Source: Bacteroidales bacterium (GTDB lineage: Bacteria; Bacteroidota; Bacteroidia; Bacteroidales; WCHB1-69). Taken from it: a DNA stretch of 64,000 bases. A program made the position numbers and the translations under genes. Shown piece after piece: positions 1 to 64,000 of this stretch (position 1 is its first letter; every line of letters starts with the position of its first letter). The DNA is taken from NCBI GenBank assembly GCA_017454945.1, contig JAFTCA010000041.1, positions 62,001 through 126,000 of the forward strand, read 5' to 3'. The notes beneath the pieces were generated by a model, which saw only the letters and a program-made list of their open reading frames with translations, ran no database searches and was not told where the DNA came from.

Positions 1-260
1 CCGTTGACCACCAACTCGTGGGTGCTATAACCGACGGCGATTTGCGTCGTATGCTGGAAAAGAACGATCAGTACATGCATCTGAAGGCACAAGATGTGAT
101 GACCCATAATCCGCAGCATGTCTTTCCTGATACACTGGCAGTCGAAGCGCTGGATCTGATGCGTAAGAAGAGCATTACCAATCTGTTTGTGGTTTCCAAG
201 GAGGGCGAATATTTGGGCGTGGTTCATCTTCACGATATTATTAGAGAAGGCATTTATTAG
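1..260 (+). CDS. kdsD: KpsF/GutQ-type arabinose-5-phosphate isomerase, C-terminal fragment
   Basis: The frame is open from the first bases of the window and ends at TAG 258-260, so only the C-terminal part of the gene is present. The fragment carries GAITDGDLRR followed by a second CBS motif (QDVMTHNP ... ITNLFVV ... YLGVVHLHD). This is the tandem CBS region found at the end of KpsF/GutQ/KdsD isomerases, which convert ribulose-5-phosphate to arabinose-5-phosphate for KDO and lipopolysaccharide synthesis. The sugar isomerase (SIS) domain would lie upstream, outside the window. The GTG at 18 is an internal codon, not the start. Another CBS-domain protein is possible, but the ITDGDLRR signature favours KdsD. 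Confidence 0.78.
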   Translation, partial: VDHQLVGAITDGDLRRMLEKNDQYMHLKAQDVMTHNPQHVFPDTLAVEALDLMRKKSITNLFVVSKEGEYLGVVHLHDIIREGIY

Positions 261-271
261 AAAACAGACGT

Positions 272-994
272 ATGAATTTAAAGAAGCACATACCGAACAC
301 CATCACCTGCTTGAACCTGATAACCGGCTGTATATCGGTCTATTTCGCGTTCAGCGGCAATTTGGTTGTGGCGTCGTTGCTCATATTGTTGTCGGCAACT
401 TTCGATTTCTTCGACGGCTTCTCGGCGCGATTGTTGGGTGTGCATTCCGAAATAGGCATCGATATGGACTCCTTGGCGGATGTCATCTCATTTGGCTTTG
501 CGCCTGCTGCCATTCTCTTCATGTTTATGGATGAGACGATGGCGTCGTTGCCGCCTGCCGTGCGTAATGGTGTGCTGGGCGTGCTGCCGTTCTGTGCTTT
601 TATCGTGCCCGCGCTCTCGGCTGTGCGTTTGGCTCGTTTTAACCACGACGAAACGCAACGTACTGAGTTCAAGGGCTTGGCAACGCCAGCCAATGCGCTG
701 TTTCTTGGCTATTTGCATTTCTCAGCCAACCAGATAATGTTCCTGAATAACTTCTGGATTTTGTTGATACTGATGTTCAGCACCTCGCTGCTGATGCTGG
801 CACCGCTGCCGATGTTTTCCTTGAAATTCCATCACTTGCGCTTTAAGGAGAATGAAATCAGATACATTTTCCTGGCGCTATCACTTATATTGCTCATTAT
901 CTTTCGATTGGGCGCATTTCCCATCATCATCATTACATATATTATATTGTCATTCTCTAAATTCGCAATGACAAAAATCCATCCTGCAGCATGA
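272..994 (+). CDS. pssA: CDP-diacylglycerol--serine O-phosphatidyltransferase
   Basis: This 240-aa integral membrane protein belongs to the CDP-alcohol phosphatidyltransferase family. The catalytic signature D-G-x2-A-R-x8-G-x3-D-x3-D is complete at residues D48-G49, A52-R53, G62, D66 and D70. Around it are about six or seven hydrophobic segments. The short N-terminus (NLKKHIPNTITCLNLITG) is typical of the phosphatidylserine synthase branch, which condenses CDP-diacylglycerol with serine as the first step to phosphatidylethanolamine. It starts 11 nt after the kdsD stop and overlaps the next gene by ATGA, so the three genes are probably one transcript. A phosphatidylglycerophosphate synthase is the main alternative and looks less likely. 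Confidence 0.88.
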   Translation: MNLKKHIPNTITCLNLITGCISVYFAFSGNLVVASLLILLSATFDFFDGFSARLLGVHSEIGIDMDSLADVISFGFAPAAILFMFMDETMASLPPAVRNGVLGVLPFCAFIVPALSAVRLARFNHDETQRTEFKGLATPANALFLGYLHFSANQIMFLNNFWILLILMFSTSLLMLAPLPMFSLKFHHLRFKENEIRYIFLALSLILLIIFRLGAFPIIIITYIILSFSKFAMTKIHPAA

Positions 995-1578
995 GTATTC
1001 GTTCTATAGCCTTGTTTTGCGGTTCTGCTGAGGGTGCTAATCCGCTGTACGGTGAAGTGGCCGCACTGTTGGGTGCAATGTGCGCCGACAAAGGACTTAC
1101 CTTGTATTATGGTGGTGCCTGTTTAGGATTGATGAACAAAGCAGCTGATGCAGCCATGGCTCGTCATGGTAGGGTGGTGGGCATCGCTCCGTCGTTCTTC
1201 TCCAAGAATGTGGTTTTGGCGAAAGATATTTCCGAGATGATTATGGTCAACTCGATGAGCGAACGCAAGCAGATGATGGAGAAGCTGGCCGATGCTTTTG
1301 TAGTGCTGCCTGGTGCTTATGGCACGATGGATGAGTTTTTCGAGCTTATCACCGATGCGCAGTTGGGTATGCATCACAAACCCGTGGCCGTGCTCAATGT
1401 GAATGGCTACTACGATCACCTACTGGCACTTCTCGACCGCTTTGAGCAAGACGGTTTCCTGCGCCCATTCCATCACGAATTGCTTGTGGTTGCAGCCACG
1501 TTGGAAGAGTTGTTCGACAAACTGGAAAATTACCAGAACACGAACGACCATCAGTGGCTGAAACATATCAAGGAATAA
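991..1578 (+). CDS. LOG-family (lysine decarboxylase-like) nucleotide phosphoribohydrolase
   Basis: This 195-aa Rossmann-like protein belongs to the LOG/TIGR00730 family, which hydrolyses nucleoside 5'-monophosphates (cytokinin ribotides in plants) to free base and ribose phosphate. The conserved arginine sits in SMSERKQ (R92). The phosphate-binding loop reads PGAYGTMDEF (residues 107-116), where most members have PGGxGTxxE, so the second glycine is alanine here while E115 is kept. The N-terminal CGSAEGANPLY matches the usual nucleotide-binding start. The start codon overlaps the pssA stop. The physiological substrate in bacteria is not established. The old name 'lysine decarboxylase' should not be used as a function. 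Confidence 0.85.
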   Translation: MSIRSIALFCGSAEGANPLYGEVAALLGAMCADKGLTLYYGGACLGLMNKAADAAMARHGRVVGIAPSFFSKNVVLAKDISEMIMVNSMSERKQMMEKLADAFVVLPGAYGTMDEFFELITDAQLGMHHKPVAVLNVNGYYDHLLALLDRFEQDGFLRPFHHELLVVAATLEELFDKLENYQNTNDHQWLKHIKE

Positions 1579-1594
1579 TTAATGCCCACGAATT

Positions 1595-1622
1595 GTAGGT
1601 GCGTAGCGCGCTACGCACCTAC
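1595..1622. repeat. Dispersed 28-bp palindrome, copy 1
   Basis: This is a perfect 28-bp palindrome made of two 14-nt arms (left arm GTAGGTGCGTAGCG). It lies 16 nt downstream of the LOG gene stop. The same element recurs at 10471-10500, imperfectly at 21694-21720 and with one mismatch at 63374-63401. All copies sit beyond gene 3' ends, which suggests a REP-like element or a bidirectional terminator or mRNA-stabilising hairpin. No T-tract follows this copy directly. Confidence 0.85.
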
Positions 1623-1760
1623 GGACAATATTGTGATTTATTCCAATTTTTTGCTTGAATCCCAAATTTTCTCCGAAATTTCACTCCCTTTTTTTACTGT
1701 TTTTATTTTATAGAATCATAACATATTGATTTTTAGTAAAATAAAATTTTCTAAAAACTC

Positions 1761-1790
1761 TTGACAAATGATTTTCTTGTATTACTTTTG
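1761..1790 (+). promoter_or_regulatory. Promoter of the ABC transporter/GntR operon
   Basis: A -33 element TTG(ACA) at 1761 and a -7 box TACTTTTG at 1783-1790 are separated by 19 nt, matching the Bacteroidetes sigma-ABfr consensus (TTTG, about 19-21 nt, TAnnTTTG). Transcription would start inside the inverted repeat at 1791-1816. Confidence 0.75.
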
Positions 1791-1816
1791 TAGTGTATTA
1801 AAACACTAATACACTA
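1791..1816. promoter_or_regulatory. Probable operator of the YtrA-like GntR repressor
   Basis: This is a perfect inverted repeat. TAGTGTATTA (1791-1800) and TAATACACTA (1807-1816) are separated by 6 nt. It begins at the base right after the -7 box, so a bound dimer would cover the transcription start. The operon it precedes ends with a GntR-family regulator (3713-4087), and YtrA-subfamily regulators commonly repress their own ABC operon through a palindrome at the promoter. Binding by that protein is inferred. Confidence 0.7.
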
Positions 1817-1829
1817 AAACAATAAAGTT

Positions 1830-2666
1830 ATGATAAAAATAGAAAACATGGATTTCGGTTATGTCAAAAACCGGATGTTATTCCAAGACTTGAATTTGAC
1901 GATGGAGAAGGGGCATGTCTATGGCTTGTTGGGCAAAAACGGTGCCGGCAAGACCACATTGCTCAAAATTATGTCGGGACTTCGTTTCCCTCTTAATGGT
2001 ACGGTGGAAGTGATGGACAACAACGCTTGTCTGCGCAAAGCCGACATGTTGCAGAATCTCTACTTGCTTCAGGAAGAGATGTTTGTGCCTCATTTGAAAA
2101 TAAAATCCTATGTAAATGCGTATGCTCCGTTTTATCCTAATTTCAGTCGCGAGCAGTTCGAAAATTACTTGAACGAATTTGATGTGGCTGGTTTGGAGCA
2201 GCACATCGACAGGCTGTCGCAGGGACAAAAGAAGAAGGTGCTCGTTTCGTTTGCACTGGCGGCCAATACGCCCATCTTGCTGATGGACGAGCCGACCAAT
2301 GGCATGGACATCCCATCGAAGAGCGTGTTCCGTCGTCTCGTGGCGTCGGCTGCCGATGAGAACCGACTGATGGTGATTTCCACGCACCAGGTACGTGACC
2401 TGTTCAGTCTCATCGACGTTGTTTCCATCATCGACCGTGGCCAGATGATTTTGAATGCTTCGTTGGAGCAAATTACCGATAAGTTGTTGTTCGATATTGA
2501 TAATCAGCTGACCGCAGACGGTGAGGTGTTCTATACCGAAGAAACGCCGCGTGGCGTTTGTCAGGTTAAGAAAAATGTTAACCATCTGGATTCCAAACTC
2601 GATTTGGAAATCCTGTTCAACGCCTTGATGAGCAATAAAGAACCTATTATGAACCTTTTTAAATAG
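1830..2666 (+). CDS. ABC transporter ATP-binding protein (YtrB-like)
   Basis: This 278-aa ATPase has every ABC motif: Walker A GKNGAGKTT (residues 35-43), Q-loop around LLQEEMF, signature LSQGQ (129-133), Walker B ILLMDEP (149-155) and switch histidine in STHQ. The C-terminal 80 residues form the accessory region common in DrrA/YtrB-type exporters. It is the first gene of a four-gene operon with a small membrane protein, a permease and a GntR/YtrA regulator. In Gram-positives such operons respond to cell-wall-active antibiotics or export unknown compounds. The substrate here is unknown. The spacing of 7 nt to the next gene supports co-transcription. Confidence 0.88.
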   Translation: MIKIENMDFGYVKNRMLFQDLNLTMEKGHVYGLLGKNGAGKTTLLKIMSGLRFPLNGTVEVMDNNACLRKADMLQNLYLLQEEMFVPHLKIKSYVNAYAPFYPNFSREQFENYLNEFDVAGLEQHIDRLSQGQKKKVLVSFALAANTPILLMDEPTNGMDIPSKSVFRRLVASAADENRLMVISTHQVRDLFSLIDVVSIIDRGQMILNASLEQITDKLLFDIDNQLTADGEVFYTEETPRGVCQVKKNVNHLDSKLDLEILFNALMSNKEPIMNLFK

Positions 2667-2673
2667 TTGGAAT

Positions 2674-2937
2674 ATGAAAAAGAGAACGAATAAAATATTA
2701 TGGATAACGCTGATTGTCATAGCGTTGCTCGTCGTTGTGCCTTTTACGGTCACTTTTCAGGTGGCTGCCCACAGACATCCGGAGATGTATCAGCCCGCTT
2801 CAAAAGTCGCTGCAAATGTGCTATCGCAAATGGATTCCATCTTTGGAAATCAAGTTGTCAATGTTGACGAAGTTGTCGTTATGGATGGCGACGATTCGTT
2901 AGCAGTTGAGGTGATTGAAGAGACTGTAAATGAATAG
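2674..2937 (+). CDS. Small single-span membrane protein of the ABC operon
   Basis: This 87-aa protein has a basic N-terminus (MKKRTNK), one strong transmembrane helix or uncleaved signal anchor (ILWITLIVIALLVVVPFTV) and an acidic soluble tail rich in Val, Asp and Glu. I recognise no family. It sits 7 nt after the ATPase and 24 nt before the permease, so it is translated with them and may be an accessory subunit of the transporter. Codon use and spacing look normal, which argues that it is a real gene. Confidence 0.72.
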   Translation: MKKRTNKILWITLIVIALLVVVPFTVTFQVAAHRHPEMYQPASKVAANVLSQMDSIFGNQVVNVDEVVVMDGDDSLAVEVIEETVNE

Positions 2938-2961
2938 TTTAACCGATTAAATTTTAAGATT

Positions 2962-3711
2962 ATGAATTTCAATAATATAAAAAGCTTATTTAGAGCATAT
3001 TACTATGAGAATGGTCGTCGCGATCTTTTTCAAATGGCTGTGGTTGCAGGTCTGGCATTCTTGTCGTCTGTATTGGGTAATACCCATTTCCCAACGCTCT
3101 TTTGGGCGGCAATTACAATTTTCGTGGTGCAATTTTTCACTCTATTGCGTGTCAATACTGGGTCGGTGCATTACTTCACTTTGCCGGCCAGTACGGGCGA
3201 AAAGTTCCTCTTTTCAGTATTGATGGTCAATGTGGTGGGCGTATTGCATTTCTATGTTGCCATTGTGTTGGGAAGTGTGCTGGGACAGTTGTGTAACGAC
3301 TTGATGACGAATATGGCTAATCTGGGCAATGTCGCGGCATTGGACTGGCCTTCGGTAGTAGGGTATAATGATACTCGGATTACGCTCTATTTGTTAACGC
3401 TGTATGCATTTGAGTCGCTTTTCTTCTTCGGTTGCATTTATTTCCGTCGGGGAGCCGTGCACAAAACCATTTTGACGGTTGTTGTGCTCAGTTTGGCGCT
3501 CTTCATCCTGATGCTGTTGACTTTCAAAGTGAATATGTGGCTGGCATTTCCCGCAGGCACGCGCTTTGTGGATGTGAACTGGAATTTGTTTGAGATAGGA
3601 TTCTTGCCACAGAAACTTGAAATGACAACACTGGGCTGCATTGTTGACGTTGTGACAATTGTCTATTGCTATGTTCTCAGCTTCTTGCGTCTGAGAGAAA
3701 CGGAGGCCTAA
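2962..3711 (+). CDS. ABC transporter permease (YtrC/ABC-2 like membrane protein)
   Basis: This 249-aa hydrophobic protein has about six predicted membrane segments (for example MAVVAGLAFLSSVLG, VLMVNVVGVLHFYVAIVLG and TVVVLSLALFILMLLTF). It has no soluble catalytic domain. Its place between the ATPase and the GntR regulator identifies it as the membrane partner of that ATPase, in the manner of ABC-2 type exporters. The family is divergent and I assign the role mainly from topology and operon position. The stop codon lies 1 nt before the start of the regulator. Confidence 0.78.
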   Translation: MNFNNIKSLFRAYYYENGRRDLFQMAVVAGLAFLSSVLGNTHFPTLFWAAITIFVVQFFTLLRVNTGSVHYFTLPASTGEKFLFSVLMVNVVGVLHFYVAIVLGSVLGQLCNDLMTNMANLGNVAALDWPSVVGYNDTRITLYLLTLYAFESLFFFGCIYFRRGAVHKTILTVVVLSLALFILMLLTFKVNMWLAFPAGTRFVDVNWNLFEIGFLPQKLEMTTLGCIVDVVTIVYCYVLSFLRLRETEA

Positions 3712-3712
3712 G

Positions 3713-4087
3713 ATGGGAATGGATTTTAGCAGTAGCAGAGCCATTTATCTGCAGATTGTGGATTGGGTATGCGCTCAGATTGTGAGCGAGCACTGGCCCG
3801 TGGGCGAGCGAGTGTTGTCGGTGCGCGAACTGGGTGCACGCCTCGAAGTGAATCCTAATACGGTGATGCGCTCCTATGAGATGCTTCAAAACCAGCAGAT
3901 TATCGTCAATAGGCGAGGCGTGGGCTTCTTTGTGGCTGATGAGGCGGTGGAGAAGATCAAGCAGATGAAGAAAGAACAGTTTGTCAATGAAGAACTGCCG
4001 GCAATGTTTGCCAATATGGAGATGCTGGGCGTGCCGCTGTCGGAAGTGGAAGCGCTGTATGAGGAGTGGAAGAAGAAAAGGGAATGA
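3713..4087 (+). CDS. GntR-family transcriptional regulator, YtrA subfamily
   Basis: This 124-aa protein begins with a GntR winged helix-turn-helix (AIYLQIVDWVCAQI, then VRELGARLEVNPNTVMRSYE). It has only a short helical tail after residue 75 in place of a large effector domain. That compact layout defines the YtrA subfamily, whose members repress their own ABC transporter operons. It follows the permease after 1 nt with a GGAGG-like element upstream. The inverted repeat at 1791-1816, on top of the operon promoter, is its likely target. The inducing ligand is unknown. A heptanucleotide repeat island starts directly at its stop codon. Confidence 0.88.
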   Translation: MGMDFSSSRAIYLQIVDWVCAQIVSEHWPVGERVLSVRELGARLEVNPNTVMRSYEMLQNQQIIVNRRGVGFFVADEAVEKIKQMKKEQFVNEELPAMFANMEMLGVPLSEVEALYEEWKKKRE

Positions 4088-4262
4088 GAACAAAGAACAA
4101 AGAATAAAGAACAAAGAACAAATTCAGAATTCAAAAAGATATAGAGAATTATGGAATCATGGAATTATGGAAACATCTATGACTCAATAATTCTTAACTC
4201 CTTAACTTCTTAGTTTCTTAACTTTTTTCACTACTCACTATTCACTATTCACTTCTCACTTT
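4088..4262. repeat. Heptanucleotide repeat island A
   Basis: The island starts at the base after the GntR stop codon. It holds five GAACAAA-type words, an ATTCA/AATTC stretch, a GGAATTATGG triplicate, the words TTAACTCC, TTAACTTC and TTAGTTTC, and a CACTATT/CACTTCT array. The period is mostly 7 nt and in the middle 8 nt. The same words in the same order recur in islands at 31987, 42021 and 52781. I see no coding potential or promoter within it. Confidence 0.85.
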
Positions 4263-4302
4263 TATAAACTAATCTTTAGGTGCGTATTTCAAAATAATTC
4301 CC

Positions 4303-4310
4303 TACCTTTG
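4303..4310 (+). promoter_or_regulatory. -7 promoter box of the adenosyltransferase gene
   Basis: TACCTTTG matches the Bacteroidetes -7 consensus TAnnTTTG and lies 24 nt before the ATG at 4335. No clear TTTG -33 element is seen at the ideal distance. Confidence 0.6.
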
Positions 4311-4334
4311 CTTTCGATTTAAAACGAAAGGATT

Positions 4335-4892
4335 ATGGCAATATACACACGCACGGGTGACGGTGGCACCACTTCGATTGTGGGTGGTCGCAGAGTGCCC
4401 AAGAATGATTTGCGTTTGGAGGTTTATGGCACCCTCGACGAACTGAACGCCTTCGTCGGCTTGACCATTGCAGCAATGAAAGAGGCTGGCGTCAGTGCCG
4501 ATGGCGAGCTACAGAGAATACAGTCGCAATTGTTTTCCGCCGGCGGACTGGTATCAACCGACGTGGAATTGTGGCCCAAGTACTGGAATGTGGAGGAGGT
4601 GAAAGCCAATGTGACTTTCTTGGAACAGGCAATAGATCATTATACTGCTCAGCTAGAGCCACAACGCACATTCCTGTTGCCTGGCGGCTCGCAGGTGATT
4701 TCGTTGCTGCATGTCTGTCGCACAATCTGTCGCCGAGCCGAGCGCCATCTTTGCACTTTGCAGCAGTCCCAACCCGACTTTTCGGAGGTTGCTCAGTATC
4801 TCAATCGCCTTTCAGATTTCTTCTATATTTTGGCCAGATATTGTCACAAAATTCAGGGTGTCTCTGAAATTGATTGGAAATCAGTGAAATAA
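4335..4892 (+). CDS. Cob(I)yrinic acid a,c-diamide adenosyltransferase, PduO type
   Basis: This 185-aa protein belongs to the PduO/EutT-type ATP:cob(I)alamin adenosyltransferases, which transfer the adenosyl group of ATP to cob(I)alamin to form coenzyme B12. The N-terminal ATP-binding motif TRTGDGGTT (residues 5-13) is intact. So are the DELNAFVGL helix and the C-terminal RxxCRRAER region with LNRLSDFFYILAR. The gene stands alone between repeat island A and the DUF2795 gene with its own -7 box. I see no cobalamin riboswitch upstream. The organism therefore probably uses adenosylcobalamin, for example for methylmalonyl-CoA mutase in propionate formation. Confidence 0.93.
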   Translation: MAIYTRTGDGGTTSIVGGRRVPKNDLRLEVYGTLDELNAFVGLTIAAMKEAGVSADGELQRIQSQLFSAGGLVSTDVELWPKYWNVEEVKANVTFLEQAIDHYTAQLEPQRTFLLPGGSQVISLLHVCRTICRRAERHLCTLQQSQPDFSEVAQYLNRLSDFFYILARYCHKIQGVSEIDWKSVK

Positions 4893-4929
4893 AATTTTTA
4901 TAAAACGATACTATCAACGAAAAATATAG

Positions 4930-4937
4930 TATTTTTG
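4930..4937 (+). promoter_or_regulatory. -7 promoter box of the DUF2795 gene
   Basis: TATTTTTG fits the TAnnTTTG consensus and lies 40 nt upstream of the ATG at 4978. No convincing -33 element was found. Confidence 0.55.
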
Positions 4938-4977
4938 CAGCCCTTTAAATAAGACGAAAGATTAAAAATTTGTTGTT

Positions 4978-5199
4978 ATGTATTGGACCTTAGAATTAGC
5001 CTCGAAATTGGAAGATGCACCCTGGCCGGCAACCAAAGAAGAGTTGATTGACTACGCAGTGCGTTCAGGTGCGCCTTTGGAAGTAATTGAAAATCTGCGA
5101 GAAATCGAAGATGAAGGCGAGATTTATGAACATATCGAAGACATCTGGCCCGATTACCCCACCAAAGACGACTTCTTTTTCAACGAAGACGAGTACTAA
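4978..5199 (+). CDS. DUF2795 family small acidic protein
   Basis: This 73-aa acidic protein begins MYWTLELASKLEDAPWPATK and continues with the helix pair IDYAVRSGAPLEVIENLREI. That fits the DUF2795 family, short conserved proteins common in Bacteroidetes whose function is unknown. The tail is very acidic and ends in FFFNEDEY. It has its own -7 box and is followed 22 nt later by a strong rho-independent terminator, so it is a monocistronic unit. The isolated, strongly terminated unit suggests abundant expression, but I can assign no activity. Confidence 0.82.
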   Translation: MYWTLELASKLEDAPWPATKEELIDYAVRSGAPLEVIENLREIEDEGEIYEHIEDIWPDYPTKDDFFFNEDEY

Positions 5200-5221
5200 G
5201 CGACTTGTGCTTTTGTAGATT

Positions 5222-5250
5222 AAGGCGGCTTATTAAGTCCGCCTTTTTTT
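5222..5250 (+). terminator. Rho-independent terminator after the DUF2795 gene
   Basis: AAGGCGG (5222-5228) pairs with CCGCCTT (5239-5245), the loop can form further CTT/AAG pairs, and a run of T residues follows. The terminal TTTG (5248-5251) may double as the -33 element of the next gene. Confidence 0.88.
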
Positions 5251-5281
5251 GTATTTAATTATCTCACTTTTTTTATCTTTG
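5248..5281 (+). promoter_or_regulatory. Promoter of the large FISUMP gene
   Basis: TTTG at 5248-5251 and TATCTTTG at 5274-5281 are separated by 22 nt, close to the Bacteroidetes consensus. The start codon is at 5332. Confidence 0.6.
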
Positions 5282-5331
5282 CACATCATTTTGAGAGACA
5301 TTATTGAATTTTTTTTACTAAAAAATCAAAT

Positions 5332-8300
5332 ATGAAAAAACTATCAACACTATTTTTGTTTTTGTCCTTCGTTTTATGTTTGCAGGCTCAGAATATTACT
5401 CTAACTTTCTCTGGTAAAAGTAGTTCGGATCAATGGGTGAAACTTGACAAGGTGGTTATAGAGAACCTCTCGCAGAACTGGCAAGAGGTGATCGTCTATC
5501 CCGACACAGTGCTTCAACTGGGCTCAACTGGCGTGCGTGATTATCTTCAACAGGATGCTTTGCTGCTGTTGCAGAATGTTCCTAATCCGTTCGAGGGAGC
5601 GACTGATGTGACGCTCTGCCTGGCCGACGATGAGAACGTGCAGATGGATGTGTACGATATGAATGGTAAGCGCGTGACAAGTTGTCGGCAGCAGCTGACG
5701 CAAGGCAAACATCTGTTTCGTGTTCAACTGTCGCAACCGCAAACTTATATGCTGTCGGTAAAGACGTCGAATCGTTATGCGGCCATCAAGATGATTAATC
5801 TCCGTTCGGGTGGGGCCAACGACATTACTTATGTAGGTAGCGGCGAATTTTCTCACATGTTGCGGGCCACGAAAGGGGAGAGCGGTAATCCGTTCAATTT
5901 AAATGACACCCTTTCGTATGAGGGTTATGCAACGCTGGATGGTAAAGAGGTGGTGAGTGAAAAGATCGTCAAGGCTCAGAACACGTCAGAGAGCTTCGTT
6001 TTGTTGTTTGTTGTTGATGCCCAGATTACTACAGGTGCGGTGACAGACATTACTTATACATCGGCCAAGGCGTCTGGCAACCTGATTTCCACAGCAGGTA
6101 TGGATATTGTGCGTATGGGTGTTTGTTATGCCGAGGGGACCACTCCCACGGTGACCGACTCGCTCATGATGACAACGCCTGCTTTGGGTGAATTCACACT
6201 CCCGCTGAACGGTCTTTCTGCTGGCACTACCTACCATGTGCGTGCCTTTGTTACTACGGAGACGGGAACGTCTTATGGCGAAACCAAGACTTTTACTACA
6301 AGGTCGTATCAACTGCCCTCGCTGACCACACGCGAAATATCAAATATCGGTTACGAGACAGCCGAATCAGGTGGTATGGTGGTGAGCGGCGGCGGCACGG
6401 TGGTCACTGCCCGCGGTGTATGCTGGTCCACCGAACCGGCCCCCACCATTGAGAATCGTCATACGCTGGACGGCTCGGGTTTGGGCACTTTTACATCTCA
6501 GATAGATTCTTTGGCCGAGAATACGCAGTATTATGTCAGAGCCTATGCTGTGAATGCTGTTGGCGTTGGATATGGTAATGAATTGATTTTTAAAACTATG
6601 GAAATGTCAGTGCCAGTAATTCAAACGGCACCAGCGAGCGGCGTATCAACCACAACGGCATTATGTGGTGGCAAATTGGTTAGCGACGGCGGCTCTAAAG
6701 TGTCAGAGATGGGCATCTGCTGGTCAACGGAGGAACTACCCGAAATGAGCGGAATGCATGCCGTGGCGGAGAGCACGTCTGCTGATTTTACACTTTCAAT
6801 GACTGACTTGCAGCCTACCACAACTTATTATGTCAGAGCTTATGCCGTCAATGTGAAAGGTGTGGCTTATGGCGAGCAGGTTTCTTTCACAACAAGTGCT
6901 ATGCCGTTTGCAACCGTACAAACATCCGAAGTGAGCAATATAGCAAGCAACAGCGCCGTATGTGGCGGTGAGGTGCTTTCGGATGCTGGTGTGGCTGTCA
7001 CGGCTCGCGGCGTATGCTGGAGCACGTCAGAAATGCCTACTCTGTCGGACAAGTTCACCGTTGACGGAGCTGGCTTGGGACAATTTGTCTCCACGCTGAC
7101 AGACTTGACACCCCTAACCACCTATTATGTACGTGCCTACGCCACCAATGCTACGGGCACATCTTATGGGCAACAGCAGAGCTTTACATCGCAAATACCT
7201 TTGGCACAGGTGACAACAGGAGAGGTGACGGATATCACCAAGGTCAGTGCAGTGGGTAGTGGCATAGTTGTTTGTGAAAACAGAGTAACTGCCTATGGCC
7301 TCTGCTGGAACACTCAGCCTAATCCTACGTTGGATAATTTTTACACTGATGAAGGACCTGGGGCAGGACCGTTCACTTCTCTGATGACAGGCTTGACCAT
7401 GGGCAATACCTACTATGTGCGTGCCTATGCCACCAATGCGGGAGGTACGGCCTATGGTAATGAGCAGGTCTTCACGATACCTGTTTGCAATGACCCCGTG
7501 GTAATCACGAAAGAAGTGACGGATATTGATTTCAATCAAGCAAAATGCGGGGGAACCCTTGTGGATGCCGGCACAAAACCCATTATGTTTGTGGGTACGT
7601 GCTATTCCGCTCATGGAGAACCGGTTGTTGGCGATACGTTGACCAAGGTTGTGACACACCCGGACAATAGTACTTGGATTTCCAAGCTGACAGAATTACA
7701 GCCAGGCACTACTTATTATGTCCGTGCATGGGCACAGTCGGCGTGTGGCTATGGCTATGGTCCCACAATCACCTTCACTACGCCTGTGGCAACCGTGCCT
7801 GTAGTGAATACCTACGAGTTGACTAACATCACAACATCTTCAGTATCGGCTCATGGTGAAGTGCTCTCTGATGGCGGCAAGTCGTTGCTGAAGCGTGGCT
7901 TCTGCTGGAATGATACGGGAAATCCATCTTATGGCTCTCCCTCGTCAACCTGTAAAGAACAATATCCGCATGTGAGTGCGTTTCATGACAATATCACGGT
8001 TTTAGAGGCCAGTCATACCTATTATATTCGTGCTTTTGCCGTTAATGAATTGGGTGCAGGCTATGGAGAACAATTGCAATTCACCACGCTTGCTAACGAA
8101 CGCCCCGCGGTGAAGACAGAGGAGGTGCTTGGCGTTTCCGCTCGAACGGCATCGTGTGCTGGTACTGTGACTTACGATGGTGGGTTGGCGGTGTCGGAAC
8201 GCGGAATTTGTTATGCCACTACCTCCAATCCTGATATCTATAGTAAACATGTGATGTGTGGTGCGGGAACAGGCACTTTTTCTGCTACACTCGAGAATCT

Positions 8301-9087
8301 GGAACCTGCCACCGAATATTTCATCCGAGCCTATGCCATAAACGACTTGGGTATTTCCTATGGTGACCAAAAACAGTTTACCACCAACGAAGAGGTTGTG
8401 GAGTTTGTTTGTGGCAAGTCCACCATGAAAGATGTGGAAGGTCATGAATATCTCACCATTCAGATGGGCACACAGTGCTGGATGGCCCAAAACCTGCGTA
8501 CACGTAAGTTTGCAGACGGAACACCCATTACTTTTGCCAAAAGTAGAAATGTATCTTCCAGCAATGATCCAACGCCAAAATGCTATTATCCCAATATGTC
8601 TGACACATCGGCGATATACGGACTATTGTATAACACATCGGCGTTTATGAACGGCGAGGAGTCGAGCAACGAGGTCCCCAGCGGTGTTCAAGGTGTGTGC
8701 CCCGATGGATGGCATCTGCCCAGCCATGCCGAGTTTGACCTGTTGGTGGCCTACACCCAGGAACATTTTCCCGTTGAATCGTGCGACCCCACCTATGTGG
8801 CCAAAAGTTGGGCTTCCTCCACGGGCTGGACAGAGAGTTCGGAACCTTGCACTCCCGGCTACCAACAGGAAACTAACAATAGCAGTGGCATGAACTGCTA
8901 TCCTGCGGGTATGCTTTCCAACGATAACAATCCCGGGTGGGGACAGAATTTCTACGTTGCCACTTCTACAATCTTTGAGGGCAACCGTTGGGGTACTTTT
9001 TATATGATGAATTCGTGGTCTACTACGCCCGAATGGGGCGCTATGCTAAAGTACAAACAAATTGCAGTGCGTTGTGTGAAAAATTAA
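5332..9087 (+). CDS. Secreted multi-repeat FN3-like/FISUMP surface protein with internal T9SS-type module
   Basis: This 1251-aa protein has a type I signal peptide (residues 1-20, ending LQAQ). A short domain (21-75) begins NITLTFSGKSSSD. Residues 79-157 resemble a T9SS type A sorting domain (NVPNPFEGATDV ... VYDMNGKRV ... TYMLSVKT). After a linker come eight FN3-like repeats of about 95-100 residues (231-1023), each with GVCWST near the middle and TYYVRAYA...YG...FTT at the end. The C-terminus (1025-1251) is a FISUMP domain (DVEGHEYLTIQ ... QCWMAQNLRT ... GWHLPSHAEF). The paralogue at 60935-63307 has the same N-terminal three modules. Repeats suggest an extended surface stalk with a C-terminal head. 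The ligand is unknown. A sorting-like module near the N-terminus is unusual because T9SS signals are normally C-terminal. Confidence 0.88.
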   Translation: MKKLSTLFLFLSFVLCLQAQNITLTFSGKSSSDQWVKLDKVVIENLSQNWQEVIVYPDTVLQLGSTGVRDYLQQDALLLLQNVPNPFEGATDVTLCLADDENVQMDVYDMNGKRVTSCRQQLTQGKHLFRVQLSQPQTYMLSVKTSNRYAAIKMINLRSGGANDITYVGSGEFSHMLRATKGESGNPFNLNDTLSYEGYATLDGKEVVSEKIVKAQNTSESFVLLFVVDAQITTGAVTDITYTSAKASGNLISTAGMDIVRMGVCYAEGTTPTVTDSLMMTTPALGEFTLPLNGLSAGTTYHVRAFVTTETGTSYGETKTFTTRSYQLPSLTTREISNIGYETAESGGMVVSGGGTVVTARGVCWSTEPAPTIENRHTLDGSGLGTFTSQIDSLAENTQYYVRAYAVNAVGVGYGNELIFKTMEMSVPVIQTAPASGVSTTTALCGGKLVSDGGSKVSEMGICWSTEELPEMSGMHAVAESTSADFTLSMTDLQPTTTYYVRAYAVNVKGVAYGEQVSFTTSAMPFATVQTSEVSNIASNSAVCGGEVLSDAGVAVTARGVCWSTSEMPTLSDKFTVDGAGLGQFVSTLTDLTPLTTYYVRAYATNATGTSYGQQQSFTSQIPLAQVTTGEVTDITKVSAVGSGIVVCENRVTAYGLCWNTQPNPTLDNFYTDEGPGAGPFTSLMTGLTMGNTYYVRAYATNAGGTAYGNEQVFTIPVCNDPVVITKEVTDIDFNQAKCGGTLVDAGTKPIMFVGTCYSAHGEPVVGDTLTKVVTHPDNSTWISKLTELQPGTTYYVRAWAQSACGYGYGPTITFTTPVATVPVVNTYELTNITTSSVSAHGEVLSDGGKSLLKRGFCWNDTGNPSYGSPSSTCKEQYPHVSAFHDNITVLEASHTYYIRAFAVNELGAGYGEQLQFTTLANERPAVKTEEVLGVSARTASCAGTVTYDGGLAVSERGICYATTSNPDIYSKHVMCGAGTGTFSATLENLEPATEYFIRAYAINDLGISYGDQKQFTTNEEVVEFVCGKSTMKDVEGHEYLTIQMGTQCWMAQNLRTRKFADGTPITFAKSRNVSSSNDPTPKCYYPNMSDTSAIYGLLYNTSAFMNGEESSNEVPSGVQGVCPDGWHLPSHAEFDLLVAYTQEHFPVESCDPTYVAKSWASSTGWTESSEPCTPGYQQETNNSSGMNCYPAGMLSNDNNPGWGQNFYVATSTIFEGNRWGTFYMMNSWSTTPEWGAMLKYKQIAVRCVKN

Positions 9088-9107
9088 GCATCCATCGCCT
9101 TTCTTAT

Positions 9108-9142
9108 AACACCGGAATTAACAATCTCCGGTGTTTTTTTTG
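9108..9142 (+). terminator. Rho-independent terminator after the large FISUMP gene
   Basis: AACACCGGA (9108-9116) pairs perfectly with TCCGGTGTT (9127-9135) across a 10-nt loop and is followed by a T-rich run. Confidence 0.9.
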
Positions 9143-9154
9143 TTTTAATAAGGC

Positions 9155-9185
9155 TTGTTCGATGTTGAAAATTAAAGTACTTTTG
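9155..9185 (+). promoter_or_regulatory. Promoter of murF
   Basis: TTG at 9155-9157 and TACTTTTG at 9178-9185 are spaced by 20 nt, a good Bacteroidetes promoter. The ATG follows 17 nt after the -7 box, giving a very short leader. Confidence 0.7.
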
Positions 9186-9202
9186 TGCAAAATTAATATG
9201 TT

Positions 9203-10465
9203 ATGAGTTCCTTGTACGACATTTATCTTCAGCATCCCCGCATCTGTACGGATACGCGCAATATCATTGAAGGCTCGCTCTTCTTCTGCTTGAAAGGCGA
9301 GAACTTCGACGGCAACCGCTTCGCACTGGACGCCCTCGACAAAGGGGCCGCCTACGTGGTGACCGAAAATAAGGAATACGCCGACAATCCGCGTTGTGTG
9401 ATAGTGGACGATTCGCTGAAAGCACTGCAACAGCTGGCTTCGGAACATCGCGCCCACCTGAAAGTGCCGGTAATTGGCATCACGGGCACCAACGGCAAGA
9501 CAACCACCAAAGAGCTGACGGCCGCTGTGCTGAAGAAAAAGTACAAAGTGGCCTTCACACAAGGGAATCTCAATAACCATATCGGTGTTCCGTTGACGTT
9601 GCTGTCGGTAACGACTGACGATGAGATAGTTATTGTGGAGATGGGAGCCAATCATCCTGGCGAGATTGCCTTCCTGGCTGACATTGCACGCCCCGAGTAC
9701 GGACTGATTACCAACATCGGAACGGCACACATAGAGGGCTTCGGCTCTCGTGAGAATATCATCCAAACTAAGAAAGCCCTATACGATGAAGTGTTGCGCC
9801 ATCATGGTCATCTGTTTGTCAATGCCGATGATCCCCTGCTCTCAGGACTGGTAACTGGCTACGTCAACCTCTCCACCTATGGTGTGGATGCGCCCGCAGA
9901 AGTGAAAGGCACTGTGCTGGAAATGACGCCGTATCTCACTATCAATCTGTTGGGTAGGAGAGTGGAAACACATCTGACGGGTATGTATAACTTGACCAAT
10001 ATGCTGGCAGCCGCTGCCGTGGGCCGTTACTTCTGTGTGCCCGACGACGATATCGTCGCCGCCATCGCCGAATACGAGCCGTCGAACCACCGCTCGCAAG
10101 TTATCAAGCGCAACGGCCTGACTATCATCGCTGATTACTACAATGCCAATCCTTCAAGCATGTATGCTGCTCTTCACAATTTGGCCATGATCGATGGCGC
10201 GCACAAGATGGCAATCTTGGGCGACATGCTCGAATTGGGCGAAGTGAGCGAAGAGGAACACCAGCGAATGATTGGCACCGCCGCAGGTTTGGGCATCGAA
10301 GCGTGGTATGTAGGAGAGGAGTTCTGTCGCCAACTGGAAGGCGAAGACCACGGCTTTCATACAGTGGAAGAACTGAATGCCTACCTTAAGGAACATCCTC
10401 TGACCGACGGCGTGGTGCTCATTAAGGGGTCACGTGGCATCCATCTGGAAAATGTGAATTTATAA
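9203..10465 (+). CDS. murF: UDP-N-acetylmuramoyl-tripeptide--D-alanyl-D-alanine ligase
   Basis: This 420-aa cytoplasmic Mur ligase adds D-Ala-D-Ala to UDP-MurNAc-tripeptide, completing the peptidoglycan precursor. The ATP-binding loop GITGTNGKTTTKE lies near residues 91-103. The central-domain signatures follow: EMGANHPGEI, TNIGTAHIEGFGS and the Mur ligase C-domain NHRSQVIKRNG with DYYNANPSSM. The N-terminal DTRNI/GSLFFCLKGENFDGN segment is the uridine-binding region typical of MurF as opposed to MurC, D or E. The length is normal for the family. The gene is monocistronic, with its own promoter and a palindrome immediately downstream, and does not lie in a dcw cluster here. Confidence 0.95.
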   Translation: MSSLYDIYLQHPRICTDTRNIIEGSLFFCLKGENFDGNRFALDALDKGAAYVVTENKEYADNPRCVIVDDSLKALQQLASEHRAHLKVPVIGITGTNGKTTTKELTAAVLKKKYKVAFTQGNLNNHIGVPLTLLSVTTDDEIVIVEMGANHPGEIAFLADIARPEYGLITNIGTAHIEGFGSRENIIQTKKALYDEVLRHHGHLFVNADDPLLSGLVTGYVNLSTYGVDAPAEVKGTVLEMTPYLTINLLGRRVETHLTGMYNLTNMLAAAAVGRYFCVPDDDIVAAIAEYEPSNHRSQVIKRNGLTIIADYYNANPSSMYAALHNLAMIDGAHKMAILGDMLELGEVSEEEHQRMIGTAAGLGIEAWYVGEEFCRQLEGEDHGFHTVEELNAYLKEHPLTDGVVLIKGSRGIHLENVNL

Positions 10466-10470
10466 TACAA

Positions 10471-10500
10471 TGTAGGTGCGTAGCGCGCTACGCACCTACA
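10471..10500. repeat. Dispersed palindrome, copy 2 (30 bp, perfect)
   Basis: This is a perfect 30-bp palindrome identical in its core to copy 1 at 1595-1622. It begins 6 nt after the murF stop and lies between the convergent murF and pfkA genes (pfkA ends at 10519), where it could stop transcription from both sides. Confidence 0.88.
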
Positions 10501-10518
10501 AGCAATAATGTCGTTTGC

Positions 10519-11619
10519 TTAGTCCCCAAAGCTCATGCCAATCCCGCGGGCTGTATGTACCAGATAGCTGGTGTCGGGGTTGACGAGGTTGGGTTTTTCT
10601 ACGGCTTTGGTTAGCGATACATATTCGATGTTGGGATGGTTGTAAACCACCAAGTTGCCGAATTTGCCCGCTTTGACCAATTCGAAAGCCTTGACACCAA
10701 ATTGCGTGGCTAAGATGCGGTCGTATGCTGTGGGAACACCGCCTCTTTGCAAGTGCCCCAATACAGTTACGCGAATATCGTGTTCTACACCAATTTGTTG
10801 CAATTCCATCTTGAGTTTGTCGCCTACACCACCCAGACGGATGTGTTCGTAACCGATGGTCGTTGATTCGTGGCCGGTGACTTTGCCGTCAAGGGCTTTG
10901 GCGCCTTCGGCAATAACGATGTTACAGAAGCCTTCACCATTCTTGTATCGGGATTCAATCTTTTCGGCTATCTTGGCGGGGTCGTAGGGAATTTCGGGAA
11001 TGATGCACACATCGGCGCCGCCTGCAATGGCAGTATGAAGGGCAATCCAGCCTGCATCGCGGCCCATCACTTCCATGATGAACACGCGGTTGTGACTTTC
11101 AGCCGTTGTCACCAGTTTGTCGAATGCCTCGGTGGCAATCTGCACGGCCGTCTGGAAACCGAAGGTGAAGTCGGTGCACGACAGGTCGTTGTCGATGGTT
11201 TTGGGTACACCCACGATGTTGATTCCCATTTTGGCGAGTTCCAGTGAGATGCGCTGTGAGCCGTCGCCGCCAATGCTGATGATGGCGTCGATACCCAAAT
11301 TCTCAAGTCTCTTCTTCATCAGCTCTGAGCGGTCTTCCATCTTCCATGTGCCGTCGTCTTGTTTGACGGGAAAGTGGAAGGGACCGCCTTTGTTGGTGGT
11401 CTTGATGATGGTTCCGCCTTTGATATGGATGCCGGACACTTTTTCGCCCGTCAGTTTGACGATCTCCACATTATCTTTAAGCAGTCCGTTGTACGATTCT
11501 ATGCAGCCGTACACTTCCCAATCGCCTTCCTGTTCGGCGCGTTTCACAATGCCGCGAATCACAGCGTTCAAGCCGGGGCAATCGCCGCCGCCGGTAGCTA
11601 CAAGCACTTTCTTACTCAT
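10519..11619 (-). CDS. pfkA: 6-phosphofructokinase
   Basis: The enzyme phosphorylates fructose-6-phosphate in glycolysis. The start is the ATG at 11619 (MSKKVLVATGGGDCPGLN), giving 366 aa. The frame stays open further upstream, but that stretch runs across a terminator hairpin and into gldJ and is not coding. Motifs seen are GGDGSQR for the nucleotide-binding loop, PKTIDND for the catalytic loop, FGFQTA, and EVMGRDAGWIAL. Gly in GGDGS favours ATP as donor, whereas Lys in PKTIDND is a residue also found in pyrophosphate-dependent and group III enzymes. The donor should therefore be treated as probable ATP, not proven. It has its own TACCTTTG box at 11636-11643. Confidence 0.92.
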   Translation of the reverse strand: MSKKVLVATGGGDCPGLNAVIRGIVKRAEQEGDWEVYGCIESYNGLLKDNVEIVKLTGEKVSGIHIKGGTIIKTTNKGGPFHFPVKQDDGTWKMEDRSELMKKRLENLGIDAIISIGGDGSQRISLELAKMGINIVGVPKTIDNDLSCTDFTFGFQTAVQIATEAFDKLVTTAESHNRVFIMEVMGRDAGWIALHTAIAGGADVCIIPEIPYDPAKIAEKIESRYKNGEGFCNIVIAEGAKALDGKVTGHESTTIGYEHIRLGGVGDKLKMELQQIGVEHDIRVTVLGHLQRGGVPTAYDRILATQFGVKAFELVKAGKFGNLVVYNHPNIEYVSLTKAVEKPNLVNPDTSYLVHTARGIGMSFGD

Positions 11620-11635
11620 GGTTTGGAATTTTTCG

Positions 11636-11643
11636 CAAAGGTA
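11636..11643 (-). promoter_or_regulatory. -7 promoter box of pfkA
   Basis: TACCTTTG on the minus strand lies 16 nt before the pfkA ATG. The -33 position would fall in the loop of the gldJ terminator hairpin (CTTT, 11661-11664), so terminator and promoter overlap. Confidence 0.6.
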
Positions 11644-11644
11644 A

Positions 11645-11676
11645 AAAAAAAACTGACTGGAAAGCCAGTCAGTTTT
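11645..11676 (-). terminator. Terminator between gldJ and pfkA
   Basis: An 11-bp perfect stem (AAACTGACTGG at 11650-11660 with CCAGTCAGTTT at 11665-11675) has a 4-nt loop. The sequence has T-rich flanks in both orientations. On the minus strand it ends the porP-like/gldJ transcript. Confidence 0.88.
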
Positions 11677-11698
11677 TATATCATGGAAAAATCTAAGA

Positions 11699-13183
11699 TT
11701 ATTTCTTCTTGCTTGAAGTGGGGGCACCCAGACGGGCCATAGCACAACGGAAGCCGATGTATTTGGTCGATTCGTCTTCGTCGAGGTAACGTCTTTGGCC
11801 AGGACCTGCATAGTATTGGATGTCAACCCAAGAACCACCTTTGTAAACGCGGGCGTGGTCGCCAACCAACGAGTAGCTACCGTCGATATCTTTCGGGTAC
11901 ATGGCGTCGGTTGAGTTAGAAGAGCTGTTCTTCCAAGCGTCAACGTCATTCAGAGAAGCCCAGTCACCATCCAGATAGTTGATGTTGTCTGCTTGACGAT
12001 AGTTACGTCTTCTGTCGTTTTTGAAGTCGGATACGGGAACCATGGGTACACGACCGATACTGTCACGTTCTTCAACGGTACCGTCTTCCAATAGTTTCTT
12101 GGTCTCGTAGTAGTTGCCTCTGAAGGGGCTCAGTTCGTACAAGTCGTCATGTGACGATTGTCTGTAAACGTCCATTACCCATTCGGCAACGTTACCGCCC
12201 ATATTGTACAAGCCATAATCGTTGGGCCAGTATGCGTTAACGGGAGCGGGCATGTAAGCTGCGTCGTTCAGATAACCGGCAACGCCCATGAAGTCGCCAC
12301 GACCACGGCGGGTGTTAGCAACAAAGTCGCCATAATATTTCTTCTCGTCGGTACGGGTGTAGTGACCGTTCCAAGGATAGAGTTTTCTTTCCAGTACACG
12401 TTCGTTCAAGGTATTGCCAATCAAACCGTAGGCTGCATATTCCCATTCAGCTTCGGTGGGGAGGCGGTACTTGGGAAGAAGGATACCATCTTCCATACGT
12501 GCGTTTCTGTATTCACCCGTGGTGATGTATTGCAATCTCTTGTCGCTTTCAGCTTCGTACGACTCGTAGGTCAGGTAAGCGTCGGTGTTGAAATAGCCTT
12601 CGGGTGAGGGTTCGGGTGACCATTCGATCAAACCTTCATCCACCAGAATCTTTTCATTCACACGGTCGGTTCTCCATGCGGCGTAGTTGGTGGCTTGCAG
12701 CCAGTTAACACCTACTACAGGATAATTTCTGTAAGCGGGATAGCGGAAATAGTACTCAACCTGCGTTTCGGCATAGGTCAGCTTCTCTCTCCAAACATTC
12801 TCATCGGGAAGAGCGTTGTCGTAAACCACCTTCAAGTCAGCGGGAACGAATACTCTCTCCAACCAATAAAGGTATTCAAGGTAGTCGAGGTTGCTGATTT
12901 CCGTCTCATCCATATAGAATGAGGGGATGGTAACACGACGCGGAGTGTTGTTCCATTCATACATTACATCCTGCTCCATACGACCGAAGGTAAATGTACC
13001 ACCTTCAATGAGTACAAGGCCAGGGCCAGTAGCTTGTTCTTGGAAAGGATAAACTTCAAATCCTCCGTTCTTGGCATCATTGTAAGCCCAACCGGTAGTG
13101 GGGGAAGTCTCCTTGCAAGAAGTGAAAGAGATTACACAGAGTAAGAGAACAACAACTTGAATTAAGAAATTCTTGGTTTTCAT
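11699..13183 (-). CDS. gldJ: Gliding motility/T9SS lipoprotein GldJ
   Basis: This 494-aa lipoprotein has a signal peptide ending at lipobox FTSC (C23) and a formylglycine-generating-enzyme (SUMF1)-like fold. Visible motifs are LVLIEGGTFTFGR, MDETEISNLDY, YRLPTEAEWEYAA, MGGNVAEWVMDVYR and YKGGSWVD. The opening SPTTGWAYNDAKNGGFEV, just after the lipobox, is characteristic of GldJ and distinguishes it from GldK/PorK. GldJ is an outer-membrane lipoprotein needed for T9SS stability in Flavobacterium. Its gene often sits next to porU and porV, as here. It is 63 nt downstream of the porP-like gene in the same orientation and probably shares its promoter. A strong terminator follows. Confidence 0.88.
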   Translation of the reverse strand: MKTKNFLIQVVVLLLCVISFTSCKETSPTTGWAYNDAKNGGFEVYPFQEQATGPGLVLIEGGTFTFGRMEQDVMYEWNNTPRRVTIPSFYMDETEISNLDYLEYLYWLERVFVPADLKVVYDNALPDENVWREKLTYAETQVEYYFRYPAYRNYPVVGVNWLQATNYAAWRTDRVNEKILVDEGLIEWSPEPSPEGYFNTDAYLTYESYEAESDKRLQYITTGEYRNARMEDGILLPKYRLPTEAEWEYAAYGLIGNTLNERVLERKLYPWNGHYTRTDEKKYYGDFVANTRRGRGDFMGVAGYLNDAAYMPAPVNAYWPNDYGLYNMGGNVAEWVMDVYRQSSHDDLYELSPFRGNYYETKKLLEDGTVEERDSIGRVPMVPVSDFKNDRRRNYRQADNINYLDGDWASLNDVDAWKNSSSNSTDAMYPKDIDGSYSLVGDHARVYKGGSWVDIQYYAGPGQRRYLDEDESTKYIGFRCAMARLGAPTSSKKK

Positions 13184-13246
13184 ATGGCTATTTGATTTTG
13201 TTCTATATGTATAAATAACTTATTATCTTTAATTTTATTGTTTTTA

Positions 13247-14236
13247 TTAGAAGGAAGGACAGTTGAGGTCCTTGATAACTCTAACTTTCTCAGGGCATCT
13301 GAACAGGAACTGCAACGACACCTCGTGAGAACCGCCCGAAAGGTTTGACAGTCGGGAAAGGGTGATATCGTATGAGTAGGCCACTCTGATGATGTCGTGC
13401 TGGATACCGAACATAACGATGAAAGCATCGGGGTTCTTGAAGCATTCACGATACCAGATACCTACCACAAACGGGTAGAAGTTGAGGTAAAGTCCCATAT
13501 TCAACTGGTCGAATTTCATCTGGTGTTGGTAGATGATATTCGGGCTGATGGAGATGTCGCCAAATGAACGCTCTTTGCGGCTCTTGCGTTTCAGGTCAAA
13601 GTAGGCGCCAAAGTGGCCTGTCCACTTGACGGGCAAACGGGAAATGGACGTGAAGCCTTCGTAAGGACGGGTGAAATGATGGGCGGCAAAACCAAAGTAG
13701 ATTTTGTCGGTATATCCGATGAAACCAGCGGCAAAGTCAACAATACCCTTGCTGGTCTTGCTGGGCTGCTGTTCGTTGGTCTCGTAAACAAATCCGTATT
13801 TCGGATCAATCATATCCCCAAAAGTCAGTTTGCTCCAGTTCAGCGATTTTTGCTGGTAGGAAGCCTGCAGTGCAAAACGCATGTTGAATTTGCGGCTGAC
13901 TTTCAACTTGTAGGAATACATGACACTGATGTTGTAAGTGTTGATAGTACCACTACCGGCGCGGTCTCCCAAGAATAAAACACCGATGCCGCCTGCCAAC
14001 TTGTCGAAATGCTGGTCGTAAGATGCGGTGTAGGTAATGTAGTTTCCAGCAAGGCTTGGCCATTGATCTCTGAAATGAGCCGCTACTCTCGGACAAACAT
14101 TAGATCCTGCAAAAGCAGGGTTTAAGTAGAGCGGATTGGCAAAAAACTGAGAAAAATGTGCATCTTGTGCCACCACGGTCAAATTCCCCAGCAGGAGAAA
14201 GATGGACGCTAAAATGATGAGTTTCCTTTTTTGCAT
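13247..14236 (-). CDS. porP: Type IX secretion system membrane protein, PorP/SprF family
   Basis: This 329-aa outer-membrane beta-barrel has a cleavable signal peptide (ends VVAQ, about residue 24). The diagnostic PorP/SprF N-terminus follows: DAHFSQFFANPLYLNPAFAGS. The body alternates short polar turns and amphipathic strands and ends in a Phe (CPSF). PorP/SprF proteins are T9SS components or effector-specific outer-membrane anchors. The gene diverges from porU and is followed by gldJ, so it is likely to be part of the core secretion locus. A second PorP-type domain is fused to rarA at 45011-46021. Exact equivalence to P. gingivalis PorP cannot be decided from sequence alone. Confidence 0.88.
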   Translation of the reverse strand: MQKRKLIILASIFLLLGNLTVVAQDAHFSQFFANPLYLNPAFAGSNVCPRVAAHFRDQWPSLAGNYITYTASYDQHFDKLAGGIGVLFLGDRAGSGTINTYNISVMYSYKLKVSRKFNMRFALQASYQQKSLNWSKLTFGDMIDPKYGFVYETNEQQPSKTSKGIVDFAAGFIGYTDKIYFGFAAHHFTRPYEGFTSISRLPVKWTGHFGAYFDLKRKSRKERSFGDISISPNIIYQHQMKFDQLNMGLYLNFYPFVVGIWYRECFKNPDAFIVMFGIQHDIIRVAYSYDITLSRLSNLSGGSHEVSLQFLFRCPEKVRVIKDLNCPSF

Positions 14237-14286
14237 TGTATTGGGGGTATAATTATTTTCTTTTTTATCCGTTATATGATAAAACG

Positions 14287-14294
14287 CAAAAGTA
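14287..14294 (-). promoter_or_regulatory. -7 promoter box of the porP-like/gldJ transcript
   Basis: TACTTTTG on the minus strand lies 50 nt upstream of the porP-like ATG, in the divergent region shared with porU. No clear -33 element is visible. Confidence 0.6.
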
Positions 14295-14362
14295 GCAATT
14301 TTTACGATAAAGTTTTAAAAAAGTTATCAACAAGCTATTATGCGCTGCAATGTTTTTTTTGT

Positions 14363-14370
14363 TATATTTG
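14363..14370 (+). promoter_or_regulatory. -7 promoter box of porU
   Basis: TATATTTG fits TAnnTTTG and lies 37 nt before the preferred porU start at 14408. Confidence 0.55.
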
Positions 14371-14407
14371 TGCTTCGTAAAGTGTGCTTTTAAGGAATAA
14401 ACGATAT

Positions 14408-17400
14408 ATGAAACTGAAATCTTGGGTGCTACTGACACTTTTTTTTGTTTTCTTTACTCAAATTGCTGATTGTCAGTCGCAAATAATTAAAAATAGATAT
14501 AAAATCAATTGGAAGGAACCGCTGGTTTACACTATCAGCGAGACGCAGCAAATGGTGATGCTGAATTTTGATGGTGCGGTTTCGGGACGCGAGTTTTCCA
14601 CATTGCCCTATTTTTTTGAGAGGGTAAAAGTTGATATTTTTTATCAAGATTACGACTGTGAGATTAGCGCTGTTGAATATGCCGATCTGACAAGCGAAGA
14701 AGTGGCCCTCATCCCTTCAACATACAACTATGATGAACTGAAGCCGGTCGTGGTGACTAAACTGGAGAAAAAAGTTCCCTTTGCTGAGATTTCTTTTGTG
14801 CCGATTGTGAAACGTGCCGACAACCAGTTTGCCAAAGTGGTTTCCTTTGACCTGACGGTCACTGCCAAACCTTCGCAAACCAAAGCAAAAGGCAGTTTGG
14901 TGTATGCCGACAACTCCGTACTGGCGCAGGGTGGCTTCTACCGCATGGCTATCACTAAAACAGGCTTGTATAAAGTGACCTGGACTGACATGAAAAACAT
15001 GGGTATGTCGGTGAGTGGCCTGGCCTCCTCGCGCATTGCGGTCTTTGGTTATGGCGGCATGTTGCCCGAGACGTGCGGCGAGCGTCCGTACGACGACCTG
15101 CACGAGAATGCCATTGCCGTGTATGACGGCGGTGACGGTATCTTCAACGAAGGTGATTATATTGTTTTTTATGCCCAAGGTCCTCATTCATGGAGATTTG
15201 CAGATAACAGATTCTCACATAAATACAATATATATAGCGATTATGCCTATTATTATATTTCGGTGGATGCGGGTACGGGCAAGCGTGTGCAGGTGGTCGA
15301 CTACGCCTCGCTGACACCCACACGGCAGAGTGAGGATTACCTCCATTATGACTTTTATGAGCGCGACGGCTTCAACTTTGGCGAATCGGGGCAGAAGTGG
15401 TTCTGCGATACGTTCGACATGAAAACCACCCGCACTTATCCGTTTGCGGTTCCGCCAGTTGTACCGGGATCAACGACGCGTATTACGGTAGCCGGTGCTG
15501 TTTCGTCGCCGTCCTACTCCTCGTTCAATGTAGCGGTGAACGGACAGTCGATAGGGACCTTGTCGTTTTCGGCTACCACAGGCGATTATAAAGCCACAGA
15601 AGCCCAGAAAGATTTTCATACCATGTCGTCATCGGCTCCTTCTGAGGTGACGTTGACTTATGCCAAACCTACCACTTCTTCGGCGGCTTATCTCAATTGG
15701 ATAGAGTTGCAGACCCGTTGCAAATTGCAAATGCATTCCTCCCAATTTCCGTTTTGTGTGCCCGAGTCTGTAGGGGATGACGTCGTGACTGCCTACCGCA
15801 TCGCTTCTTCCAATGCCCAGACCGTGGTGTGGGATGTGACCGAGCCGACGACGCCGGCCAAAATGTCGGGAACACTGGAAGGTGGCACTTTCACTTTCAA
15901 TGCGCCAGGTGAAACGTTGCACCGCTTTGTGGCTTTTAATGGCAGCGCTTTCTATACACCTATTTTCCAGTCGCGAGTGGCCAATCAGAACCTGCACGCT
16001 ACGGGTAATGTCGATATGGTCATTGTGTCGCATCCCGACTTTGTGTCGCAGGCAGAGCGTTTGGCCGAGTTTCGCAACAGTCACGATGGCTTGTCGGTCA
16101 AAGTGGTGACTCCCCAACAGATTTACAATGAGTTTTCCAGCGGCGCCTGCGATGTGTCGGCCATTCGCGATTATATGAAGATGATTTATGACCGTACCGA
16201 TGGAAAATATCCCCGCTACTTGCTTCTGTTTGGGCGCCCCTCATACGATTATCGCGGTCGCGTGCAGGGCTCGCAACTGAAGGTGCCCAACTATCAAAGC
16301 AATTCCTTGCTGGTAGAAACCGATTTCCGTTCTAATGACGACTATTTCGGCATTCTGGACGATGGGGAAGGGGAGGATTGCTACGGCTTGGTGGATGTGG
16401 CCGTGGGGCGTTTTCCCGTGTTGACGGCAGAGCAAGCCAAAGTGGCTGTAGATAAGACTATTATGTATGCTGAGTCGCGTAATTTGGTGTTCGATGTGGA
16501 TAATGCTACCGTCTCCAATCTGGCCGATTGGCGCAATATTTTGACTTTCGTGGCAGATGATGAGGACGGCACAACCCATATCGCGACGGCTGATGAGGTG
16601 GCGCAGATTGCGGCTGAGAGATATCCCGTTGCCAATCAGGAAAAGATATATATGGATGCCTACGAGCAGGTTTCTCGATCGGCCGCGCAGCGTTATCCAG
16701 AGGTCAATGCTGCCATCAATTCGCGAATGCAGAAAGGTGCTTTGGTCTTTACGTATGTGGGCCATGGCGGTAAGGATGGCTGGGCCACCGAGCGTGTGCT
16801 GGAGCGCTCCGATATTAACAGTTGGACCAATCTGTATAACCAGCCGTTGATGATTACGTTGACTTGTGAATTCGGCTGGTACGACAGAAACTCTATCTCG
16901 CCGGCAGAGCTCTGTTTCTTGAATGCCAAAGGTGGCACTTCGGCTATGATTACTTCTTCACGCGTGGCCTTTACCTATAATAACGACCAATATGGTAAGG
17001 CGCTTTTCCGAAAAATGTTCACTAAGAAAAATGGAGAGTATCCTACTATCGGTGAGATGAATATGGCGGCGAAAAATGATTGTGGCGGTGCTGGTAGCGG
17101 TTTGAATATGATTTATGTGATGGGCGATCCGGCCCAGCGCTTGGCTATTCCGCAATATAATATTGTGACTGATATGATGAACGACTTTCCAGTCGTGGGT
17201 CCGCCCGATACTATCCAGGCCTTGTCCGAGGTGGTGATTCAGGGACGTGTTGTGGATGCAAACGGCCAAACAGTAACCGACTTCAACGGCTTTGTTTTCC
17301 CTTCGGTTTATGATAAAAAACAGAAGATGGTCACTTTGCAGAATGACGCTGGTAGCGATGCTTACGAGTTTGAGGTGCGTAAGAATCTGTTATTCAAAGG

Positions 17401-18232
17401 GAAAGCGTCTGTTACCAATGGTGTTTTCGAGTTCTCTTTTGTTATACCCAAGGATATTGATTACTCTTACGGCAATGGTAAGATAAGTTATTATGCCCGT
17501 AGCGAGAATGCAGATGCGGCTGGTTCATTCGAAAACCTTATCATCGGCGGAAGCACCGATGCTGTGATTGACGACAAGACAGGACCTGAAATAAAGTTAT
17601 ATATGAATAACGAGTCGTTTGTGAATGGAGGAATAACCGACCCCAACCCGACACTATTGGTGAAATTGAAGGACGAGTACGGTATTAACACCACGGGCAA
17701 CGGTCTGGGTCACGATTTGGTGGCTTTCTTGGACAATAATACCGATAAGCAATATGTGCTGAACGATTATTATGAGGCTTCGCAAGACCTTTCTAATGAG
17801 GGTGTTGTTCGATACGGATTCAAGAATTTGTCGCTGGGACCCCATTCTGTCAAGGTGCGTGCATGGGATGTGCTGAACAATCCGGCCGAGGCGGTGCTCG
17901 ACTTTGTGGTGGCTGCCGATGCCAAGATGGCACTGGATCATGTGCTGAACTATCCAAATCCCTTTAAAACGCACACGTCGTTTGTGTTTGAACACAACCG
18001 TCCCAATTCGGATTTGGAGATCACCATCTGGATATACAATATGAACGGCTTGTTGGTGAAAACCATCAAGACCAGCCAGCTTTCGGGCGGCTACCGTAGC
18101 GACCCCATCGAGTGGGACGGTTGCGATGAACATGGCGCCCGAATTGGTCGCGGCGTCTATCTCTATCGCCTGAAAGTACGTACTTCCAATGGTGAATTTG
18201 CTGAAAAAACACAAAAAGTTATCATCTTATAA
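14408..18232 (+). CDS. porU: Type IX secretion system sortase PorU (C25 cysteine peptidase family)
   Basis: This protein of 1274 aa is the T9SS sortase that removes C-terminal sorting signals and attaches A-LPS to cargo at the outer surface. I use the ATG at 14408 because it gives a clean signal peptide (MKLKSWVLLTLFFVFF ... CQS) with AAGGA upstream. A GTG at 14384 is in frame but would add charged residues. The gingipain-like domain shows the catalytic pair: His in YVGHGGKDGW (H786) and Cys in TLTCEFGWYD (C820), matching the TCE motif of PorU. The C-terminus is an FlgD-like Ig module (LNYPNPFKTHTSF ... GRGVYLYRLKV). It is followed by porV after 68 nt, the usual partner in the attachment complex. 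Confidence 0.93.
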   Translation: MKLKSWVLLTLFFVFFTQIADCQSQIIKNRYKINWKEPLVYTISETQQMVMLNFDGAVSGREFSTLPYFFERVKVDIFYQDYDCEISAVEYADLTSEEVALIPSTYNYDELKPVVVTKLEKKVPFAEISFVPIVKRADNQFAKVVSFDLTVTAKPSQTKAKGSLVYADNSVLAQGGFYRMAITKTGLYKVTWTDMKNMGMSVSGLASSRIAVFGYGGMLPETCGERPYDDLHENAIAVYDGGDGIFNEGDYIVFYAQGPHSWRFADNRFSHKYNIYSDYAYYYISVDAGTGKRVQVVDYASLTPTRQSEDYLHYDFYERDGFNFGESGQKWFCDTFDMKTTRTYPFAVPPVVPGSTTRITVAGAVSSPSYSSFNVAVNGQSIGTLSFSATTGDYKATEAQKDFHTMSSSAPSEVTLTYAKPTTSSAAYLNWIELQTRCKLQMHSSQFPFCVPESVGDDVVTAYRIASSNAQTVVWDVTEPTTPAKMSGTLEGGTFTFNAPGETLHRFVAFNGSAFYTPIFQSRVANQNLHATGNVDMVIVSHPDFVSQAERLAEFRNSHDGLSVKVVTPQQIYNEFSSGACDVSAIRDYMKMIYDRTDGKYPRYLLLFGRPSYDYRGRVQGSQLKVPNYQSNSLLVETDFRSNDDYFGILDDGEGEDCYGLVDVAVGRFPVLTAEQAKVAVDKTIMYAESRNLVFDVDNATVSNLADWRNILTFVADDEDGTTHIATADEVAQIAAERYPVANQEKIYMDAYEQVSRSAAQRYPEVNAAINSRMQKGALVFTYVGHGGKDGWATERVLERSDINSWTNLYNQPLMITLTCEFGWYDRNSISPAELCFLNAKGGTSAMITSSRVAFTYNNDQYGKALFRKMFTKKNGEYPTIGEMNMAAKNDCGGAGSGLNMIYVMGDPAQRLAIPQYNIVTDMMNDFPVVGPPDTIQALSEVVIQGRVVDANGQTVTDFNGFVFPSVYDKKQKMVTLQNDAGSDAYEFEVRKNLLFKGKASVTNGVFEFSFVIPKDIDYSYGNGKISYYARSENADAAGSFENLIIGGSTDAVIDDKTGPEIKLYMNNESFVNGGITDPNPTLLVKLKDEYGINTTGNGLGHDLVAFLDNNTDKQYVLNDYYEASQDLSNEGVVRYGFKNLSLGPHSVKVRAWDVLNNPAEAVLDFVVAADAKMALDHVLNYPNPFKTHTSFVFEHNRPNSDLEITIWIYNMNGLLVKTIKTSQLSGGYRSDPIEWDGCDEHGARIGRGVYLYRLKVRTSNGEFAEKTQKVIIL

Positions 18233-18254
18233 AATATAACACAAAATATTGCGT

Positions 18255-18262
18255 TATCTTTG
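18255..18262 (+). promoter_or_regulatory. -7 promoter box of porV
   Basis: TATCTTTG lies 38 nt before the porV ATG at 18301, so porV can be transcribed independently of porU. Confidence 0.6.
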
Positions 18263-18300
18263 CACCGTTTTTTTGAAAATAATAGATACTGGAAATTAGA

Positions 18301-19581
18301 ATGATAAAAAAGATTTTTCTCTCGCTGATAGCTGTTGTGCTGTTGATGAACGTCTCTTATGGGCAGGGTAATAGTAATCTTATTGGTCAAAATCGCTTAA
18401 ACACGATTACCACAGCAGTTCCTTTTCTGTTGATTGCACCCGATTCGCGTGCCGCTGGTATGGGCGATGTGGGTTGTGCCACTTCCGCCGACATCAATTC
18501 TCAGCACCACAATCCTTCCAAGTATGTCTTCAATACCAGTCCGTTTGGAATCTCGGTTTCGTACGTTCCCTGGCTGCGCAAATTAGGCATCGGCGACATT
18601 AATCTGCTTTATCTTTCTACCTATTATAAGATAACCGACATGGACGCCGTCGCCTTCTCGCTGCGATATTTCTCCTTAGGTAGCATCACTTTTACCAATG
18701 ATGAAGGTTTTATCCAAGGCGATTATCATCCTAGTGAATTCTCGATGGACTTCACCTATTCGCGTAAGTTGATTGACGAATTATCGATTGCCATCACGCC
18801 GCGTTTCATCTACTCCAACCTCACCCAAGGTCAGTATGTGGGTGGTGTGGAGTCGGAAGCTGGTTTGGCTGGCGCCGCCGACATTTCACTGCTCTATCAA
18901 CAGGACTTCCGCACACGTGGAATGCTCAACAGCACACTGCGTGCTGGTTTGAATATCTCCAACATCGGTAATAAGATGTCCTATTCAAAGGGAACTTTGA
19001 AACGTGACTTTATCCCCACCAACTTGAAGTTGGGCTTGTCGTACACGATGGAGTTCAATCAATACAACAAGTTGATGATTGCCGCCGACATCAATAAATT
19101 GTTGGTGCCCACGCCGCCTATTTATGAAAAGGACTCGTTGGGTAACTTTGTGTATGATGCCGCTGGTAATAAAGTCATTGCAGCAGGCAAGGACAATAAT
19201 GTTTCTGTGGTTACGGGCATTTTCCGCTCGTTTGCCGATGCGCCCGGCGTGACAACCAAAAATGCCGACAAGGTGGGTTCGAAAGGCGCTGTTTTCTTGG
19301 AAGAGCTTCAGGAAATCAATGTGGGCGTTGGTATGGAGTACTCCTATCGTGATCTGCTGTTTGTCCGTTTGGGCTATTTTTATGAAAGCCCCTACAAGGG
19401 AAACCGCCAGTTCCTGACACTTGGCGCCGGCTTGAAGTATAGTATCTTTGAAGTGGATGTTTCCTATATGTTCACTATCGACCAGCATCACCCGCTGGAG
19501 AATACGCTGCGCTTTTCTTTAGGCTTTGATGTGGCTTCTTTCAACAAGAAGGATATCAAGGAAAGCATGAGATTAAAGTAG
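18301..19581 (+). CDS. porV: Type IX secretion system outer membrane channel protein PorV
   Basis: This 426-aa FadL-like outer-membrane barrel has a signal peptide ending SYGQ (about residue 22). The PorV hallmark comes next: LNTITTAVPFLLIAPDSRAAG and MGDVGCATSADINSQHHNPS. PorV binds cargo emerging from the translocon and delivers it to PorU. The C-terminal SLGFDVASFNKK is strand-like and close to the end. It lies just after porU and overlaps the following ispF region by a shared G (TAG/GTG). The length matches family members. Confidence 0.93.
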   Translation: MIKKIFLSLIAVVLLMNVSYGQGNSNLIGQNRLNTITTAVPFLLIAPDSRAAGMGDVGCATSADINSQHHNPSKYVFNTSPFGISVSYVPWLRKLGIGDINLLYLSTYYKITDMDAVAFSLRYFSLGSITFTNDEGFIQGDYHPSEFSMDFTYSRKLIDELSIAITPRFIYSNLTQGQYVGGVESEAGLAGAADISLLYQQDFRTRGMLNSTLRAGLNISNIGNKMSYSKGTLKRDFIPTNLKLGLSYTMEFNQYNKLMIAADINKLLVPTPPIYEKDSLGNFVYDAAGNKVIAAGKDNNVSVVTGIFRSFADAPGVTTKNADKVGSKGAVFLEELQEINVGVGMEYSYRDLLFVRLGYFYESPYKGNRQFLTLGAGLKYSIFEVDVSYMFTIDQHHPLENTLRFSLGFDVASFNKKDIKESMRLK

Positions 19582-19586
19582 TGGCG

Positions 19587-20063
19587 ATGGATTTCAGAGT
19601 AGGTTTCGGTTATGATTCCCATCGGCTGGCCGCCGCCCTGCCGCTCATCATCGGTGGGGTGAGGATTCCGTTCGAGAAGGGCTTCGTGGCCCACTCCGAC
19701 GGCGACCTGCTTTTGCATGCCGTATGTGATGCGCTGTTGGGTGCGGCCGCTCTCGGTGATATTGGTACGCATTTCCCTGATACCAACCCGTTGTTAAAAG
19801 GAATTGATAGTCAGGATATTTTGTGCCGGACGCTCGCTTTGCTGACGGATAAAGGTTGGAAGGTGAACAATGTGGATGCCACGATTGTCATCCAACAGCC
19901 GAAGATGTCGCCCTTTATTGATGCCATGAGAGATAATATTGCCCAGTGCCTTCAAATGTCGCCAGAGGCGGTTTCCGTCAAGGCAAAGACCAATGAGAAG
20001 ATGGATGCTGTGGGTAGGGGCGAAGGTGCCGAAGCCTACGTTGTGGCTTCGCTCGTACGTTAA
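19587..20063 (+). CDS. ispF: 2-C-methyl-D-erythritol 2,4-cyclodiphosphate synthase
   Basis: IspF cyclises CDP-ME-2-phosphate to ME-cPP in the MEP isoprenoid pathway and forms a zinc-dependent trimer. The zinc ligands in GYDSH (D10, H12) and the HSDGDLLLHAVCDALLGA and DIGTHFPDT motifs are intact. The C-terminal KAKTNEKMDAVGRGEG-type motif is also complete. With ATG at 19587 the protein has 158 aa, the standard size. A GTG at 19581 that overlaps the porV stop would add two residues and cannot be excluded. The gene is tail-to-tail with thpR, only 1 nt apart. ispG, a later step of the same pathway, is at 40641-42017. Confidence 0.93.
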   Translation: MDFRVGFGYDSHRLAAALPLIIGGVRIPFEKGFVAHSDGDLLLHAVCDALLGAAALGDIGTHFPDTNPLLKGIDSQDILCRTLALLTDKGWKVNNVDATIVIQQPKMSPFIDAMRDNIAQCLQMSPEAVSVKAKTNEKMDAVGRGEGAEAYVVASLVR

Positions 20064-20064
20064 G

Positions 20065-20625
20065 CTATTGCTGCAAATTCCAATGTGCCATTTCAGTGTA
20101 AACTGGTCCCTCTGGACGCAGTTTGCTGCGATATAAAACGATGCGGTTTACGTCAATGGTTTGCGTGTGCGTCGGCTGACACTGCTCGAAGAGTTGCCAG
20201 AACTTGTTTTTGTTGGCCAGATTCTTGATGCGCCCTAATGTGATGTGTGGCACAAAGTTGCCGTGGTCGGCCTCGAAGCCGATGGTGGGCAAAACCTTTT
20301 CAATGCGTTCGTGAATCTGTCGTAGCACTTCAAAATCTTGAAAGCCAAGCCATAAAGTGGTCGGTTTGTAATGACTGCCAAACACGCCCAACTTGTCAAT
20401 CGTCAGTTGGAAGTAGTGCACATCCTTAAGAATTTGCCCCATACTTGCAATGAGTGGTTCTATCTGTGGATCAGGCGTTTCACCAAGAAATCGCAAGGTG
20501 AGATGCTGTACCTTTGCCTCTGTCCACACAATGTGGTCGTAGCCAGTGTGTGCCTTCAGATGGTCAGTTAAGGCAACAAATTCGCTGTCGAGCGTAATGG
20601 GAATGGCGATAAACAGTCGTTTCAT
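20065..20625 (-). CDS. thpR: RNA 2',3'-cyclic phosphodiesterase (2H family)
   Basis: This 186-aa protein of the 2H phosphoesterase superfamily has the two catalytic HxTx motifs, HLTLRFLGE and HITLGRIKN. They are separated by the expected spacing, with the family start MKRLFIAIPI. Members open 2',3'-cyclic phosphates on RNA and were once called 2'-5' RNA ligases. The gene converges on ispF with a 1-nt gap. It has no obvious -7 box in its 62-nt upstream region, which it shares with the divergent murB. Confidence 0.88.
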   Translation of the reverse strand: MKRLFIAIPITLDSEFVALTDHLKAHTGYDHIVWTEAKVQHLTLRFLGETPDPQIEPLIASMGQILKDVHYFQLTIDKLGVFGSHYKPTTLWLGFQDFEVLRQIHERIEKVLPTIGFEADHGNFVPHITLGRIKNLANKNKFWQLFEQCQPTHTQTIDVNRIVLYRSKLRPEGPVYTEMAHWNLQQ

Positions 20626-20661
20626 GCGGCAAAAATAGTGAATTCACTCCAAAAAAATCCG

Positions 20662-20669
20662 TACTTTTG
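20662..20669 (+). promoter_or_regulatory. -7 promoter box of murB
   Basis: TACTTTTG lies 18 nt before the ATG at 20688. A TTG codon in frame with murB (20667) is part of this box and so is unlikely to be the translation start. Confidence 0.65.
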
Positions 20670-20687
20670 CATTTTCATATCACTCCT

Positions 20688-21686
20688 ATGAAAATCTATT
20701 CCGATTTCTCGCTAAAAAATCATAATACCTTTGGCTTGGATGTCAAATGCAGTCGCTTCATAGCCATTGAGGATGAGACTGAGGTGCCTGAAGCTATTCA
20801 TCAACTTAGCGACCAGCCGTTTTATGTCTTGGGTGGCGGTAGTAATGTGCTGTTTACCAAAGATTTTGAAGGGACGATTGTGCACATGCAAACCTCGGGT
20901 ATCGCCGTCGTTGAAGAGAATGACCTGTCGGTAAAAGTGGTTGCGGCGGCTGGCGAGTCGTGGGAGAATTTTGTCAATTATTGTGTGACGCACGGCTTCT
21001 ATGGGGTGGAGAACTTGATTGGCATTCCCGGACTGGTGGGCAGTTGCCCGGTGCAGAACATTGGCGCTTACGGTGCTGAGGTGAAAGATGTGATTGACAG
21101 CGTGGAAGGATTCTATATTGCTGATGGGCAGCCTTTTGTGATGTCTAATGCCGATTGTCATTTTGGCTATCGCAATTCTATCTTTAAGAATGAATTGAAA
21201 AATCGCTGCCTGATTACAAACGTTGTTTTCCGTCTTTCAAAAGAAGAGAAATACAATCTTTCCTATCGTGCGCTGAGCGAGAAATTGCAGGATGAGCCAT
21301 TGTCGCTGAAGAAAGTGGCTGATACTGTCAGTGCTATCCGCAAATCCAAGTTGCCCGATGTGCACGAACTGGGCAGTGCGGGCAGTTTCTTCAAGAACCC
21401 GGTGGTGTCGCAAACTACTCTCGACACTTTGTTGCAGCGTTTCCCCGACCTGGTGCATTATCCTGCTAATGGTGGAGTGAAACTGGCAGCAGGCCAACTG
21501 ATAGACCTCTGTCAATGGAAAGGGCACAGGATAGGTCAAGTGGGCACTTATCCGCTACAAGCGCTGGTGATTGTCAATTATGGCGGCGCTACGGGCAAGG
21601 ATGTGGTGGATTTTTACAGCCGCATACAAGCCGATGTTTATCAAAAATTTGGCGTGAAAATTGAGCCGGAAGTAAATATTCTGTAA
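20688..21686 (+). CDS. murB: UDP-N-acetylmuramate dehydrogenase (type I)
   Basis: MurB reduces UDP-GlcNAc-enolpyruvate to UDP-MurNAc with NADPH and bound FAD. The 332-aa protein starts MKIYSDFSLKNHNTFGL, the usual type I N-terminus. Other motifs are YVLGGGSNVLFTKDF (FAD loop), GIPGLVGSCPVQNIGAYG and the proton-donor serine in GSAGSFFKNP. The upstream in-frame TTG at 20667 lies in the promoter and is rejected as the start. The downstream neighbour is the convergent porE-like gene, with palindrome copy 3 in the 40-nt gap. Confidence 0.95.
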   Translation: MKIYSDFSLKNHNTFGLDVKCSRFIAIEDETEVPEAIHQLSDQPFYVLGGGSNVLFTKDFEGTIVHMQTSGIAVVEENDLSVKVVAAAGESWENFVNYCVTHGFYGVENLIGIPGLVGSCPVQNIGAYGAEVKDVIDSVEGFYIADGQPFVMSNADCHFGYRNSIFKNELKNRCLITNVVFRLSKEEKYNLSYRALSEKLQDEPLSLKKVADTVSAIRKSKLPDVHELGSAGSFFKNPVVSQTTLDTLLQRFPDLVHYPANGGVKLAAGQLIDLCQWKGHRIGQVGTYPLQALVIVNYGGATGKDVVDFYSRIQADVYQKFGVKIEPEVNIL

Positions 21687-21693
21687 TTCTTTT

Positions 21694-21720
21694 CTGTGGG
21701 TGCGTAGCGTGCTACGCACA
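21694..21720. repeat. Dispersed palindrome, copy 3 (degenerate)
   Basis: GTGCGTAGC (21700-21708) and GCTACGCAC (21711-21719) form a perfect 9-bp stem with a 2-nt loop. Short CTGTG/CACAG flanks extend the symmetry. This is a diverged copy of the element at 1595 and 10471. It lies between the convergent murB and porE-like genes. Confidence 0.78.
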
Positions 21721-21726
21721 GTCAAA

Positions 21727-23739
21727 TTACTGCTCGTAAATCAAGAATACCGTTCTTCTGTTTTTGGCGCGGCCCTCTTCGGTACTATTGGTGGCGATGG
21801 GCCTTGTCTCACCGTAGCCTTTATAGCGCAAACGGTTGACATCCACATTTTTGCTGATGGCGTATTCATACACCGAGCGGGCACGGTTTTGCGACAATAT
21901 CATGTTGGCCTGGTCGTTGCCCACATCGTCAGTATGGCCCTGTATCTCAACCTTGACGGTCGGATTCTCCTTCAGGAATTCCACAAACAGATTGATGAGG
22001 TATTTCGACTGGTCGGTCAGCTCGTACGAGTTGGTAGCGTAGTAGATGTCGTTCAGCTGATAGGTTTTCCCCACTTCCACCTTTTTGATTTCGGCGTTGC
22101 TGACGGCGACATTGTTCTCTATTTGCTTGACGGTGACGAGCTTGGTGTCGTAGGCATATCCTGCTTTTTTCACATTGAGGATGATGTCTTGTGGTTTCTC
22201 CTTATCCACGTGTGTGGCAATGGCATATTGGCCTGTAAATTCGTTGACTTGCGCCGTGGCCACTACTTGCGAGGCCGTGTCTCTGATCTCAACAGTGGTG
22301 TTGCTGAAATCGCCATCTTCGCTGGTCACTTCACCTTTAATGATTACCATATTCTGCGGGCGTGCCTTCTCGTATAGCTCAAACTGGTAGATGTTCCAGT
22401 CTTTGTTGTCGATGTTGTTGGAGGAGAAGTAGGCGGTGCGGCCGTCGAGGCTGACGAAGAAATCGACCTCGTCGTTTTCCGAGTTGATGGGGTAGCCTAT
22501 GTTGACGGGCGTTTGCCAGGTGTTGTCGCTTTTCAGTTTGGAGTAGAACACGTCCATTCCGCCCAAGCCCGGATGTCCTGAGGAGGAGAAATAGAGCGTG
22601 CGGCTGTCGGTATGCAGGAACGGCGAGCGCTCGTTGGCTTTGGTGTTGATGGTGGGCCCCAAGTTGACGGGTTTGCGCCAGCTGCCGTCGCTGTTGCGTT
22701 CGCAGAACCAGATGTCTGAGCCGCCGTAGCCGCCGGGGCGGTCGCTGGCAAAGAAGAGAACTCTGCCGTCAGAACTGAGCGAAGGCTGTGATTCCCACGA
22801 GTCGCTGCGGTTCACGTTGGCTCCCAAACTCTGCGGGGCGCTCCATTCACCGTCGTACCACTGCGAGTAGTAGAGGTCGTAGTTGGGGTAGTCCTGCCCG
22901 TTAACCTTGGTGACACTCATGCGGGCGAAGACCAGCAGGTCGTTGTTCAGGCTGATGGTGGGACTGCCCTCGTTGGTGCTGTGGTTGAAGGGATGGGGGA
23001 GCGGTTCCCCGGATGAATATTGACCTGGCGAGGTGCGTTTGCTGCAGGTGAACAACTCTTTTTCCTCACTCGTGGTTCCAAAAAAGTCGTGTTTCTCAAC
23101 CTCTTGTCGGCGAGTAAAATAGAAGTATTCCCCATCGGGCGAAATGGTGGCCAGGTATTCGTCATTGCCAGTGGTTATGCCTGGCACAGGTCTCGGGTCG
23201 AATGGTACAGGGTTGTTGAGCACATTGTCGAAGAATTTCGATCGCTTGATGATGATTTCCGCTTCGTCGATATGCTCCATTTTCTTTACATCGTCGGGGT
23301 TTTCGATGATGATTTTGGCGAAAGCGATGGCATCGGAGAAGTGCTCTAACTTGTAGGCCAGACGGGCACCATACAGGTTGTGGTGAATCTGGTAGTAGGG
23401 GCACACTTCGTTTATTCGCTTAAAGGCATTGATGGCCTCTAAGGCGTTGTTGGTGCTTTTCTTGTCGATGTAGAAGCCGTTCATCTCAAACGGTAGATAG
23501 TAGCCCAAGCCGAGGTAGTAGTTTACACTGAGATACTCGGGGTGGTCTTCTAGAATTTCGTGGTAGATTTCAAAGGCTTCCGATTTTTTGCCGCTGCGTT
23601 GCAAGTCGCGGGCAGTTTTGAAGCGTTTTTCCGAGGCTTTGTCCATCGTCTGCACACACGGATCCTCATCGTCCTGCGCCAACAATGGAGCGGGCAGGAG
23701 GCAGAAGATGAGCAGTAGGTTCAGTAGCAGACGCTTCAT
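21727..23739 (-). CDS. porE: PorE-like protein: TPR, PD40 propeller, carboxypeptidase-regulatory and OmpA domains
   Basis: The protein has 670 aa from the ATG at 23739, which gives the signal peptide MKRLLLNLLLIFCLLPAPLLAQ. The frame is open 14 codons further upstream. The domain order is TPR-like helices (about 30-180), PD40/WD40-like propeller blades (about 180-430, with FFASDRPGGYGGSD and YFSSSGHPGLGGMD), a beta-sandwich regulatory domain (about 440-520) and an OmpA peptidoglycan-binding domain (about 550-665, with IQGHTDDVG and NRARSVYEY). This is the architecture described for P. gingivalis PorE, a T9SS component that binds peptidoglycan. Other PD40-OmpA proteins share parts of it, so the PorE assignment is good but not certain. 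It is monocistronic with a TATCTTTG box. Confidence 0.82.
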   Translation of the reverse strand: MKRLLLNLLLIFCLLPAPLLAQDDEDPCVQTMDKASEKRFKTARDLQRSGKKSEAFEIYHEILEDHPEYLSVNYYLGLGYYLPFEMNGFYIDKKSTNNALEAINAFKRINEVCPYYQIHHNLYGARLAYKLEHFSDAIAFAKIIIENPDDVKKMEHIDEAEIIIKRSKFFDNVLNNPVPFDPRPVPGITTGNDEYLATISPDGEYFYFTRRQEVEKHDFFGTTSEEKELFTCSKRTSPGQYSSGEPLPHPFNHSTNEGSPTISLNNDLLVFARMSVTKVNGQDYPNYDLYYSQWYDGEWSAPQSLGANVNRSDSWESQPSLSSDGRVLFFASDRPGGYGGSDIWFCERNSDGSWRKPVNLGPTINTKANERSPFLHTDSRTLYFSSSGHPGLGGMDVFYSKLKSDNTWQTPVNIGYPINSENDEVDFFVSLDGRTAYFSSNNIDNKDWNIYQFELYEKARPQNMVIIKGEVTSEDGDFSNTTVEIRDTASQVVATAQVNEFTGQYAIATHVDKEKPQDIILNVKKAGYAYDTKLVTVKQIENNVAVSNAEIKKVEVGKTYQLNDIYYATNSYELTDQSKYLINLFVEFLKENPTVKVEIQGHTDDVGNDQANMILSQNRARSVYEYAISKNVDVNRLRYKGYGETRPIATNSTEEGRAKNRRTVFLIYEQ

Positions 23740-23757
23740 GATTTTGACTTTAGATGA

Positions 23758-23765
23758 CAAAGATA
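23758..23765 (-). promoter_or_regulatory. -7 promoter box of the porE-like gene
   Basis: TATCTTTG on the minus strand lies 18 nt upstream of the ATG at 23739. Confidence 0.62.
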
Positions 23766-23893
23766 CGAGTTTTACGCACAAACTCGGTAAAAGTTAGTGA
23801 TAAATTTAAGTGGGCGCAAAAAAGGCATCCATTTGCCAAACTGTCAGGATAAGTATTTCTCATTATTAGCATGACAGGCTCATAAAAAAGTCG

Positions 23894-23901
23894 TATCTTT
23901 G
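23894..23901 (+). promoter_or_regulatory. -7 promoter box of yraN
   Basis: TATCTTTG lies 65 nt upstream of the yraN start. The leader contains a small imperfect hairpin (GATGCAC/GTGCGTC, about 23918-23934). Confidence 0.55.
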
Positions 23902-23966
23902 CCCTTGTATTGTGGGGGATGCACAGCGTGCGTCCATCCTGTTTGTGTAACGAAAGAATAGTGAAG

Positions 23967-24326
23967 ATGGAAAAGGATGAATTAGGAAAGAAAGGCGAGC
24001 AGTTGGCTGCTGATTTTTTGAGGAACAACGGCTATACTGTGCTGAGCAGAAATTGGCAGTGTGGCCATCTGGAAGTGGATGTGATTGCAGAAAATAGCGA
24101 ATTCGTCGTTTTCTGCGAAGTGAAAGCAAGGTCGTCAACAGTGATGGGTAACCCCGAAGAGTTTGTGACGGCGCAAAAGCAGAAGAACCTGATACGAGCG
24201 GCTTCGCGCTACTTGCAGATGACGGGCAAGACAAAAGAGGTTCGCTTCGACATTATCTCGGTGGTGGCAAATGGAGAAAAATTCACGGTGTCTCACATGC
24301 CGAGAGCGTTTGAACCGCAATGGTAA
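23967..24326 (+). CDS. UPF0102 family (YraN-like) endonuclease-fold protein
   Basis: This 119-aa protein belongs to UPF0102/YraN, a small family with a restriction-endonuclease-like fold. The core motif is seen as E...DVI followed by VVFCEVKARSS, in the form E-D-ExK, after the helix GEQLAADFLRNNGY. I chose ATG 23967 (MEKDELGKKGEQLA). A GTG at 23961 is in frame and would add two residues. The function is not established, although a DNA-repair or RNA-processing nuclease is suspected from the fold. It is followed by an SDR gene after 24 nt, probably in the same transcript. Confidence 0.88.
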   Translation: MEKDELGKKGEQLAADFLRNNGYTVLSRNWQCGHLEVDVIAENSEFVVFCEVKARSSTVMGNPEEFVTAQKQKNLIRAASRYLQMTGKTKEVRFDIISVVANGEKFTVSHMPRAFEPQW

Positions 24327-24350
24327 GACTAAAAATTCTAATGAACTAAT

Positions 24351-25151
24351 ATGGAACAATTTAAAGGGAAAGTTGTTTGGATTACAGGCTCTTCGTCCGG
24401 TATTGGAGAGGCTTGCGCCTATCGTTTTGCAGAAGAGAATGCCACGCTGGTGTTGACGGCGCTGGAACCCGATGTGTTGGAAAAAGTGAAGGCGAAATGT
24501 CTCCAGTTGGGAGCTCCTGATGTGGCCTTGCTGCCTTTCGACCTCTCCGATACTAACGGCTTGAATGCTCTGGCCGACCAGGCTTGGGACAGCTTCGGAC
24601 GCATTGATGTCCTCTACAATAATGCCGGCATCAGTCAGCGCTCGAAAACATTGGACACGGATATGTCGGTGATTAACAAGGTGATGGCAGTCGACTATTT
24701 CGCTCCTGTCATCCTGACTAAGAATATTCTGCCTCGCATGATAGCCGCCGGTGGTGGCCAACTGGCCGTGACCACCAGCATTTCGGGACGTTTCGGCTTC
24801 CCGCTCCGTTCGGCCTATTGTTCGGCCAAACACGCCCTTTACGGCTTTTTCGAGACGGTACAGGCCGAGTATTATGATCAGAATGTGCGGGTTACCTTTG
24901 TCTGTCCCGGTCGCGTGCGCACCAACATCTCTTTCTATGCTCTTGAAAGGGATGGCCGCCAGCATGGCAAACTGGACGCCGGTCAGGCAGGGGGAACTAC
25001 ACCCGAACACGCCGCTCGCCGTATCGTGCGCGCCGTTTACAAACGCAAAAGAGAGGTGCTTGTGGGTAAAAAAGAACTTATCATGCTCTATTTCAAACGT
25101 TTTCTTCCTGGCTTAACCGCCATTCTGACCCGAAAGATAAAAAGCATGTAG
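24351..25151 (+). CDS. Short-chain dehydrogenase/reductase (SDR) family oxidoreductase
   Basis: This 266-aa classical SDR has the NAD(P)-binding motif ITGSSSGIGEA (residues 11-21), the NNAG motif and the catalytic Ser/Tyr/Lys set in TTSISG and YCSAKHALYG. The C-terminal region (KRKREVLVGKKELIMLYFKRFLP) is amphipathic and resembles DHRS7-like SDRs that associate with membranes. The substrate cannot be told from sequence. It probably shares the yraN transcript and ends 2 nt before the convergent TPR gene. Confidence 0.85.
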   Translation: MEQFKGKVVWITGSSSGIGEACAYRFAEENATLVLTALEPDVLEKVKAKCLQLGAPDVALLPFDLSDTNGLNALADQAWDSFGRIDVLYNNAGISQRSKTLDTDMSVINKVMAVDYFAPVILTKNILPRMIAAGGGQLAVTTSISGRFGFPLRSAYCSAKHALYGFFETVQAEYYDQNVRVTFVCPGRVRTNISFYALERDGRQHGKLDAGQAGGTTPEHAARRIVRAVYKRKREVLVGKKELIMLYFKRFLPGLTAILTRKIKSM

Positions 25152-25153
25152 TT

Positions 25154-27427
25154 TTATTGTCCAAACTGACTCTGTACGAGAATGTTGTAATAGTAACGTG
25201 CCGAGTCTGTCTGGTGATGGTCGCGGAAGTACTTGAATTTTTCGTAGTAGGCCTCCATTTTCTGCGGGTTGCGCTTGAGGCACTCGCTGAAGTTGTGCAT
25301 GGCTCGCTCTCCATGGCCTAACGCATTCTCCGACAAGCCCAGCAGGTAGTATCCTTCGCCATCGTTGGGCGAGAGGCGCAGCGCCTTTGTCGCCGTGGCA
25401 ATGGCATCCTCGTATCTTTGTGCATGATACAAAATCACCCCTTTCATGTATTGCATGTCGTAGTTGCGCGGATCCATGGCAATGGCCTTGTCGTAATATA
25501 CTATAGCGGAGTCGTACTTCTGTATGTGATAGTAATTCAGTCCCATAAAACTATATGCTTCGGCGCGGTCGGGGTCCAAGTCGAGCGATTTGCGGAAGTA
25601 GTAGAACGAGGAGTCGTATTTGGCCTGTTCGCCGTAAACGCTGCCCAAATTGAAGTAGGCGTCGGCGTAGCGCGGATCGTAATAGACAGCCTGCTGGTAG
25701 TAGTATTTGGCTTTTTCAACCTGTTGGCTTTCGAAATAAATCTTGGCCAAATTACTCAGCATGGTGGCCTTGGAGGGCAGATAGTGCAGTCCCGTTTCGA
25801 AGAACAGCTTGGCCGAGTCAATGTAGTTCCTGTCGGGGTGCACTTCAGCCAGACGGGTATAGAGAATGCCCAGCTGTTCGTGACATTCGGCATATGGGGG
25901 ATAGATGCGCAGGGCAGTCTTGAACTCTTTGATGGCTTTCAGCGACCACTCTTCAAAATGGCGGTAGTTGTCCCTCCGTTTGGTTGGCTCGCTTTCGTAT
26001 TTGTTCTCATCATAATAGACAATTCCCTTGTCGCGCAAGGCCAAGCCCCAATACATGTGCATGTGGGCGCTCTTGTCCGATTTCTTGACATCGGTGGAGA
26101 AGAGCCTTTCCTGTGATTCCCATTCGGCGGCACGGCTAATGGTTTTGCCCGAGTAGAGAATCAAAATCAGACATGAAAGTATGTATAAGACAGGGTAATT
26201 CTTAGGTGTAAGTGCTTTGTTTTCAGTGATTTTAAAGATTTTGTAAAACAAAATGGCGATGACGAGGCAGAACCCTAGGGAGGGCATGAACAGGAATCGG
26301 TCGGCGAAGGAGGAGCCAATGAGGTAAACCAGATTGCTGAAGATACTCATCGTAATGATATAGAAGAAGATAGCAAAACTAATGGGGTCTTTCTTCTTTA
26401 ATCCTCTAATAGCATAAATAAGCAGCGCCAGATGGACGAGCAGGGCTATCCAAGTGGAAACATTGGCGAAGGTGGTGACAGGCAGCTGGCTGTACGAGTA
26501 GTCGCACACCAACTGGTAGGGCACAAACAGCAACAGAAGATATTTCCCCAGCAGCATAATCGCTGTAGCCCATCGTGTTGGCAGGTTCTCGTCATAAAAA
26601 TAGTTGTCCACAATGCTGACTTGGAAAGGACCGAAGTCGTTGGCGGTGGTGACCCAGTGCCGAGTGTAAAGGTAAATGGCAGCGGGAATTATTGTCAGCA
26701 GGACAGGAAGAATGTATTCTTTCGCTTTAGGTTGGCGGAAGAAAAACAGCAGAAGGGGTGTCACGGCCAACCAAGTGATGCTGCTTTCCTTGGCGAACAT
26801 GGCCATCAGGAAGCAAAGAAACAGGGCGGGCAGATGCCATATCTTTTTGGTGTCGATGTATTTGATGGTGGCAACGGCTGACAATAATAGGAAAAACATG
26901 CCCATGATGTCATCGCGGCCTTTCACGTTGGCCACCACTTCGGTATGGATGGGATGGGCGGCGTAGAGCAAGGCAACCAGTATGGCGATGGCTATTTTCT
27001 GTCGCTTGAACAACAGGTAGGTGAGGTGGAAGATAAGCACACAGCACAGGGCGTAGAACAGGATGTTGATGCAGTGCGACAGGGTCGGGTTGTCGGGCGA
27101 GAGCTGCCACTCAACGGCGAACATCAGTTGCGAGAGCGGGCGGTACAGGTTGTCGGTGAAGTGCCCTGAGCCGTAGCGATATGTGTGGCTCATAATGTCG
27201 CCAAAGCCGTCGATACCTTTCTTGACGAAGATGTTGTTGACCAGCACACCATAATCGTCGAGAACCCATTCGTGGTTCCATGTGTTGGCGTAAAGTGCTG
27301 TGGCAAATAGGAATATGGCAACGGCCCATTTCCACGGATACGAAATGGCTGTGGGTTGTTGAATAGGGGTTGCCTTGGCTGTTGTGGCAGCCTTCGGCGC
27401 GGGTTTGGATTTCCTGATTTTGTTCAT
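25154..27427 (-). CDS. TMTC-like polytopic membrane protein with C-terminal TPR domain
   Basis: This 757-aa protein has a basic Lys/Pro/Ala-rich N-terminus (1-32), about ten membrane helices (33-440) and at least six TPR units (about 480-750, for example YADAYFNLGSVYGEQAKYDSS and AEAYSFMGLNYYHIQKYDS). The acidic DDYG motif after the first helix and AAHPIHTEVVANVKGRDDIM place it with the TMTC/DUF1736 group of GT-C fold proteins. In animals, TMTC proteins are O-mannosyltransferases of cadherins. A protein O-glycosylation role here is inference from fold only. It lies 6 nt downstream of a TlpA-like gene in the same operon. Bacteroidales do glycosylate exported proteins, but by other known enzymes. 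Confidence 0.8.
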   Translation of the reverse strand: MNKIRKSKPAPKAATTAKATPIQQPTAISYPWKWAVAIFLFATALYANTWNHEWVLDDYGVLVNNIFVKKGIDGFGDIMSHTYRYGSGHFTDNLYRPLSQLMFAVEWQLSPDNPTLSHCINILFYALCCVLIFHLTYLLFKRQKIAIAILVALLYAAHPIHTEVVANVKGRDDIMGMFFLLLSAVATIKYIDTKKIWHLPALFLCFLMAMFAKESSITWLAVTPLLLFFFRQPKAKEYILPVLLTIIPAAIYLYTRHWVTTANDFGPFQVSIVDNYFYDENLPTRWATAIMLLGKYLLLLFVPYQLVCDYSYSQLPVTTFANVSTWIALLVHLALLIYAIRGLKKKDPISFAIFFYIITMSIFSNLVYLIGSSFADRFLFMPSLGFCLVIAILFYKIFKITENKALTPKNYPVLYILSCLILILYSGKTISRAAEWESQERLFSTDVKKSDKSAHMHMYWGLALRDKGIVYYDENKYESEPTKRRDNYRHFEEWSLKAIKEFKTALRIYPPYAECHEQLGILYTRLAEVHPDRNYIDSAKLFFETGLHYLPSKATMLSNLAKIYFESQQVEKAKYYYQQAVYYDPRYADAYFNLGSVYGEQAKYDSSFYYFRKSLDLDPDRAEAYSFMGLNYYHIQKYDSAIVYYDKAIAMDPRNYDMQYMKGVILYHAQRYEDAIATATKALRLSPNDGEGYYLLGLSENALGHGERAMHNFSECLKRNPQKMEAYYEKFKYFRDHHQTDSARYYYNILVQSQFGQ

Positions 27428-27433
27428 GATGTT

Positions 27434-29128
27434 CTAGTATCCGAAAATCTTCTTGAGGGCTTCGTGCAATGCTTCGCCGCGCAGGTTCTTGGCCAAAATC
27501 TTGCCGTCACGGTCGAGGAGGAAAGTGCAGGGAATGCTGGAAACACCATACAACTTGGCTCCGGCTGAGTTCCAGTAGCCGAGGTCGCTTACGTGGTTCT
27601 CCCACGTAAGGTGGTCGTCGGCAATGGCCTTCTTCCAGCTGTTTTTGTCACGATCGAGCGATACGCTGTAAATTTCGAAGCCTTTTTTGTGGTATTTGTT
27701 GTAAAGGCGCACCACATTGGGGTTTTCCATACGGCATGGGCGGCACCACGATGCCCAGAAGTCAATAAGCACCACATTGCCGCGCAGATCCGACAGCTTC
27801 TTCTTCTTGCCATCGGGATTGGCAAACTCCATGTCGGGCGCTTCGGCACCAATGGCGATCCTGCCAGCTGGCGATTGTGACAGGTTGTAGCGTTCGGCCA
27901 CCACCCGTTGCTTGGGGTAACGCTCGTGCAAAGCCTTGGCTATGTCGTTGTGTAACTTGAGGTTGCTTTCTCTGGGAAAACGGTCCACAAAGAGCAAAGT
28001 GACCAGCTCGTCCTTGTTGTTGTTGAGGATGGCCTTGATGCGGTTGTTGTTTTCGCTTTCGGTCTGGTTGTAAACGGTCTGGTACTTGCTGAAAAGCTGC
28101 GACATCTTCTTTTGTGCATTGTCATTCAGCGTTTTGTACTGTTTGTCGGTTTTGTCGGCCTGGTCGGCGAAGTCCTTTTGTGCTGTCGTAAAGTTGATGG
28201 GGGACATCAAACGGATAATGGCGGCGCACAATTCGTGTTTGTCTTTTTTGTTCGACAGCTGATTCTCGAAGTAGAGGCTGTCGCGCCAGTCGGTAATGTG
28301 CTTGACTTGCACCATAAAAGGTTCGAAAACGCGCTTCGCCGTAGCATGACAATTGTCGAGCAGACTCTGGTAAGTATCCACATCTTTGTATAAATCAGCG
28401 TGTCCCGGTGTTCTGTCGCTCGTAAAGTCGTAGTGCTGTGCCACATTTTCCTGATAGTTCTCAAACGGCAGGTAGTCGGATTGGATCTCTTTCAGCTTCT
28501 TGATAGCCGTGGTGAGAAATGCGTCGGCCTCTTTCTTGGCGACCATGTTACCTTGCGCTTTGCTTTGAACGTAGGTTTTCAAACTGTCGGTTTTGATGAA
28601 AGCGCTGACGAGGTACTCGGCAATGTCCTGATTGGTCTGGTGATACAAACTGAATCGCTGCATAAATTTCTCGTAAAACTCGCGGTTAGGCTCGTCTTGC
28701 CAGGCTTGGTTCAGGCTGTCCATGGTGTGCTGCGTGTTATAGACGTTGTCGTATATTTGCTTGTATAATACGACATTGCGACTGCCACGTGCGCCCAGTA
28801 GATGTTGCAGATTACTACCGTCAATAATCAAGTCGACATTGTCGCCTGGTGTAAGGCAGATGATCAGCTTGTTGCGACTACTGCCGAAAACCAGTTGATA
28901 GATGTCAGGGTCTTTCTGCGCATAGCTAATGGTGAAATGTCCTTCGGCATCAATGTTGGCAGAGGCTAAGGCTGTAAGATTACTGCCGTATGCTAATTTC
29001 AACTGCACTTGGGTGAGGTTGTTTTTGTTGTTCTTCACTTCCCCTTTGATGGTGGTCTGCGTCTGCGCCATCATGTTGATACTGAAGACAATTAGAATTA
29101 TGCTGAGGAAAAGTTTGTGTATTTTCAT
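27434..29128 (-). CDS. Exported TlpA-like thioredoxin-fold protein (DUF4369-type N-terminus)
   Basis: This 564-aa periplasmic protein has a signal peptide (MKIHKLFLSIILIVFSINMMAQ). A beta-rich N-terminal domain typical of Bacteroidetes TlpA proteins (TTIKGEVKNNKNN ... GHFTISYAQKDPD) follows, then a long helical middle region. The C-terminal AhpC/TSA-thioredoxin domain (about 425-564) has the redox motif WASWCRPCRMENP. Such proteins reduce disulphides or haem-related thiols outside the inner membrane. The N-terminal domain has unknown function. The gene heads a two-gene operon with the TMTC-like protein. A TACCTTTG box at 29190-29197 precedes it. Confidence 0.85.
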   Translation of the reverse strand: MKIHKLFLSIILIVFSINMMAQTQTTIKGEVKNNKNNLTQVQLKLAYGSNLTALASANIDAEGHFTISYAQKDPDIYQLVFGSSRNKLIICLTPGDNVDLIIDGSNLQHLLGARGSRNVVLYKQIYDNVYNTQHTMDSLNQAWQDEPNREFYEKFMQRFSLYHQTNQDIAEYLVSAFIKTDSLKTYVQSKAQGNMVAKKEADAFLTTAIKKLKEIQSDYLPFENYQENVAQHYDFTSDRTPGHADLYKDVDTYQSLLDNCHATAKRVFEPFMVQVKHITDWRDSLYFENQLSNKKDKHELCAAIIRLMSPINFTTAQKDFADQADKTDKQYKTLNDNAQKKMSQLFSKYQTVYNQTESENNNRIKAILNNNKDELVTLLFVDRFPRESNLKLHNDIAKALHERYPKQRVVAERYNLSQSPAGRIAIGAEAPDMEFANPDGKKKKLSDLRGNVVLIDFWASWCRPCRMENPNVVRLYNKYHKKGFEIYSVSLDRDKNSWKKAIADDHLTWENHVSDLGYWNSAGAKLYGVSSIPCTFLLDRDGKILAKNLRGEALHEALKKIFGY

Positions 29129-29189
29129 TTCAAATATCTGATAATCAGTTTGTTTTGCTTTAAGGATAAATGATTGCTAATATAAGTTG

Positions 29190-29197
29190 CAAAGGTA
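29190..29197 (-). promoter_or_regulatory. -7 promoter box of the TlpA-like gene
   Basis: TACCTTTG on the minus strand lies 61 nt upstream of the ATG at 29128. Confidence 0.6.
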
Positions 29198-29308
29198 CAT
29201 ATTTTTATTCAATCTCTAGGGATATTTTTTGATTTTCTAAAAGAAGATGCACACTCTTAAGTGTTTGTGTGTTGTTGTGCAAACGACAGTTTGATTTTCT
29301 TTTTTTCG

Positions 29309-29316
29309 TACTTTTG
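29309..29316 (+). promoter_or_regulatory. -7 promoter box directly before a flavoprotein start codon
   Basis: TACTTTTG ends only 5 nt before the ATG at 29322. With transcription starting about 5 nt after the box, the mRNA would be leaderless or nearly so. TTTG at 29290-29293 is a possible -33 element, but its 15-nt spacing is short. Confidence 0.6.
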
Positions 29317-29321
29317 TCGCC

Positions 29322-30437
29322 ATGAAGAACATTGCGATTATCGGTGCTGGCTCGGCGGGCTTGTTTGCGGCCAAACTGCTTTCATCTTACGAAGATGTGA
29401 AAGTGACGGTTTTTGAAAAAGCGAAAAATCCGGGCACTAAGTTGAGGGCATCGGGCGGAGGAAAGGCCAACATATTGAATGCCAATGTTAAAGGAGATTG
29501 TTACAACAATCATCGCTTTATGGACGCCTTCCTTCAACGCACTGGCTATCAGACCATCTACAACGAGTTCTCGCGCATGGGCTTGCGCATGACCGTAGAT
29601 GACGAAAATCGCGTTTATCCGGCCACGCTCTTCTCCAAAACTGTCCTCGATGTGTTGCTTTCCAACCTCTCATCGCGGGTCTCTTTTCGTTGCGAGTGCA
29701 CTGTGAAGAAACTCGTTCATTGTGAGGGCAAATGGTATGTGAACGAGTTTCCCGAGGCTTACGATAATGTGCTGATGGCGTCAGGTTCGCCTGCCAATAT
29801 GATTGCCGCCAACCGTAAGGGAATTGCTGATTATTGGAAGGCGCTTCATCTGGACGACAAACCGTTTGAGCCGTCGCTGGTGGGCTTCAAGATCAAAGAT
29901 TATCCCAAAGAATTGTATGGCTGTCGCGCGAAAGCGGAAGTCTCTTTGTATCAAGAATCCACGTTGGTATGGAAAGAAATTGGCGAGGTGATGTTTAAGG
30001 AAGACGGAGTTTCGGGTATTGTGGTGATGAATCTTTCTTCTCGTTATAATCAATTGAAAAACAGGAAAAAGTGTCGCTTTTCGCTCAATTTCTTGTATGA
30101 TGATGAAGCGTTTGATGTCAAGGCGCATCTGTCCCGATTTCACGATTTGGCGGGTGTGTTGCACCCGAAACTGAACAAGCTCTACCAACGCAAGCCATTC
30201 GATTTGCGAAATTTTACATTAGCGATTGATAGTCTGTATGATATGGAATTTGCGCAGGTGTGCGCCGGTGGTATTAGTGTGGATGAGGTGACAGATACTT
30301 TCGAGTTGAAAAAATACCCAGGCCTCTATGCCGTGGGCGAGATGTTGGATATTGATGGCGTTTGTGGAGGCTACAATCTTTTCTTTGCCTTTGCGTCGGC
30401 ATACGAAGCAGTAAAAGCGATGACTCATGGACATTAA
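29322..30437 (+). CDS. HI0933-family NAD(P)/FAD-dependent oxidoreductase
   Basis: This 371-aa flavoprotein of the HI0933/BaiN family has an N-terminal Rossmann motif GAGSAGLFAAKLL (residues 7-19). The family motif KLRASGGGKANILNAN is complete. A C-terminal FAD-closing segment follows: CAGGISVDEVTDTFE and GEMLDIDGVCGGYNLFFAFASA. It is slightly shorter than the usual 390-410 aa. The reaction is unknown for most members. It overlaps the next flavoprotein gene by 11 nt, so the two are translationally coupled. The start codon is almost at the transcription start. Confidence 0.88.
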   Translation: MKNIAIIGAGSAGLFAAKLLSSYEDVKVTVFEKAKNPGTKLRASGGGKANILNANVKGDCYNNHRFMDAFLQRTGYQTIYNEFSRMGLRMTVDDENRVYPATLFSKTVLDVLLSNLSSRVSFRCECTVKKLVHCEGKWYVNEFPEAYDNVLMASGSPANMIAANRKGIADYWKALHLDDKPFEPSLVGFKIKDYPKELYGCRAKAEVSLYQESTLVWKEIGEVMFKEDGVSGIVVMNLSSRYNQLKNRKKCRFSLNFLYDDEAFDVKAHLSRFHDLAGVLHPKLNKLYQRKPFDLRNFTLAIDSLYDMEFAQVCAGGISVDEVTDTFELKKYPGLYAVGEMLDIDGVCGGYNLFFAFASAYEAVKAMTHGH

Positions 30438-31986
30438 AATCTCCAATTTCAAGATGCCCGTTACGACCCCCGTCAGTGCACTGAAGACGATGGTGATGAA
30501 CCGCTATCGCTTGAGTGGCAGTGAGGTGGCTGACTTTCGCATTCTACGAGCTTCGATTGATGCCCGCAAAAGGAGCAATGTGGAATATGAGTATGCGGTG
30601 ATGCTCTCGCTAACCACCGATTGTCCTGACTTGTTGTCCAAGCCGAATGTGTCGCTCTATGAGTCGCCTAAGCCGTTGGAGTACCACGAGTGGCCGCACG
30701 CACAGCGCCCTGTGGTTGTGGGCTTTGGACCTGCTGGCATGTTCGCAGCACTTTATCTGGCACGCTGTAATGCCCGCCCCATCATTATCGAGCGTGGTAG
30801 CCGCATCGACCAGCGCAAGCAGGAGGTACACCGCTTTATGGATGAAAAAGTGCTCAATCCCGATTCAAATGTGCAGTTTGGTGAGGGTGGCGCCGGCGCT
30901 TTTTCCGATGGCAAGCTGACCACCAACCTGCATAATGAATATATCGGCTTCGTGCTGGAGGAATTTTACAAACATGGCGCCACAGAGGATGTGCTTTATG
31001 CCGCCAATCCGCATGTGGGTACCGACTATCTTGAGAAAGTGGTTCGTAACATAAGGGAAGAGATCGCATCGTTAGGTGGTAGTTTCTATTTTAATACCCG
31101 CTTTGCCGACTTTGAGCCCGCAGGCGACGGCGTGCGCGTGAACTGTCACAATGGTTTGCAGTTCGAGACGGCGCATGTGCTGCTCTGTATCGGCCATTCA
31201 GCGCGCGACACCATCCGCCAGCTATATGCCAAAGGTATGCAGATGGAGGCCAAGAGTTTCTCGATGGGTGTGCGTGTGGAACATTTACAACACAAAATCA
31301 ATAAGATACAATACGGCAACTTTGCTCGTTACTTGCCGCCGGCATCATATAAAGGCGCCGTGCATTTGCCCAATGGCCGCGGCGTTTATACCTTCTGTAT
31401 GTGTCCTGGCGGTACGGTCATGGCCTCGACCAGTGAGCCCAACTCCATCGTGACCAACGGAATGAGCGAGAAGAGTCGCGACAAGGCCAATGCCAACAGT
31501 GCGCTGCTCGTGTCGGTTAATCCCGAAGACTACTACAAGGACAGCCCGATGGATGGCTTGGCCTATCAGGAAAAGTACGAGCAGTTGGCGTTTAGGGTAG
31601 GAGGTGATTACAGTGCACCGGCTAACCTGATGCGCGAGTTTATGCGTCGTGAGGTGGCCGACAAGCACCGCAATGTCAAGCCGTCGTATCCGCACGGTGT
31701 GATTTATTGCGATTTCAACCGCTGTTTGCCCGACTATGTGGTTAACTCTTTGCGAGAGGCTATTCCGTTGTTCGACAAGAAGTTGAATGGCTTTAACGAC
31801 CCCGATGCCGTGATGACGGGCGTGGAAACGCGTTCTTCATCGCCCGTGCGCATCCTTCGCGACGAGCAGCGTCAAAGCAATGTCCATGGCATCTATCCCG
31901 TAGGTGAAGGTGCCGGCTATGCAGGAGGCATCACCAGTGCCGCCATCGACGGACTGAAAACTGCTATCTCGATAGTAGAGAGTTGA
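30427..31986 (+). CDS. FAD-dependent dehydrogenase (COG2509 family)
   Basis: This 519-aa flavoprotein has an N-terminal domain of about 95 residues (KISNFKMPVTTPVSALKTMV), then the FAD motif VVGFGPAGMFAALYLA. The family signatures GEGGAGAFSDGKL, MCPGG and GEGAGYAGGITSAAIDG follow. These are typical of the COG2509 group of uncharacterised dehydrogenases. Its start lies inside the end of the HI0933-type gene, indicating coupled translation and perhaps related substrates. No electron-transfer partner is visible nearby. A repeat island begins directly at its stop codon. Confidence 0.87.
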   Translation: MDIKISNFKMPVTTPVSALKTMVMNRYRLSGSEVADFRILRASIDARKRSNVEYEYAVMLSLTTDCPDLLSKPNVSLYESPKPLEYHEWPHAQRPVVVGFGPAGMFAALYLARCNARPIIIERGSRIDQRKQEVHRFMDEKVLNPDSNVQFGEGGAGAFSDGKLTTNLHNEYIGFVLEEFYKHGATEDVLYAANPHVGTDYLEKVVRNIREEIASLGGSFYFNTRFADFEPAGDGVRVNCHNGLQFETAHVLLCIGHSARDTIRQLYAKGMQMEAKSFSMGVRVEHLQHKINKIQYGNFARYLPPASYKGAVHLPNGRGVYTFCMCPGGTVMASTSEPNSIVTNGMSEKSRDKANANSALLVSVNPEDYYKDSPMDGLAYQEKYEQLAFRVGGDYSAPANLMREFMRREVADKHRNVKPSYPHGVIYCDFNRCLPDYVVNSLREAIPLFDKKLNGFNDPDAVMTGVETRSSSPVRILRDEQRQSNVHGIYPVGEGAGYAGGITSAAIDGLKTAISIVES

Positions 31987-32124
31987 TAGTTAAAGAAGTT
32001 ATTAGTTATTAGTTATTAGTTGTTAGTTTTTAGCGATACTAAAACACAATAACTCTTAACTCCTTAGTTTCTTAGTTTCTTAGTTTCTTAACTTCTTAAC
32101 TGTTCACAGCTCACTATTCACTAC
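31987..32124. repeat. Heptanucleotide repeat island B
   Basis: The island begins right after the stop of the COG2509 gene. It runs through TTATTAG/TTGTTAG words, a TTAGCGATA junction, TTAACTCC, TTAGTTTC (three times) and TTAACTTC words, and finally a CACTATTCAC stretch. The junction and word order match island E at 52781 read on the opposite strand. Confidence 0.85.
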
Positions 32125-32153
32125 AAAAAAAAGGACGCACTGTGTACGTCCTA
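32121..32153 (-). terminator. Terminator of the YtxH/holin-X operon
   Basis: AGGACG (32132-32137) pairs with CGTCCT (32147-32152). On the minus strand the hairpin is followed by a run of T residues (the A-tract at 32125-32132), and it lies 23 nt beyond the last gene of the operon. Confidence 0.8.
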
Positions 32154-32175
32154 ACTAAAATCAAATTTCTATCGT

Positions 32176-32433
32176 CTATTCCCTTTTCTTTCTTTTAGGC
32201 GATACAATATCCATCAGAAAATTGAACACGGTCATACCCATCGGGATGGATTGGATAGCGTTCTTGATGGTTTTTCCCAATTTGGGCACGAAACTCCAGA
32301 AGCGGTAAATCTCGTCCCAGTCGTCGCCCATCAGTCGCTCTTGTTTTTTGATAAGATGTTTTAAACGGGCTTTCTCTTCCTGAATCTCTTGAAGATTAGA
32401 GAGTTGGCTGTATCTTTTTTCTCTGCTATTCAT
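32176..32433 (-). CDS. Small protein of unknown function, last gene of the YtxH/holin-X operon
   Basis: This 85-aa protein from the ATG at 32433 overlaps the holin-X gene by 8 nt. An ATG two codons upstream at 32439 is also possible. The N-terminal half is a charged coiled-coil-like helix (LQEIQEEKARLKHLIKKQER). The C-terminal half has one moderately hydrophobic segment (MGMTVFNFLMDIV) and ends in a basic tail. I do not recognise a family. The operon with YtxH and holin-X proteins suggests an envelope or membrane-stress role. Confidence 0.75.
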   Translation of the reverse strand: MNSREKRYSQLSNLQEIQEEKARLKHLIKKQERLMGDDWDEIYRFWSFVPKLGKTIKNAIQSIPMGMTVFNFLMDIVSPKRKKRE

Positions 32434-32845
32434 CGTCATCCTCCTCTCCGACAGGCTCGCTGTCTTTAAACAGTATGGCACTCAGTTTCTTAATCATCGG
32501 GTTGATCATGATTTTCTTGCGTAATAACCAGAACAGGATGAACAAAACGATGAAGAAGGCGCCGAGAATGACAAAGCCCGTCATCATGCTGCCGGTGAGG
32601 TTTTTCATCCAGAGGACAAACACCAGCGAGAAAAAGACGAAAGCGGCCATCAACAGGATGGCGCCTGCAATGATAACTACCAGCAGAGACAGGATTTGCG
32701 ACGATTTTTCCACCAGGTTCAGCTTGAACAGCTGGAGTTGTAGGTCGGCATACTCTTTGGCGTCTTTAGCCATCGCTTTGTATGCGTCCTCGTCGTTGCC
32801 ATCATTACTGTCGGCAATCTTATTCTTCAAAAAGTCGAGGTTCAT
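32426..32845 (-). CDS. Phage holin family / holin-X-like membrane protein
   Basis: This 139-aa protein has a helical N-terminus (KEYADLQLQLFKLNLVEKSS), two transmembrane segments (ILSLLVVIIAGAILLMAAFV and MMTGFVILGAFFIVLFILF) and an acidic tail ending EEDDDE. This layout matches the putative holin-X/DUF1469 family of chromosomal membrane proteins. Despite the name, there is no phage context here. It sits between YtxH (3 nt upstream) and a small gene that overlaps it. The molecular role is unknown. Confidence 0.82.
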   Translation of the reverse strand: MNLDFLKNKIADSNDGNDEDAYKAMAKDAKEYADLQLQLFKLNLVEKSSQILSLLVVIIAGAILLMAAFVFFSLVFVLWMKNLTGSMMTGFVILGAFFIVLFILFWLLRKKIMINPMIKKLSAILFKDSEPVGEEDDDE

Positions 32846-32848
32846 GGC

Positions 32849-33100
32849 TTAGTCGTTTTTTGATTCTGGTTCAACGTCGTCGTCCACGAGAAGTTCTTCA
32901 TCTTTGTTCAGGCCAAGTTGTTTTTTCATTTTATTGATGAATTCGTCCAACTCTTCTGGCGATAAACGGATACCCTTCTCTTCCAGTTTTTCTTTGATTT
33001 TGCGGCGTGTGATTTCGCCTTTTTCGGGTGCTAATAACAAGGCTGCGATAATGCCTAAGAATGCGCCGCCTAAAAATGTAAGAACATGTGAAGCTTTCAT
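32849..33100 (-). CDS. YtxH domain protein
   Basis: This 83-aa protein has an N-terminal glycine-rich membrane helix (VLTFLGGAFLGIIAALLLAP), the YtxH hallmark PEKGEITRRKIKEKL and an acidic C-terminus. YtxH proteins are small stress-associated membrane proteins. It is the first gene of a three-gene operon with a TATCTTTG box 33 nt upstream. In Bacteroidetes this gene is often followed by a holin-X-like gene, as here. Confidence 0.85.
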   Translation of the reverse strand: MKASHVLTFLGGAFLGIIAALLLAPEKGEITRRKIKEKLEEKGIRLSPEELDEFINKMKKQLGLNKDEELLVDDDVEPESKND

Positions 33101-33132
33101 GATAGATTGTTTTTAATATGATTTTATCAGGG

Positions 33133-33140
33133 CAAAGATA
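33133..33140 (-). promoter_or_regulatory. -7 promoter box of the YtxH operon
   Basis: TATCTTTG on the minus strand lies 32 nt upstream of the ATG at 33100. Confidence 0.6.
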
Positions 33141-33214
33141 CGTTTTTTTTGAATAGCTACATTGCTCTTATTTTTTGATTTTCATTATCTGTTCCTTGTC
33201 AATGAATCCATAAT

Positions 33215-34273
33215 TTATTTGTTCTCAAGCCGCTCTTTAGCGGCATTGAGCGATTTTTGCACATGGTGTAAAAGAACGTTTTTTGGAGGTAATTCAGTTA
33301 TATATTGTGCTACTTTAATTCCTGCTTTATCAAGTTGTAGCAGTTCTATTTGTTCTTCTCCTCCTTCAGTACACAAAAGTAATCCCAATGGAGGCTCTTC
33401 ACCAAACTCTTGTTCGTTTTTTTCAAGCCAACGCAAGTAGAGCTCCATTTGTCCTTTGTATTGAGCTTTGAATTGTCCAAGTTTCAAATCAATAGCTATA
33501 AGACGATGCAGTCTCCGATGATAGAATAAAAGGTCGAGATAATGATCTTCACCATCAATAATCATTCTTTTCTGACGATCAACAAAACAGAAGCCATTCC
33601 CTAATTCAATGATAAACTGCTCTAAATGAGTAATTAGACTGTCTTCCAAACTTTTCTCATTATACATTCCTTTTAATCCTGTAAATTCTAGAAAATATGG
33701 ACTTTTGAATACTAGATCGGGCGAAAGAATCTTGTTGTCGCGTAACTGAGACAATTCCTGTTTTATATGTATATCGGGTTTGCTGCTGATAACTGTTCGT
33801 TCATAAAGCATTCCGTCGATTTTGCTCGACAACGTTCTTTTACTCCATCTTTCGGAAGCAGCCATGGTTAAATAGAATTCTCTTTTTAGTTCGTCTTTTA
33901 TTGGCATAACTGTCAGGAAATGAGACCAAGATAATTGTCGCACCAATGGTGCGACAATTTGTAAATCTGGAAATATTTGTGCGAATTGCATCATTCTTCT
34001 AATGTTTTTCTCGTCAAATCCTTTGGCTCCATATTCTGCTTGTAATTCTTGAGCCACCGTTGCAACAATTTGTTTGCCGTATTTTGCACGACTGTTGTCA
34101 AGAGTTTCACGATTAATTCGCTCTCCAATATGCCAGTACATCATAGTTAATTCACTGTTGACGGACACCGCAACATGCGTACGAGCTTCTTCAATAATCT
34201 GTCGTAAATCACCAATTAATGTTTGTGTTACCTTTGGCGATATCTCTTGTGATAAATCTATAGTATCATCCAT
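33215..34273 (-). CDS. DUF1016/YhcG-type PDDEXK nuclease domain protein
   Basis: This 352-aa protein has the DUF1016 N-terminal region (VAVSVNSELTMMYWHIGERIN ... KYGKQIVATVAQELQAEYG). Its C-terminal PDDEXK nuclease domain carries DLLFYHRRLHRLIAIDLK, which supplies the D...DLK catalytic core, and then YKGQMELYLRWLEKNE. Family members are often found in mobile or defence contexts and near restriction systems, but no such genes flank it here. It is monocistronic with a TATCTTTG box and AT-rich flanks on both sides, which fits a horizontally acquired unit. The substrate is unknown. Confidence 0.87.
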   Translation of the reverse strand: MDDTIDLSQEISPKVTQTLIGDLRQIIEEARTHVAVSVNSELTMMYWHIGERINRETLDNSRAKYGKQIVATVAQELQAEYGAKGFDEKNIRRMMQFAQIFPDLQIVAPLVRQLSWSHFLTVMPIKDELKREFYLTMAASERWSKRTLSSKIDGMLYERTVISSKPDIHIKQELSQLRDNKILSPDLVFKSPYFLEFTGLKGMYNEKSLEDSLITHLEQFIIELGNGFCFVDRQKRMIIDGEDHYLDLLFYHRRLHRLIAIDLKLGQFKAQYKGQMELYLRWLEKNEQEFGEEPPLGLLLCTEGGEEQIELLQLDKAGIKVAQYITELPPKNVLLHHVQKSLNAAKERLENK

Positions 34274-34304
34274 CTTTGCCCTTTTTTATATGATGTTTAT
34301 TGTG

Positions 34305-34312
34305 CAAAGATA
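34305..34312 (-). promoter_or_regulatory. -7 promoter box of the DUF1016 gene
   Basis: TATCTTTG on the minus strand lies 31 nt upstream of the ATG at 34273, in a very AT-rich stretch. Confidence 0.58.
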
Positions 34313-34356
34313 ATGAATTATTTTATATTAAATATTAAATTATTTAAAATAATAAA

Positions 34357-36294
34357 TTATTTGACGGTATACTGTTTCCTTTTCACATGCTGCGTGTACG
34401 ATTGCAGGATGGCTTTGAAATAGTTGTTAGCGGCCTTTTGCGAAGCGTTGTTCAGATTCAAGATGTTGGTTTTCTGTAAGGTATCGTTGGCGGTAAAGGC
34501 ATATAATGTCTGTTCGCCGTTGGAATAGAGACTGAGCGAATCGGAGATAAATTGGTAGATCTGGTTGACACAGTTGGTGGCAACGGCTTGCCGTTCGGGC
34601 TCATTGAACGCATCGCGGCCAAAGGCAAAGTAGGGCTGTTTGTAGCCGATGAGGCCCAGTGTAGTGGGCATAATGTCAAGTTGTTGGCTCACTTCGGCAC
34701 CCAAACCTTGTAACGAATGGTCGGGTGTGTACATAAAGTAGATGATGGCGGTGCTGCCCTTGGTGGTCTGTGATTCCTCGTGGGCATTATAGCCGCCGGC
34801 ATGGTCGGCCACAAAGATGAACAACGTGTTTTGGAACCATGGCTCTTTTTGAGCTTTTTCGAAGAATTTGCGGATGGAGAGGTCGGTGTAGGCCACGCAT
34901 GGCTGCAGTGGATTGACGCCCGTAGGCATCTTGTCGGCATACTCTTGTGGCAAGTCGAACGGATGGTGTGAAGTAAGGGTGTAAATGGTGGTGAAGAAGG
35001 GCTTTTGCAACTTGTTGATTTCCTGTTCTGTAAATTGCAGAAAGTCCATGTCCCAAATGCCCCACACATTGGCGTAGTCGCCGTTTGGATGCTGCTTTTC
35101 AAAGTCGGCGCGGTTGTGAAAATGGCGTATGCCGGTCATCTTGCCAATAGCTTCGAAGCCCATCTGGTTCTCAGTGGCACCGCAGAAGAAATGGGTGCTG
35201 TAGCCGTGTTCTTCCAGAATGGTGGGCAGCGCTTTCATCTCGCCCACGGCCTCGGGCAGCAGAGCGAAGGGAACCTGGTAGGAGGGGATGGATGCCAAAA
35301 TGGAAGGCAATGCCTCTATCGACTTGCGACCATTGCTGTAGGCGTTGGTAAAGGCGTATCCTTCGCGCATCAGGGAATCCAAGAATGGCGTGTAGCCGCC
35401 GTTTGGATTGAGGTGCGGCATCATGAATTGTGAATGCTCGCGATTGAAACTTTCTAATACAAAGATGATTATGTTCTTTTGGCCAATTTGATATTTGAAA
35501 TTTCCAGAGGGGTAGTGGTAAGGAGTGAAAATCTTTTCGGCCGTGGCATCATCAAAATAGTGAAGCGTTTGGAACTGCTGGGCGCGAAGTGTGCGCAATG
35601 TGCAGAACGGATTGCTAAGGATAACGGAGGTCTGTGCTGCCGTCTGTGTGTAAAAAGCGGCATGGCCGACGGTGGCGGGGATGGCTTTGCGGTCGAAAGA
35701 GCTGCGGATGCCTATGAAATAGATGGCTACGCCTAAGCCGAGCAGGAGAATTTGCACGGGATAGTACAGCCAGCGTTTGGTGATGGTCGAGCCCTGATAA
35801 GGCACTTTTTTGTAGAGGTACACCATCAAGGCGATGAGGGCGATGGCGACGAGTACGAGATACCAGTTCTCGTCGATGGATTTCCAAAGTATGTCGCCCG
35901 TATTGTCATTCTCGCGGAAGAAGTGCAATTCCTCGGCGGTGATGCGCTTGAATGTATAGCGGTAATAGACGGTGTCTGCAAGGTTTAATACAATGAGACC
36001 CAGTGTGTTGGTGATAGTGTAGATCCAAAATAACATCTGCTGATACCACTTCTTTTCCCGAAAATGGAATGGCAGCAGCGACAGTGCCAGGAAGGCGGAG
36101 TTGAGGTAGAGAATCGAGATGGTGTCGAACTTCAGAGCTCCTTTCAACATCAGCGGCAATGCCGACCATTGGATGGTACCGATGCTATGGTAGTTGTAGA
36201 TATAGAAAACCACTTGCGTGCACAGCAGGATGATATACAATACCAATAATTTTAGTATCAGTGCGATAAGGTCGTTGCTAAGGAGTTTTTTCAT
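34357..36294 (-). CDS. LTA synthase/phosphoglycerol transferase-like sulfatase-fold membrane enzyme
   Basis: The ATG at 36294 gives 645 aa. The longer open frame to 36393 crosses the promoter and is rejected. Five membrane helices fill residues 5-210. The periplasmic alkaline-phosphatase-fold domain follows, with metal-binding Glu in IFVLESFNRE, the likely nucleophile Ser in NGRKSIEALP, SHHPFDLP and the C-terminal metal site FVADHAGG. Enzymes of this family transfer phosphoglycerol or phosphoethanolamine head groups to glycans or lipids. Bacteroidetes lack lipoteichoic acid, so the acceptor is probably an envelope glycan or lipid A-like molecule. The name should not imply LTA synthesis. It diverges from an amino acid permease. 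Confidence 0.83.
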   Translation of the reverse strand: MKKLLSNDLIALILKLLVLYIILLCTQVVFYIYNYHSIGTIQWSALPLMLKGALKFDTISILYLNSAFLALSLLPFHFREKKWYQQMLFWIYTITNTLGLIVLNLADTVYYRYTFKRITAEELHFFRENDNTGDILWKSIDENWYLVLVAIALIALMVYLYKKVPYQGSTITKRWLYYPVQILLLGLGVAIYFIGIRSSFDRKAIPATVGHAAFYTQTAAQTSVILSNPFCTLRTLRAQQFQTLHYFDDATAEKIFTPYHYPSGNFKYQIGQKNIIIFVLESFNREHSQFMMPHLNPNGGYTPFLDSLMREGYAFTNAYSNGRKSIEALPSILASIPSYQVPFALLPEAVGEMKALPTILEEHGYSTHFFCGATENQMGFEAIGKMTGIRHFHNRADFEKQHPNGDYANVWGIWDMDFLQFTEQEINKLQKPFFTTIYTLTSHHPFDLPQEYADKMPTGVNPLQPCVAYTDLSIRKFFEKAQKEPWFQNTLFIFVADHAGGYNAHEESQTTKGSTAIIYFMYTPDHSLQGLGAEVSQQLDIMPTTLGLIGYKQPYFAFGRDAFNEPERQAVATNCVNQIYQFISDSLSLYSNGEQTLYAFTANDTLQKTNILNLNNASQKAANNYFKAILQSYTQHVKRKQYTVK

Positions 36295-36324
36295 CTTGCT
36301 TGTGGCTGTTATGGAATAGGTATG

Positions 36325-36332
36325 CAAAGATA
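36325..36332 (-). promoter_or_regulatory. -7 promoter box of the LTA-synthase-like gene
   Basis: TATCTTTG on the minus strand lies 30 nt upstream of the ATG at 36294. Confidence 0.6.
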
Positions 36333-36378
36333 CACAATACAATGTATAATGTGTCATGATTTCAACCACATTTTTTCG

Positions 36379-36386
36379 TACTTTTG
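36379..36386 (+). promoter_or_regulatory. -7 promoter box of the amino acid permease operon
   Basis: TACTTTTG ends 9 nt before the ATG at 36396, which implies a leader of only a few nucleotides. The in-frame TTG at 36384 is part of this box. Confidence 0.62.
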
Positions 36387-36395
36387 CCAGCAATT

Positions 36396-37727
36396 ATGAA
36401 AAAGAACAAATTGGGCTTTGTCGCCGTCAGCGCTTTTGTGGTGGCCAATATGATTGGCACGGGCGTGTTTACCTCGCTGGGCTTTCAGTTGGCTGGTGTT
36501 CCTAACCCGTTGGCAGTATTGCTGTTATGGGTGTTAGGCGGCGTAATGGCGCTTTGTGGTGCGCTGGTTTATGGCGAGTTGGGGGCAGCCATGCCCCGCT
36601 CGGGTGGCGAATACCACTATCTGAGCCAGATTTATCATCCCGCCCTCGGCTTTTTCTCTGGCTGGACCTCGCTCACGGTCGGTTTTGCGGCCCCTAATGC
36701 AGCGGCATGCTTGGCGCTGGGCTACTATTTCCAGGGCGCTTTCCCGCAAGCCCCGGTGAAGATGATAGCGGCGACCGTGCTGCTGTTGGTCACTTTGGTG
36801 CACTCGTTTACAGTGCGTTCAGGAGGACTGTTTCAGACCATCTTTACTGTTTGTAAAGTATTGCTAATCATTTTCTTGATATTCGCAGGATTCTTTATTG
36901 CGCCCGTGCACCAGGACTTGACCCCCGCGTTCTCCTCGTTTTCGTGGAGTGAGGTCTTCTCGCCCGCGTTCGCCGTGTCTATCGTCTTCGTGTCGCTGGC
37001 TTATTCGGGCTGGAATGCCGCGGCCTACATTGCCAACGACATCGACCAGCCGCAACGCACCCTGCCACGCGCCTTGTTGTTTGGTACATTGGCAGTTACG
37101 GTGCTTTACCTTCTGTTGAATTTTGTGTTCCTCTACACCGCGCCCGTTGAGGCATTGAAAGGCGTACCCGATGTGGCGGAAGTATCTGCTACATACATCT
37201 TTGGCGTGAATGGTGGCCGTCTGATGAGCGGCATCATCGCCTTCCTGCTCATATCGACCATCAGCGCAATGAGCTTTGTGGGCCCGCGTGTCTATCAAGT
37301 GATGGGCGAGGACTTGTCGCTGTTGCGCTTTATGTCCATCAAGAACCGTAGCGGTGTGCCTATCGTGGCGGTATGGCTGCAATGTGCTCTCAGTCTGCTG
37401 CTTATCTGCGTGTCGGACCTCGAGCAGCTAATCTACTTTTCTGGCGTGCCGCTCAACATCTGCGCGTTACTCACCGTTTTGGGTGTGTTTGTGCACCGCC
37501 GCCGCTATCCTAATGCGCCGCGGCCCTACAAGACTTGGGGTTATCCCGTTGTGCCAGTGTTGTTTTCGATTCCCGTATTGTGGAGCTTGATATATCTATT
37601 CAAAGAACAGCCTCTGGAGGCGTTCTTAGGCACTGCCACCATATCGCTGAGTTTTGTACTCTATGCTATTGGCAAATGGTATGAGAAACGCCAAGCACTG
37701 AAAAAGGAAGGAGGTGACCATGAATAA
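36396..37727 (+). CDS. APC-family amino acid permease
   Basis: This 443-aa transporter of the APC superfamily has about 12 membrane helices. The first carries AFVVANMIGTGVFTSLGFQ with the GTG(I/V)F substrate-backbone motif, and the fourth and fifth follow SGGEYHYLSQIYHP. YSGWNAAAYIANDI is the conserved TM6 region. The C-terminus is short and charged. The start is ATG 36396, because the upstream in-frame TTG is in the promoter. It overlaps the DAHP synthase gene by 8 nt, so import and aromatic amino acid synthesis may be co-regulated. The substrate cannot be assigned. Confidence 0.87.
   Translation: MKKNKLGFVAVSAFVVANMIGTGVFTSLGFQLAGVPNPLAVLLLWVLGGVMALCGALVYGELGAAMPRSGGEYHYLSQIYHPALGFFSGWTSLTVGFAAPNAAACLALGYYFQGAFPQAPVKMIAATVLLLVTLVHSFTVRSGGLFQTIFTVCKVLLIIFLIFAGFFIAPVHQDLTPAFSSFSWSEVFSPAFAVSIVFVSLAYSGWNAAAYIANDIDQPQRTLPRALLFGTLAVTVLYLLLNFVFLYTAPVEALKGVPDVAEVSATYIFGVNGGRLMSGIIAFLLISTISAMSFVGPRVYQVMGEDLSLLRFMSIKNRSGVPIVAVWLQCALSLLLICVSDLEQLIYFSGVPLNICALLTVLGVFVHRRRYPNAPRPYKTWGYPVVPVLFSIPVLWSLIYLFKEQPLEAFLGTATISLSFVLYAIGKWYEKRQALKKEGGDHE
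37708..37717 (+). promoter_or_regulatory. Strong Shine-Dalgarno sequence that decides the DAHP synthase start
   Basis: AAGGAGGTGA lies 5 nt upstream (GGAGG to ATG) of the start at 37720, within the end of the permease gene. Perfect Shine-Dalgarno motifs are rare in this window. It supports ATG 37720 over the GTG at 37714, which lies inside the motif. Confidence 0.75.
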
Positions 37728-38772
37728 CGATCGTCAGCCTATCTTGATTGCAGGTCCCTGCGCGGCCGAGAGTCGTGAGCAGGTGTTGCAGACCGCTGCT
37801 GCTTTGTCGGAGTCGCTGGCTGGCAGTGGCTTGTCGCTGACCTACTTCCGCACGGGTGTGTGGAAGTGGCGCAGTACACCGTCGTCGTTTGGTGGTGCGG
37901 GCAAAGAGGCTTTGTCGTGGCTGCAGGAGGTGAAACAACAATACGGCTTCCAGCCATGCGTGGAAGTGGCTTGTGCAGAGCATGTTGAGTTGTGCATCGA
38001 GGCGGGTGTCACCACCTTGTGGATTGGCTCCCGTACTGCCGTGAATCCCTACTTAGTGCAGGAAATTGCTGAGGCGTGTCAGGGTTGCCCGCTGACCATT
38101 TTGGTGAAGAATCCCGTCATCCCAGATCTCAAGTTGTGGATGGGTGAAATAGAGCGTTTCAAGAAGATGGATGTGCGTCGTGTGTTGGCCGTGCATCGCG
38201 GCTTTGCCGACCGTAGTGAGAGCGTCTATCGCAACGCACCCTGCTGGGAAATCCCTATCGAGCTGAAAGTGCGCATGCCCGAAATACCGCTGCTTTGTGA
38301 CCCGTCGCATATTGCCGGCGACACCAAGTACATCGCACAGATTGCACAGATTGCGCTCGACTATGGGTACAGCGGACTGATGCTCGAGAGCCATATCAGG
38401 CCAGCCGAGGCACTGAGCGATGCACAACAGCAGTTGCGCCCCGACGAGTTGGTGGCTATGCTGCAAGCGTTGGTTTTCAAGACCACCGCTTCGTCGCCTG
38501 CCGAAAATGCTTTGCGGAAGCAACGCAACTTACTGGAAAACATTGATGTGCAAATGGCCGACCTGCTGGCTAAGCGGATGCAGATTGTGGATGCGGTGGC
38601 CGACATCAAAGAGAAAAACAATCTTCCCATTGTGCAACCTAAGCAATGGGGTAAAGTGGAGAAAATATATCGTAAGGCTTCGTTGGAAGACGCTGATTAT
38701 GAGGAGTTTCTTTCTAAGTTTTTAGAACTTCTGCATAATGCTTCCATCCGCCGCCAACAACATAAAAAATAA
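37720..38772 (+). CDS. Bifunctional DAHP synthase/chorismate mutase
   Basis: The protein has 350 aa. Residues 1-255 form a type I-beta DAHP synthase, the first step of the shikimate pathway (PEP plus erythrose-4-phosphate). Motifs are LIAGPCAAES, RTGVWKWRS, LWIGSRTAVNPY, VLAVHRGF, LLCDPSHIAGD and LMLESHI. Residues 265-350 form an AroQ-type chorismate mutase helix bundle (RKQRNLLENIDVQMADLLAKR cut by a short linker, then IVDAVADIKEKN). The DAHP synthase-mutase order is typical of Bacteroidetes, where the fused mutase mediates feedback control by prephenate. The start ATG follows a perfect Shine-Dalgarno inside the permease gene. Confidence 0.92.
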   Translation: MNNDRQPILIAGPCAAESREQVLQTAAALSESLAGSGLSLTYFRTGVWKWRSTPSSFGGAGKEALSWLQEVKQQYGFQPCVEVACAEHVELCIEAGVTTLWIGSRTAVNPYLVQEIAEACQGCPLTILVKNPVIPDLKLWMGEIERFKKMDVRRVLAVHRGFADRSESVYRNAPCWEIPIELKVRMPEIPLLCDPSHIAGDTKYIAQIAQIALDYGYSGLMLESHIRPAEALSDAQQQLRPDELVAMLQALVFKTTASSPAENALRKQRNLLENIDVQMADLLAKRMQIVDAVADIKEKNNLPIVQPKQWGKVEKIYRKASLEDADYEEFLSKFLELLHNASIRRQQHKK

Positions 38773-38776
38773 GACT

Positions 38777-39202
38777 ATGATGACCATTGAACAGGCAGAA
38801 CAACAGATTATAGAAGAGTTTGAACTCTTCGATGATTGGATGGATAAGTATAATTATATCATCGAGTTAGGTAAAGAATTGCCGTTGATTGATGCACAAT
38901 ACAAGACCCCCGAGCATCTGATTGCCGGTTGTCAGTCGCAGGTGTGGCTTCATGCCGAGTACAAGGATGGTCGCATCTTCTTCACTGCCGACAGCGATGC
39001 TATCATCACCAAAGGTATTATCAATTTGTTGATTAAGGTGTTGTCGGGTCGTACGCCGCAGGAGATTATCGATGCCCAATTGGACTATATTGATGCTATC
39101 GGCCTGAAAGAGCATTTGTCGCCAACACGCTCCAACGGCTTGCTGTCTATGATCAAGCAGATTAAGATGTATGCGATCGCTTTTCACGCTAAAGAAGAAT
39201 AA
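38777..39202 (+). CDS. sufE: SufE family Fe-S cluster assembly sulfur acceptor
   Basis: This 141-aa SufE accepts persulphide sulphur from SufS and passes it to the SufBCD scaffold. The active-site cysteine is in LIAGCQSQVWL. The N-terminal helix FELFDDWMDKYNYIIELGKE and the C-terminal LSPTRSNGLLSMIKQIK are typical. It starts 4 nt after the DAHP synthase stop and is followed 2 nt later by a SufT-like gene. The scaffold genes sufC and sufD are about 14 kb away at 52973-55131. Confidence 0.92.
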   Translation: MMTIEQAEQQIIEEFELFDDWMDKYNYIIELGKELPLIDAQYKTPEHLIAGCQSQVWLHAEYKDGRIFFTADSDAIITKGIINLLIKVLSGRTPQEIIDAQLDYIDAIGLKEHLSPTRSNGLLSMIKQIKMYAIAFHAKEE

Positions 39203-39204
39203 CT

Positions 39205-39504
39205 ATGATTACGAAAGAACAAGTCATTGAGGTGCTTAAGAAAATCTACGACCCTGAAATTCCCGTGGATATTTGGGAGTTGGGGTTGATATATGATATT
39301 GATATTAAAGGAGATGATGTGACTATTTTGATGACGGTCACCGCTCCGAATTGTCCCATTGCCGAAACGCTGCCTGTGGATGTGCGCAATGATGTAAGCA
39401 AGATTGAAGGCGTTGGCAATGTGGTTGTTAACCTCACTTTTGATCCGCCCTGGGATATGAGTCGCCTGAGCGAAGCCGCCCAGTTGGAGTTAGGGTGGAT
39501 GTAG
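39205..39504 (+). CDS. sufT: SufT/MIP18-like (DUF59) Fe-S assembly protein
   Basis: This 99-aa protein of the DUF59/MIP18 family has the motifs YDPEIPVDIWELGLIYDI and TAPNCPIAETLP, with the conserved cysteine, and ends PPWDMSRLSEAA. SufT proteins help mature Fe-S proteins under high demand. Its adjacency to sufE (2-nt gap) supports that role over the phenylacetate hydroxylase role of PaaD, which has the same fold. A proper SufT may also carry further domains, so the symbol is given with reservation. Confidence 0.87.
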   Translation: MITKEQVIEVLKKIYDPEIPVDIWELGLIYDIDIKGDDVTILMTVTAPNCPIAETLPVDVRNDVSKIEGVGNVVVNLTFDPPWDMSRLSEAAQLELGWM

Positions 39505-39566
39505 AGGCGACTAATCATTCGCCCCTATGTGTTTGTAAGAATTCCTTTGCACGTTGTTGTGCAACG

Positions 39567-40454
39567 CTATTTTATCTTCTTCCGCATAACAGCAATAATT
39601 TCTGTGTCTTCAATCAGGGTGATGGCAAAAAGTTTCTTGCCCAAATCCTTGATAGATGCGCCAATATGATATAGTTGTGTGTCGTCAATCAGCATAAAAC
39701 GGTCGTGAACGCCAAGCATTTGCCTTGCTTTAATCGGATGGTATTGTGCGTTGTGTCGTTGTATATCCAGTTGCAACTGCGGGCTTATGTTTTGTGTAAA
39801 TATAGTTGCTGCCACATTGTCATTGCGTTTGTCTAATAAGACCAAAACGCTTTCATCAATATAATTGTCTATTAGCTTAATATCCTTCTTTGCAGTTTTT
39901 ATAAGTTTGGCCATTAGCACATACGCATCGAAAATCTGTCCGTCGAAAAAAAGGCCGCATTTAGGAGGCAGGGCACTCTTTACCATATTGTCAATACGTT
40001 GATTTAAAATAGAAATCTCCTGGTCATGTTTTGTGAGATGCTGTTCCACCTGTTGGAAATAAGGATTTAATGCAGATCCTCTTAACATATAATCTTTCAA
40101 GATATTGGTGGCCCAACGTCGAAACATAACACCACTTGTGGTGTTAACACGGTATCCCACAGAAATAATCATATCAAGATTGTAAAAGTCTATCCATCGA
40201 CTAATTTTGCGAGATCCTTCGGTGCGAACTACTCGAAATTTTCGAGTAGTTAAAATTGTTTCCAATTCCTTTGTCTTGTAAATCTCTTTAATATGGTATG
40301 TTATGGTGTTTTCTTTTACCCCAAATAAAATCGCCATCTGTGATTGCGCAAGCCAAACTGTTTCTTCAGACACGCGAACATCTATATGCATCTCCTCGGA
40401 GGGACGATAAACAACCAAATCAACGTTGTTACTATTATTTTTCTCTACTTCCAT
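39567..40454 (-). CDS. RhuM-type DNA-binding protein with C-terminal PLD-like domain
   Basis: The protein has 295 aa from ATG 40454. Residues 10-125 match the virulence RhuM/ORF6N-like region, with the helix-turn-helix VWLAQSQMAILFGVKENTIT and the core IDFYNLDMIISVGYRVN, RFRRWATNIL-like. A short coiled coil (about 140-155) leads to a phospholipase-D-like domain (about 165-290): FFDGQIFDAYVLMAKLIKTA, then KLIDNYIDE and HDRFMLIDD. Only one HxK-like motif is seen, and its lysine is Arg (HDR), so catalysis is doubtful unless it dimerises. RhuM proteins occur on genomic islands. The flanks here are ordinary housekeeping genes. It has its own TATATTTG box. Confidence 0.82.
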   Translation of the reverse strand: MEVEKNNSNNVDLVVYRPSEEMHIDVRVSEETVWLAQSQMAILFGVKENTITYHIKEIYKTKELETILTTRKFRVVRTEGSRKISRWIDFYNLDMIISVGYRVNTTSGVMFRRWATNILKDYMLRGSALNPYFQQVEQHLTKHDQEISILNQRIDNMVKSALPPKCGLFFDGQIFDAYVLMAKLIKTAKKDIKLIDNYIDESVLVLLDKRNDNVAATIFTQNISPQLQLDIQRHNAQYHPIKARQMLGVHDRFMLIDDTQLYHIGASIKDLGKKLFAITLIEDTEIIAVMRKKIK

Positions 40455-40475
40455 AGCCCAATATAATCTTGCTTG

Positions 40476-40483
40476 CAAATATA
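40476..40483 (-). promoter_or_regulatory. -7 promoter box of the RhuM-PLD gene
   Basis: TATATTTG on the minus strand lies 21 nt upstream of the ATG at 40454. Confidence 0.58.
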
Positions 40484-40573
40484 ATAAAATATTTACAATT
40501 TGATAGGATTAAATTAAAAATTCTATAAAGAAATCCGGGGAGATTTCCAGAAGGCTATATCATTGAGTATGAT

Positions 40574-40613
40574 TAAATTAAAAAGATGAGGTTATCAGAA
40601 TTTTTGATAACCT
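40574..40613 (-). terminator. Terminator downstream of ispG
   Basis: AGGTTATCA (40589-40597) pairs with TGATAACCT (40605-40613). On the minus strand the stem is followed by CTTTTTAATTT. It lies about 28 nt beyond the ispG stop, just after repeat island C. Confidence 0.7.
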
Positions 40614-40652
40614 AAATAACTAACAACTAAAGTCTAATGTCTAACGTCTAAA
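40613..40652. repeat. Heptanucleotide repeat island C
   Basis: This is a run of 7-nt words (TAACAAC, TAAAGTC, TAATGTC, TAACGTC, TAAAGTT). The array continues into the end of ispG, whose stop codon (40641-40643, minus) and last residues lie inside it. Confidence 0.8.
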
Positions 40653-42017
40653 GTTTCTCTTCCATTCCTCACATAACTCTTCCAGCTTGCACAATGCTTC
40701 GTCAAACGGCAGGTTGTCGGTGAGTCGTTCTTTGCCGCGGTACACCACCACTTTGCCTTCGCCACCGCCGACAATGCCGAAGTCGGCGTCGGCCATTTCG
40801 CCAGGGCCGTTGACAATGCAGCCCATTACACCGATTTTGAGGCCAGGATAGTTGGCAAATCGCTGTTTTACAATCTCTAACACCGACATGATGTCATAGC
40901 GGGTGCGCCCGCAAGAGGGACAAGAGATGAATTCGGTGCGGCTCATCTTGATACGGCAGGCTTGCAGGATGGTATCTTCTAATTGTTGCAAGGTGTTTTG
41001 ATCGAAATTTGCGGCTTCAATCTTCAGATTGCGGATTTTCTCGCGGTAATGTTCATAGCCTGTGATGCTCGCCACATCGGCAATTAGCGCGTCCATGTCG
41101 GTGGCATCTGAGCAGACTGTCAGCGTTCGGTGTTCGTCGATGTGGTAAGGAATTTGTCCTGCGCTGATGTCGGCCTTGAGTTTCTCCACGCGATTGACCA
41201 GGCAGTGGGCGAAGGGTGTCTCATTCTCCGGCGGTTCGGTGAGCGATACGCGGATGGTGTTGCCAATGCCGTTGAGCAACAGTGCGCCAATGCCCGCTGC
41301 CGACTTGCAGCGCCCTTCCAGTCCAGCGCCCGCCTCGGTAACGCCCAAATGGAGAGGATAAACCGTGCTTCTGTCGGTCATCATCTTGTGTAACAGCTGG
41401 GTAGCTTCAATCATGGTGCTCACATTGCTCGATTTCATTGAGAGCACGATGTTGTCGAACTGGTTCTGTTGGCAGATCTCTACCCATTCCATCGCCGATT
41501 GCGCCATGGCCAGCGGTGTGTTGCCGTAGCGGCCTATAATGCGGCGACTGAGCGAGCCGTGGTTGGTGCCGATACGGAGGACGGTGCCGTGCTCGCGACA
41601 AATGTCGAACAGCGGCTTGGCCTTGGCTGCCATCTTGTCCAATGCTGCCTGATATTCGCTGTCGGACATGTTCTCGTCGGCAGCGCTCTGGCGATCCACG
41701 TAGTTGCCCGGGTTGACACGCACTTTCTCCACAATGCTGGCACACGCTTCGGCTACGGCGGGACTGAAATGCACATCGGCAATCAGTGGCACGTTGCAGC
41801 CGTCGTGGCGCAGTCTGTTCTTAATTTGCTCTAATGCAGCCACTTCGTGTAAGGTCGGTACGGTGATGCGCACCATCTCGGCGCCAGCAGCTACCATACG
41901 CTTGGCTTGCGCCACTGTGGCTTCCACATCGTTCGTGTCGGTGTTGGTCATCGACTGAACGACAATAGGACAGCCGGAGCCCAAAGAGATGTTGCCAATT
42001 TTTACGACGGTATCCAT
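40641..42017 (-). CDS. ispG: 4-hydroxy-3-methylbut-2-enyl diphosphate synthase with short insert
   Basis: IspG (GcpE) reduces ME-cPP to HMBPP with a [4Fe-4S] cluster in the MEP pathway. The N-terminal TIM barrel is complete (PIVVQSMTNTDTND, PLIADVHFSPAVA, KVRVNPGNY). The cluster-binding domain has cysteines in ISCPSCGRTRYD and GCIVNGPGE. Total length is 458 aa. Enteric enzymes have about 370 aa, and plant and most Bacteroidetes enzymes above 600 because of a large middle domain. Here only about 90 residues (about 285-365) replace that domain, an intermediate form. The last residues RNFRR are encoded by heptanucleotide words. The gene begins beside island D. Confidence 0.9.
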   Translation of the reverse strand: MDTVVKIGNISLGSGCPIVVQSMTNTDTNDVEATVAQAKRMVAAGAEMVRITVPTLHEVAALEQIKNRLRHDGCNVPLIADVHFSPAVAEACASIVEKVRVNPGNYVDRQSAADENMSDSEYQAALDKMAAKAKPLFDICREHGTVLRIGTNHGSLSRRIIGRYGNTPLAMAQSAMEWVEICQQNQFDNIVLSMKSSNVSTMIEATQLLHKMMTDRSTVYPLHLGVTEAGAGLEGRCKSAAGIGALLLNGIGNTIRVSLTEPPENETPFAHCLVNRVEKLKADISAGQIPYHIDEHRTLTVCSDATDMDALIADVASITGYEHYREKIRNLKIEAANFDQNTLQQLEDTILQACRIKMSRTEFISCPSCGRTRYDIMSVLEIVKQRFANYPGLKIGVMGCIVNGPGEMADADFGIVGGGEGKVVVYRGKERLTDNLPFDEALCKLEELCEEWKRNFRR

Positions 42018-42020
42018 AAG

Positions 42021-42315
42021 GAATTTATAATTAATAATTTACAATTTACAATGTATAATTAGTTATTAGTGAATAGTGAGAAGTGAAAAGTGAGGAGTTA
42101 AGAAGTTAAGGAGCTAAGAAACTAAGAAACATTGTATTATCGTTTTTTTTAATCGCTAACAACTAACAACTCCTTTGAATTTGTTCTTTGTTCTTTGTTC
42201 TTTGAATTTTGAATTTTGAATTTCCGTTCTCCGCTCTCCGTTCTCCGCTCTCCGTTCTCCGTTCTCATCTCTCATCTCTCATCTCTCATCTCTCATCTCT
42301 CATCTCTTCACTCTC
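42021..42315. repeat. Heptanucleotide repeat island D
   Basis: This is the largest island and fills the gap between ispG and the FecE-type ATPase gene. Read on the minus strand from the ATPase stop, it has GAGATGA words, GAGAACG/GAGAGCG words, GAATTCA-like words, three GAACAAA words, TTCAAAGGAG, TTGTTAG words with TTAGCGAT, TTCTTAG/TTAACTTC words, a CACTATTCAC stretch and TTGTAAA words. The last ATPase codons (RRVKR and stop) are within it. Confidence 0.85.
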
Positions 42316-43064
42316 CTAATATTTCCATTCTCATCCACTGTAAACCGCTCGTCCAAGTGGAAGGTCGGTTTAATAATGTCGGATGTTAGCACTTCGCGAC
42401 AGGGCCCGTAGTGGCAGATGTTGCCGTTTTGCATCAGTAGGGCTGTGTCGGCGTATTGCAAAGCCATGGGGAAGTCGTGCAGAATGAGTAGCAGTGTTGT
42501 GCCCATATCGTGCTGCAGTTGGGCGAGAATGTCCATAATCTCGTATTTATGGGCGATATCGAGGTTGGCCAGTGGCTCGTCGAGGAGCATGACGGGTGCT
42601 TGCTGCACCATGGCGCGAGCGATGAGTGTGCGTTGCAGTTCGCCGCCGCTAAGTTGCGACAGCAAGCGCTCTTTGAGGTGAGCCAGATGGGTGCGCTCCA
42701 ATGTCTCGCACACAAGGCGGTCATCGTCAGCCGACGCACTGCCCCAGCGACCTTGGTAAGGGTTTCGTCCCATCATAACTGTATCATAAACAGAGAATTC
42801 GAAGATGATGTCCTCGCGTTGAGGCACATAAGAAATCATCTTGGCTAACTCGCGTTGTGAGTAATCATTCAGCGACTTCCCATTAACAAGGATTTCTCCG
42901 CTATTGGGCATAAGCAGGTTGACCATCAACTTGAGGAGTGTGCTCTTACCTGAGCCGTTTGGCCCCATAACCGCACAAAAGCAGCCTTTGTCGATGTGCA
43001 GGTTGACATGCTGCAAGAAAGGGGTGTTGTCGTATGAAAAGGATAAGTTATTGATTGTAATCAT
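42300..43064 (-). CDS. FecE/BtuD-type ABC transporter ATP-binding protein
   Basis: This 254-aa ATPase starts at ATG 43064 (MITINNLSFSYDN). The open frame upstream belongs to the preceding gene region and is not used. Motifs are Walker A GPNGSGKST, Q-loop YVPQRED, signature LSGGELQR and Walker B VMLLDEPLANLD, with switch H in LILHDF. The sequence is closest to the iron-siderophore, haem and cobalamin uptake class. No permease or binding-protein gene is near. It follows the PD40-OmpA gene after 1 nt, so both are in one operon. The C-terminal residues are encoded by the adjacent repeat island. Confidence 0.87.
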   Translation of the reverse strand: MITINNLSFSYDNTPFLQHVNLHIDKGCFCAVMGPNGSGKSTLLKLMVNLLMPNSGEILVNGKSLNDYSQRELAKMISYVPQREDIIFEFSVYDTVMMGRNPYQGRWGSASADDDRLVCETLERTHLAHLKERLLSQLSGGELQRTLIARAMVQQAPVMLLDEPLANLDIAHKYEIMDILAQLQHDMGTTLLLILHDFPMALQYADTALLMQNGNICHYGPCREVLTSDIIKPTFHLDERFTVDENGNIRRVKR

Positions 43065-43065
43065 T

Positions 43066-44673
43066 TTAGTTGGAGTGATATTCGGTAATTTGAATGCGCC
43101 TTTCAAGTGATGCCGCAATGCTATAGACCGAGTTGCGTTTATCATTGATATTGTCGCTGACCAGCTTGGAGGCGGTAGCTTGCCCTTTCGGATTTTCGTG
43201 TATTTCAAGGCGGTTGGCTTTCTCGCCATTCATGTAAGGCAAGAAAAGTCCGTTCTTGTATTCGCAGAGGTAGTTCTTCAGGCTGGCAATGCGTCGTGCC
43301 GATAAGCGCAGGTTGTATTCGGCTTTGTGTAAGGGACTTGCGTAACCGCTGATGGTGATGCGCACATCTTTGCCAGCTTCCAATTCCTGTTGTAGGTAGG
43401 TGGTGAAGAGTTCCAGTCGGGCGTAGCCTTGCTCAATCGAGTCGGCAAAGAAGTCGCGGATACGCTCTTTGGCCATCTCCTTCTCTTGTCCCTTCAGTCC
43501 TTTGGAATACTCCTCCTCGTAGGTGGTGCGCATGGCAATGTAGCTGGCCAGCGTGTTGCGGTAGTTGGCACGGGTGGTGGTCTCCCACGAACGCGGGTCG
43601 GGTTCGTCGTTGTGGAAGTAGAGTGTTAGCGGCAGTATGTTGCGAATCTTCTCGACGGTCGTGATGGTGTCTTCGGCCACAGGTTCCTCCACTTTGCGGT
43701 AACCGTCCCAGTTGTAATGATAGATGTCGCTGCAGCAAGTGTCCTCTTCCGACATGAATCGGGTGGGGCGGTTGGACGAGAAATAGCCGTGGGTGTTGTG
43801 TCTGTTTTGTGAGAAGTAGTAGTCGTTGTATTCCGAGTTGAAGGGCACGCCCATATTGTCGGGCTCGGTCCATTGGTTGAAGGAGCCGTTGCTGTAAAAG
43901 ATATCGTAGCCGCCAATGCCCGGGTGGTGGTCAGAACTGAAATAGAGCGTCTCGCTGTTCTTGTCGTAAAACGGCGTTATCTCGTTTCCGGGCGTGTTGA
44001 TGTTGCTGCCCAGATTTATAGGGTCGCTGTAGTGGTCATCCTGATAGAGGGTGTACCAAATGTCGAAGCCGCCAAACCCTTTGGGCCGGTCGGAGGAGAA
44101 AAAGAGGAGGCTGTAATCCCCGTATTCCACCAGATTGGGTTGTGTGGTGCTGGTGCCGGGCAGATTGATGCGGCGGTTGAGGCGCTTGGCCTTTTCCCAG
44201 CGGCCGTTGTGTTGTTCACTTTTCCATAAGTCGCATTGCAGGTGTGCGTCGGTTGTGCGTACACAGCGCGTGAAATAGAGCACTGTGCGCTTTTCGTTGA
44301 AAGTGAAATTGCAGTTGTAGTATTTTGTGCTATTGATGGTGCTGGGCAGCGGAAACGCCCGTGTGTAGCCGCGTCGCTTGAGTTGGCAACTGTAAATGTA
44401 GCCCGACCAGTAGGCGTCGAAGATGCCTTCGTGGTCGGCCTCGCTCTCCGAGCGGAACGAACTGAAGTAGAATGTCGAATCGGGAAAGAGGATGCCGTTG
44501 TATTCGGAGTAGGTGCTGTTCACAGCGCGAGGCAGGCGGGTGATCTTGACGGGCAGCGTGTCGTGCTTGATGAACTCTATCTGCTGCCTGATATGCTCGT
44601 CAGAATCCACTTGTGCTACAAGCAGTAGCGGCAAGCAAAACAAACAAGTCAATATCAGCATTCTGCCTTTCAT
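43066..44673 (-). CDS. PD40-propeller/OmpA-family envelope protein
   Basis: This 535-aa protein has a signal peptide (MKGRMLILTCLFCLPLLLVAQ) and a PD40 beta-propeller (about 50-310; blades such as LLFFSSDRPKGFGGFDIWYT and SSDHHPGIGGYDIFYSNG). After a linker, an OmpA-like domain (about 420-510) contains VRITISGYASPLHKAEYNLRL, here with SGYASP in place of the usual GHTD. It resembles a shortened PorE without TPR and regulatory domains. Such genes often accompany a PorP/SprF gene, and the PorP domain fused to rarA lies just upstream. The altered OmpA motif makes peptidoglycan binding uncertain. Confidence 0.8.
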   Translation of the reverse strand: MKGRMLILTCLFCLPLLLVAQVDSDEHIRQQIEFIKHDTLPVKITRLPRAVNSTYSEYNGILFPDSTFYFSSFRSESEADHEGIFDAYWSGYIYSCQLKRRGYTRAFPLPSTINSTKYYNCNFTFNEKRTVLYFTRCVRTTDAHLQCDLWKSEQHNGRWEKAKRLNRRINLPGTSTTQPNLVEYGDYSLLFFSSDRPKGFGGFDIWYTLYQDDHYSDPINLGSNINTPGNEITPFYDKNSETLYFSSDHHPGIGGYDIFYSNGSFNQWTEPDNMGVPFNSEYNDYYFSQNRHNTHGYFSSNRPTRFMSEEDTCCSDIYHYNWDGYRKVEEPVAEDTITTVEKIRNILPLTLYFHNDEPDPRSWETTTRANYRNTLASYIAMRTTYEEEYSKGLKGQEKEMAKERIRDFFADSIEQGYARLELFTTYLQQELEAGKDVRITISGYASPLHKAEYNLRLSARRIASLKNYLCEYKNGLFLPYMNGEKANRLEIHENPKGQATASKLVSDNINDKRNSVYSIAASLERRIQITEYHSN

Positions 44674-44698
44674 ACGGGTTTTAACATAATGAATTTGG

Positions 44699-44706
44699 CA
44701 AAAATA
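44699..44706 (-). promoter_or_regulatory. -7 promoter box of the PD40-OmpA/ATPase operon
   Basis: TATTTTTG on the minus strand lies 25 nt upstream of the ATG at 44673. Confidence 0.5.
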
Positions 44707-44728
44707 CTAATTTATCTTCAAAGAAGAT

Positions 44729-44965
44729 TTAATACATTACAGAATAATAGCCTTTCTTGTCTTCCCAATCGGTATCAGGGAGGTGGTTGTTTTCAATCCA
44801 ATCATTTACGGCTCTTACGAGATGGGAGAGAGCCGTTTGGTTCTGGGCACACACTTTTCCTTCTTCGTCAAGACGGCCCTCAAATACTCCATCGGGTGTC
44901 TCCACCGTAAGTTTGTCCCCTTCTATTATGAGGATGTCTCCGTATGTGCATCTGTATATTCCCAT
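44729..44965 (-). CDS. Small conserved-looking protein of unknown function
   Basis: The frame from ATG 44965 encodes 78 aa. A farther ATG at 44992 would lie in repeat island H and is less likely. The protein begins MGIYRCTYGDILIIEGDKL and alternates short beta-like strands (LTVETPDGVFEGRLDEEG), then has a helix (TALSHLVRAVNDWIENN). It is acidic and has no signal or membrane segment. I do not recognise a family. It is read in the same direction as its neighbours, between the rarA-porP fusion and the PD40-OmpA gene. The codon pattern and composition look like a real gene. Confidence 0.6.
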   Translation of the reverse strand: MGIYRCTYGDILIIEGDKLTVETPDGVFEGRLDEEGKVCAQNQTALSHLVRAVNDWIENNHLPDTDWEDKKGYYSVMY

Positions 44966-44980
44966 AAAATATCTAAAACT

Positions 44981-45010
44981 CTTAACTCTCATCTCTCATC
45001 TCTCCGTTCC
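44981..45010. repeat. Heptanucleotide repeat island H (short)
   Basis: Read on the minus strand, GGAACGG, GAGAGATGAGAGATGAG and TTAAGAG words follow immediately after the stop codon of the rarA-porP gene (45011-45013). The words match those in island D. Confidence 0.7.
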
Positions 45011-46036
45011 CTACATCACTTTATACGGGCACGGTTCCTTGCCGGGGATGATTCGCTTGTTTTTCTTGAAGATGTAAGAAAGCGACACTTCGTAGCCGCC
45101 GCGGGCTTTGGAGGCGCGTGCCAGTGTGGAGACGTTGAGGTCGTAAGCCACGCTGAAGCGCAGGTCGCGCCAGTCGAAGAAGAAACTGGCGATAATAGCG
45201 TCGTTCACGCGGTAGAAGAGGCCTCCGCCGATGGCAAAGTCGCGGTACTTCTGATAGCCCCACTCGTATTCGAACAAACTGCCGAACAGGATTTCATAGT
45301 GCTTCCCTTGGAATGCGGTGTAAACCATCGGGTGAATGAAAATATTTCGTTTGGCGGGGAAGCGGGCAGAGAAAGTGCCTACATATTTGCGGTACAGCTT
45401 GGCGCTGGCGCCGTTGAAATGAGTCTGGTTGGGTTCGGTGAGGTGGTTGACGGTAAAGCCGGCCGACAAGGCGATATCCTCACGTGGTGTGCAACTCCAT
45501 ACCAAGCCGGCAGAGCAGTCGAAGAACAGGTATTTCTCCCTGCCGAAATCTTCTGATATAGGATTGTTGGGGTCAAAGAGGCCGCCGATGTATTGCTCGT
45601 CGAATGTCAGGGCTGAGTAGTCGATGGTGTGCTGGAAGATGCCACCAGCAAAGCCGATGCCGATCTTGTTGCGATTGCGGCGGTCAAGGCTCTTGATAAG
45701 CGATAAGGAGCCGCTGACTTGGAAGATGTTGTATTTTGAGTCGCCGGCGCGGTCGTTGTGAACCTGCACGCCAAGGCCTACCAGTGTGCGGCTCCTGCGT
45801 CCCTTGACGATGGGTGCGTCAAAGCCGCCCGACACGGAGGTGTAGGGCTTTGTGATGGCCAGCCACTGCAGCTTGTGGTTGAGGGTGACTCTGAAAGTTC
45901 CGTTGATGGCGCCCGTCATGGCCGGGTTGATACTGGCGGGCATGGTGTAGTATTGCGAATAGTGCATATCTTGACTCCAGCCAAAGAAGAAGCAGGAGAG
46001 GAATGCGAAGAGCAGTACGACGTATTTGTATTTTTC
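45011..46036 (-). other. PorP/SprF-family module inside the rarA reading frame
   Basis: This sub-region holds the signal-peptide-like segment (from KEKYKYVVLLFAF) and about 320 residues of the PorP/SprF barrel, the full length of that family. It would be annotated as a separate gene if an initiation codon existed. In the fused frame the n-region KEKYKY is shared with the end of RarA. The nearby PD40-OmpA gene at 43066 is the typical partner of such barrels. Confidence 0.75.
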
Positions 46037-47287
46037 TTTCCAACAGTTTTTCAGATAACGGCGCAGGTCGTTCTCGCGGGCATTATTCTGCGGTTCGTAG
46101 AACTTCTTGCCGCTGATGGATTCGGGCAGAAACTCCTGCTCTACAAAGTTGTGATCGTAAGCGTGGGCGTATTTGTAGCCTTTGCTGTAGTCCAACTCTT
46201 TCATCAACTTGGTGGGGGCGTTGCGCAAGTGCAACGGCACGGGTAGGTCGCCAGTCTTCTGCACCCACTCGTAGGCATCGTCAATGGCCATGATGGCCGA
46301 GTTGCTCTTGGGCGAGGAGGCAAGGTAGATGGCGGTTTGCGCCATGACAATGCGGGCTTCGGGCATGCCGATGTGGTGCACCGCCTGAAAGCAGTTGTTG
46401 GCCAGCAGCAGGGCGTTGGGATTGGCATTGCCTATGTCTTCAGAGGCCAGAATGATCATTCGCCGTGCGATGAACAGCGGATCCTCGCCAGCTGACAGCA
46501 TCCGCGCCATCCAATAGACCGCCGCATTGGGGTCGCTGCCGCGCACCGACTTGATGAACGCGGAGATAATGTCGTAATGGTTCTCGCCTTTTTTGTCGTA
46601 GATGGCTAAGTTCTTCTGGATAACCTTCTGCACCCACTCGTTGGTCAGCGTAACCACGCCGTCTTTAGGCTTTTGCATGCTAACAGTCAACTCAATGGCA
46701 TTGAGCAGTTTGCGCGCGTCACCGCCCGAAATGCGTAGAAGCGCTTCGTTTTCAGGAATTTCGACCTTCAATTGCTGCTCGTCGAGGTAATATTGCTGCG
46801 CAATGGCGATAATCTTCTCTAATTCATTCTTTTCTAATGATTTGAGAATGTAAACCTGACAGCGTGACAGGAGAGGGGAGATGACTTCAAAAGAGGGGTT
46901 TTCAGTCGTGGCGCCAATCAGCGTGACCAGTCCCTGCTCTACGGCTCCCAGCAACGAGTCTTGCTGCGCCTTTGAGAAACGATGGATTTCGTCGATGAAC
47001 AGGATGGTCTTGCCGTCGTTTTGACGTGCTTTGTCGAACACTTCGCGAATCTCTTTCACGCCCGAACTGATGGCACTGAGCATGTAGAACTGCGAGTTGG
47101 TCAACTCGGCAATCAGCAGTGCTAAGGTGGTCTTTCCCACGCCGGGAGGTCCCCACAGGATCATCGAGTGTAGCTGGCCGCTTTCAATGGCGTTGCGCAA
47201 GATGGCACCTTCTCCCATAAGATGCTCCTGGCCAATGTAATGGTCTAAGGATGTGGGACGTAAGATTTCAGCCAGCGGTTTTGTCAC
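45011..47287 (-). CDS. rarA: RarA (MgsA) AAA+ ATPase fused in frame to a PorP/SprF outer-membrane domain
   Basis: A single uninterrupted frame of 758 aa from GTG 47287. Residues 1-422 are a full-length RarA/MgsA, the replication-associated recombination AAA+ ATPase. They show ILWGPPGVGKTTLALL (Walker A), ILFIDEIHRF (Walker B), ATTENPSFEV (sensor 1), and the C-terminal DIGNANPNAL and DYSKGYKYAHAYDHNFVEQ motifs. The usual RarA end RRYLKNCWKEKYKY is at 409-422. Without a stop the frame continues as a signal peptide (YVVLLFAFLSCFFFGWSQ) and a complete PorP/SprF barrel (QDMHYSQYYTMPASINPAMTG ...). No ATG, GTG or TTG in this frame lies close upstream of the signal peptide. A cytosolic ATPase fused to an exported barrel is topologically odd, so a real fusion, an unusual internal start or a sequence error are all possible. 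Confidence 0.85.
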   Translation of the reverse strand: MTKPLAEILRPTSLDHYIGQEHLMGEGAILRNAIESGQLHSMILWGPPGVGKTTLALLIAELTNSQFYMLSAISSGVKEIREVFDKARQNDGKTILFIDEIHRFSKAQQDSLLGAVEQGLVTLIGATTENPSFEVISPLLSRCQVYILKSLEKNELEKIIAIAQQYYLDEQQLKVEIPENEALLRISGGDARKLLNAIELTVSMQKPKDGVVTLTNEWVQKVIQKNLAIYDKKGENHYDIISAFIKSVRGSDPNAAVYWMARMLSAGEDPLFIARRMIILASEDIGNANPNALLLANNCFQAVHHIGMPEARIVMAQTAIYLASSPKSNSAIMAIDDAYEWVQKTGDLPVPLHLRNAPTKLMKELDYSKGYKYAHAYDHNFVEQEFLPESISGKKFYEPQNNARENDLRRYLKNCWKEKYKYVVLLFAFLSCFFFGWSQDMHYSQYYTMPASINPAMTGAINGTFRVTLNHKLQWLAITKPYTSVSGGFDAPIVKGRRSRTLVGLGVQVHNDRAGDSKYNIFQVSGSLSLIKSLDRRNRNKIGIGFAGGIFQHTIDYSALTFDEQYIGGLFDPNNPISEDFGREKYLFFDCSAGLVWSCTPREDIALSAGFTVNHLTEPNQTHFNGASAKLYRKYVGTFSARFPAKRNIFIHPMVYTAFQGKHYEILFGSLFEYEWGYQKYRDFAIGGGLFYRVNDAIIASFFFDWRDLRFSVAYDLNVSTLARASKARGGYEVSLSYIFKKNKRIIPGKEPCPYKVM

Positions 47288-47308
47288 TTTATTTCACTCT
47301 TAAATGTG

Positions 47309-47316
47309 CAAAGATA
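47309..47316 (-). promoter_or_regulatory. -7 promoter box of rarA
   Basis: TATCTTTG on the minus strand lies 21 nt upstream of the GTG start at 47287. Confidence 0.6.
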
Positions 47317-47400
47317 AATATAAATATCACATCTGTGAAAAAAAAATGAAAATGTTGTGTAAGAAATTATATGGGAAGTGTATATCTGTTGGTCTTGAGC

Positions 47401-47707
47401 CACTTCCGCGGCGAACAAGTGTAGTGTTCCATAGGATATTCATAGCGCGCCGCGGTTAAGTATTGGCAGTTTTCGTACACCCCAGATTACGCTACGCTCA
47501 TCTGGGGTTAATAGGAGTATGCCTCTTCGAGGCATTTGTCATCGAATAAGTTGCACAGTTTTAGAGTGTCCCGAAGGGACAATATTCTATTAACCCCACA
47601 CAAGCGACTGAAAGGAGCGTAGTGTGGGGAGGGCAAGGAGTGAGGCTCCTATCGCGGCGCAGAAAATATGGGCTATGAAACAACACTCGTTATCGCCGCG
47701 AAAGTGA
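47401..47707. mobile_element. Non-coding element of long imperfect inverted repeats (MITE- or REP-like)
   Basis: Most of the 558-nt gap between rarA and the debranching enzyme is one imperfect palindrome. The left arm starts CACTTCCGCGGCG (47401) and the right arm ends CGCCGCGAAAGTG (47707). Each arm of about 140 nt carries three parts in mirror order: a CCGCGGCG/CGCCGCGG-type motif, a CCCC...GGGG hairpin (47480-47507 left, 47594-47629 right) and a TTC- or GAA-loop hairpin (47520-47534, 47567-47581). The two arms share GGGGTTAATAG on opposite strands. No convincing reading frame is present. Mobility is inferred from structure only. I see no target-site duplication. The remaining flanks (47317-47400 and 47708-47820) hold nothing I recognise. 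Confidence 0.62.
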
Positions 47708-47820
47708 CGCTTTTGCAACAATGCCACTAAACAATGGAAAATAATTTTGAAACAGCTAATTATAGGAGATTGTTCCCGAAACAAATTGTGCCAACAGATA
47801 TATAATTCCTAAAAAAAATG

Positions 47821-47828
47821 TATATTTG
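47821..47828 (+). promoter_or_regulatory. -7 promoter box of the glycogen operon
   Basis: TATATTTG lies 17 nt upstream of the ATG at 47846. Confidence 0.6.
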
Positions 47829-47845
47829 CGAAAATTTTTTCATTC

Positions 47846-49792
47846 ATGAGCTATATTGAGTTTGATAAGGAAAAAATAGTCAATATCACCTATGCGAAAA
47901 ACAGGGAGATACTCCGATGCAGCCGTACAGGCTCCTTCGCCTGTTCAACGCTTCTCGGACTGAATACACGAAAATATCACGGACTTTTCATTGTCCCTCA
48001 GGATAATATCGATCATGAACGTCATCTGCTCGTCTCAGGTCTGAATGAGACGGTTATTATCGACGACATGGATTTCCCCATCTATATCCACCAGTACAAA
48101 GGTGGTGTCATTGAACCCAAAGGCAATAAGTTCCTGCAGAAGTTTGTCGCCGATCCGGTGCCGACCTTCTTTTACCGTGTTGGTAAGTTTAATTTCAAGA
48201 AGGAGATTCTCTTTATGCGCAGCGAAGACAGGGTGCTGCTCAAATACTCCATCCTTGATGATTTTGAGTCGGCTACATTGCAACTGCAGCCGCTGCTGGC
48301 TTTCCGTCAGATTCACCGCCTTACGTTCATGAACGATGTTGCCAATACCGGCTATGAATCTGTTGAAGGTGGTGTAAAATATTGTTTGTACGATAATTAT
48401 ACACCAGTTTATATTCAAACATCCGCACCGCTGTATTACGAACATGACCCCGTATGGATTAAAAATGTGGAGTATGAGGAAGAGATTAACCGCGGCTATG
48501 AGGGCTGCGAGGATTTGTTGGCGATGGGACGGCTGAATATGACGGTGAAACAGAAGGAAATCTACCTGTCGGTGGGTATTGAACCTATCAATCCGGCCGA
48601 CATAGAGCAGATGTATATCGAAGAATCGAAGAACCGCATCACCCGAAATACATTCTTCAATTGCCTTGAAAATGCTGCCGACCAGTTTATTGTGACCAGA
48701 AACGGGAAAACGCAGATTATGGCAGGCTATCCTTGGTTTGGCCGTTGGGGGCGCGACACTTTCATCTCTCTGCAAGGTCTTACCCTGGACCGCGACAAGC
48801 CAGAACTGTGCAAGGAAATCCTCGACGATATGCTGTCGGAGATGGAAAACGGCCTCTTCCCCAATATTGGCGAAGGCGAACAAGTGGCCTATAACTCGGT
48901 GGACGCGCCGCTCTGGTTTATCCGCGCCCTGCAACAATATGCCGACTATACGCATACCGAAAAGAAAATTTGGGACGAGTACGGCACAGTGCTGAAAACC
49001 ATCTTGTCGGCCTACAAAAAAGGCTCGCTCTTCAATATCCGTATGCTCGACAATGGTCTGATTTATGCTGGTGCAGATGGCGTGGCCCTAACCTGGATGG
49101 ATGCCGTCATTGACGGACGTCCCGTGACTCCGCGTACGGGTTGTCAAGTGGAGATTAACGGCTTGTGGTACAACGCATTGAGATTCTGTATAGAAATGGC
49201 GAAACTGGCAGGTGATGAGTCGTTTGTGGATGAATGGAAGGATCTGGCTCAGAATTTCCCCGCTGTCTTCAAAGAGACTTTCTGGTCGAAAGAGATTGGC
49301 TGGCTGGCCGATTATGTGAATGGCGACTACCGCAATTTCCAAGTCCGCCCCAATATGATGCTCATCACAGGGCTGCCGTATGTTCCTATCAGCGAAAAGA
49401 TTAGACAGCTGATTCTGAAGAAGACGATGGAGGAGTTGCTGGTGACGAAAGGCATCCGCACCTTGTCGCCGAACGATCCGGAATATAAAGGCCATTACGG
49501 TGGCACGCAGGCAGAGCGCGACGCCGAGTATCATCAGGGCACCGCTTGGCCCTGGTTGTTAGGACCGTTTTCAGACGGTATGCTGGCTGTCTATCAAAAG
49601 TCGGCGCTGTCGCTGATAGAGCGGCTTCTCTACAATTTTGAAGATTGCATGCGCGATTATGGCGTTTCCACCATCGCCGAAGTGTATGACGGCGATCCGC
49701 CTTATCGTCCCAACGGAGCCATATCGCAGGCGTGGAGCGTGGCTGCCTTGTTGCACATGAAACGACTTTTGGAAAATGCTAAAAGAAAATAG
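47846..49792 (+). CDS. Glycogen debranching enzyme (amylo-alpha-1,6-glucosidase, GH133-type)
   Basis: This 648-aa protein has the N-terminal GDE domain (NREILRCSRTGSFACSTLLG, LNTRKYHGLFIVPQ) and a C-terminal (alpha/alpha)6 barrel. The barrel has GYPWFGRWGRDTFISLQG, DAPLWFIRAL and YHQGTAWPWLLGPFSDG, including the acidic residues expected for hydrolysis of alpha-1,6 branches. It is the first gene of the operon with a GT4 synthase (23-nt gap) and a GH57 enzyme. This trio is the standard Bacteroidales glycogen-metabolism unit and acts in the cytoplasm. No signal peptide is present. Confidence 0.92.
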   Translation: MSYIEFDKEKIVNITYAKNREILRCSRTGSFACSTLLGLNTRKYHGLFIVPQDNIDHERHLLVSGLNETVIIDDMDFPIYIHQYKGGVIEPKGNKFLQKFVADPVPTFFYRVGKFNFKKEILFMRSEDRVLLKYSILDDFESATLQLQPLLAFRQIHRLTFMNDVANTGYESVEGGVKYCLYDNYTPVYIQTSAPLYYEHDPVWIKNVEYEEEINRGYEGCEDLLAMGRLNMTVKQKEIYLSVGIEPINPADIEQMYIEESKNRITRNTFFNCLENAADQFIVTRNGKTQIMAGYPWFGRWGRDTFISLQGLTLDRDKPELCKEILDDMLSEMENGLFPNIGEGEQVAYNSVDAPLWFIRALQQYADYTHTEKKIWDEYGTVLKTILSAYKKGSLFNIRMLDNGLIYAGADGVALTWMDAVIDGRPVTPRTGCQVEINGLWYNALRFCIEMAKLAGDESFVDEWKDLAQNFPAVFKETFWSKEIGWLADYVNGDYRNFQVRPNMMLITGLPYVPISEKIRQLILKKTMEELLVTKGIRTLSPNDPEYKGHYGGTQAERDAEYHQGTAWPWLLGPFSDGMLAVYQKSALSLIERLLYNFEDCMRDYGVSTIAEVYDGDPPYRPNGAISQAWSVAALLHMKRLLENAKRK

Positions 49793-49815
49793 AAAATTAT
49801 AAAGATGAGATAGTT

Positions 49816-51114
49816 ATGAAAGTGTTGATGTTTGGTTGGGAGTTTCCTCCGCATATTGCCGGAGGATTGGGCACGGCTTGCTATGGCTTGACGAAAGGAC
49901 TTGCCAAGAACTTCGTCGAGGTGGCCTTTGTCATGCCGAAGGCTTCGGGCGACGAGGACCAACGTGCCGTTCGTATCATCAATGCTTCGGATGTGGAAGT
50001 GGATACGCGCTATGCGCACCTGCAAAGCTTTTCCGATAGGGTGTCGTTCATGGAAGTGAATTCCCAAATGGTTCCCTATGTGGGTATGAACGACTATTAT
50101 CAACTTGTAAACCAGTTGAATAGTGGCGTTTTTGAAGAGACGGTGCCTGGCGAGAAGCGTAAGTATTCCTTCTCGGGAACCTACACCCATAACTTGATGG
50201 GCGAGATTGAACAGTATGCCCTTGTGGCCGCCGAGTTGGCGCGTACCGAACATTTCGATATTATCCACGCGCACGACTGGCTGACCTACAAGGCCGGCAT
50301 TGTGGCCAAGAGAGTGAGCGGCAAGCCTCTGGTGGTGCATATCCACGCCACCGAGTTCGACCGCTCGGGAGAGAATAATCTCAACGACATTGTCTATGGT
50401 ATTGAACGTGAAGGAATGATGGCTGCCGACCGCGTGTGTGCCGTCAGCGATTTGACACGCCGCATTGTGATTGAAAAATATGGCATTCCCGCTGAAAAAG
50501 TGGTGACTTTGCACAATGCCGTTGAGCCGACAGACCGCATAGTGGTGCGCCAAAAGGCTGTGAAAGAGAAGATTGTCACTTTCTTAGGTCGTGTGACCTA
50601 TCAGAAAGGTCCCGAATATTTTGTGGAAACCGCGCAAAAGGTGCTCGAGAAGGACGATAATGTCCGCTTTGTGCTCGCCGGCGATGGCGACCGTATGACC
50701 AAAATCATTGAACGTGTGGCCGAGTTGGGCATTTCCGACAAGTTCCATTTTACCGGTTTTCTCAAAGGTGATGATATTGACACGATGTTCGGTATGAGTG
50801 ATGTCTATGTAATGCCTTCAATATCAGAACCATTTGGGATTTCTCCGCTCGAGGCTATGCGTGCCAGCGTGCCTGTGGTCATCTCAAAGCAGTCGGGCGT
50901 TTCCGAGGTGTTGCAGTATGCCATCAAGGTTGATTTCTGGGATGTGAATGCCATGGCCGACGCCATCTACGGCATTTTGCATTACCCCGCTCTTGCCAAG
51001 ATGTTCGCCAGCAAAGGCAAGGAAGAAGTCGATAACTTGAAGTGGGAGAAAGTGGCCGCCAAGTTGAAAACTATTTATGAAGATGTATTAAATTATTCAG
51101 GTCATGAAGCGTAA
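49816..51114 (+). CDS. GT4 glycosyltransferase, probable glycogen synthase
   Basis: This 432-aa GT-B enzyme begins MKVLMFGWEFPPHIAGGLGTACYGLTKGL, cut here to its motif GGLGTA, the nucleotide-sugar loop. It has HAHDWLTY, HIHATEFDRSG, the C-domain VTFLGRVTYQKGPEYF and the acidic motif MPSISEPFGISPLEAM (E-x7-E). The position between the debranching enzyme and a GH57 enzyme indicates glycogen or alpha-glucan synthesis. Donor specificity, UDP- or ADP-glucose, cannot be read from sequence. Its end overlaps the GH57 gene by 11 nt, so translation is coupled. Confidence 0.88.
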   Translation: MKVLMFGWEFPPHIAGGLGTACYGLTKGLAKNFVEVAFVMPKASGDEDQRAVRIINASDVEVDTRYAHLQSFSDRVSFMEVNSQMVPYVGMNDYYQLVNQLNSGVFEETVPGEKRKYSFSGTYTHNLMGEIEQYALVAAELARTEHFDIIHAHDWLTYKAGIVAKRVSGKPLVVHIHATEFDRSGENNLNDIVYGIEREGMMAADRVCAVSDLTRRIVIEKYGIPAEKVVTLHNAVEPTDRIVVRQKAVKEKIVTFLGRVTYQKGPEYFVETAQKVLEKDDNVRFVLAGDGDRMTKIIERVAELGISDKFHFTGFLKGDDIDTMFGMSDVYVMPSISEPFGISPLEAMRASVPVVISKQSGVSEVLQYAIKVDFWDVNAMADAIYGILHYPALAKMFASKGKEEVDNLKWEKVAAKLKTIYEDVLNYSGHEA

Positions 51115-52309
51115 AATATGTTTCCATTTTCAAATCAGTCAGCCGTTCCGTCTGAGAACTTACCGCTTTTTTGATATCAACAAAGACCATCACTATTTTG
51201 ATGATTATCAGAATAGCTACCTCACCCGCCGTTTGGCCGAGCGGTGCTATCTGCCCGCCAACGCTATGTTGCTCGATTTGATTAAAAAGCATGGCAATGA
51301 GATGGCTGTAAGCTTCAGTATTGCTGGCAGCTCTATCAAGTTGTTCCAAGAGTATTGCCCCGAAGTGATAGATAGCTTCAAGGCACTGGTAGAGACTGGC
51401 TGTGTGGAAATTACAGGCAATACCTACACACACAGCATTGCCTCGCTTTATGGCAAAGAGCCTTTTATGGAGCAGGTGCACCTGCAGGAACATCTTCTGG
51501 AAGAGGTGTTTGGCGTGAAACCCACGACTTTTTGCAATACCGAGATTATCTATTCGGATGAGATAGGAGAGTGGCTTGCCGAAGCGGGCTACGACACAGT
51601 GCTGACCGAAGGTGCACGTCATATCCTCGGCTGGAAGAGTCCCGGCTACCTCTACTGCAATCCTTTCCAAACCGACCTGAAACTGTTACTCCGCAACTAC
51701 CCGCTGTGCGACGACATCTCGCTGCGCTTCAGTGATCGCAGTTGGGACCAGTACCCGCTGACGGCCGACAAATACATGGGCTTCTTGGGCGGACTGCCAC
51801 AGGATGCGCCGTTCATCAACTTGTATCTCGATTATGAGACTATCGGTGAATATCATGTGGCAGAAAGTGGTATTTTCGACTTCTTCCGTGCTTTGTTTGA
51901 GCGGATTATCGCTTCGCCAGAGTACCAGCTGATGCTGCCGAACGATGCTTCCCGCACCGAGACCAAGGTTTCGACGATGCACGCTCCGTGGCCCATATCC
52001 TGCTCGGGCGAGGAAAAGGATACCGCCGAGTGGACTGGCAACGAGCTGCAACAAGAGGCTTTCCAACAGCTGTTTAAACTGTGGGATTTGTACAAAATAT
52101 CTGAAAATAAGGAGGCTAAACTTAACTGGCTGCGCCTGCAAGCCGCCGACCACTTCTACTTTATGAGTACCAAGTGGTTCCCGCAACAAGCCGTGCGTCG
52201 TAATTTTGATGTTTATCCGTCTCCTTATCAGGCATTTATAAATTATATGAATGTACTGAATGACGTGAAACTGCAACTCGAGTTGGCGCCGGCAAAACAT
52301 ACTCGCTAG
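51104..52309 (+). CDS. Glycoside hydrolase family 57 protein (alpha-amylase/glucanotransferase type)
   Basis: This 401-aa cytoplasmic protein is recognised as GH57 by the N-terminal CFHFQISQPFRLRTYRFFD, the helical insert and the catalytic-nucleophile motif TTFCNTEIIYSDE (E147). Further motifs are DTVLTEGARHILGW, FINLYLDYETIGEYH and the C-terminal helical domain with ADHFYFMSTKW. GH57 enzymes cleave or transfer alpha-1,4 glucans. In this operon it probably takes part in glycogen turnover. The start ATG lies within the end of the GT4 gene, 11 nt overlap. It is followed by rlmH after 4 nt. Confidence 0.9.
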   Translation: MKRKICFHFQISQPFRLRTYRFFDINKDHHYFDDYQNSYLTRRLAERCYLPANAMLLDLIKKHGNEMAVSFSIAGSSIKLFQEYCPEVIDSFKALVETGCVEITGNTYTHSIASLYGKEPFMEQVHLQEHLLEEVFGVKPTTFCNTEIIYSDEIGEWLAEAGYDTVLTEGARHILGWKSPGYLYCNPFQTDLKLLLRNYPLCDDISLRFSDRSWDQYPLTADKYMGFLGGLPQDAPFINLYLDYETIGEYHVAESGIFDFFRALFERIIASPEYQLMLPNDASRTETKVSTMHAPWPISCSGEEKDTAEWTGNELQQEAFQQLFKLWDLYKISENKEAKLNWLRLQAADHFYFMSTKWFPQQAVRRNFDVYPSPYQAFINYMNVLNDVKLQLELAPAKHTR

Positions 52310-52313
52310 GACT

Positions 52314-52787
52314 ATGAAGATAAAGCTGATCATTGTTGGCAAAGAGAGTGCTGAGGTGTTCGACGATGCCATTGACCAATACACTAAAAAACTGAAATTC
52401 TATATCCCTTTTGAGACGGTGGTGGTGCCTTATCTGAAAAAGACCGCCGCGCTCTCGGTAAGTGAGCAGAAAATCCAGGAAGGCGAAGCAATCTTGAAGA
52501 AAATCGACCCGCAGGACTATGTGGTTCTGCTCGATGAACATGGCAAACAGAAAACGTCCGTGGCTTTTTCCGAATTCCTACGCAAGCAGATGTGTAGCAG
52601 CCTGAAAACATTGGTGTTTGTTGTCGGAGGCCCTTACGGCTTCTCGCAGCCAGTGTATCAGCGTGCCAATGAGCAACTTTCGCTTTCCCTTATGACTTTT
52701 CCCCATATGATGACGCGCCTTATCTTCATTGAACAACTCTACCGCGCCTTCACCATCATTAAAGGGGAACCGTATCATCATGAGTAG
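52314..52787 (+). CDS. rlmH: 23S rRNA (pseudouridine1915-N3)-methyltransferase
   Basis: This 157-aa SPOUT methyltransferase uses S-adenosylmethionine to methylate pseudouridine 1915 of helix 69 in 23S rRNA. The knot region is intact: FVVGGPYGFSQPVYQRAN and LSLMTFPHMMTRLIFIEQLYRAF, with the ending GEPYHHE. The length is standard. It is the last gene of the glycogen transcript. Its stop codon TAG (52785-52787) is itself part of a heptanucleotide word (TGAGTAG) that opens island E. Confidence 0.95.
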   Translation: MKIKLIIVGKESAEVFDDAIDQYTKKLKFYIPFETVVVPYLKKTAALSVSEQKIQEGEAILKKIDPQDYVVLLDEHGKQKTSVAFSEFLRKQMCSSLKTLVFVVGGPYGFSQPVYQRANEQLSLSLMTFPHMMTRLIFIEQLYRAFTIIKGEPYHHE

Positions 52788-52930
52788 TGAGGAGTGAGAA
52801 GTGAATAGTGAGAAGTGATTAGAGTTAAGAAGTTAAGAAACTAAGGAGTTAAGAATTATCGCTAACAACTAAAAACTAACAACTAAAAACTCCTTTGAAT
52901 TATACATTATTCATTGTAAATTATACATTG
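52781..52930. repeat. Heptanucleotide repeat island E
   Basis: From the rlmH stop the words are TGAGTAG, TGAGGAG, TGAGAAG, TGAATAG and TGATTAG. TTAAGAAG/AACTAAGG words, a TATCGCTAA junction, AACTAAAAACTAAC words, CTCCTTTGAA and TTGTAAA/TACATTG words follow. Read on the minus strand the order equals that of islands B and D. The last TTG (52914-52916) serves as -33 element of sufC. Confidence 0.85.
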
Positions 52931-52943
52931 TTTCGTATCTTTG
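52914..52943 (+). promoter_or_regulatory. Promoter of sufCD
   Basis: TTG at 52914-52916 and TATCTTTG at 52936-52943 are spaced by 19 nt. The -33 element lies inside repeat island E, so the island contributes part of the promoter. Confidence 0.7.
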
Positions 52944-52972
52944 CAGTCGCAAAATTTTGAAAATCCATTATT

Positions 52973-53731
52973 ATGTTAAAGATAGAGAATTTACACGTTT
53001 CCATTAAAGGCAAGGAAATTCTGAAAGGCCTGAATTTGGAAGTGAAAAGAGGTGAGGTTCATGCCATTATGGGACCTAACGGAACGGGCAAAAGTACGCT
53101 GGCTTCGGTCATTGCGGGCAAGGACATCTATGATGTGACCGGCTCCATCACCTATAAAGGCAAGAATCTGTTCGACCTGTCTATTGAAGAACGTGCCCGC
53201 GAAGGCATCTTCATCGGCTTCCAATATCCTGTGGAAATACCTGGTGTGAGCATCACCAACTTTATGAAAACTGCTGTGAATGAGGTGCGTAGATACAAAG
53301 GTCTGGAACCGCTCACCGGTGGTGCCTTCCTGCGCCTGATGGAAGAGAAGAAGAAAGTTGTGGAACTGACTGCCAAGCTGAGCAACCGCTCGGTGAACGA
53401 GGGTTTTTCGGGTGGTGAGAAGAAGCGCAACGAGATTTTCCAGATGGCCATGCTTGAGCCGGAGTTGTCCATCCTTGATGAGACCGATTCGGGATTGGAC
53501 ATTGATGCCCTCCGTATTGTGGCGAATGGTGTCAACCAACTGAAAACCAAAGATAATGCCACTATCGTCATCACGCACTACCAGCGTCTGCTCGACTACA
53601 TTGTGCCCGATGTGGTGCACGTGCTCTACGACGGCAAGATTGTCAAGTCGGGTCCGAAAGAGTTGGCAGTAGAACTGGAAGAGAAGGGCTACGACTGGAT
53701 TAAACACGAATACGAAGCAGGACTTTTATAA
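52973..53731 (+). CDS. sufC: Fe-S cluster assembly ATPase SufC
   Basis: This 252-aa ABC-type ATPase powers the SufBCD scaffold. The motifs are Walker A GPNGTGKST, Q-loop GFQYPVEIPG, signature FSGGEKKRNEI with the SufC-specific EKKRNE, Walker B LSILDETDSGLD and switch H in VITHYQR. The length is standard. It leads the sufCD operon. sufB is not present upstream as it is in many Bacteroidetes, and would have to lie elsewhere in the genome. The island E repeats separate it from rlmH. Confidence 0.95.
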   Translation: MLKIENLHVSIKGKEILKGLNLEVKRGEVHAIMGPNGTGKSTLASVIAGKDIYDVTGSITYKGKNLFDLSIEERAREGIFIGFQYPVEIPGVSITNFMKTAVNEVRRYKGLEPLTGGAFLRLMEEKKKVVELTAKLSNRSVNEGFSGGEKKRNEIFQMAMLEPELSILDETDSGLDIDALRIVANGVNQLKTKDNATIVITHYQRLLDYIVPDVVHVLYDGKIVKSGPKELAVELEEKGYDWIKHEYEAGLL

Positions 53732-53739
53732 TCGAAACG

Positions 53740-55131
53740 ATGAACTCATTTACGCAATATATTCAACAACTGTTTGCCAATGAGGTTGGCGGGTTGTTCG
53801 CTGCCGAGCCTGCTCCGTTGCGCGAGGCACGCCAGAAGTCCATGGACTTCTTCCTGGCTCACGGCCTGCCGACACGGAAGATGGAGAATTGGCGCCAGTG
53901 CCCGATTGATGGACTGGTACAGTCGGACTACCGCATGCAACGCGAGGCTGACCCGTACCGCCCCGTGGAAGAGTATTTCCAATGCCAGGTGCGCAACCTC
54001 GCCACACAGATGTTCCCCTTCCTCAATGGCTGGTTTGTCCACCCCGATGCACCGCTGACCAAGAGCGCCAATGGTGTCATCACTGGCAGTGTGGCCGCTG
54101 CTGTGAAACAGTGCCCCGAGCTGATTCTGCCGTACCTGACCACCACCCATGCCGACAAGGCCGACCGCGGACTGGTGGCTCTTAATGAAGCACTCTTCAA
54201 CGATGGCCTCTTCATCTATATCCCCGCCAATGTGAAGGTGGAAGAACCGCTGCAGCTGGTGTCGATGATTAATACAGATGATAATCTGTTGATTAACAAT
54301 CATAATGTGATTGTTTTGGGCGAAAATGCTTCGCTGTCGTTTGTCCATTGTGATGACTCAATAAAATATGGCAAAACGCTGATTAACAATGTGACAGAAG
54401 TCCATCTGGCCCCCAATGCCGTTATGCATTATTACAAGACGGAAAACAAAGATGCCGACTCGCTATTGGTAAACCACCTCTTTGTGCGCCAGCAGGAAAA
54501 CTCGGAGTGGGTGTCGAATGTGGTGACCTTCAACGCGGGTTACATCCATAATGCTATCCATTTGGATTTGGATGAGCCGTTTGCCCATGCCAACCTTTAC
54601 GGCTTGTACTTAGTTGACAAATCGCAAGTGGTCGATAATCAGGTGTTTGTGGCTCATAATGCACCCGATTGCTCGAGCTACCAGATGTACAAAGGCATTG
54701 CTGATGATTCGGCACGTGCCAACTTCAACGGTCATATCGTGGTGCGCCAGGATTCGCAACGCACACAAGCCTACCAGACAAATCGCAACATGGCACTGAC
54801 CGACGAGGCCGTGGTGACAACCCATCCCTTCCTCGAAATCTACGCCGACGATGTGAAATGCAGTCATGGTGCCACCGTGGGACAGCTGAACGAGGACGCC
54901 ATGTTCTACCTCCGTTCACGTGGCATTGGCGAACGTACCGCCCGCATGCTGCTTATGTATGCCTTTGCCAATGAGGTGACCGACAAGGTGACCATCGACT
55001 CGTTGCGCGAGCGTCTGGCCAATATGGTGGAACGCCGCCTCAGCGGTGAACTCACGCTCTGCGACCAGTGCCGTCTGCACACTTCTGATGGCAAAGTGCT
55101 CATCTTTGATGTGGATCCAGATAAAATATAA
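53740..55131 (+). CDS. sufD: Fe-S cluster assembly protein SufD
   Basis: This 463-aa right-handed beta-helix scaffold protein is the partner of SufB and SufC. The N-terminal helical region contains LPTRKMENWRQCPIDGL. The beta-helix core follows (VKVEEPLQLVSMIN, VIVLGENASLSFVH). The conserved C-terminal block is DDVKCSHGATVGQLNEDAMFYLRSRGI, cut here to its hallmark CSHGATVG. The gene follows sufC after 8 nt. Its last cysteine pair, CDQC, is near the end. A SufB identity is less likely because SufB is longer and has a different cysteine pattern. Confidence 0.92.
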   Translation: MNSFTQYIQQLFANEVGGLFAAEPAPLREARQKSMDFFLAHGLPTRKMENWRQCPIDGLVQSDYRMQREADPYRPVEEYFQCQVRNLATQMFPFLNGWFVHPDAPLTKSANGVITGSVAAAVKQCPELILPYLTTTHADKADRGLVALNEALFNDGLFIYIPANVKVEEPLQLVSMINTDDNLLINNHNVIVLGENASLSFVHCDDSIKYGKTLINNVTEVHLAPNAVMHYYKTENKDADSLLVNHLFVRQQENSEWVSNVVTFNAGYIHNAIHLDLDEPFAHANLYGLYLVDKSQVVDNQVFVAHNAPDCSSYQMYKGIADDSARANFNGHIVVRQDSQRTQAYQTNRNMALTDEAVVTTHPFLEIYADDVKCSHGATVGQLNEDAMFYLRSRGIGERTARMLLMYAFANEVTDKVTIDSLRERLANMVERRLSGELTLCDQCRLHTSDGKVLIFDVDPDKI

Positions 55132-55155
55132 TTATTTGATATATAGTTGTTTGGT

Positions 55156-57339
55156 ATGAAAAAAATATTCTTTTTTATCACTTTGATGCTTTGTGCCCTG
55201 ACGATAACTATGCAGGCACAAACCAAAGAAATTACCTTGGAAAAAATCTGGAAGAGTGGCACCTTTTATCCCTCTTCAGTGCCCGGTTTTGCTACCATGC
55301 CCAATGGCGATTACTATACTGTGAAGAATGGTTTTGCCATTATGAAATATAGCTTCGAGACGGGCAAGGAAGTGGGTACTATTATGAATATGAGCGACTT
55401 GAGTACCGCTTCGGGTGGCAAGTTGTCGCTTGATAAGATGTCGCAGTACCGCTTCGACAAGTCGGAGACCAAGATTCTCTTCGCTTCGGATATGGAAAGC
55501 ATTTATCGCCGCTCGACATGTGCCTATTATTATGTTTATGATTTGAAAAACGGCAAAGTGCACTTCATTTCACCCGATCAGAAAGTTAGTTTCGCCTCTT
55601 TCTCGGCTGACGGCAACCGCGTGGCTTACGTGCGCGACTACAATATCTTCTATTATGACCTGTTGACCGAAAAGGAAGTGCAAGTCACTTTCGATGGTCG
55701 CGAGAATGCTATTCTCAACGGCTTTGCCGACTGGGTTCACGAGGAGGAACTCGACATGTCGAAGTGCTTCTGGTGGTCGCCCGATGGCAACAAGATGGTT
55801 TACCTTCGTTTTGATGAGAGCCGCGTGAAAGAGTTCTCGATGACGATGTGGGGCCAACTCTATCCTGAAACCTTTGTGTATAAGTATCCTAAGGCTGGCG
55901 AAGACAATTCCATCGTCACCATTCATCTGTATGATGTGGCCCAGAACAGCAGTCGCGAGATTACCTTGGATGACGACACCGACTGCTACTATCCGCGCAT
56001 CTGTTGGCTGTCCAACTCAACTGAGTTTATTGTACTGAAATTGAATCGTTTGCAGAACCAGTTGGATTTCTTCCGCTATAATACATTGACTCACAAAACC
56101 GACATTGTCTTCACTGACAAAAACGATGCTTGGCTGGATGTGACACACAATTACTATTTCTTGGAGGATAACAAAAGTGTGATTCTCACTTCCGAGCGCG
56201 ACGGCTTCAACCATATATATAAAGTGGAGTTCAACGGCACTATTACCCAACTGACCAAGGGTGAGTTTGAAGTGCAGGATATTGCGTCGGTGGATATGAA
56301 AAAGCAGCGTATCTATTATCTGTCGAATGAAGCCAATGTGCTGAATAAGGATTTGTATGTAATTGATTTTAAGGGTGGAAAGAAAAAGATGCTCTCTGAT
56401 GGTACTGGCTGGAACGAGCCGACATTCACCACCAATTCGCACTTCTATCTGAACAATTATTCCAACGCCAACACGCCGAGTGTGTATGCTGTGTACGACA
56501 ATACGGGCAAAAAACTTTATACACTGGAGGACAATGAGCGCTATCGCAATGTGATGAAGGATTATGGATTTGTGGATAGGGAACTCTTCTCATTCACTAC
56601 CGATGCGGGTGTGCAGTTGAATGGCTGGATGCTGAAGCCTGCCAATTTCGATGCTACGAAGAAATATCCTGTGCTGATGTACTGCTATGGCGGTCCTGGT
56701 TCGCAAGAGGTGTTCAACGCCTATACGCGCGTGCTCGACTATGCGTGGTACCAGATGCTGGCACAGAAAGGTTATATGGTAGTTTGTGTGGATGGTCGTG
56801 GCACGGCAGGCCGTGGTGATGCATTCAAAAAAGTGATTTACAAGCAGATGGGTAAGTATGAGGCCATTGATCAGATTGCCACAGCCCACTATTTGCAGTC
56901 GCTGCCGTATGTGGATAAGGATCGCATCGGCATTTGGGGCTGGAGCTTCGGCGGCTACCTGTCAAGTCTTTCGATGTTCACGGGCGACGGCACCTTCAAG
57001 ATGGCCATGTCGGTGGCTCCGGTGACCAACTGGCGCTACTATGACAATATCTACACCGAGCGCTTCTTGCAAAAACCGCAGGACAACCCCTCGGGCTATG
57101 ACGATAACTCGCCGTGTACCCACGCCGCAGAGATGAATGGCAAATATTTGCTGGTGCATGGCACTGGCGACGATAATGTTCATTTCCAGAACTCTATGGA
57201 CTTGGTGACTAAGCTCAACGTGGCCGAAAAGCAGTACGAACAGTTCTTCTATCCCAACAAGAACCACTTTATCTACGGTGGCAACACACGTTATCAGTTG
57301 TACACCAAGCTGACCAACTTCTTGTTGGAAAATTTATAG
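55156..57339 (+). CDS. Dipeptidyl peptidase IV family serine peptidase (S9)
   Basis: This 727-aa exported peptidase uses ATG 55156, which gives the signal peptide MKKIFFFITLMLCALTITMQ. The TTG nine bases upstream is not needed. The N-terminal DPP-IV propeller (about 30-470) includes the substrate-binding double Glu in DWVHEEEL. The C-terminal alpha/beta-hydrolase has the triad S597 in GWSFGGYL, D672 in GTGDDNVHF and H704 in NKNHFIYGG. It releases N-terminal Xaa-Pro dipeptides in the periplasm or at the surface, supporting growth on peptides. It starts 24 nt after sufD but is functionally unrelated. Confidence 0.93.
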   Translation: MKKIFFFITLMLCALTITMQAQTKEITLEKIWKSGTFYPSSVPGFATMPNGDYYTVKNGFAIMKYSFETGKEVGTIMNMSDLSTASGGKLSLDKMSQYRFDKSETKILFASDMESIYRRSTCAYYYVYDLKNGKVHFISPDQKVSFASFSADGNRVAYVRDYNIFYYDLLTEKEVQVTFDGRENAILNGFADWVHEEELDMSKCFWWSPDGNKMVYLRFDESRVKEFSMTMWGQLYPETFVYKYPKAGEDNSIVTIHLYDVAQNSSREITLDDDTDCYYPRICWLSNSTEFIVLKLNRLQNQLDFFRYNTLTHKTDIVFTDKNDAWLDVTHNYYFLEDNKSVILTSERDGFNHIYKVEFNGTITQLTKGEFEVQDIASVDMKKQRIYYLSNEANVLNKDLYVIDFKGGKKKMLSDGTGWNEPTFTTNSHFYLNNYSNANTPSVYAVYDNTGKKLYTLEDNERYRNVMKDYGFVDRELFSFTTDAGVQLNGWMLKPANFDATKKYPVLMYCYGGPGSQEVFNAYTRVLDYAWYQMLAQKGYMVVCVDGRGTAGRGDAFKKVIYKQMGKYEAIDQIATAHYLQSLPYVDKDRIGIWGWSFGGYLSSLSMFTGDGTFKMAMSVAPVTNWRYYDNIYTERFLQKPQDNPSGYDDNSPCTHAAEMNGKYLLVHGTGDDNVHFQNSMDLVTKLNVAEKQYEQFFYPNKNHFIYGGNTRYQLYTKLTNFLLENL

Positions 57340-57344
57340 TTTTT

Positions 57345-57375
57345 TTTGATGCATGAATAAAAATCATTATTTTTG
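57345..57375 (+). promoter_or_regulatory. Promoter of the aquaporin gene
   Basis: TTTG (57345-57348), 19 nt and TATTTTTG (57368-57375) match the Bacteroidetes consensus perfectly in both boxes and spacing. Confidence 0.78.
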
Positions 57376-57435
57376 CATTCATAAAAAATCTTAAAAGAGA
57401 CTTTCAAACCTATTATTAACCTAAATCTTTTAGTT

Positions 57436-58146
57436 ATGAAAAAGTACTTTGCAGAAATGATCGGTACGATGGTACTGGTTCTCATGGGCTGCGGTAGCGC
57501 TGCCATTGCTTGCGGTTATCCCGATTTGGGCATCGGCTTTGCTGGTGTATCTCTCGCTTTCGGTTTATCAGTAATGGTAATGGTTTACGCCATTGGACCC
57601 ATCTCTGGCTGCCACATCAACCCCGCTATCACATTCGCTATGTGGATGAACAAGAAAATTGGCGGCAAGGATGCTCTCCTTTACATGTTGTTCCAAATCA
57701 TTGGTGGTTTCATTGGCGCCGGTCTGTTGGCATTGATTGTTGGCCACTGCGACGGCTTGGCAGTTAACAGCGTTGACCCCTACGGCCTTGGCTATTCCAC
57801 TACAGCTGCTGTGATCACTGAAGTTGTGATGACCTGCATCTTCCTGTTGGTTATCTTCGGTGCCACCAGCGAAAAAGCTCCCGCAGGCTTCGCCGGCATC
57901 GCTATCGGTCTCTCTCTGACCCTCATCCACTTGGTTTCTATTCCTGTAACCAACACTTCTGTTAACCCCGCTCGTTCGTTGGCAGTAGCCGTATTCGATG
58001 CAGTTGGTGGTGGTACAGGTGCTGGAATGACCGACCTTTGGGTGTTCATTCTCGCTCCGCTGGTAGGTGCTGGTATCGCTGCTTACATCTGGCGTTGCCT
58101 TAGCTGTGAATGCAAATGCTGCAAGAAAGAAGCAAAAGAAGAATAG
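57436..58146 (+). CDS. Aquaporin / MIP family channel
   Basis: This 236-aa channel has six membrane helices and the two NPA half-helices, HINPAITFAMWM (first) and SVNPARSLAVAV (second). The second NPA is NPAR as in water channels (AqpZ type), whereas glycerol facilitators usually have NPARD. The C-terminal tail is cysteine-rich and basic (CECKCCKKEAKEE), which is unusual for the family. The gene is monocistronic with an excellent promoter and a terminator 35 nt after the stop. Water transport is the best guess. Confidence 0.92.
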   Translation: MKKYFAEMIGTMVLVLMGCGSAAIACGYPDLGIGFAGVSLAFGLSVMVMVYAIGPISGCHINPAITFAMWMNKKIGGKDALLYMLFQIIGGFIGAGLLALIVGHCDGLAVNSVDPYGLGYSTTAAVITEVVMTCIFLLVIFGATSEKAPAGFAGIAIGLSLTLIHLVSIPVTNTSVNPARSLAVAVFDAVGGGTGAGMTDLWVFILAPLVGAGIAAYIWRCLSCECKCCKKEAKEE

Positions 58147-58180
58147 TAGATGTTAATTTGCCGTAAGGCAATCAATTAGA

Positions 58181-58230
58181 GGAGTTGAATGAGTGAGAAC
58201 CGAGTGTCCCGTTCATTCAACTTCTTTTTT
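58181..58230 (+). terminator. Terminator after the aquaporin gene
   Basis: AGTTGAATGA (58183-58192) pairs with TCATTCAACT (58213-58222) across a 20-nt loop and is followed by TCTTTTTT. Confidence 0.85.
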
Positions 58231-58247
58231 ATAGACAATAATAAACT

Positions 58248-58868
58248 ATGGTGAATCCTGAAATTGTTGATTATGTCGAGTCGACGGTCATCCCGTTGTA
58301 CAAGACCTTTGACAGGGCACATGGCGAGGAACATGTGCGCACCGTCATTCGCGACAGTCTGGAGCTGGCCGACTTCTGCCATGCTGATGCCAATATGGCG
58401 TATGTGGTGGCCGCTTATCACGATGCTGGCATGCCCGAAGGTCGCGAAACGCATCACCTGACCTCGGCACGATTGCTGCTTGCCGACGCCAACCTGCGGA
58501 AATGGTTTACAGAGGAGCAGTTGCAAGTGATGAAGGAGGCGGTGGAAGACCATCGCGCCTCGTCGAAAAATCCGCCGCGTACCGTCTATGGCCGCATTGT
58601 TGCCGATGCCGACCGCGACCTGACCAACCTGACGCCACTGAAGAGGACCGTGCAGTTCGGCTTGAAGCACTATCCCGAATTGGGTAGGGAAGAGCAGTAC
58701 GAGCGCTTCTGTCAGCACTTGCAGGAGAAGTATGCCGAAGGTGGTTATCTTCAACTGTGGATTGCCGGCTCTGGCAAGGAAAAACAACTGAAAGAACTGC
58801 GTGAAGTGATAGCTGACCCTACCAGCCGACGCGAGGCGTTTAACTTTTTTTATGAAAAAGAGATTTAA
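58248..58868 (+). CDS. HD-domain phosphohydrolase
   Basis: This 206-aa protein of the HD superfamily has metal ligands visible in HGEEHV, YHDAG (the HD pair) and the C-terminal DADRD. The helix pattern resembles bacterial HD hydrolases acting on nucleotides or phosphate monoesters. No regulatory domain is attached. The gene is preceded by the aquaporin terminator. Repeat island G begins exactly after its TAA. The substrate is unknown. Confidence 0.83.
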   Translation: MVNPEIVDYVESTVIPLYKTFDRAHGEEHVRTVIRDSLELADFCHADANMAYVVAAYHDAGMPEGRETHHLTSARLLLADANLRKWFTEEQLQVMKEAVEDHRASSKNPPRTVYGRIVADADRDLTNLTPLKRTVQFGLKHYPELGREEQYERFCQHLQEKYAEGGYLQLWIAGSGKEKQLKELREVIADPTSRREAFNFFYEKEI

Positions 58869-58896
58869 CTTCTCACCACTCACTATTCACTTCATA
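58869..58896. repeat. Heptanucleotide repeat island G (short)
   Basis: The words CTTCTCA, CCACTCA, CTATTCA and CTTCATA start at the base after the HD gene stop codon and use the same CACTATTCAC vocabulary as islands A, B, D and E. Confidence 0.72.
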
Positions 58897-58905
58897 ACTT
58901 TTTCT

Positions 58906-58913
58906 TATCTTTG
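58906..58913 (+). promoter_or_regulatory. -7 promoter box of the GH2 gene
   Basis: TATCTTTG lies 23 nt upstream of the ATG at 58937, just beyond island G. Confidence 0.6.
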
Positions 58914-58936
58914 TTCGCAATAAAAAATCTTCTTGT

Positions 58937-60817
58937 ATGAAAAGAATTGTTCTGCTATTCTTTGTTTTGGCGATGACGCTGAGTGGTCTTCAGGCCCAAA
59001 CGTGGCGTCCTGCAGGTGACAATATCCTAACTCCGTGGGGTGAGAATCTGAATCCGTTGAATGTGCATCCCGAATATCCGCGGCCGCAGATGGTGCGCGC
59101 GGATTGGCTTTCGCTGAACGGTCAGTGGGATTACGCAATTACCTTTGCCAATGCAGATCTTCAGATATTGTATCAGAAAAAGTGGGATGGCAAGATTTTG
59201 GTGCCATTTCCTGTGCAGTCGGCGCTATCGGGCGTGGGTAAACATGTTAGCGACGAAGAGGCGCTGTGGTATCATCGCACGATTACGGTGCCTAAGAACT
59301 GGAATGGCAAGCACATATTGTTGAATGTGGGCGCTGCCGACTGGAAAGCAGAAGTGTTTGTCAATGGCCGGAAGGCTGGCGAACACACGGGCTGCTATGC
59401 CTCATTTTCGATAGACATTACCCCGTATCTGCTCAAGAGTGGCAAGCAAGAGTTGGTCATCAAGGTGACCGACGGCGGTGACAAATCCTACCAGCCCAAA
59501 GGCAAGCAGGTGGATAGTCCGCGAGGTATCTACTACACGCCCGTAACTGGCATTTGGCAAAGCATTTGGCTGGAGCCGGTCAATGCTTCTCATCTGCAAC
59601 GCTATACCGTAGTATCGGATATCGATAAGCAGCAACTGCACATAGCTGCGGAGAAGGTCATGCCCCAAACGGGCGATAAACTTCGCTTTGAACTGCTGTC
59701 GGGAGGCGAGGGCTATTCACCTGAAAGACCTTCCACCACCGTTATTGCTTCGGCTGAAACGGAAGGCAAGGAGGTGACTCTAACGGTGCCCAATGTTAAA
59801 TTGTGGTCACCTGACAGCCCCTATTTGTATGGATTGCGCATTTCCCTGGTGCGCGACGGCCAGGTTGTTGACCAGATTCAAGGCTACACCGCCATGCGCA
59901 AGCTCTCGGAGTTTGTCGATGGTCGCCGCTTCCATCGCTTTGCGCTTAACAACCAGCCAATTTTCCACTATGGTCCGCTTGATCAGGGCTGGTGGCCCGA
60001 CGGCCTTTACACAGCACCGACCGACGAAGCACTGAAGTTTGATATTGTCAAGACCAAAGAGTTGGGCTTCAATATGATACGTAAACATGTGAAGGTGGAA
60101 CCCGACCGCTGGTACTATTGGTGCGATGTGTATGGCATCATGGTTTGGCAGGATATGCCGTCGATGGTGTGCGGTACCAGTCATCATACAGCCAAGTGGG
60201 AGCACAGCCAGAAACGCACTTCTTACGGCCTGGGCACCGACGAGGTGATTCCTGAGGAGTGGAAAGCCAATTTCTACAAAGAGTGGAAAGAGATTATCGA
60301 CCAGCACCAAGCCTTCCCCTGCATTGTGATGTGGGTGCCTTTCAACGAAGCGTGGGGACAGTTTGACACGAAGGAGGTGACCGATTTTACTTACCAGTGC
60401 GACAGTACGCGTTATCTCAATCCCGCTTCGGGCGGCAACTTTAGAAATTGTGGCAATATCATTGATTATCACACATATCCGGAGCCGAGCTTGCGCGTCT
60501 TCATTCGCGATTATATGAATGTGATTGGCGAGTACGGCGGCATCGGCTTTAGAGTAAATGGTCATCTTTGGAAGCAAGAGGGCGACTATTCCTACCTGAA
60601 AATGCAGAATGCTGATGATGTGTTCAATAAGTATGCCGATTATGCTGAGATGCTGAAGGACTACATCAAAGTGGGCATCACGGGCGCCGTCTATACGCAA
60701 ACCACCGATGTGGAAACGGAAACCAACGGTTTGATAACTTACGACCGCAAAGTGGTAAAATTGAACCCCGCCAAGATGAAAGCCGTGAACCAAGGGGTGA
60801 TAGGAGCGATGAAGTAA
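58937..60817 (+). CDS. Secreted glycoside hydrolase family 2 protein
   Basis: This 626-aa protein has a signal peptide (MKRIVLLFFVLAMTLSGLQAQ). It has the GH2 sugar-binding domain (about 60-200; SLNGQWDY, WYHRTITVPKNW, VFVNGRKAGEHTGCY), an Ig-like middle and a TIM barrel. Acid/base Glu is in VPFNEAWGQF and the nucleophile Glu in VIGEYGGIGF. GH2 enzymes act on beta-galactosides, mannosides, glucuronides or arabinosides. The activity here cannot be fixed. The barrel is compact and lacks extra C-terminal domains. It stands alone, not in a SusCD polysaccharide utilisation locus. Repeat island F starts at its stop. Confidence 0.9.
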   Translation: MKRIVLLFFVLAMTLSGLQAQTWRPAGDNILTPWGENLNPLNVHPEYPRPQMVRADWLSLNGQWDYAITFANADLQILYQKKWDGKILVPFPVQSALSGVGKHVSDEEALWYHRTITVPKNWNGKHILLNVGAADWKAEVFVNGRKAGEHTGCYASFSIDITPYLLKSGKQELVIKVTDGGDKSYQPKGKQVDSPRGIYYTPVTGIWQSIWLEPVNASHLQRYTVVSDIDKQQLHIAAEKVMPQTGDKLRFELLSGGEGYSPERPSTTVIASAETEGKEVTLTVPNVKLWSPDSPYLYGLRISLVRDGQVVDQIQGYTAMRKLSEFVDGRRFHRFALNNQPIFHYGPLDQGWWPDGLYTAPTDEALKFDIVKTKELGFNMIRKHVKVEPDRWYYWCDVYGIMVWQDMPSMVCGTSHHTAKWEHSQKRTSYGLGTDEVIPEEWKANFYKEWKEIIDQHQAFPCIVMWVPFNEAWGQFDTKEVTDFTYQCDSTRYLNPASGGNFRNCGNIIDYHTYPEPSLRVFIRDYMNVIGEYGGIGFRVNGHLWKQEGDYSYLKMQNADDVFNKYADYAEMLKDYIKVGITGAVYTQTTDVETETNGLITYDRKVVKLNPAKMKAVNQGVIGAMK

Positions 60818-60913
60818 TTTACAATTTACAATTCACAATTTATAATTTACAATTGATAATTACAATTCATAATTAAGAACAAAGAACAAAGAACAAAGAG
60901 CAAAGAACAAATT
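60818..60913. repeat. Heptanucleotide repeat island F
   Basis: Directly after the GH2 stop come TTTACAA, TTCACAA, TTTATAA and TTGATAA words, then five GAACAAA-type words as in islands A and D. It leaves only 21 nt before the second FISUMP gene, and no -7 box is visible there. Confidence 0.83.
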
Positions 60914-60934
60914 TCACCTTAAAACATAGTCATT

Positions 60935-63307
60935 ATGAAAAAACTTTTCTCCTTATTGGCCTTTTTTCTGCTCGTGTCGGGCATTTCGGCGCAGCAGATC
61001 ACATTGCGGTTTACCGGTCAGCTGTCCGACGGCTCTTATATGCGTCTGGATTCGGTGCTGGTAGTCAATCTGACACGCTCGTGGACGGAAAAACTGATAT
61101 TCCCCGACACGATGCTAACGCTCGGTTCAACGGGTATTAAAGATGTGAATGCATCTCAAGTACAGATGGATGTATTCCCGAATCCGTTCAATGGAACTTC
61201 CACAGTGGCGATGCAATTGCCTGCGAAAGAGAATGTGACATTGCAGGTGTTCAACATGGCAGGGCAGAAGGTGACCGAAGTCGCCCAATCGCTGCCTGCG
61301 GGTACGCACTATTTTGACGTGTCGCTGCAGCAATCGCAGGTCTATCTGTTGACCGCCATCACCTCGCAAGGTGTAAGCACTACCAAGTTGGTCAATCAGG
61401 GACAGGGTGGGCACAATGCCATCGCCTATCGTGGCACGCCAATGTCGATGATGGTAAAGAAGCTCACCGACAAGCCGTTCACTTCGGGTGATAGAATGCA
61501 ATATACCGGTTATGCAACCTACAAAGACAAAGCATACGACAGTCGCCAATTAGCTCAATCACAGAGAGCTGATGAGGAGATTACCCTTATATTTGATATG
61601 GAAACACCCCTTGTTTCCACTGATGAGGTGCGCAATGTAACCGACAATGCTGCCGACGTATTGGCCAGTGTGCTTTCGGACGGAGGCACGGCAGTTCGTA
61701 CTCGTGGCGTTTGTTGGTCCACATCCCACAATCCCGTCACTTCCGATTTCCACACCACCGATGGTAGCGGCGTCGGCTCGTTCGTTAGCCACCTCACAGA
61801 CCTTGCAACGGGCCTTACCTACTATGTGCGAGCATACGCTGTAAATGATGCCGGAACCGCTTATGGTGACGAGTTGAGTTTTACCACCTCTGCCGCTGCT
61901 TTTGAGTGTGGTAGGGATTTTGTCAAGGATTTTGACAAGAATGAATATCAGACAGTTGTCATCGGCAACCAATGCTGGATGAAGGAGAATTTGCGTTCGG
62001 AGCATTATGCTGACGGTACGGAAATTCCACTGGGTGTTAATACGGCTAATAATACGCTTATTCTCAGTCCAACAGACCCGTATCGTTATGTTCCTGGCGA
62101 CCACATCTTCAATGTGACGGGTTATGGGTATTTGTATAACTGGCGTGCTGCCATGCACAAGGCTTCGGCCAATAATTCCAATCCCAGTGGCATTCAGGGC
62201 GTTTGTCCTAACGGCTGGCACTTGCCTTCAAAGGCCGAATGGGAGCAGATGTTTAGCTATCTCCGTTCAGATGAGAAATATTGGTGCAATGGCGATAGCA
62301 ACAATATAGCCAGAGCATTGGCTTCCACGTCGGGATGGCCAAGTGGTGGTGGCTTATTTGAACCTTGTTCTATCGATGCCTCGTTGTCTAGCAATAATGC
62401 CAGCGGCTTTTCGGCTTTGCCTGCCGGTATGGTATATGAAGAGTGGGGCACTCGTAATTTTGGCACCAATGTCTATTTCTGGAGCACCACCGTTGATGGG
62501 AGCTCTATTCCTTACTATCTATTCTTGAGTTCGGGTAGTTCGAGTGTGTCAATGTATGCCGTTAACAACCGATTGGCTGTTTCAGTCCGCTGTATATTCG
62601 ATAACGCCATAAGCGACACCACTTTCGATTGTGGCAATTCTACCATTAATGATGTGGAAGGTAATGAGTATCATACTATTAGAGTGGGAGAGAAGTGCTG
62701 GCTGAAAGAGAATATGCGCACCAATCATTATGCGGATGGCAAAGAAATCAAAGTGGGCACTACCGCTTCTGACACGGTGGCATACTGCTACTATCCGTCT
62801 GGCGACAATACGCAAGTGGATAAGTACGGTTATCTCTATAACTGGAAGGCTGTGATGAATGGTGCTGCCGGCTCGAACGGTACGCCGAGCGGCGTTCAGG
62901 GCGTATGTCCCGCCGGCTGGCATGTGCCCAGCGATGCTGAATGGGCCAACTTTTTGACCTATATCAACAGCCAGGGCACTTACGCCTGCAACGACAACAC
63001 GTCCAACATTGCCAAGGCGTTGGCTTCCGAAGAGGGTTGGACTCCTTACACGGGTGATGTACAGCCCGATTCGCCCTGCTTCCCTGGTGTGAATGCTTCC
63101 TACAATAATGCTTCTGGCTTTAGTATCATGCCTGCAGGTTGCTTCAATGGCACCGCTGCTGACAAGCAAGGTGCGGCAGCATATCTGTGGAGCGCCAGCG
63201 ATAACGGCCAGTTTGCCTACTATCGTGGCATTGCCAACAACAAGGCAACGGTTGAGCGTGATAATATCCAGAAAACATACGGTTACTCAGTGCGTTGCGT
63301 GCGATAA
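60935..63307 (+). CDS. Secreted FISUMP-domain protein with N-terminal T9SS-type module (paralogue of 5332-9087)
   Basis: This 790-aa protein has a signal peptide (1-20, ending GISAQ), then the short domain QITLRFTGQLSDGSYMRLDS (21-70). A T9SS-sorting-domain-like module (75-154; DVFPNPFNGTSTV ... VFNMAGQKVTE) and a linker follow. One FN3-like repeat (about 223-318) has GVCWST and TYYVRAYAVN. Two FISUMP domains follow, about 320-563 (VIGNQCWMKENLRSEHYADG) and 564-790 (VGEKCWLKENMRTNHYADG). The first three modules match the 1251-aa protein, so the two arose by duplication with different repeat numbers. FISUMP domains are found in surface proteins of fibre-degrading bacteria and have no known activity. 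No C-terminal sorting signal is seen. Confidence 0.88.
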   Translation: MKKLFSLLAFFLLVSGISAQQITLRFTGQLSDGSYMRLDSVLVVNLTRSWTEKLIFPDTMLTLGSTGIKDVNASQVQMDVFPNPFNGTSTVAMQLPAKENVTLQVFNMAGQKVTEVAQSLPAGTHYFDVSLQQSQVYLLTAITSQGVSTTKLVNQGQGGHNAIAYRGTPMSMMVKKLTDKPFTSGDRMQYTGYATYKDKAYDSRQLAQSQRADEEITLIFDMETPLVSTDEVRNVTDNAADVLASVLSDGGTAVRTRGVCWSTSHNPVTSDFHTTDGSGVGSFVSHLTDLATGLTYYVRAYAVNDAGTAYGDELSFTTSAAAFECGRDFVKDFDKNEYQTVVIGNQCWMKENLRSEHYADGTEIPLGVNTANNTLILSPTDPYRYVPGDHIFNVTGYGYLYNWRAAMHKASANNSNPSGIQGVCPNGWHLPSKAEWEQMFSYLRSDEKYWCNGDSNNIARALASTSGWPSGGGLFEPCSIDASLSSNNASGFSALPAGMVYEEWGTRNFGTNVYFWSTTVDGSSIPYYLFLSSGSSSVSMYAVNNRLAVSVRCIFDNAISDTTFDCGNSTINDVEGNEYHTIRVGEKCWLKENMRTNHYADGKEIKVGTTASDTVAYCYYPSGDNTQVDKYGYLYNWKAVMNGAAGSNGTPSGVQGVCPAGWHVPSDAEWANFLTYINSQGTYACNDNTSNIAKALASEEGWTPYTGDVQPDSPCFPGVNASYNNASGFSIMPAGCFNGTAADKQGAAAYLWSASDNGQFAYYRGIANNKATVERDNIQKTYGYSVRCVR

Positions 63308-63327
63308 TCGTTTTCTGATACAAAATG

Positions 63328-63363
63328 ACGCCGTGAGGAAATATCTCCTTGCGGCGTTTTTTG
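63328..63363 (+). terminator. Terminator after the second FISUMP gene
   Basis: ACGCCG (63328-63333) pairs with CGGCGT (63352-63357), a weaker inner GAGG/CTCC pairing extends the stem, and TTTTTT follows. Confidence 0.87.
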
Positions 63364-63373
63364 TGAATATCTC

Positions 63374-63401
63374 GTAGGTGCGTAGCGCGCGACGCACCTA
63401 C
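63374..63401. repeat. Dispersed 28-bp palindrome, copy 4
   Basis: This is the same palindrome as at 1595-1622 with a single mismatch in the right arm (CGACGCACC in place of CTACGCACC). It lies just after the terminator of the second FISUMP gene. Confidence 0.83.
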
Positions 63402-63545
63402 AACAAAATGTTTGGCACGGTTTTTGATATAGTATATATGGCCACGCTGATATAAGCGAGAATGCGCTTTTTCAGACATTAAGGCAGAAAGAGGATGACA
63501 CAGAGACACTGACATTTTGACATGATTTTCAAAGAGAAAATTTTT

Positions 63546-63553
63546 TAAATTTG
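63546..63553 (+). promoter_or_regulatory. -7 promoter box of groESL
   Basis: TAAATTTG fits TAnnTTTG and lies 38 nt before the groES ATG. No CIRCE inverted repeat (TTAGCACTC type) is present, so HrcA control is not supported. Confidence 0.5.
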
Positions 63554-63591
63554 CAACCTTAATAATATTGTATAACTTAAAACATCAAACT

Positions 63592-63867
63592 ATGAACATT
63601 TCAATTAAACCGTTGGCTGACAGAGTTTTGGTAGAACCTGCGGAAGCTGAACAAAAAACGGCAGGCGGTATTATCATACCTGACACTGCAAAGGAAAAAC
63701 CTCAAAAAGGCGTTGTTGTAGCTGTTGGTCCTGGCAAGAAGGACGAACCTATGACCGTTAAGGTAGGTGATGTTGTGCTTTATGGCAAATATGCTGGCAC
63801 CGAGCTTAAACTCGATGGCAACACGTATATGATCATGAAAGAGAGCGACATTTACGCTATTATGTAA
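63592..63867 (+). CDS. groES: Co-chaperonin GroES
   Basis: GroES caps the GroEL barrel during protein folding. The 91-aa protein begins [20 protein letters not shown], preceded by in-frame codons that I exclude. It contains the mobile loop [19 protein letters not shown] and the ending KESDIYAIM. The length is slightly below the typical 95-97 aa, as in other Bacteroidales. groEL follows 58 nt later. Confidence 0.96.
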
Positions 63868-63925
63868 TAAGAATCAGGTCGAAAGACTTGTAAATTAAAT
63901 CGTTAAACATTAAATTTTTCAAGAT

Positions 63926-64000
63926 ATGGCAAAACAAATCATGTATGATTGGGACGCACGCGAAGGATTGAAAAAAGGCGTGGATGCTTTGGCAAATGCT
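63926..64000 (+). CDS. groEL: Chaperonin GroEL, N-terminal fragment
   Basis: The first 25 codons read MAKQIMYDWDAREGLKKGVD and on to the window end. This is the N-terminus of Bacteroidetes GroEL (AKxIxYxxxAREGLKKGVDALANA). The remaining roughly 520 residues lie outside the window. It forms the groESL operon with the preceding gene. Confidence 0.93.
   Translation, partial: MAKQIMYDWDAREGLKKGVDALANA

Follow-up and report, generated by a model that had tools for sequence, protein, structure and literature searches.

The bacterial genome described here carries hundreds of intergenic islands of 7- and 8-base tandem repeats, and many of them are diverged copies of one dispersed element, in which short words follow one another in a recurring order and with a preferred orientation to the genes. 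The best reading, held with confidence somewhat above even, is that the arrays were born by slippage, were spread by copying as an ordered element and were kept where the transcript was unharmed. A dedicated function is not needed for the islands. The order of the modules and their polarity had been missed by the initial annotation of this DNA.

The window, that is the whole stretch of 64,000 nucleotides under analysis, is part of contig C5 of a metagenome-assembled genome of 2.62 Mb (124 contigs, 96.65% complete). The nearest RlmH proteins (at most 62% identity) place the host in Bacteroidales, and no other genome of the same genus was present among the genomes searched. The sequence sampled amounts to 837 kb, about one-third of the genome, and comprises most of C5, all of C64 and C70, most of C99, two-thirds of C86 and 20-kb pieces of C7 and C52; since the last two were picked for their matches, the array densities given below are slightly too high. 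Genes were called with our own hexamer-coding script, and the start positions are approximate. Arrays were accepted at a TRF score of at least 40 genome-wide and at least 30 in the window, and the merging of adjacent arrays gave 122 islands in the 837 kb.

In this sample, TRF found 142 intergenic versus 8 genic arrays of period 7 and 64 versus 0 of period 8 (206 versus 8 for both periods together), yet genic DNA makes up six times the amount of intergenic DNA. The multiples 14, 16, 21 and 24 accompany these two periods, while periods 5, 6, 9, 10 and 11 are at background. The islands therefore have the property by which heptamer repeats are recognized, with 7-nt units in excess over other periods and mainly in intergenic DNA. 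Approximately 12 word families recur, among them AAAATTC at 36 sites, AACTTCTT at 30, AAAGAAC at 29 and AAGTGAG at 15, and the octamer pair TTCTTAACTTCTTA has 66 copies in the genome versus 0 for the reversed control.

When the islands are put in one orientation, the same order of words on one strand, G>A>B>(I or C)>(E,D)>(F,L), is repeated over them. The module words are GTTGAAT/GTTTAAT (G), AGTGAGA/AGTGAAT (A), GTTAAGAA...ACTAAGGAGTTAAG (B), GTTATGGA (I), CTAACAA (C), TTTGAAT (E), TTTGTTC (D), AATTGTA (F), GTGCATT (L), AACGGAG (H) and GAGATGA (K). Among 120 clusters, the order was observed in all cases for A>D (32:0), A>E (30:0), B>D (28:0), B>E (27:0), B>F, A>F and B>I (16:0 each), A>I (15:0), I>E (14:0) and I>D (13:0), and it was looser for A>B (36:5) and G>A (11:3). 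E and D have no mutual order, H and K have no polarity, and modules almost never lie on opposite strands within a cluster. As the copies share descent, these counts are not independent trials.

The eight islands noted earlier in the window are real. Period-7/8 arrays were recovered by TRF at seven of the eight places (4087-4260, 31997-32101, 40627-40654, 42022-42315, 44986-45004, 52781-52929 and 60815-60911), and the words of the eighth (58869-58896), which is too short and degenerate for a TRF score of 30, are visible by eye. All eight adjoin the 3' end (stop codon) of a gene. The names given to the neighbouring genes proved right where they were tested with Pfam (GntR, FAD-dependent protein, GcpE=IspG, ABC ATPase, RarA+PorP/SprF, RlmH and HD), and Rfam gave no match within the window. 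The islands, with module letters in brackets, and one further array are listed below.

4087..4262, minus strand: island 1, an element copy antisense to the upstream gene. It starts within the TGA of the GntR gene (3713-4087); read on the plus strand (sense), its words are AGAACAA x5 (D), AATTCAG/AATTCAA (E), a GAATTATG-type octamer (I), TTCTTAAC/TTCTTAGT x4 (B) and TCACTAT/CACTTCT (A). The promoter-like motif TACCTTTG and then a cobalamin adenosyltransferase gene at 4335 follow.
31987..32128, minus strand: island 2, in a convergent spacer and antisense to the gene whose stop is nearest (30427-31986), with AGTTATT x5 (C-like), TTCTTAGT/TTCTTAAC (B) and TCACTAT (A).
40613..40654, no strand: island 3, CTAACAACTAAAGTCTAATGTCTAACGTCTAAAG, overlapping the stop of ispG (40641-42017, minus strand).
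42021..42315, plus strand: island 4, the longest of the window, with AATTTAC (F), AGTGAAA/AGTGAGA (A), TTAAGAAG (B), CTAACAA (C), TTTGTTC (D), TTTGAAT (E), TCCGTTC (H) and TCTCATC (K) on the plus strand. It occupies the spacer from the stop of the ABC ATPase gene (42300, minus strand) to the start of ispG (42017, minus strand; 4 bp away), with A-B-C-D-E antisense to both genes.
44981..45010, no strand: island 5, short, CTCTCAT x2.7 plus CTCCGTT, directly adjoining the stop of the RarA-PorP gene (45011-47218, minus strand).
52781..52930, plus strand: island 6, an element copy in the minority (sense) orientation, with TGAGAAG/TGAATAG (A), GTTAAGAA (B), ATTATCG, CTAACAA (C) and TTTGAATTATACATT. 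The last codon and the stop of rlmH (52314-52787) lie within the first unit, and the promoter-like motif TATCTTTG follows the island.
58869..58904, minus strand: island 7, weak, CTCACC ACTCACT ATTCACT TC (A words), following the stop of the HD gene (58248-58868).
60815..60911, minus strand: island 8, AATTTAC x7 (F) and then AAGAACA x5 (D), with the TAA stop of the gene inside the first AATTTAC unit and without a promoter-like motif ahead of the next start (60935).
1799..1826, no strand: a counter-example array, TAAAACAC x3.5 with period 8, which is not an element word.

The last of these reaches to 3 bp from the start codon of ORF 1830-2666, while the nearest stop is 220 bp away. In the gene beside island 5, a single frame (45011-47218, minus strand) encodes RarA/MgsA (residues 19-392) and a PorP/SprF type IX secretion protein (415-715), that is, a cytoplasmic ATPase together with an outer-membrane protein, and it is either a true fusion or the product of a lost stop or an assembly error.

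The 122 islands are distributed over tandem (77), convergent (16) and divergent spacers (14), with 12 called genic and 3 at stretch edges; the sample holds 213 tandem, 42 convergent and 74 divergent spacers of at least 60 bp. Of the 77 same-strand islands, 34 begin no more than 15 bp from a stop, where random placement gives 20.0 (maximum of 31 in 2000 permutations), and 15 have their end equally close to the next start, where 19.9 are expected. At tandem genes, arrays reach a density of 0.17 over the 20 bp that follow stops and of 0.06 over the last 20 coding bases; in the 20 bp before starts it is 0.046 for tandem and 0.006 for divergent genes. The rule that each island begins at a stop codon, as the initial annotation had it, holds for the eight islands noted in the window; genome-wide, the comparison with random placement that it had suggested reveals an excess at stops, but many islands begin elsewhere, 14 of them lying in divergent spacers, and the link to stop codons is a bias and no rule. 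The C-terminal ends of proteins where arrays adjoin are not shifted (median +1 amino acid versus 0 without arrays), and the idea that arrays truncate or extend proteins was discarded on this ground. Arrays at orthologous 3' ends were shared in two cases, which is not significant.

The copies resemble each other well beyond single words. A threshold of at least 80% identity over 60 bp or more gave 316 matches, a total that includes a few same-place overlaps and REP-like stretches, and pairs of islands share 80-93% identity over 120-190 bp, non-periodic stretches included. The matches of the best distinct island pairs lie almost wholly in intergenic DNA. Since long stretches are shared, the non-periodic ones among them, copying is evident. 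In the 837 kb, 50 clusters with at least three polarised modules were counted, corresponding by extrapolation to approximately 150 per genome. The ends of the element vary, with copies starting with G, A, B or H and finishing with I, C, D, E, F or L; no palindrome, terminal inverted repeats or fixed ends of the kind that mark REP/BIME or MITE sequences were apparent in it, and folding of the arrays showed no excess over shuffles. Indels between copies are only in mild excess at lengths of 7, 8 and 16. Pairwise similarity has no clear dependence on distance (p 0.09), and local gene conversion was rejected for this reason.

The orientation of the copies is strongly biased. The islands had been described as occurring on both strands relative to gene direction, which is true of the window but hides an antisense bias in the genome as a whole, multi-module copies in tandem spacers being antisense to the genes in a ratio of 38:7 (binomial p 3e-6). 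Relative to the nearest stop, copies are antisense 4:1 in convergent and 5:4 in divergent spacers. Within tandem spacers, the ratio is 9:1 where a TAnnTTTG promoter-like motif follows and 16:3 where copies abut the next start. On contig C5, GC skew is positive throughout and the orientation of the element follows the gene strand; it is thus tied to the gene ending there and not to replication, and a replication-strand effect was rejected, as orientation follows genes within one replichore.

It is possible to read these facts as the work of a non-autonomous mobile element, a mosaic moved by a trans-encoded enzyme and inserted beside stops in fixed orientation, although we consider this unlikely. 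Dispersed copies confined to intergenic DNA, their polarity with respect to the nearest stop, and the presence in the genome of six genes of the Y1 transposase family and one reverse transcriptase would all fit such an element. However, its first and last modules are variable, the Y1 genes inspected have palindromic REP repeats of their own on their flanks instead of heptamer islands, and in viral contigs nothing but the B word, or an A word on its own, was found, in no order. Mobilisation by Y1/RAYT genes was rejected because of the different repeats found at the genes inspected, and phage carriage because the viral contigs hold single words and no grammar. As no fixed ends are apparent, transposition seems a less likely route than ectopic gene conversion or recombination among arrays.

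At three loci (L240, L241 and L242; G000 contigs C26, C86 and C105), Y1-transposase (RAYT-like) genes are followed by palindromic repeats that differ for each gene, e.g., GCAACCCCTTGCGGGGTTG and CCGCACACCTACGGCGTGCGG, and the genome has six Y1 matches. In the window, a palindrome-rich, REP-like dispersed repeat (CCCCAGATTACGCTACGCTCATCTGGGG; CCCCACACAAGCGACTGAAAGGAGCGTAGTGTGGGG) lies at 47380-47700, upstream of the gene at 47846, and a part of it, approximately 60 bp long, has matches of about 80% at many places in G688.

The preferred orientation gives a G-poor, weakly folding transcript. The sense strand of the arrays contains 8.3% G and 17.1% C, compared with 17.4% G and 18.0% C in array-free spacers, and the sense RNA of array-rich tandem spacers folds with -0.075 kcal/mol per nt, where -0.143 is expected from GC. 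Stop triplets amount to 7.6 per 100 nt on the sense strand (7.3 in shuffles) and 10.1 on the antisense strand, so that the preferred orientation is the stop-poorer one. The suggestion that a 7-nt period serves to place stops in all three frames is not borne out by these numbers, and an all-frame stop cassette was rejected, as sense stops are not above shuffles.

A transcript of this kind could also be a 3'-end signal, in which unstructured sense RNA, with its C residues 7-8 nt apart, would recruit Rho in the manner of a rut site, or else a 3' processing factor, in place of a hairpin terminator; this we hold to be distinctly unlikely. Rho is encoded in the genome, YC pairs recur at spacings of 7 and 8 (a consequence of the period), and the islands of the sampled genome have the features of a rut site, with a sense RNA that is richer in C than in G, unstructured and located after a stop. 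Terminator-like hairpins were found in 1 of 40 array-containing (>15% array) tandem spacers versus 42 of 122 array-free ones, and at stops in promoter-less tandem spacers of the sampled genome and G609, a genome of a neighbouring genus in the same family, in 2 of 61 with arrays versus 55 of 183 without. The islands are hence not hairpin terminators themselves (stable hairpin plus T run), since their sense RNA folds less than expected and hairpins are nearly absent. A replacement of terminators at unit ends was likewise rejected, as there is no significant depletion of hairpins next to arrays at likely unit boundaries, neither in convergent spacers (7/18 versus 57/106, p 0.31) nor in tandem spacers with a promoter-like motif (3/19 versus 44/143, p 0.28). 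The depletion lies in promoter-less tandem spacers, where arrays are commonest and where termination would cut an operon; this places the islands mainly inside probable operons and argues against a terminator. Moreover, islands are no commoner in convergent (16/42) than in tandem spacers (77/213). In G609, the base composition is the opposite, the sense strand being G-richer (18% G, 9% C; 19:8). A G-poor transcript is therefore no rule of the family, and a Rho site was dismissed as a family-wide explanation.

Slightly more doubtful still is a role in post-transcriptional regulation, of the sort suggested for TAACTGA repeats, with the words recognised by an RNA-binding protein or taking part in the translation of the gene downstream. 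Many copies reach to within a few bases of the start codon, and their leader is G-poor with few start triplets, islands that fill the spacer up to this point having 1.7 start triplets per 100 nt versus 8.0 on the other strand. Translation start in Bacteroidota is largely without Shine-Dalgarno pairing, which would favour such a role. Against it, the density of start triplets equals that of base-shuffled arrays, the words differ between genera, and the antisense bias is no weaker at islands that have a promoter-like motif between them and the next gene. As the bias persists there, the leader of the next gene is not its cause, and a downstream-leader effect was discarded as the origin of the polarity. 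The bolder proposal that the ordered 7/8-base words are a dedicated intercistronic or 3'-UTR code read by an RNA-binding protein, Rho or a nuclease, or else a new class of stop-aimed mobile element made of heptamer ladders, is in our estimate a long shot.

The preferred reading, slippage followed by copying and selective retention, would proceed in three steps. First, arrays of 7 or 8 bases would arise and change by replication slippage favouring this unit length, slippage being the presumed source of the selectivity for period that is observed. Second, one composite array, G-A-B-(I/C)-(E,D)-(F/L), would have been copied to many intergenic sites without flanking genes, after which the copies would diverge by gain and loss of units and by point change. 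Third, insertions would survive mainly where nothing is disrupted, that is, just after stops and in same-strand spacers lacking promoters and terminators, which are probably operon-internal, and mostly in the orientation with a G-poor, unstructured transcript. Location and orientation are both seen in the copies; the selective reason may be that a spacer which is transcribed has to be free of folding, termination and start codons. It speaks against this reading that tolerated neutral DNA alone does not explain how the order of modules survives the turnover of units. Common descent explains the kept order, but the similarity between copies has no clear dependence on distance.

Relatives share the period and not the words. 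In 815 kb of G609, period 7 is dominant (47 intergenic versus 7 genic arrays), the words are different (ACTCTAA, ATCTCTA), and 27 of 45 non-genic islands begin within 15 bp of a stop. Period-7 arrays with further words are found in G688 and G512. The B word is present in G512 and G609 without ordered modules, and it occurs 0 or 1 times per genome in the other 394 genomes of the phylum that were searched. The stop of rlmH is followed by unrelated period-7 arrays in four other genomes (L073, L075, L090 and L098), and among 80 rlmH loci (494 kb) period 7 is the commonest short period, with 34 arrays. The initial annotation had held that arrays found equally at gene starts would refute the link to stops; at the rlmH loci of other Bacteroidota this is partly so, with 15 arrays within 15 bp of a stop and 14 of a start (rough ORF calls), but it is not the case in the sampled genome. 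Arrays with other words in relatives indicate that the period and the tandem-spacer habitat are widespread, whereas the words and the ordered element are local, and the word grammar is specific to this genome. Two single arrays were also recorded, an array of approximately 300 bp of GTTAAGAA/GTTAAAAA octamers (the B word, with no other modules) at L276 (G632, another family of the order), and a long heptamer array, AACAAGG x28.7, near a contig start at L157:5-205 (G650, same family).

That the islands are an artefact of assembly or binning is very improbable. The genus is represented by one genome only, and several contigs end in heptamer or octamer arrays (e.g., C25, C57, C64, C76, C115 and C124), from which it follows that the islands probably break short-read assembly. 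However, arrays also lie inside long contigs with intact flanking genes and in more than 100 places, and similar ones are found in other genera and assemblies.

Bacterial heptamer repeats are a decades-old observation for which there is no accepted function or model of spread. Approximately 150 (extrapolated) diverged and polarised copies in one genome offer many parallel cases in which to test how such repeats are born, copied, oriented and selected. Their place, after stops and in same-strand spacers, and their period persist while the words change between lineages.

The STRR of heterocystous cyanobacteria are intergenic tandem 7-mers, as are the present islands, and the likeness pointed out earlier holds, as do the heptamer and octamer words of the islands, their intergenic position and their bias to the 3' ends of genes; to our knowledge, no ordered multi-word element with polarity is described among the STRR. 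The REP/BIME sequences with their RAYT (Y1) transposases are likewise dispersed intergenic repeats, in the same genome, but they are palindromic and flank Y1 genes, whereas the islands are direct tandem arrays without a palindrome. According to Mrazek et al. (2007), as cited in PMC4679880, heptamers are the most abundant class of long repeats in most genomes, and polymerase slippage was given there as their cause.

TAACTGA heptamers were reported from marine Beggiatoaceae, from cyanobacteria and from five Bacteroidetes, one of which, Paludibacter, belongs to Bacteroidales; some of these heptamers overlap stop codons (MacGregor 2015, PMC4679880). In a study of Xanthomonas and Nostoc, heptamers had a strand bias, were scarce between divergent genes and had no function found, and the GGGAATC heptamers of Xanthomonas lie 0-50 bp after stops or overlap them (PMC4692102). 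The earlier remark that no described function was known in Bacteroidales is thereby qualified. The present islands resemble the TAACTGA repeats as intergenic, lineage-specific 7-nt arrays with orientation bias, some stop overlap and mixed heptamers, the last in some genomes only in the TAACTGA case (PMC4679880). Those repeats have one dominant word and lie mostly just upstream of start codons in forward orientation (PMC4679880), unlike the present islands with approximately 11 words in fixed order, antisense to the upstream gene and with octamers included. TAACTGA is absent among the exact tandem words listed for the sampled genome, and neither the word nor a site just upstream of starts characterizes its islands. 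Proximity to or overlap with stops, strand preference, scarcity between divergent genes, turnover of word and length between relatives and the lack of a function found are shared with the GGGAATC / GGGGA(C/T)T repeats, which are one-word G-quadruplex formers (PMC4692102), whereas the present islands are ordered, built of several words and AT-rich, with weak folding on the sense strand. A fixed order of approximately 11 words and copying at the level of the element were not found in a limited literature search, and the ordered, directional design appears new; the islands themselves belong with the known heptamer-repeat families (TAACTGA, GGGAATC and STRR).

Follow-up and report, generated by a model that had tools for sequence, protein, structure and literature searches.

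Word islands in the window

The 64,000-nt stretch analysed here (the window) covers bases 62001-126000 of contig C5 from the MAG of a Bacteroidales gut bacterium. At 52.8 kb it contains an island of short tandem words, which sits between the predicted genes rlmH and sufC and is reversed relative to both neighbours. Genes were called with a simple codon-usage script, and eight word modules were tested, namely T (AATTTAY), G (GAACAAA), N (AATTCAR), E (GGAATTAT), L (TTAGTTN), O (CTTAACTY/CTTAGTTT), C (YTCACTN) and S (TCTCATC/TCCGTTC). The islands of the window and the neighbouring genes are as follows.

52314..52787, plus strand: ORF upstream of the 52.8-kb island, which we take to be RlmH-like from its C-terminal Tyr-His-His motif; its last codon and stop lie within the island
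52781..52932, minus strand: the 52.8-kb island, with T-like words, AATTCAAAGGAG, L, TTAGCGATA, O and C
52786..52818, minus strand: C module of this island, YTCACTN heptamers
52823..52852, minus strand: O module of this island, CTTAACTY/CTTAGTTT octamers
52862..52886, minus strand: L cassette of this island, TTAGTTN heptamers, with the TTAGCGATA junction to O
52973..53731, plus strand: ORF downstream of the 52.8-kb island (252 aa), presumably a SufC-like ABC ATPase, a name given from protein features
4087..4263, plus strand: island G-N-E-O-C, which begins at the stop of ORF 3713-4087
4153..4170, plus strand: E cassette, GGAATTAT octamers, contributing to an imperfect inverted repeat whose arms are at 4145-4163 and 4176-4194
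31990..32124, plus strand: island L-TTAGCGATA-O-C, directly past the stop codon of ORF 30427-31986
42010..42222, minus strand: island N-G-TTCAAAGGAG-L-O-C, between ORFs 42300-43229 and 40641-42017
42223..42304, plus strand: S arrays of TCCGTTC and TCTCATC heptamers, on the strand opposite to the adjoining 42-kb island
60816..60912, plus strand: island T-G, starting within the stop codon of ORF 58937-60817

The SufC-like ORF has relatives in 90 of the 98 family genomes, and the rlmH-sufC synteny was not found in the relatives with a located sufC start. There is no inverted repeat of at least 9 nt in 52770-52945, and no Rfam family was detected in the window at gathering scores.

An initial annotation of this DNA had claimed that four islands, read in a common orientation, keep the same order of words. 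These are most likely the islands at 4088-4260 (plus), 32002-32122 (plus), 42022-42301 (mainly minus) and 52786-52930 (minus), an assignment that we infer, and it turned out that the word order is indeed the same in all four. The series of words that had been listed holds as an order and not as a content, as none of the four carries every word. For instance, 4088-4263 contains GAACAAA/AATTCAA, TTAACTCC, TTAGTTTC and TCACT words and has the GGAATTAT module in place of TTGTTAG/TTAGCGATA, while 31990-32124 is without GAACAAA/AATTCAA and without TTCAAAGGAG. Among the compared islands, TTCAAAGGAG and the exact CACTTCTCACTATTCAC are limited to those at 42 kb and 52.8 kb; TTAGCGATA is present at 32 kb and 52.8 kb, and the 42-kb island carries TTAGCGATT. 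At 60816-60895 there are the first two modules only.

Besides, other repeats occur in the window. A near-perfect palindrome, GTAGGTGCGTAGCGCGCTACGCACCTAC, which is REP-like and separate from the word islands, lies between genes at 1583-1634, 10445-10511 and 63362-63413, and also at L074:5187. At 34316-34362 an AT-rich tandem repeat has a period of 17-22 nt and no relation to the 7-8-nt words.

Order and strand of the modules

The source MAG (2.62 Mb in 124 contigs, 96.65% complete, 3.55% contamination) is the sole genome of its genus in our comparison set, which holds one genome per species. The window and stretches L070-L089 of the genome form the unbiased set; stretches L050-L069 were picked by their match to the 52.8-kb island and are therefore enriched for O and C.

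Throughout the genome the modules nearly always follow the order T-G-N-(one central cassette)-O-C-S on one strand. We read this order on contig C5, where 58 module pairs are concordant and 4 discordant and 51 of 55 modules lie on the same strand, and then tested it on other contigs. In the held-out and unbiased contig C99, 62 of 66 pairs are concordant and 50 of 51 modules are on one strand; in 20 further stretches, chosen by match to the 52.8-kb island, the values are 215 of 221 pairs and 175 of 184 modules. Across 2000 order shuffles, the mean concordance was 50%, with maxima of 77% (C5), 79% (C99) and 66% (the 20 stretches). Random word order among further copies, which the initial annotation had named as the result that would speak against it, was looked for, and the order proved non-random: it is kept in 277 of the 287 pairs of the pooled held-out contigs (C99 and the 20 stretches), against a shuffle maximum of 79%.

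The exceptions include C-O-C, O-C-O-C and N-G-T-G-N islands, most of which we read as two part-copies placed end to end. The picture of a single element is too simple, since alternative cassettes occupy the centre and the ends vary. Among the spacers in which O is preceded by a G or N module (36 in all), the cassette is E in 8, L in 6, H in 5 and Q in 3, with none in 13 and L together with Q in 1, so that exactly one of the four is present in 22. The H cassette, located between N and O, is hairpin-like and ends in GGAATGAC. Copies also have non-word linkers in common, for example AAAAAGATATAGAG, which precedes E, and ACACCAACAATTAAACAATC, which follows H.

Unit length of the words

To describe the unit length, we counted exact tandem pairs in the spacers of the unbiased set, 217 in number with 73,358 bases. 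Pairs of 7-nt units were observed 72 times against 4.8 expected, and those of 8 nt 27 times against 1.3. For 5 nt the count was 46 with 48 expected, units of 9, 10, 11 and 12 nt gave 1, 1, 0 and 0 pairs, and 4-nt units showed no excess comparable to that at 7-8 nt in these spacers. In the coding-DNA control, 7-nt pairs numbered 16 with 13 expected. The 7-8-nt preference was repeated in all five relatives tested. The question why 7-mers dominate the long simple repeats of bacteria becomes sharper with this genome, in which units of 9-12 nt hardly occur beside those of 7 and 8, arrays start at stop codons, and words known across the taxonomic order stand in an arrangement private to the lineage.

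Related copies and turnover of sites

An all-against-all alignment yielded 323 local matches with words in them, of which we inspected the best 22. Within these 22, there are composite subfamilies that share non-word linkers and differ in their flanks; for example, L053:19242-19388 and L053:11466-11612 are 93% identical over 147 bp, with unlike flanks and unrelated genes. A 184-bp composite is present twice in the relative G076 with 98.4% identity, and since the upstream genes of this pair have similar ends, it may have moved together with gene sequence. Most gaps between aligned copies span 1-5 nt, 647 of them a single nt. Lengths of 7 and 8 nt form no more than a local peak (46 and 47), compared with 39 at 6 nt and 15 at 9 nt.

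By mapping the flanks of 197 arrays from seven genomes, we got nine matches, which represent seven distinct orthologous spacers. Because there is one genome per species, occupied and empty sites are compared here at the level of species or genus. The initial annotation would have doubted copying if empty sites never occurred in relatives; five of the seven spacers are without an array in the partner, between species or genera, one of the five having a changed gene content. In G011 an array of ~150 bp extends from stop to start, where G000 has a 24-nt gap. Array-free partners were also found for G000 versus G011, G054 versus G076, G077 versus G079, and G076 versus G080, the last with a target gap of 1,455 bp. 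The G080/G054 spacer is occupied in both, with O and C kept and the remaining words replaced; the G011/G079 spacer is likewise occupied in both, with different words. Stretches L215 and L216 of G079 include 72,000 masked N bases, and these bases were excluded for gene calling.

Words and order across the taxonomic order

With the 52.8-kb island as blastn query, matches were obtained in 65 of 99 family genomes. In the taxonomic order, 33 of 149 genomes had a match, and 31 of those 33 belong to other families. Of 295 genomes of the taxonomic order, 2 contain the exact octamer 22-mer, and both are members of this genome's family (29 copies here and 1 in G033). In this genome the O-to-C pattern has 152 matches and the C-to-O pattern 22 (matches overlap, so islands are fewer), while in the family sample of 98 O-to-C occurs in 9 other genomes and C-to-O in 10. 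The order is thus not intrinsic to the words, because O-to-C is no commoner than its reverse elsewhere in the family. Judging from these sequence matches, the words are widespread in the taxonomic order and the O-to-C arrangement is private to the lineage, as would be expected if a local master composite had been copied. A family-wide conservation of O-to-C, which we had expected, was not found.

A search of genome contigs returned 3 matches, all in the Bacteroidales MAG RGIG7251. The 52.8-kb island had no blastn match among phages, and island L083:14475-14665 had none among plasmids with the low-complexity filter on. Among viral contigs the octamer 22-mer had 0 matches and the N-word 26-mer 1 (L233).

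Probable copying of a composite

Composite copying together with unit-wise expansion and loss is well supported, because order and strand are kept, near-identical composites stand at unrelated genes and orthologous spacers are found both occupied and array-free. The initial annotation had proposed that a composite was copied and that its copies later expanded or suffered deletions in place, and the held-out order, the near-identical composites, the lineage-private arrangement and the array-free sites all speak for it. With moderate confidence, we regard the islands as copies of a dispersed modular non-coding repeat, which spread by copying and were then altered by slippage of units. Against this reading count the lack of fixed ends, terminal inverted repeats and target duplications, the gap lengths, the islands with mixed order, the related genes upstream of the G076 pair, and the fragmented state and contamination of the MAG.

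In such a process, a composite, or several adjacent modules together, would be copied from spacer to spacer, probably via ectopic recombination or gene conversion anchored in the shared modules. Recombination of this kind would preserve the order and allow the central cassette to be swapped, and strand slippage by one unit would then lengthen or shorten individual arrays. Copies would survive where they are harmless, between a stop codon and the promoter that follows it, and the surviving ones would often supply the last codons or the stop codon. In this lineage, sense copies, with their C-rich, G-poor RNA, are commoner, perhaps because reversed copies are costlier or because sense copies aid Rho loading. 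The ordered modules offer a readable history of copying for a kind of DNA that usually aligns poorly.

Position, orientation and a possible role at 3' ends

To figure out where the islands lie, we summarized their positions relative to the called genes. There are 142 islands in about 835 kb, 5 of which are within called genes. Multi-module islands mostly start 0-15 nt from a stop codon (where there is one on that side), often inside the stop, and end tens to hundreds of nt ahead of a start codon. In the unbiased part, islands occupy 39 of 130 co-directional, 7 of 24 convergent and 6 of 37 divergent spacers of at least 60 nt.

Between co-directional genes, 41 of 54 multi-module islands point in the direction of transcription (p 0.0002). 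In the unbiased part 18 of 23 do so, and the bias is independent of G-skew (19 of 25 for genes on the G-rich strand, 22 of 29 for genes off it). This bias makes a role at transcript ends directly testable. The islands could be functional 3' ends, in which a C-rich, G-poor sense RNA after the stop codon loads Rho and replaces hairpin terminators. As an account of the islands we judge this unlikely, with roughly a minor share of our belief; a Rho-loading role can be compatible with the copying explanation. The available text of PMC9160355 describes rut sites as C-rich, G-poor and unstructured. For composition and terminators we used co-directional spacers of 90-500 nt, where the words of an island spacer come from at least two families and all lie on the same strand (35 plus, 8 minus; mixed and single-family spacers omitted) and 107 spacers are without any word. 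The best 78-nt window of the sense islands has 32% C and 2.6% G, a C/G ratio of at least 3 occurs in 33 of 35 sense-island spacers versus 12 of 107 island-free ones, and folding is weaker (-5.9 versus -19.8 kcal/mol per 100 nt). In the 35 spacers with sense-oriented islands, the RNA is thus of the rut kind (C-rich, G-poor, weakly structured). Hairpin terminators were predicted in 0 of 17 island and 15 of 39 island-free spacers of 150-250 nt, and a Rho gene is present in the genome.

Several results weaken this role. Thirteen of the 54 islands are reversed, and over all lengths the hairpin terminators number 4 in 35 versus 29 in 107 spacers (p 0.07), where the islands themselves occupy the space. 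The C-rich composition by itself follows from the words, and YC spacing in rut sites is 9-13 nt in the available text of PMC9160355, not 7-8. The arrays of relatives show no such orientation bias (14 C>G versus 17 G>C), and a general C>G orientation rule was not found there. An explanation by replication strand was rejected separately, as half of the islands (39 of 78) follow the G-skew strand, equal to chance.

Slippage and transposition as alternatives

It is rather improbable, and more so than the role at 3' ends, that each locus grew on its own by polymerase slippage and that the likeness of words reflects intrinsic preferences (a 7-8-nt footprint and unstructured, G-poor words with stops). 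The words of the other families in the taxonomic order and the unit preference common to the five relatives agree with it, as do the word-to-word drift in some arrays (L024) and the orthologous sites with different words. Slippage, however, cannot yield a single module order, shared non-word linkers or 93-98% identical composites at unrelated genes, and the O-to-C order is lineage-specific. The claim that independent slippage is insufficient for the common order, made by the initial annotation, is therefore borne out by the held-out order, the linkers and these composites.

Slightly less credible again is a MITE- or REP-like element whose movement relies on a transposase, for example one of the Y1/RAYT type. 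In its favour are the dispersed and oriented copies, the hairpin or inverted sequences of the H cassette and of the copies in L056, and six Y1_Tnp matches in the genome, among them the following ORF.

L238:1105-1821, minus strand: Y1_Tnp ORF (238 aa), which we take to be RAYT-like from its length and motif

On the other hand, the ends of the islands vary, and neither constant ends nor terminal inverted repeats were seen, which does not fit a MITE; nor do the islands resemble REP/BIME-RAYT systems, being non-palindromic apart from some cassettes, and no word arrays flank the transposase ORFs inspected. No target duplications were seen around the islands, and within arrays they are not definable. 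Least credible of all is that some cellular process with a 7-8-nt footprint writes or lengthens arrays at stops across Bacteroidales with a shared vocabulary, and that in this lineage a master composite spreads while its sense copies are recruited as 3'-end signals replacing hairpin terminators.

Two island copies (L056:3166-2879 and 12806-13094) have an insert of ~160 bp between O and N, the ends of which are inverted hairpin sequences (GGAATGAC...GTCATTCC), and it resembles a small mobile element inside the mosaic. At L235 ~1481-2050, longer repeats that share the core GGCATCCCCTTGCGGGGATGAAACC form an array next to a 155-aa Y1 transposase-like ORF.

Relation to known heptamer repeats

The islands are an ordered, modular variant of the heptamer repeats of cyanobacteria, Beggiatoaceae, Xanthomonas and some Bacteroidetes. 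Cyanobacterial STRR are, in the available text of PMC2670836, intergenic degenerate repeats, usually of 7-bp units, with function unknown and discussed as transcript stabilisers or terminators. Compared by description, the islands too are intergenic arrays of degenerate tandem units of ~7 nt, and also of 8 nt; they differ in belonging to Bacteroidales, in using both 7- and 8-nt units and in having several word families in a fixed order with a swappable centre.

TAACTGA heptamers are known from Beggiatoaceae, cyanobacteria and five Bacteroidetes (MacGregor 2015, PMC4679880, from the part of that paper available). The same part reports near-identical heptamer-rich spacers and heptamer assemblages in Elizabethkingia, and repeat-free relatives with shorter spacers for Gramella and Aequorivita sites. 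Copying and turnover as such are thus not new, because near-identical Elizabethkingia spacers and repeat-free relatives are already on record there. Both kinds of repeat are intergenic, form assemblages of several heptamers in Bacteroidetes and have repeat-free relatives, but the islands follow stop codons, whereas the TAACTGA repeats of Beggiatoaceae mostly precede start codons in the available text (PMC4679880). Direct-repeat pairs of TAACTGA number 0 in 834,978 bases of this genome and 3 in 400 kb of G076.

In a limited search of open-access literature, no publication came up that describes ordered mosaics of heptamers in Bacteroidales. Within the literature searched, the genome-wide fixed order, the swappable centre, the restriction to 7- and 8-nt units and the combination of shared words with a private order look new. 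From the available text of PMC4692102, the G-rich heptamers of Xanthomonas and Nostoc are a single quadruplex-prone word with no ordered modules, unlike the islands, and their arrays vary in length between relatives. Of their sites, 83% are common to two species in that text, while the islands turn over faster in our very small sample. About 90% of the Xanthomonas repeats are intergenic, at a mean of 28 nt from the upstream ORF (PMC4692102, same text), and this proximity to the upstream ORF is common to the islands and the Xanthomonas/Nostoc arrays.
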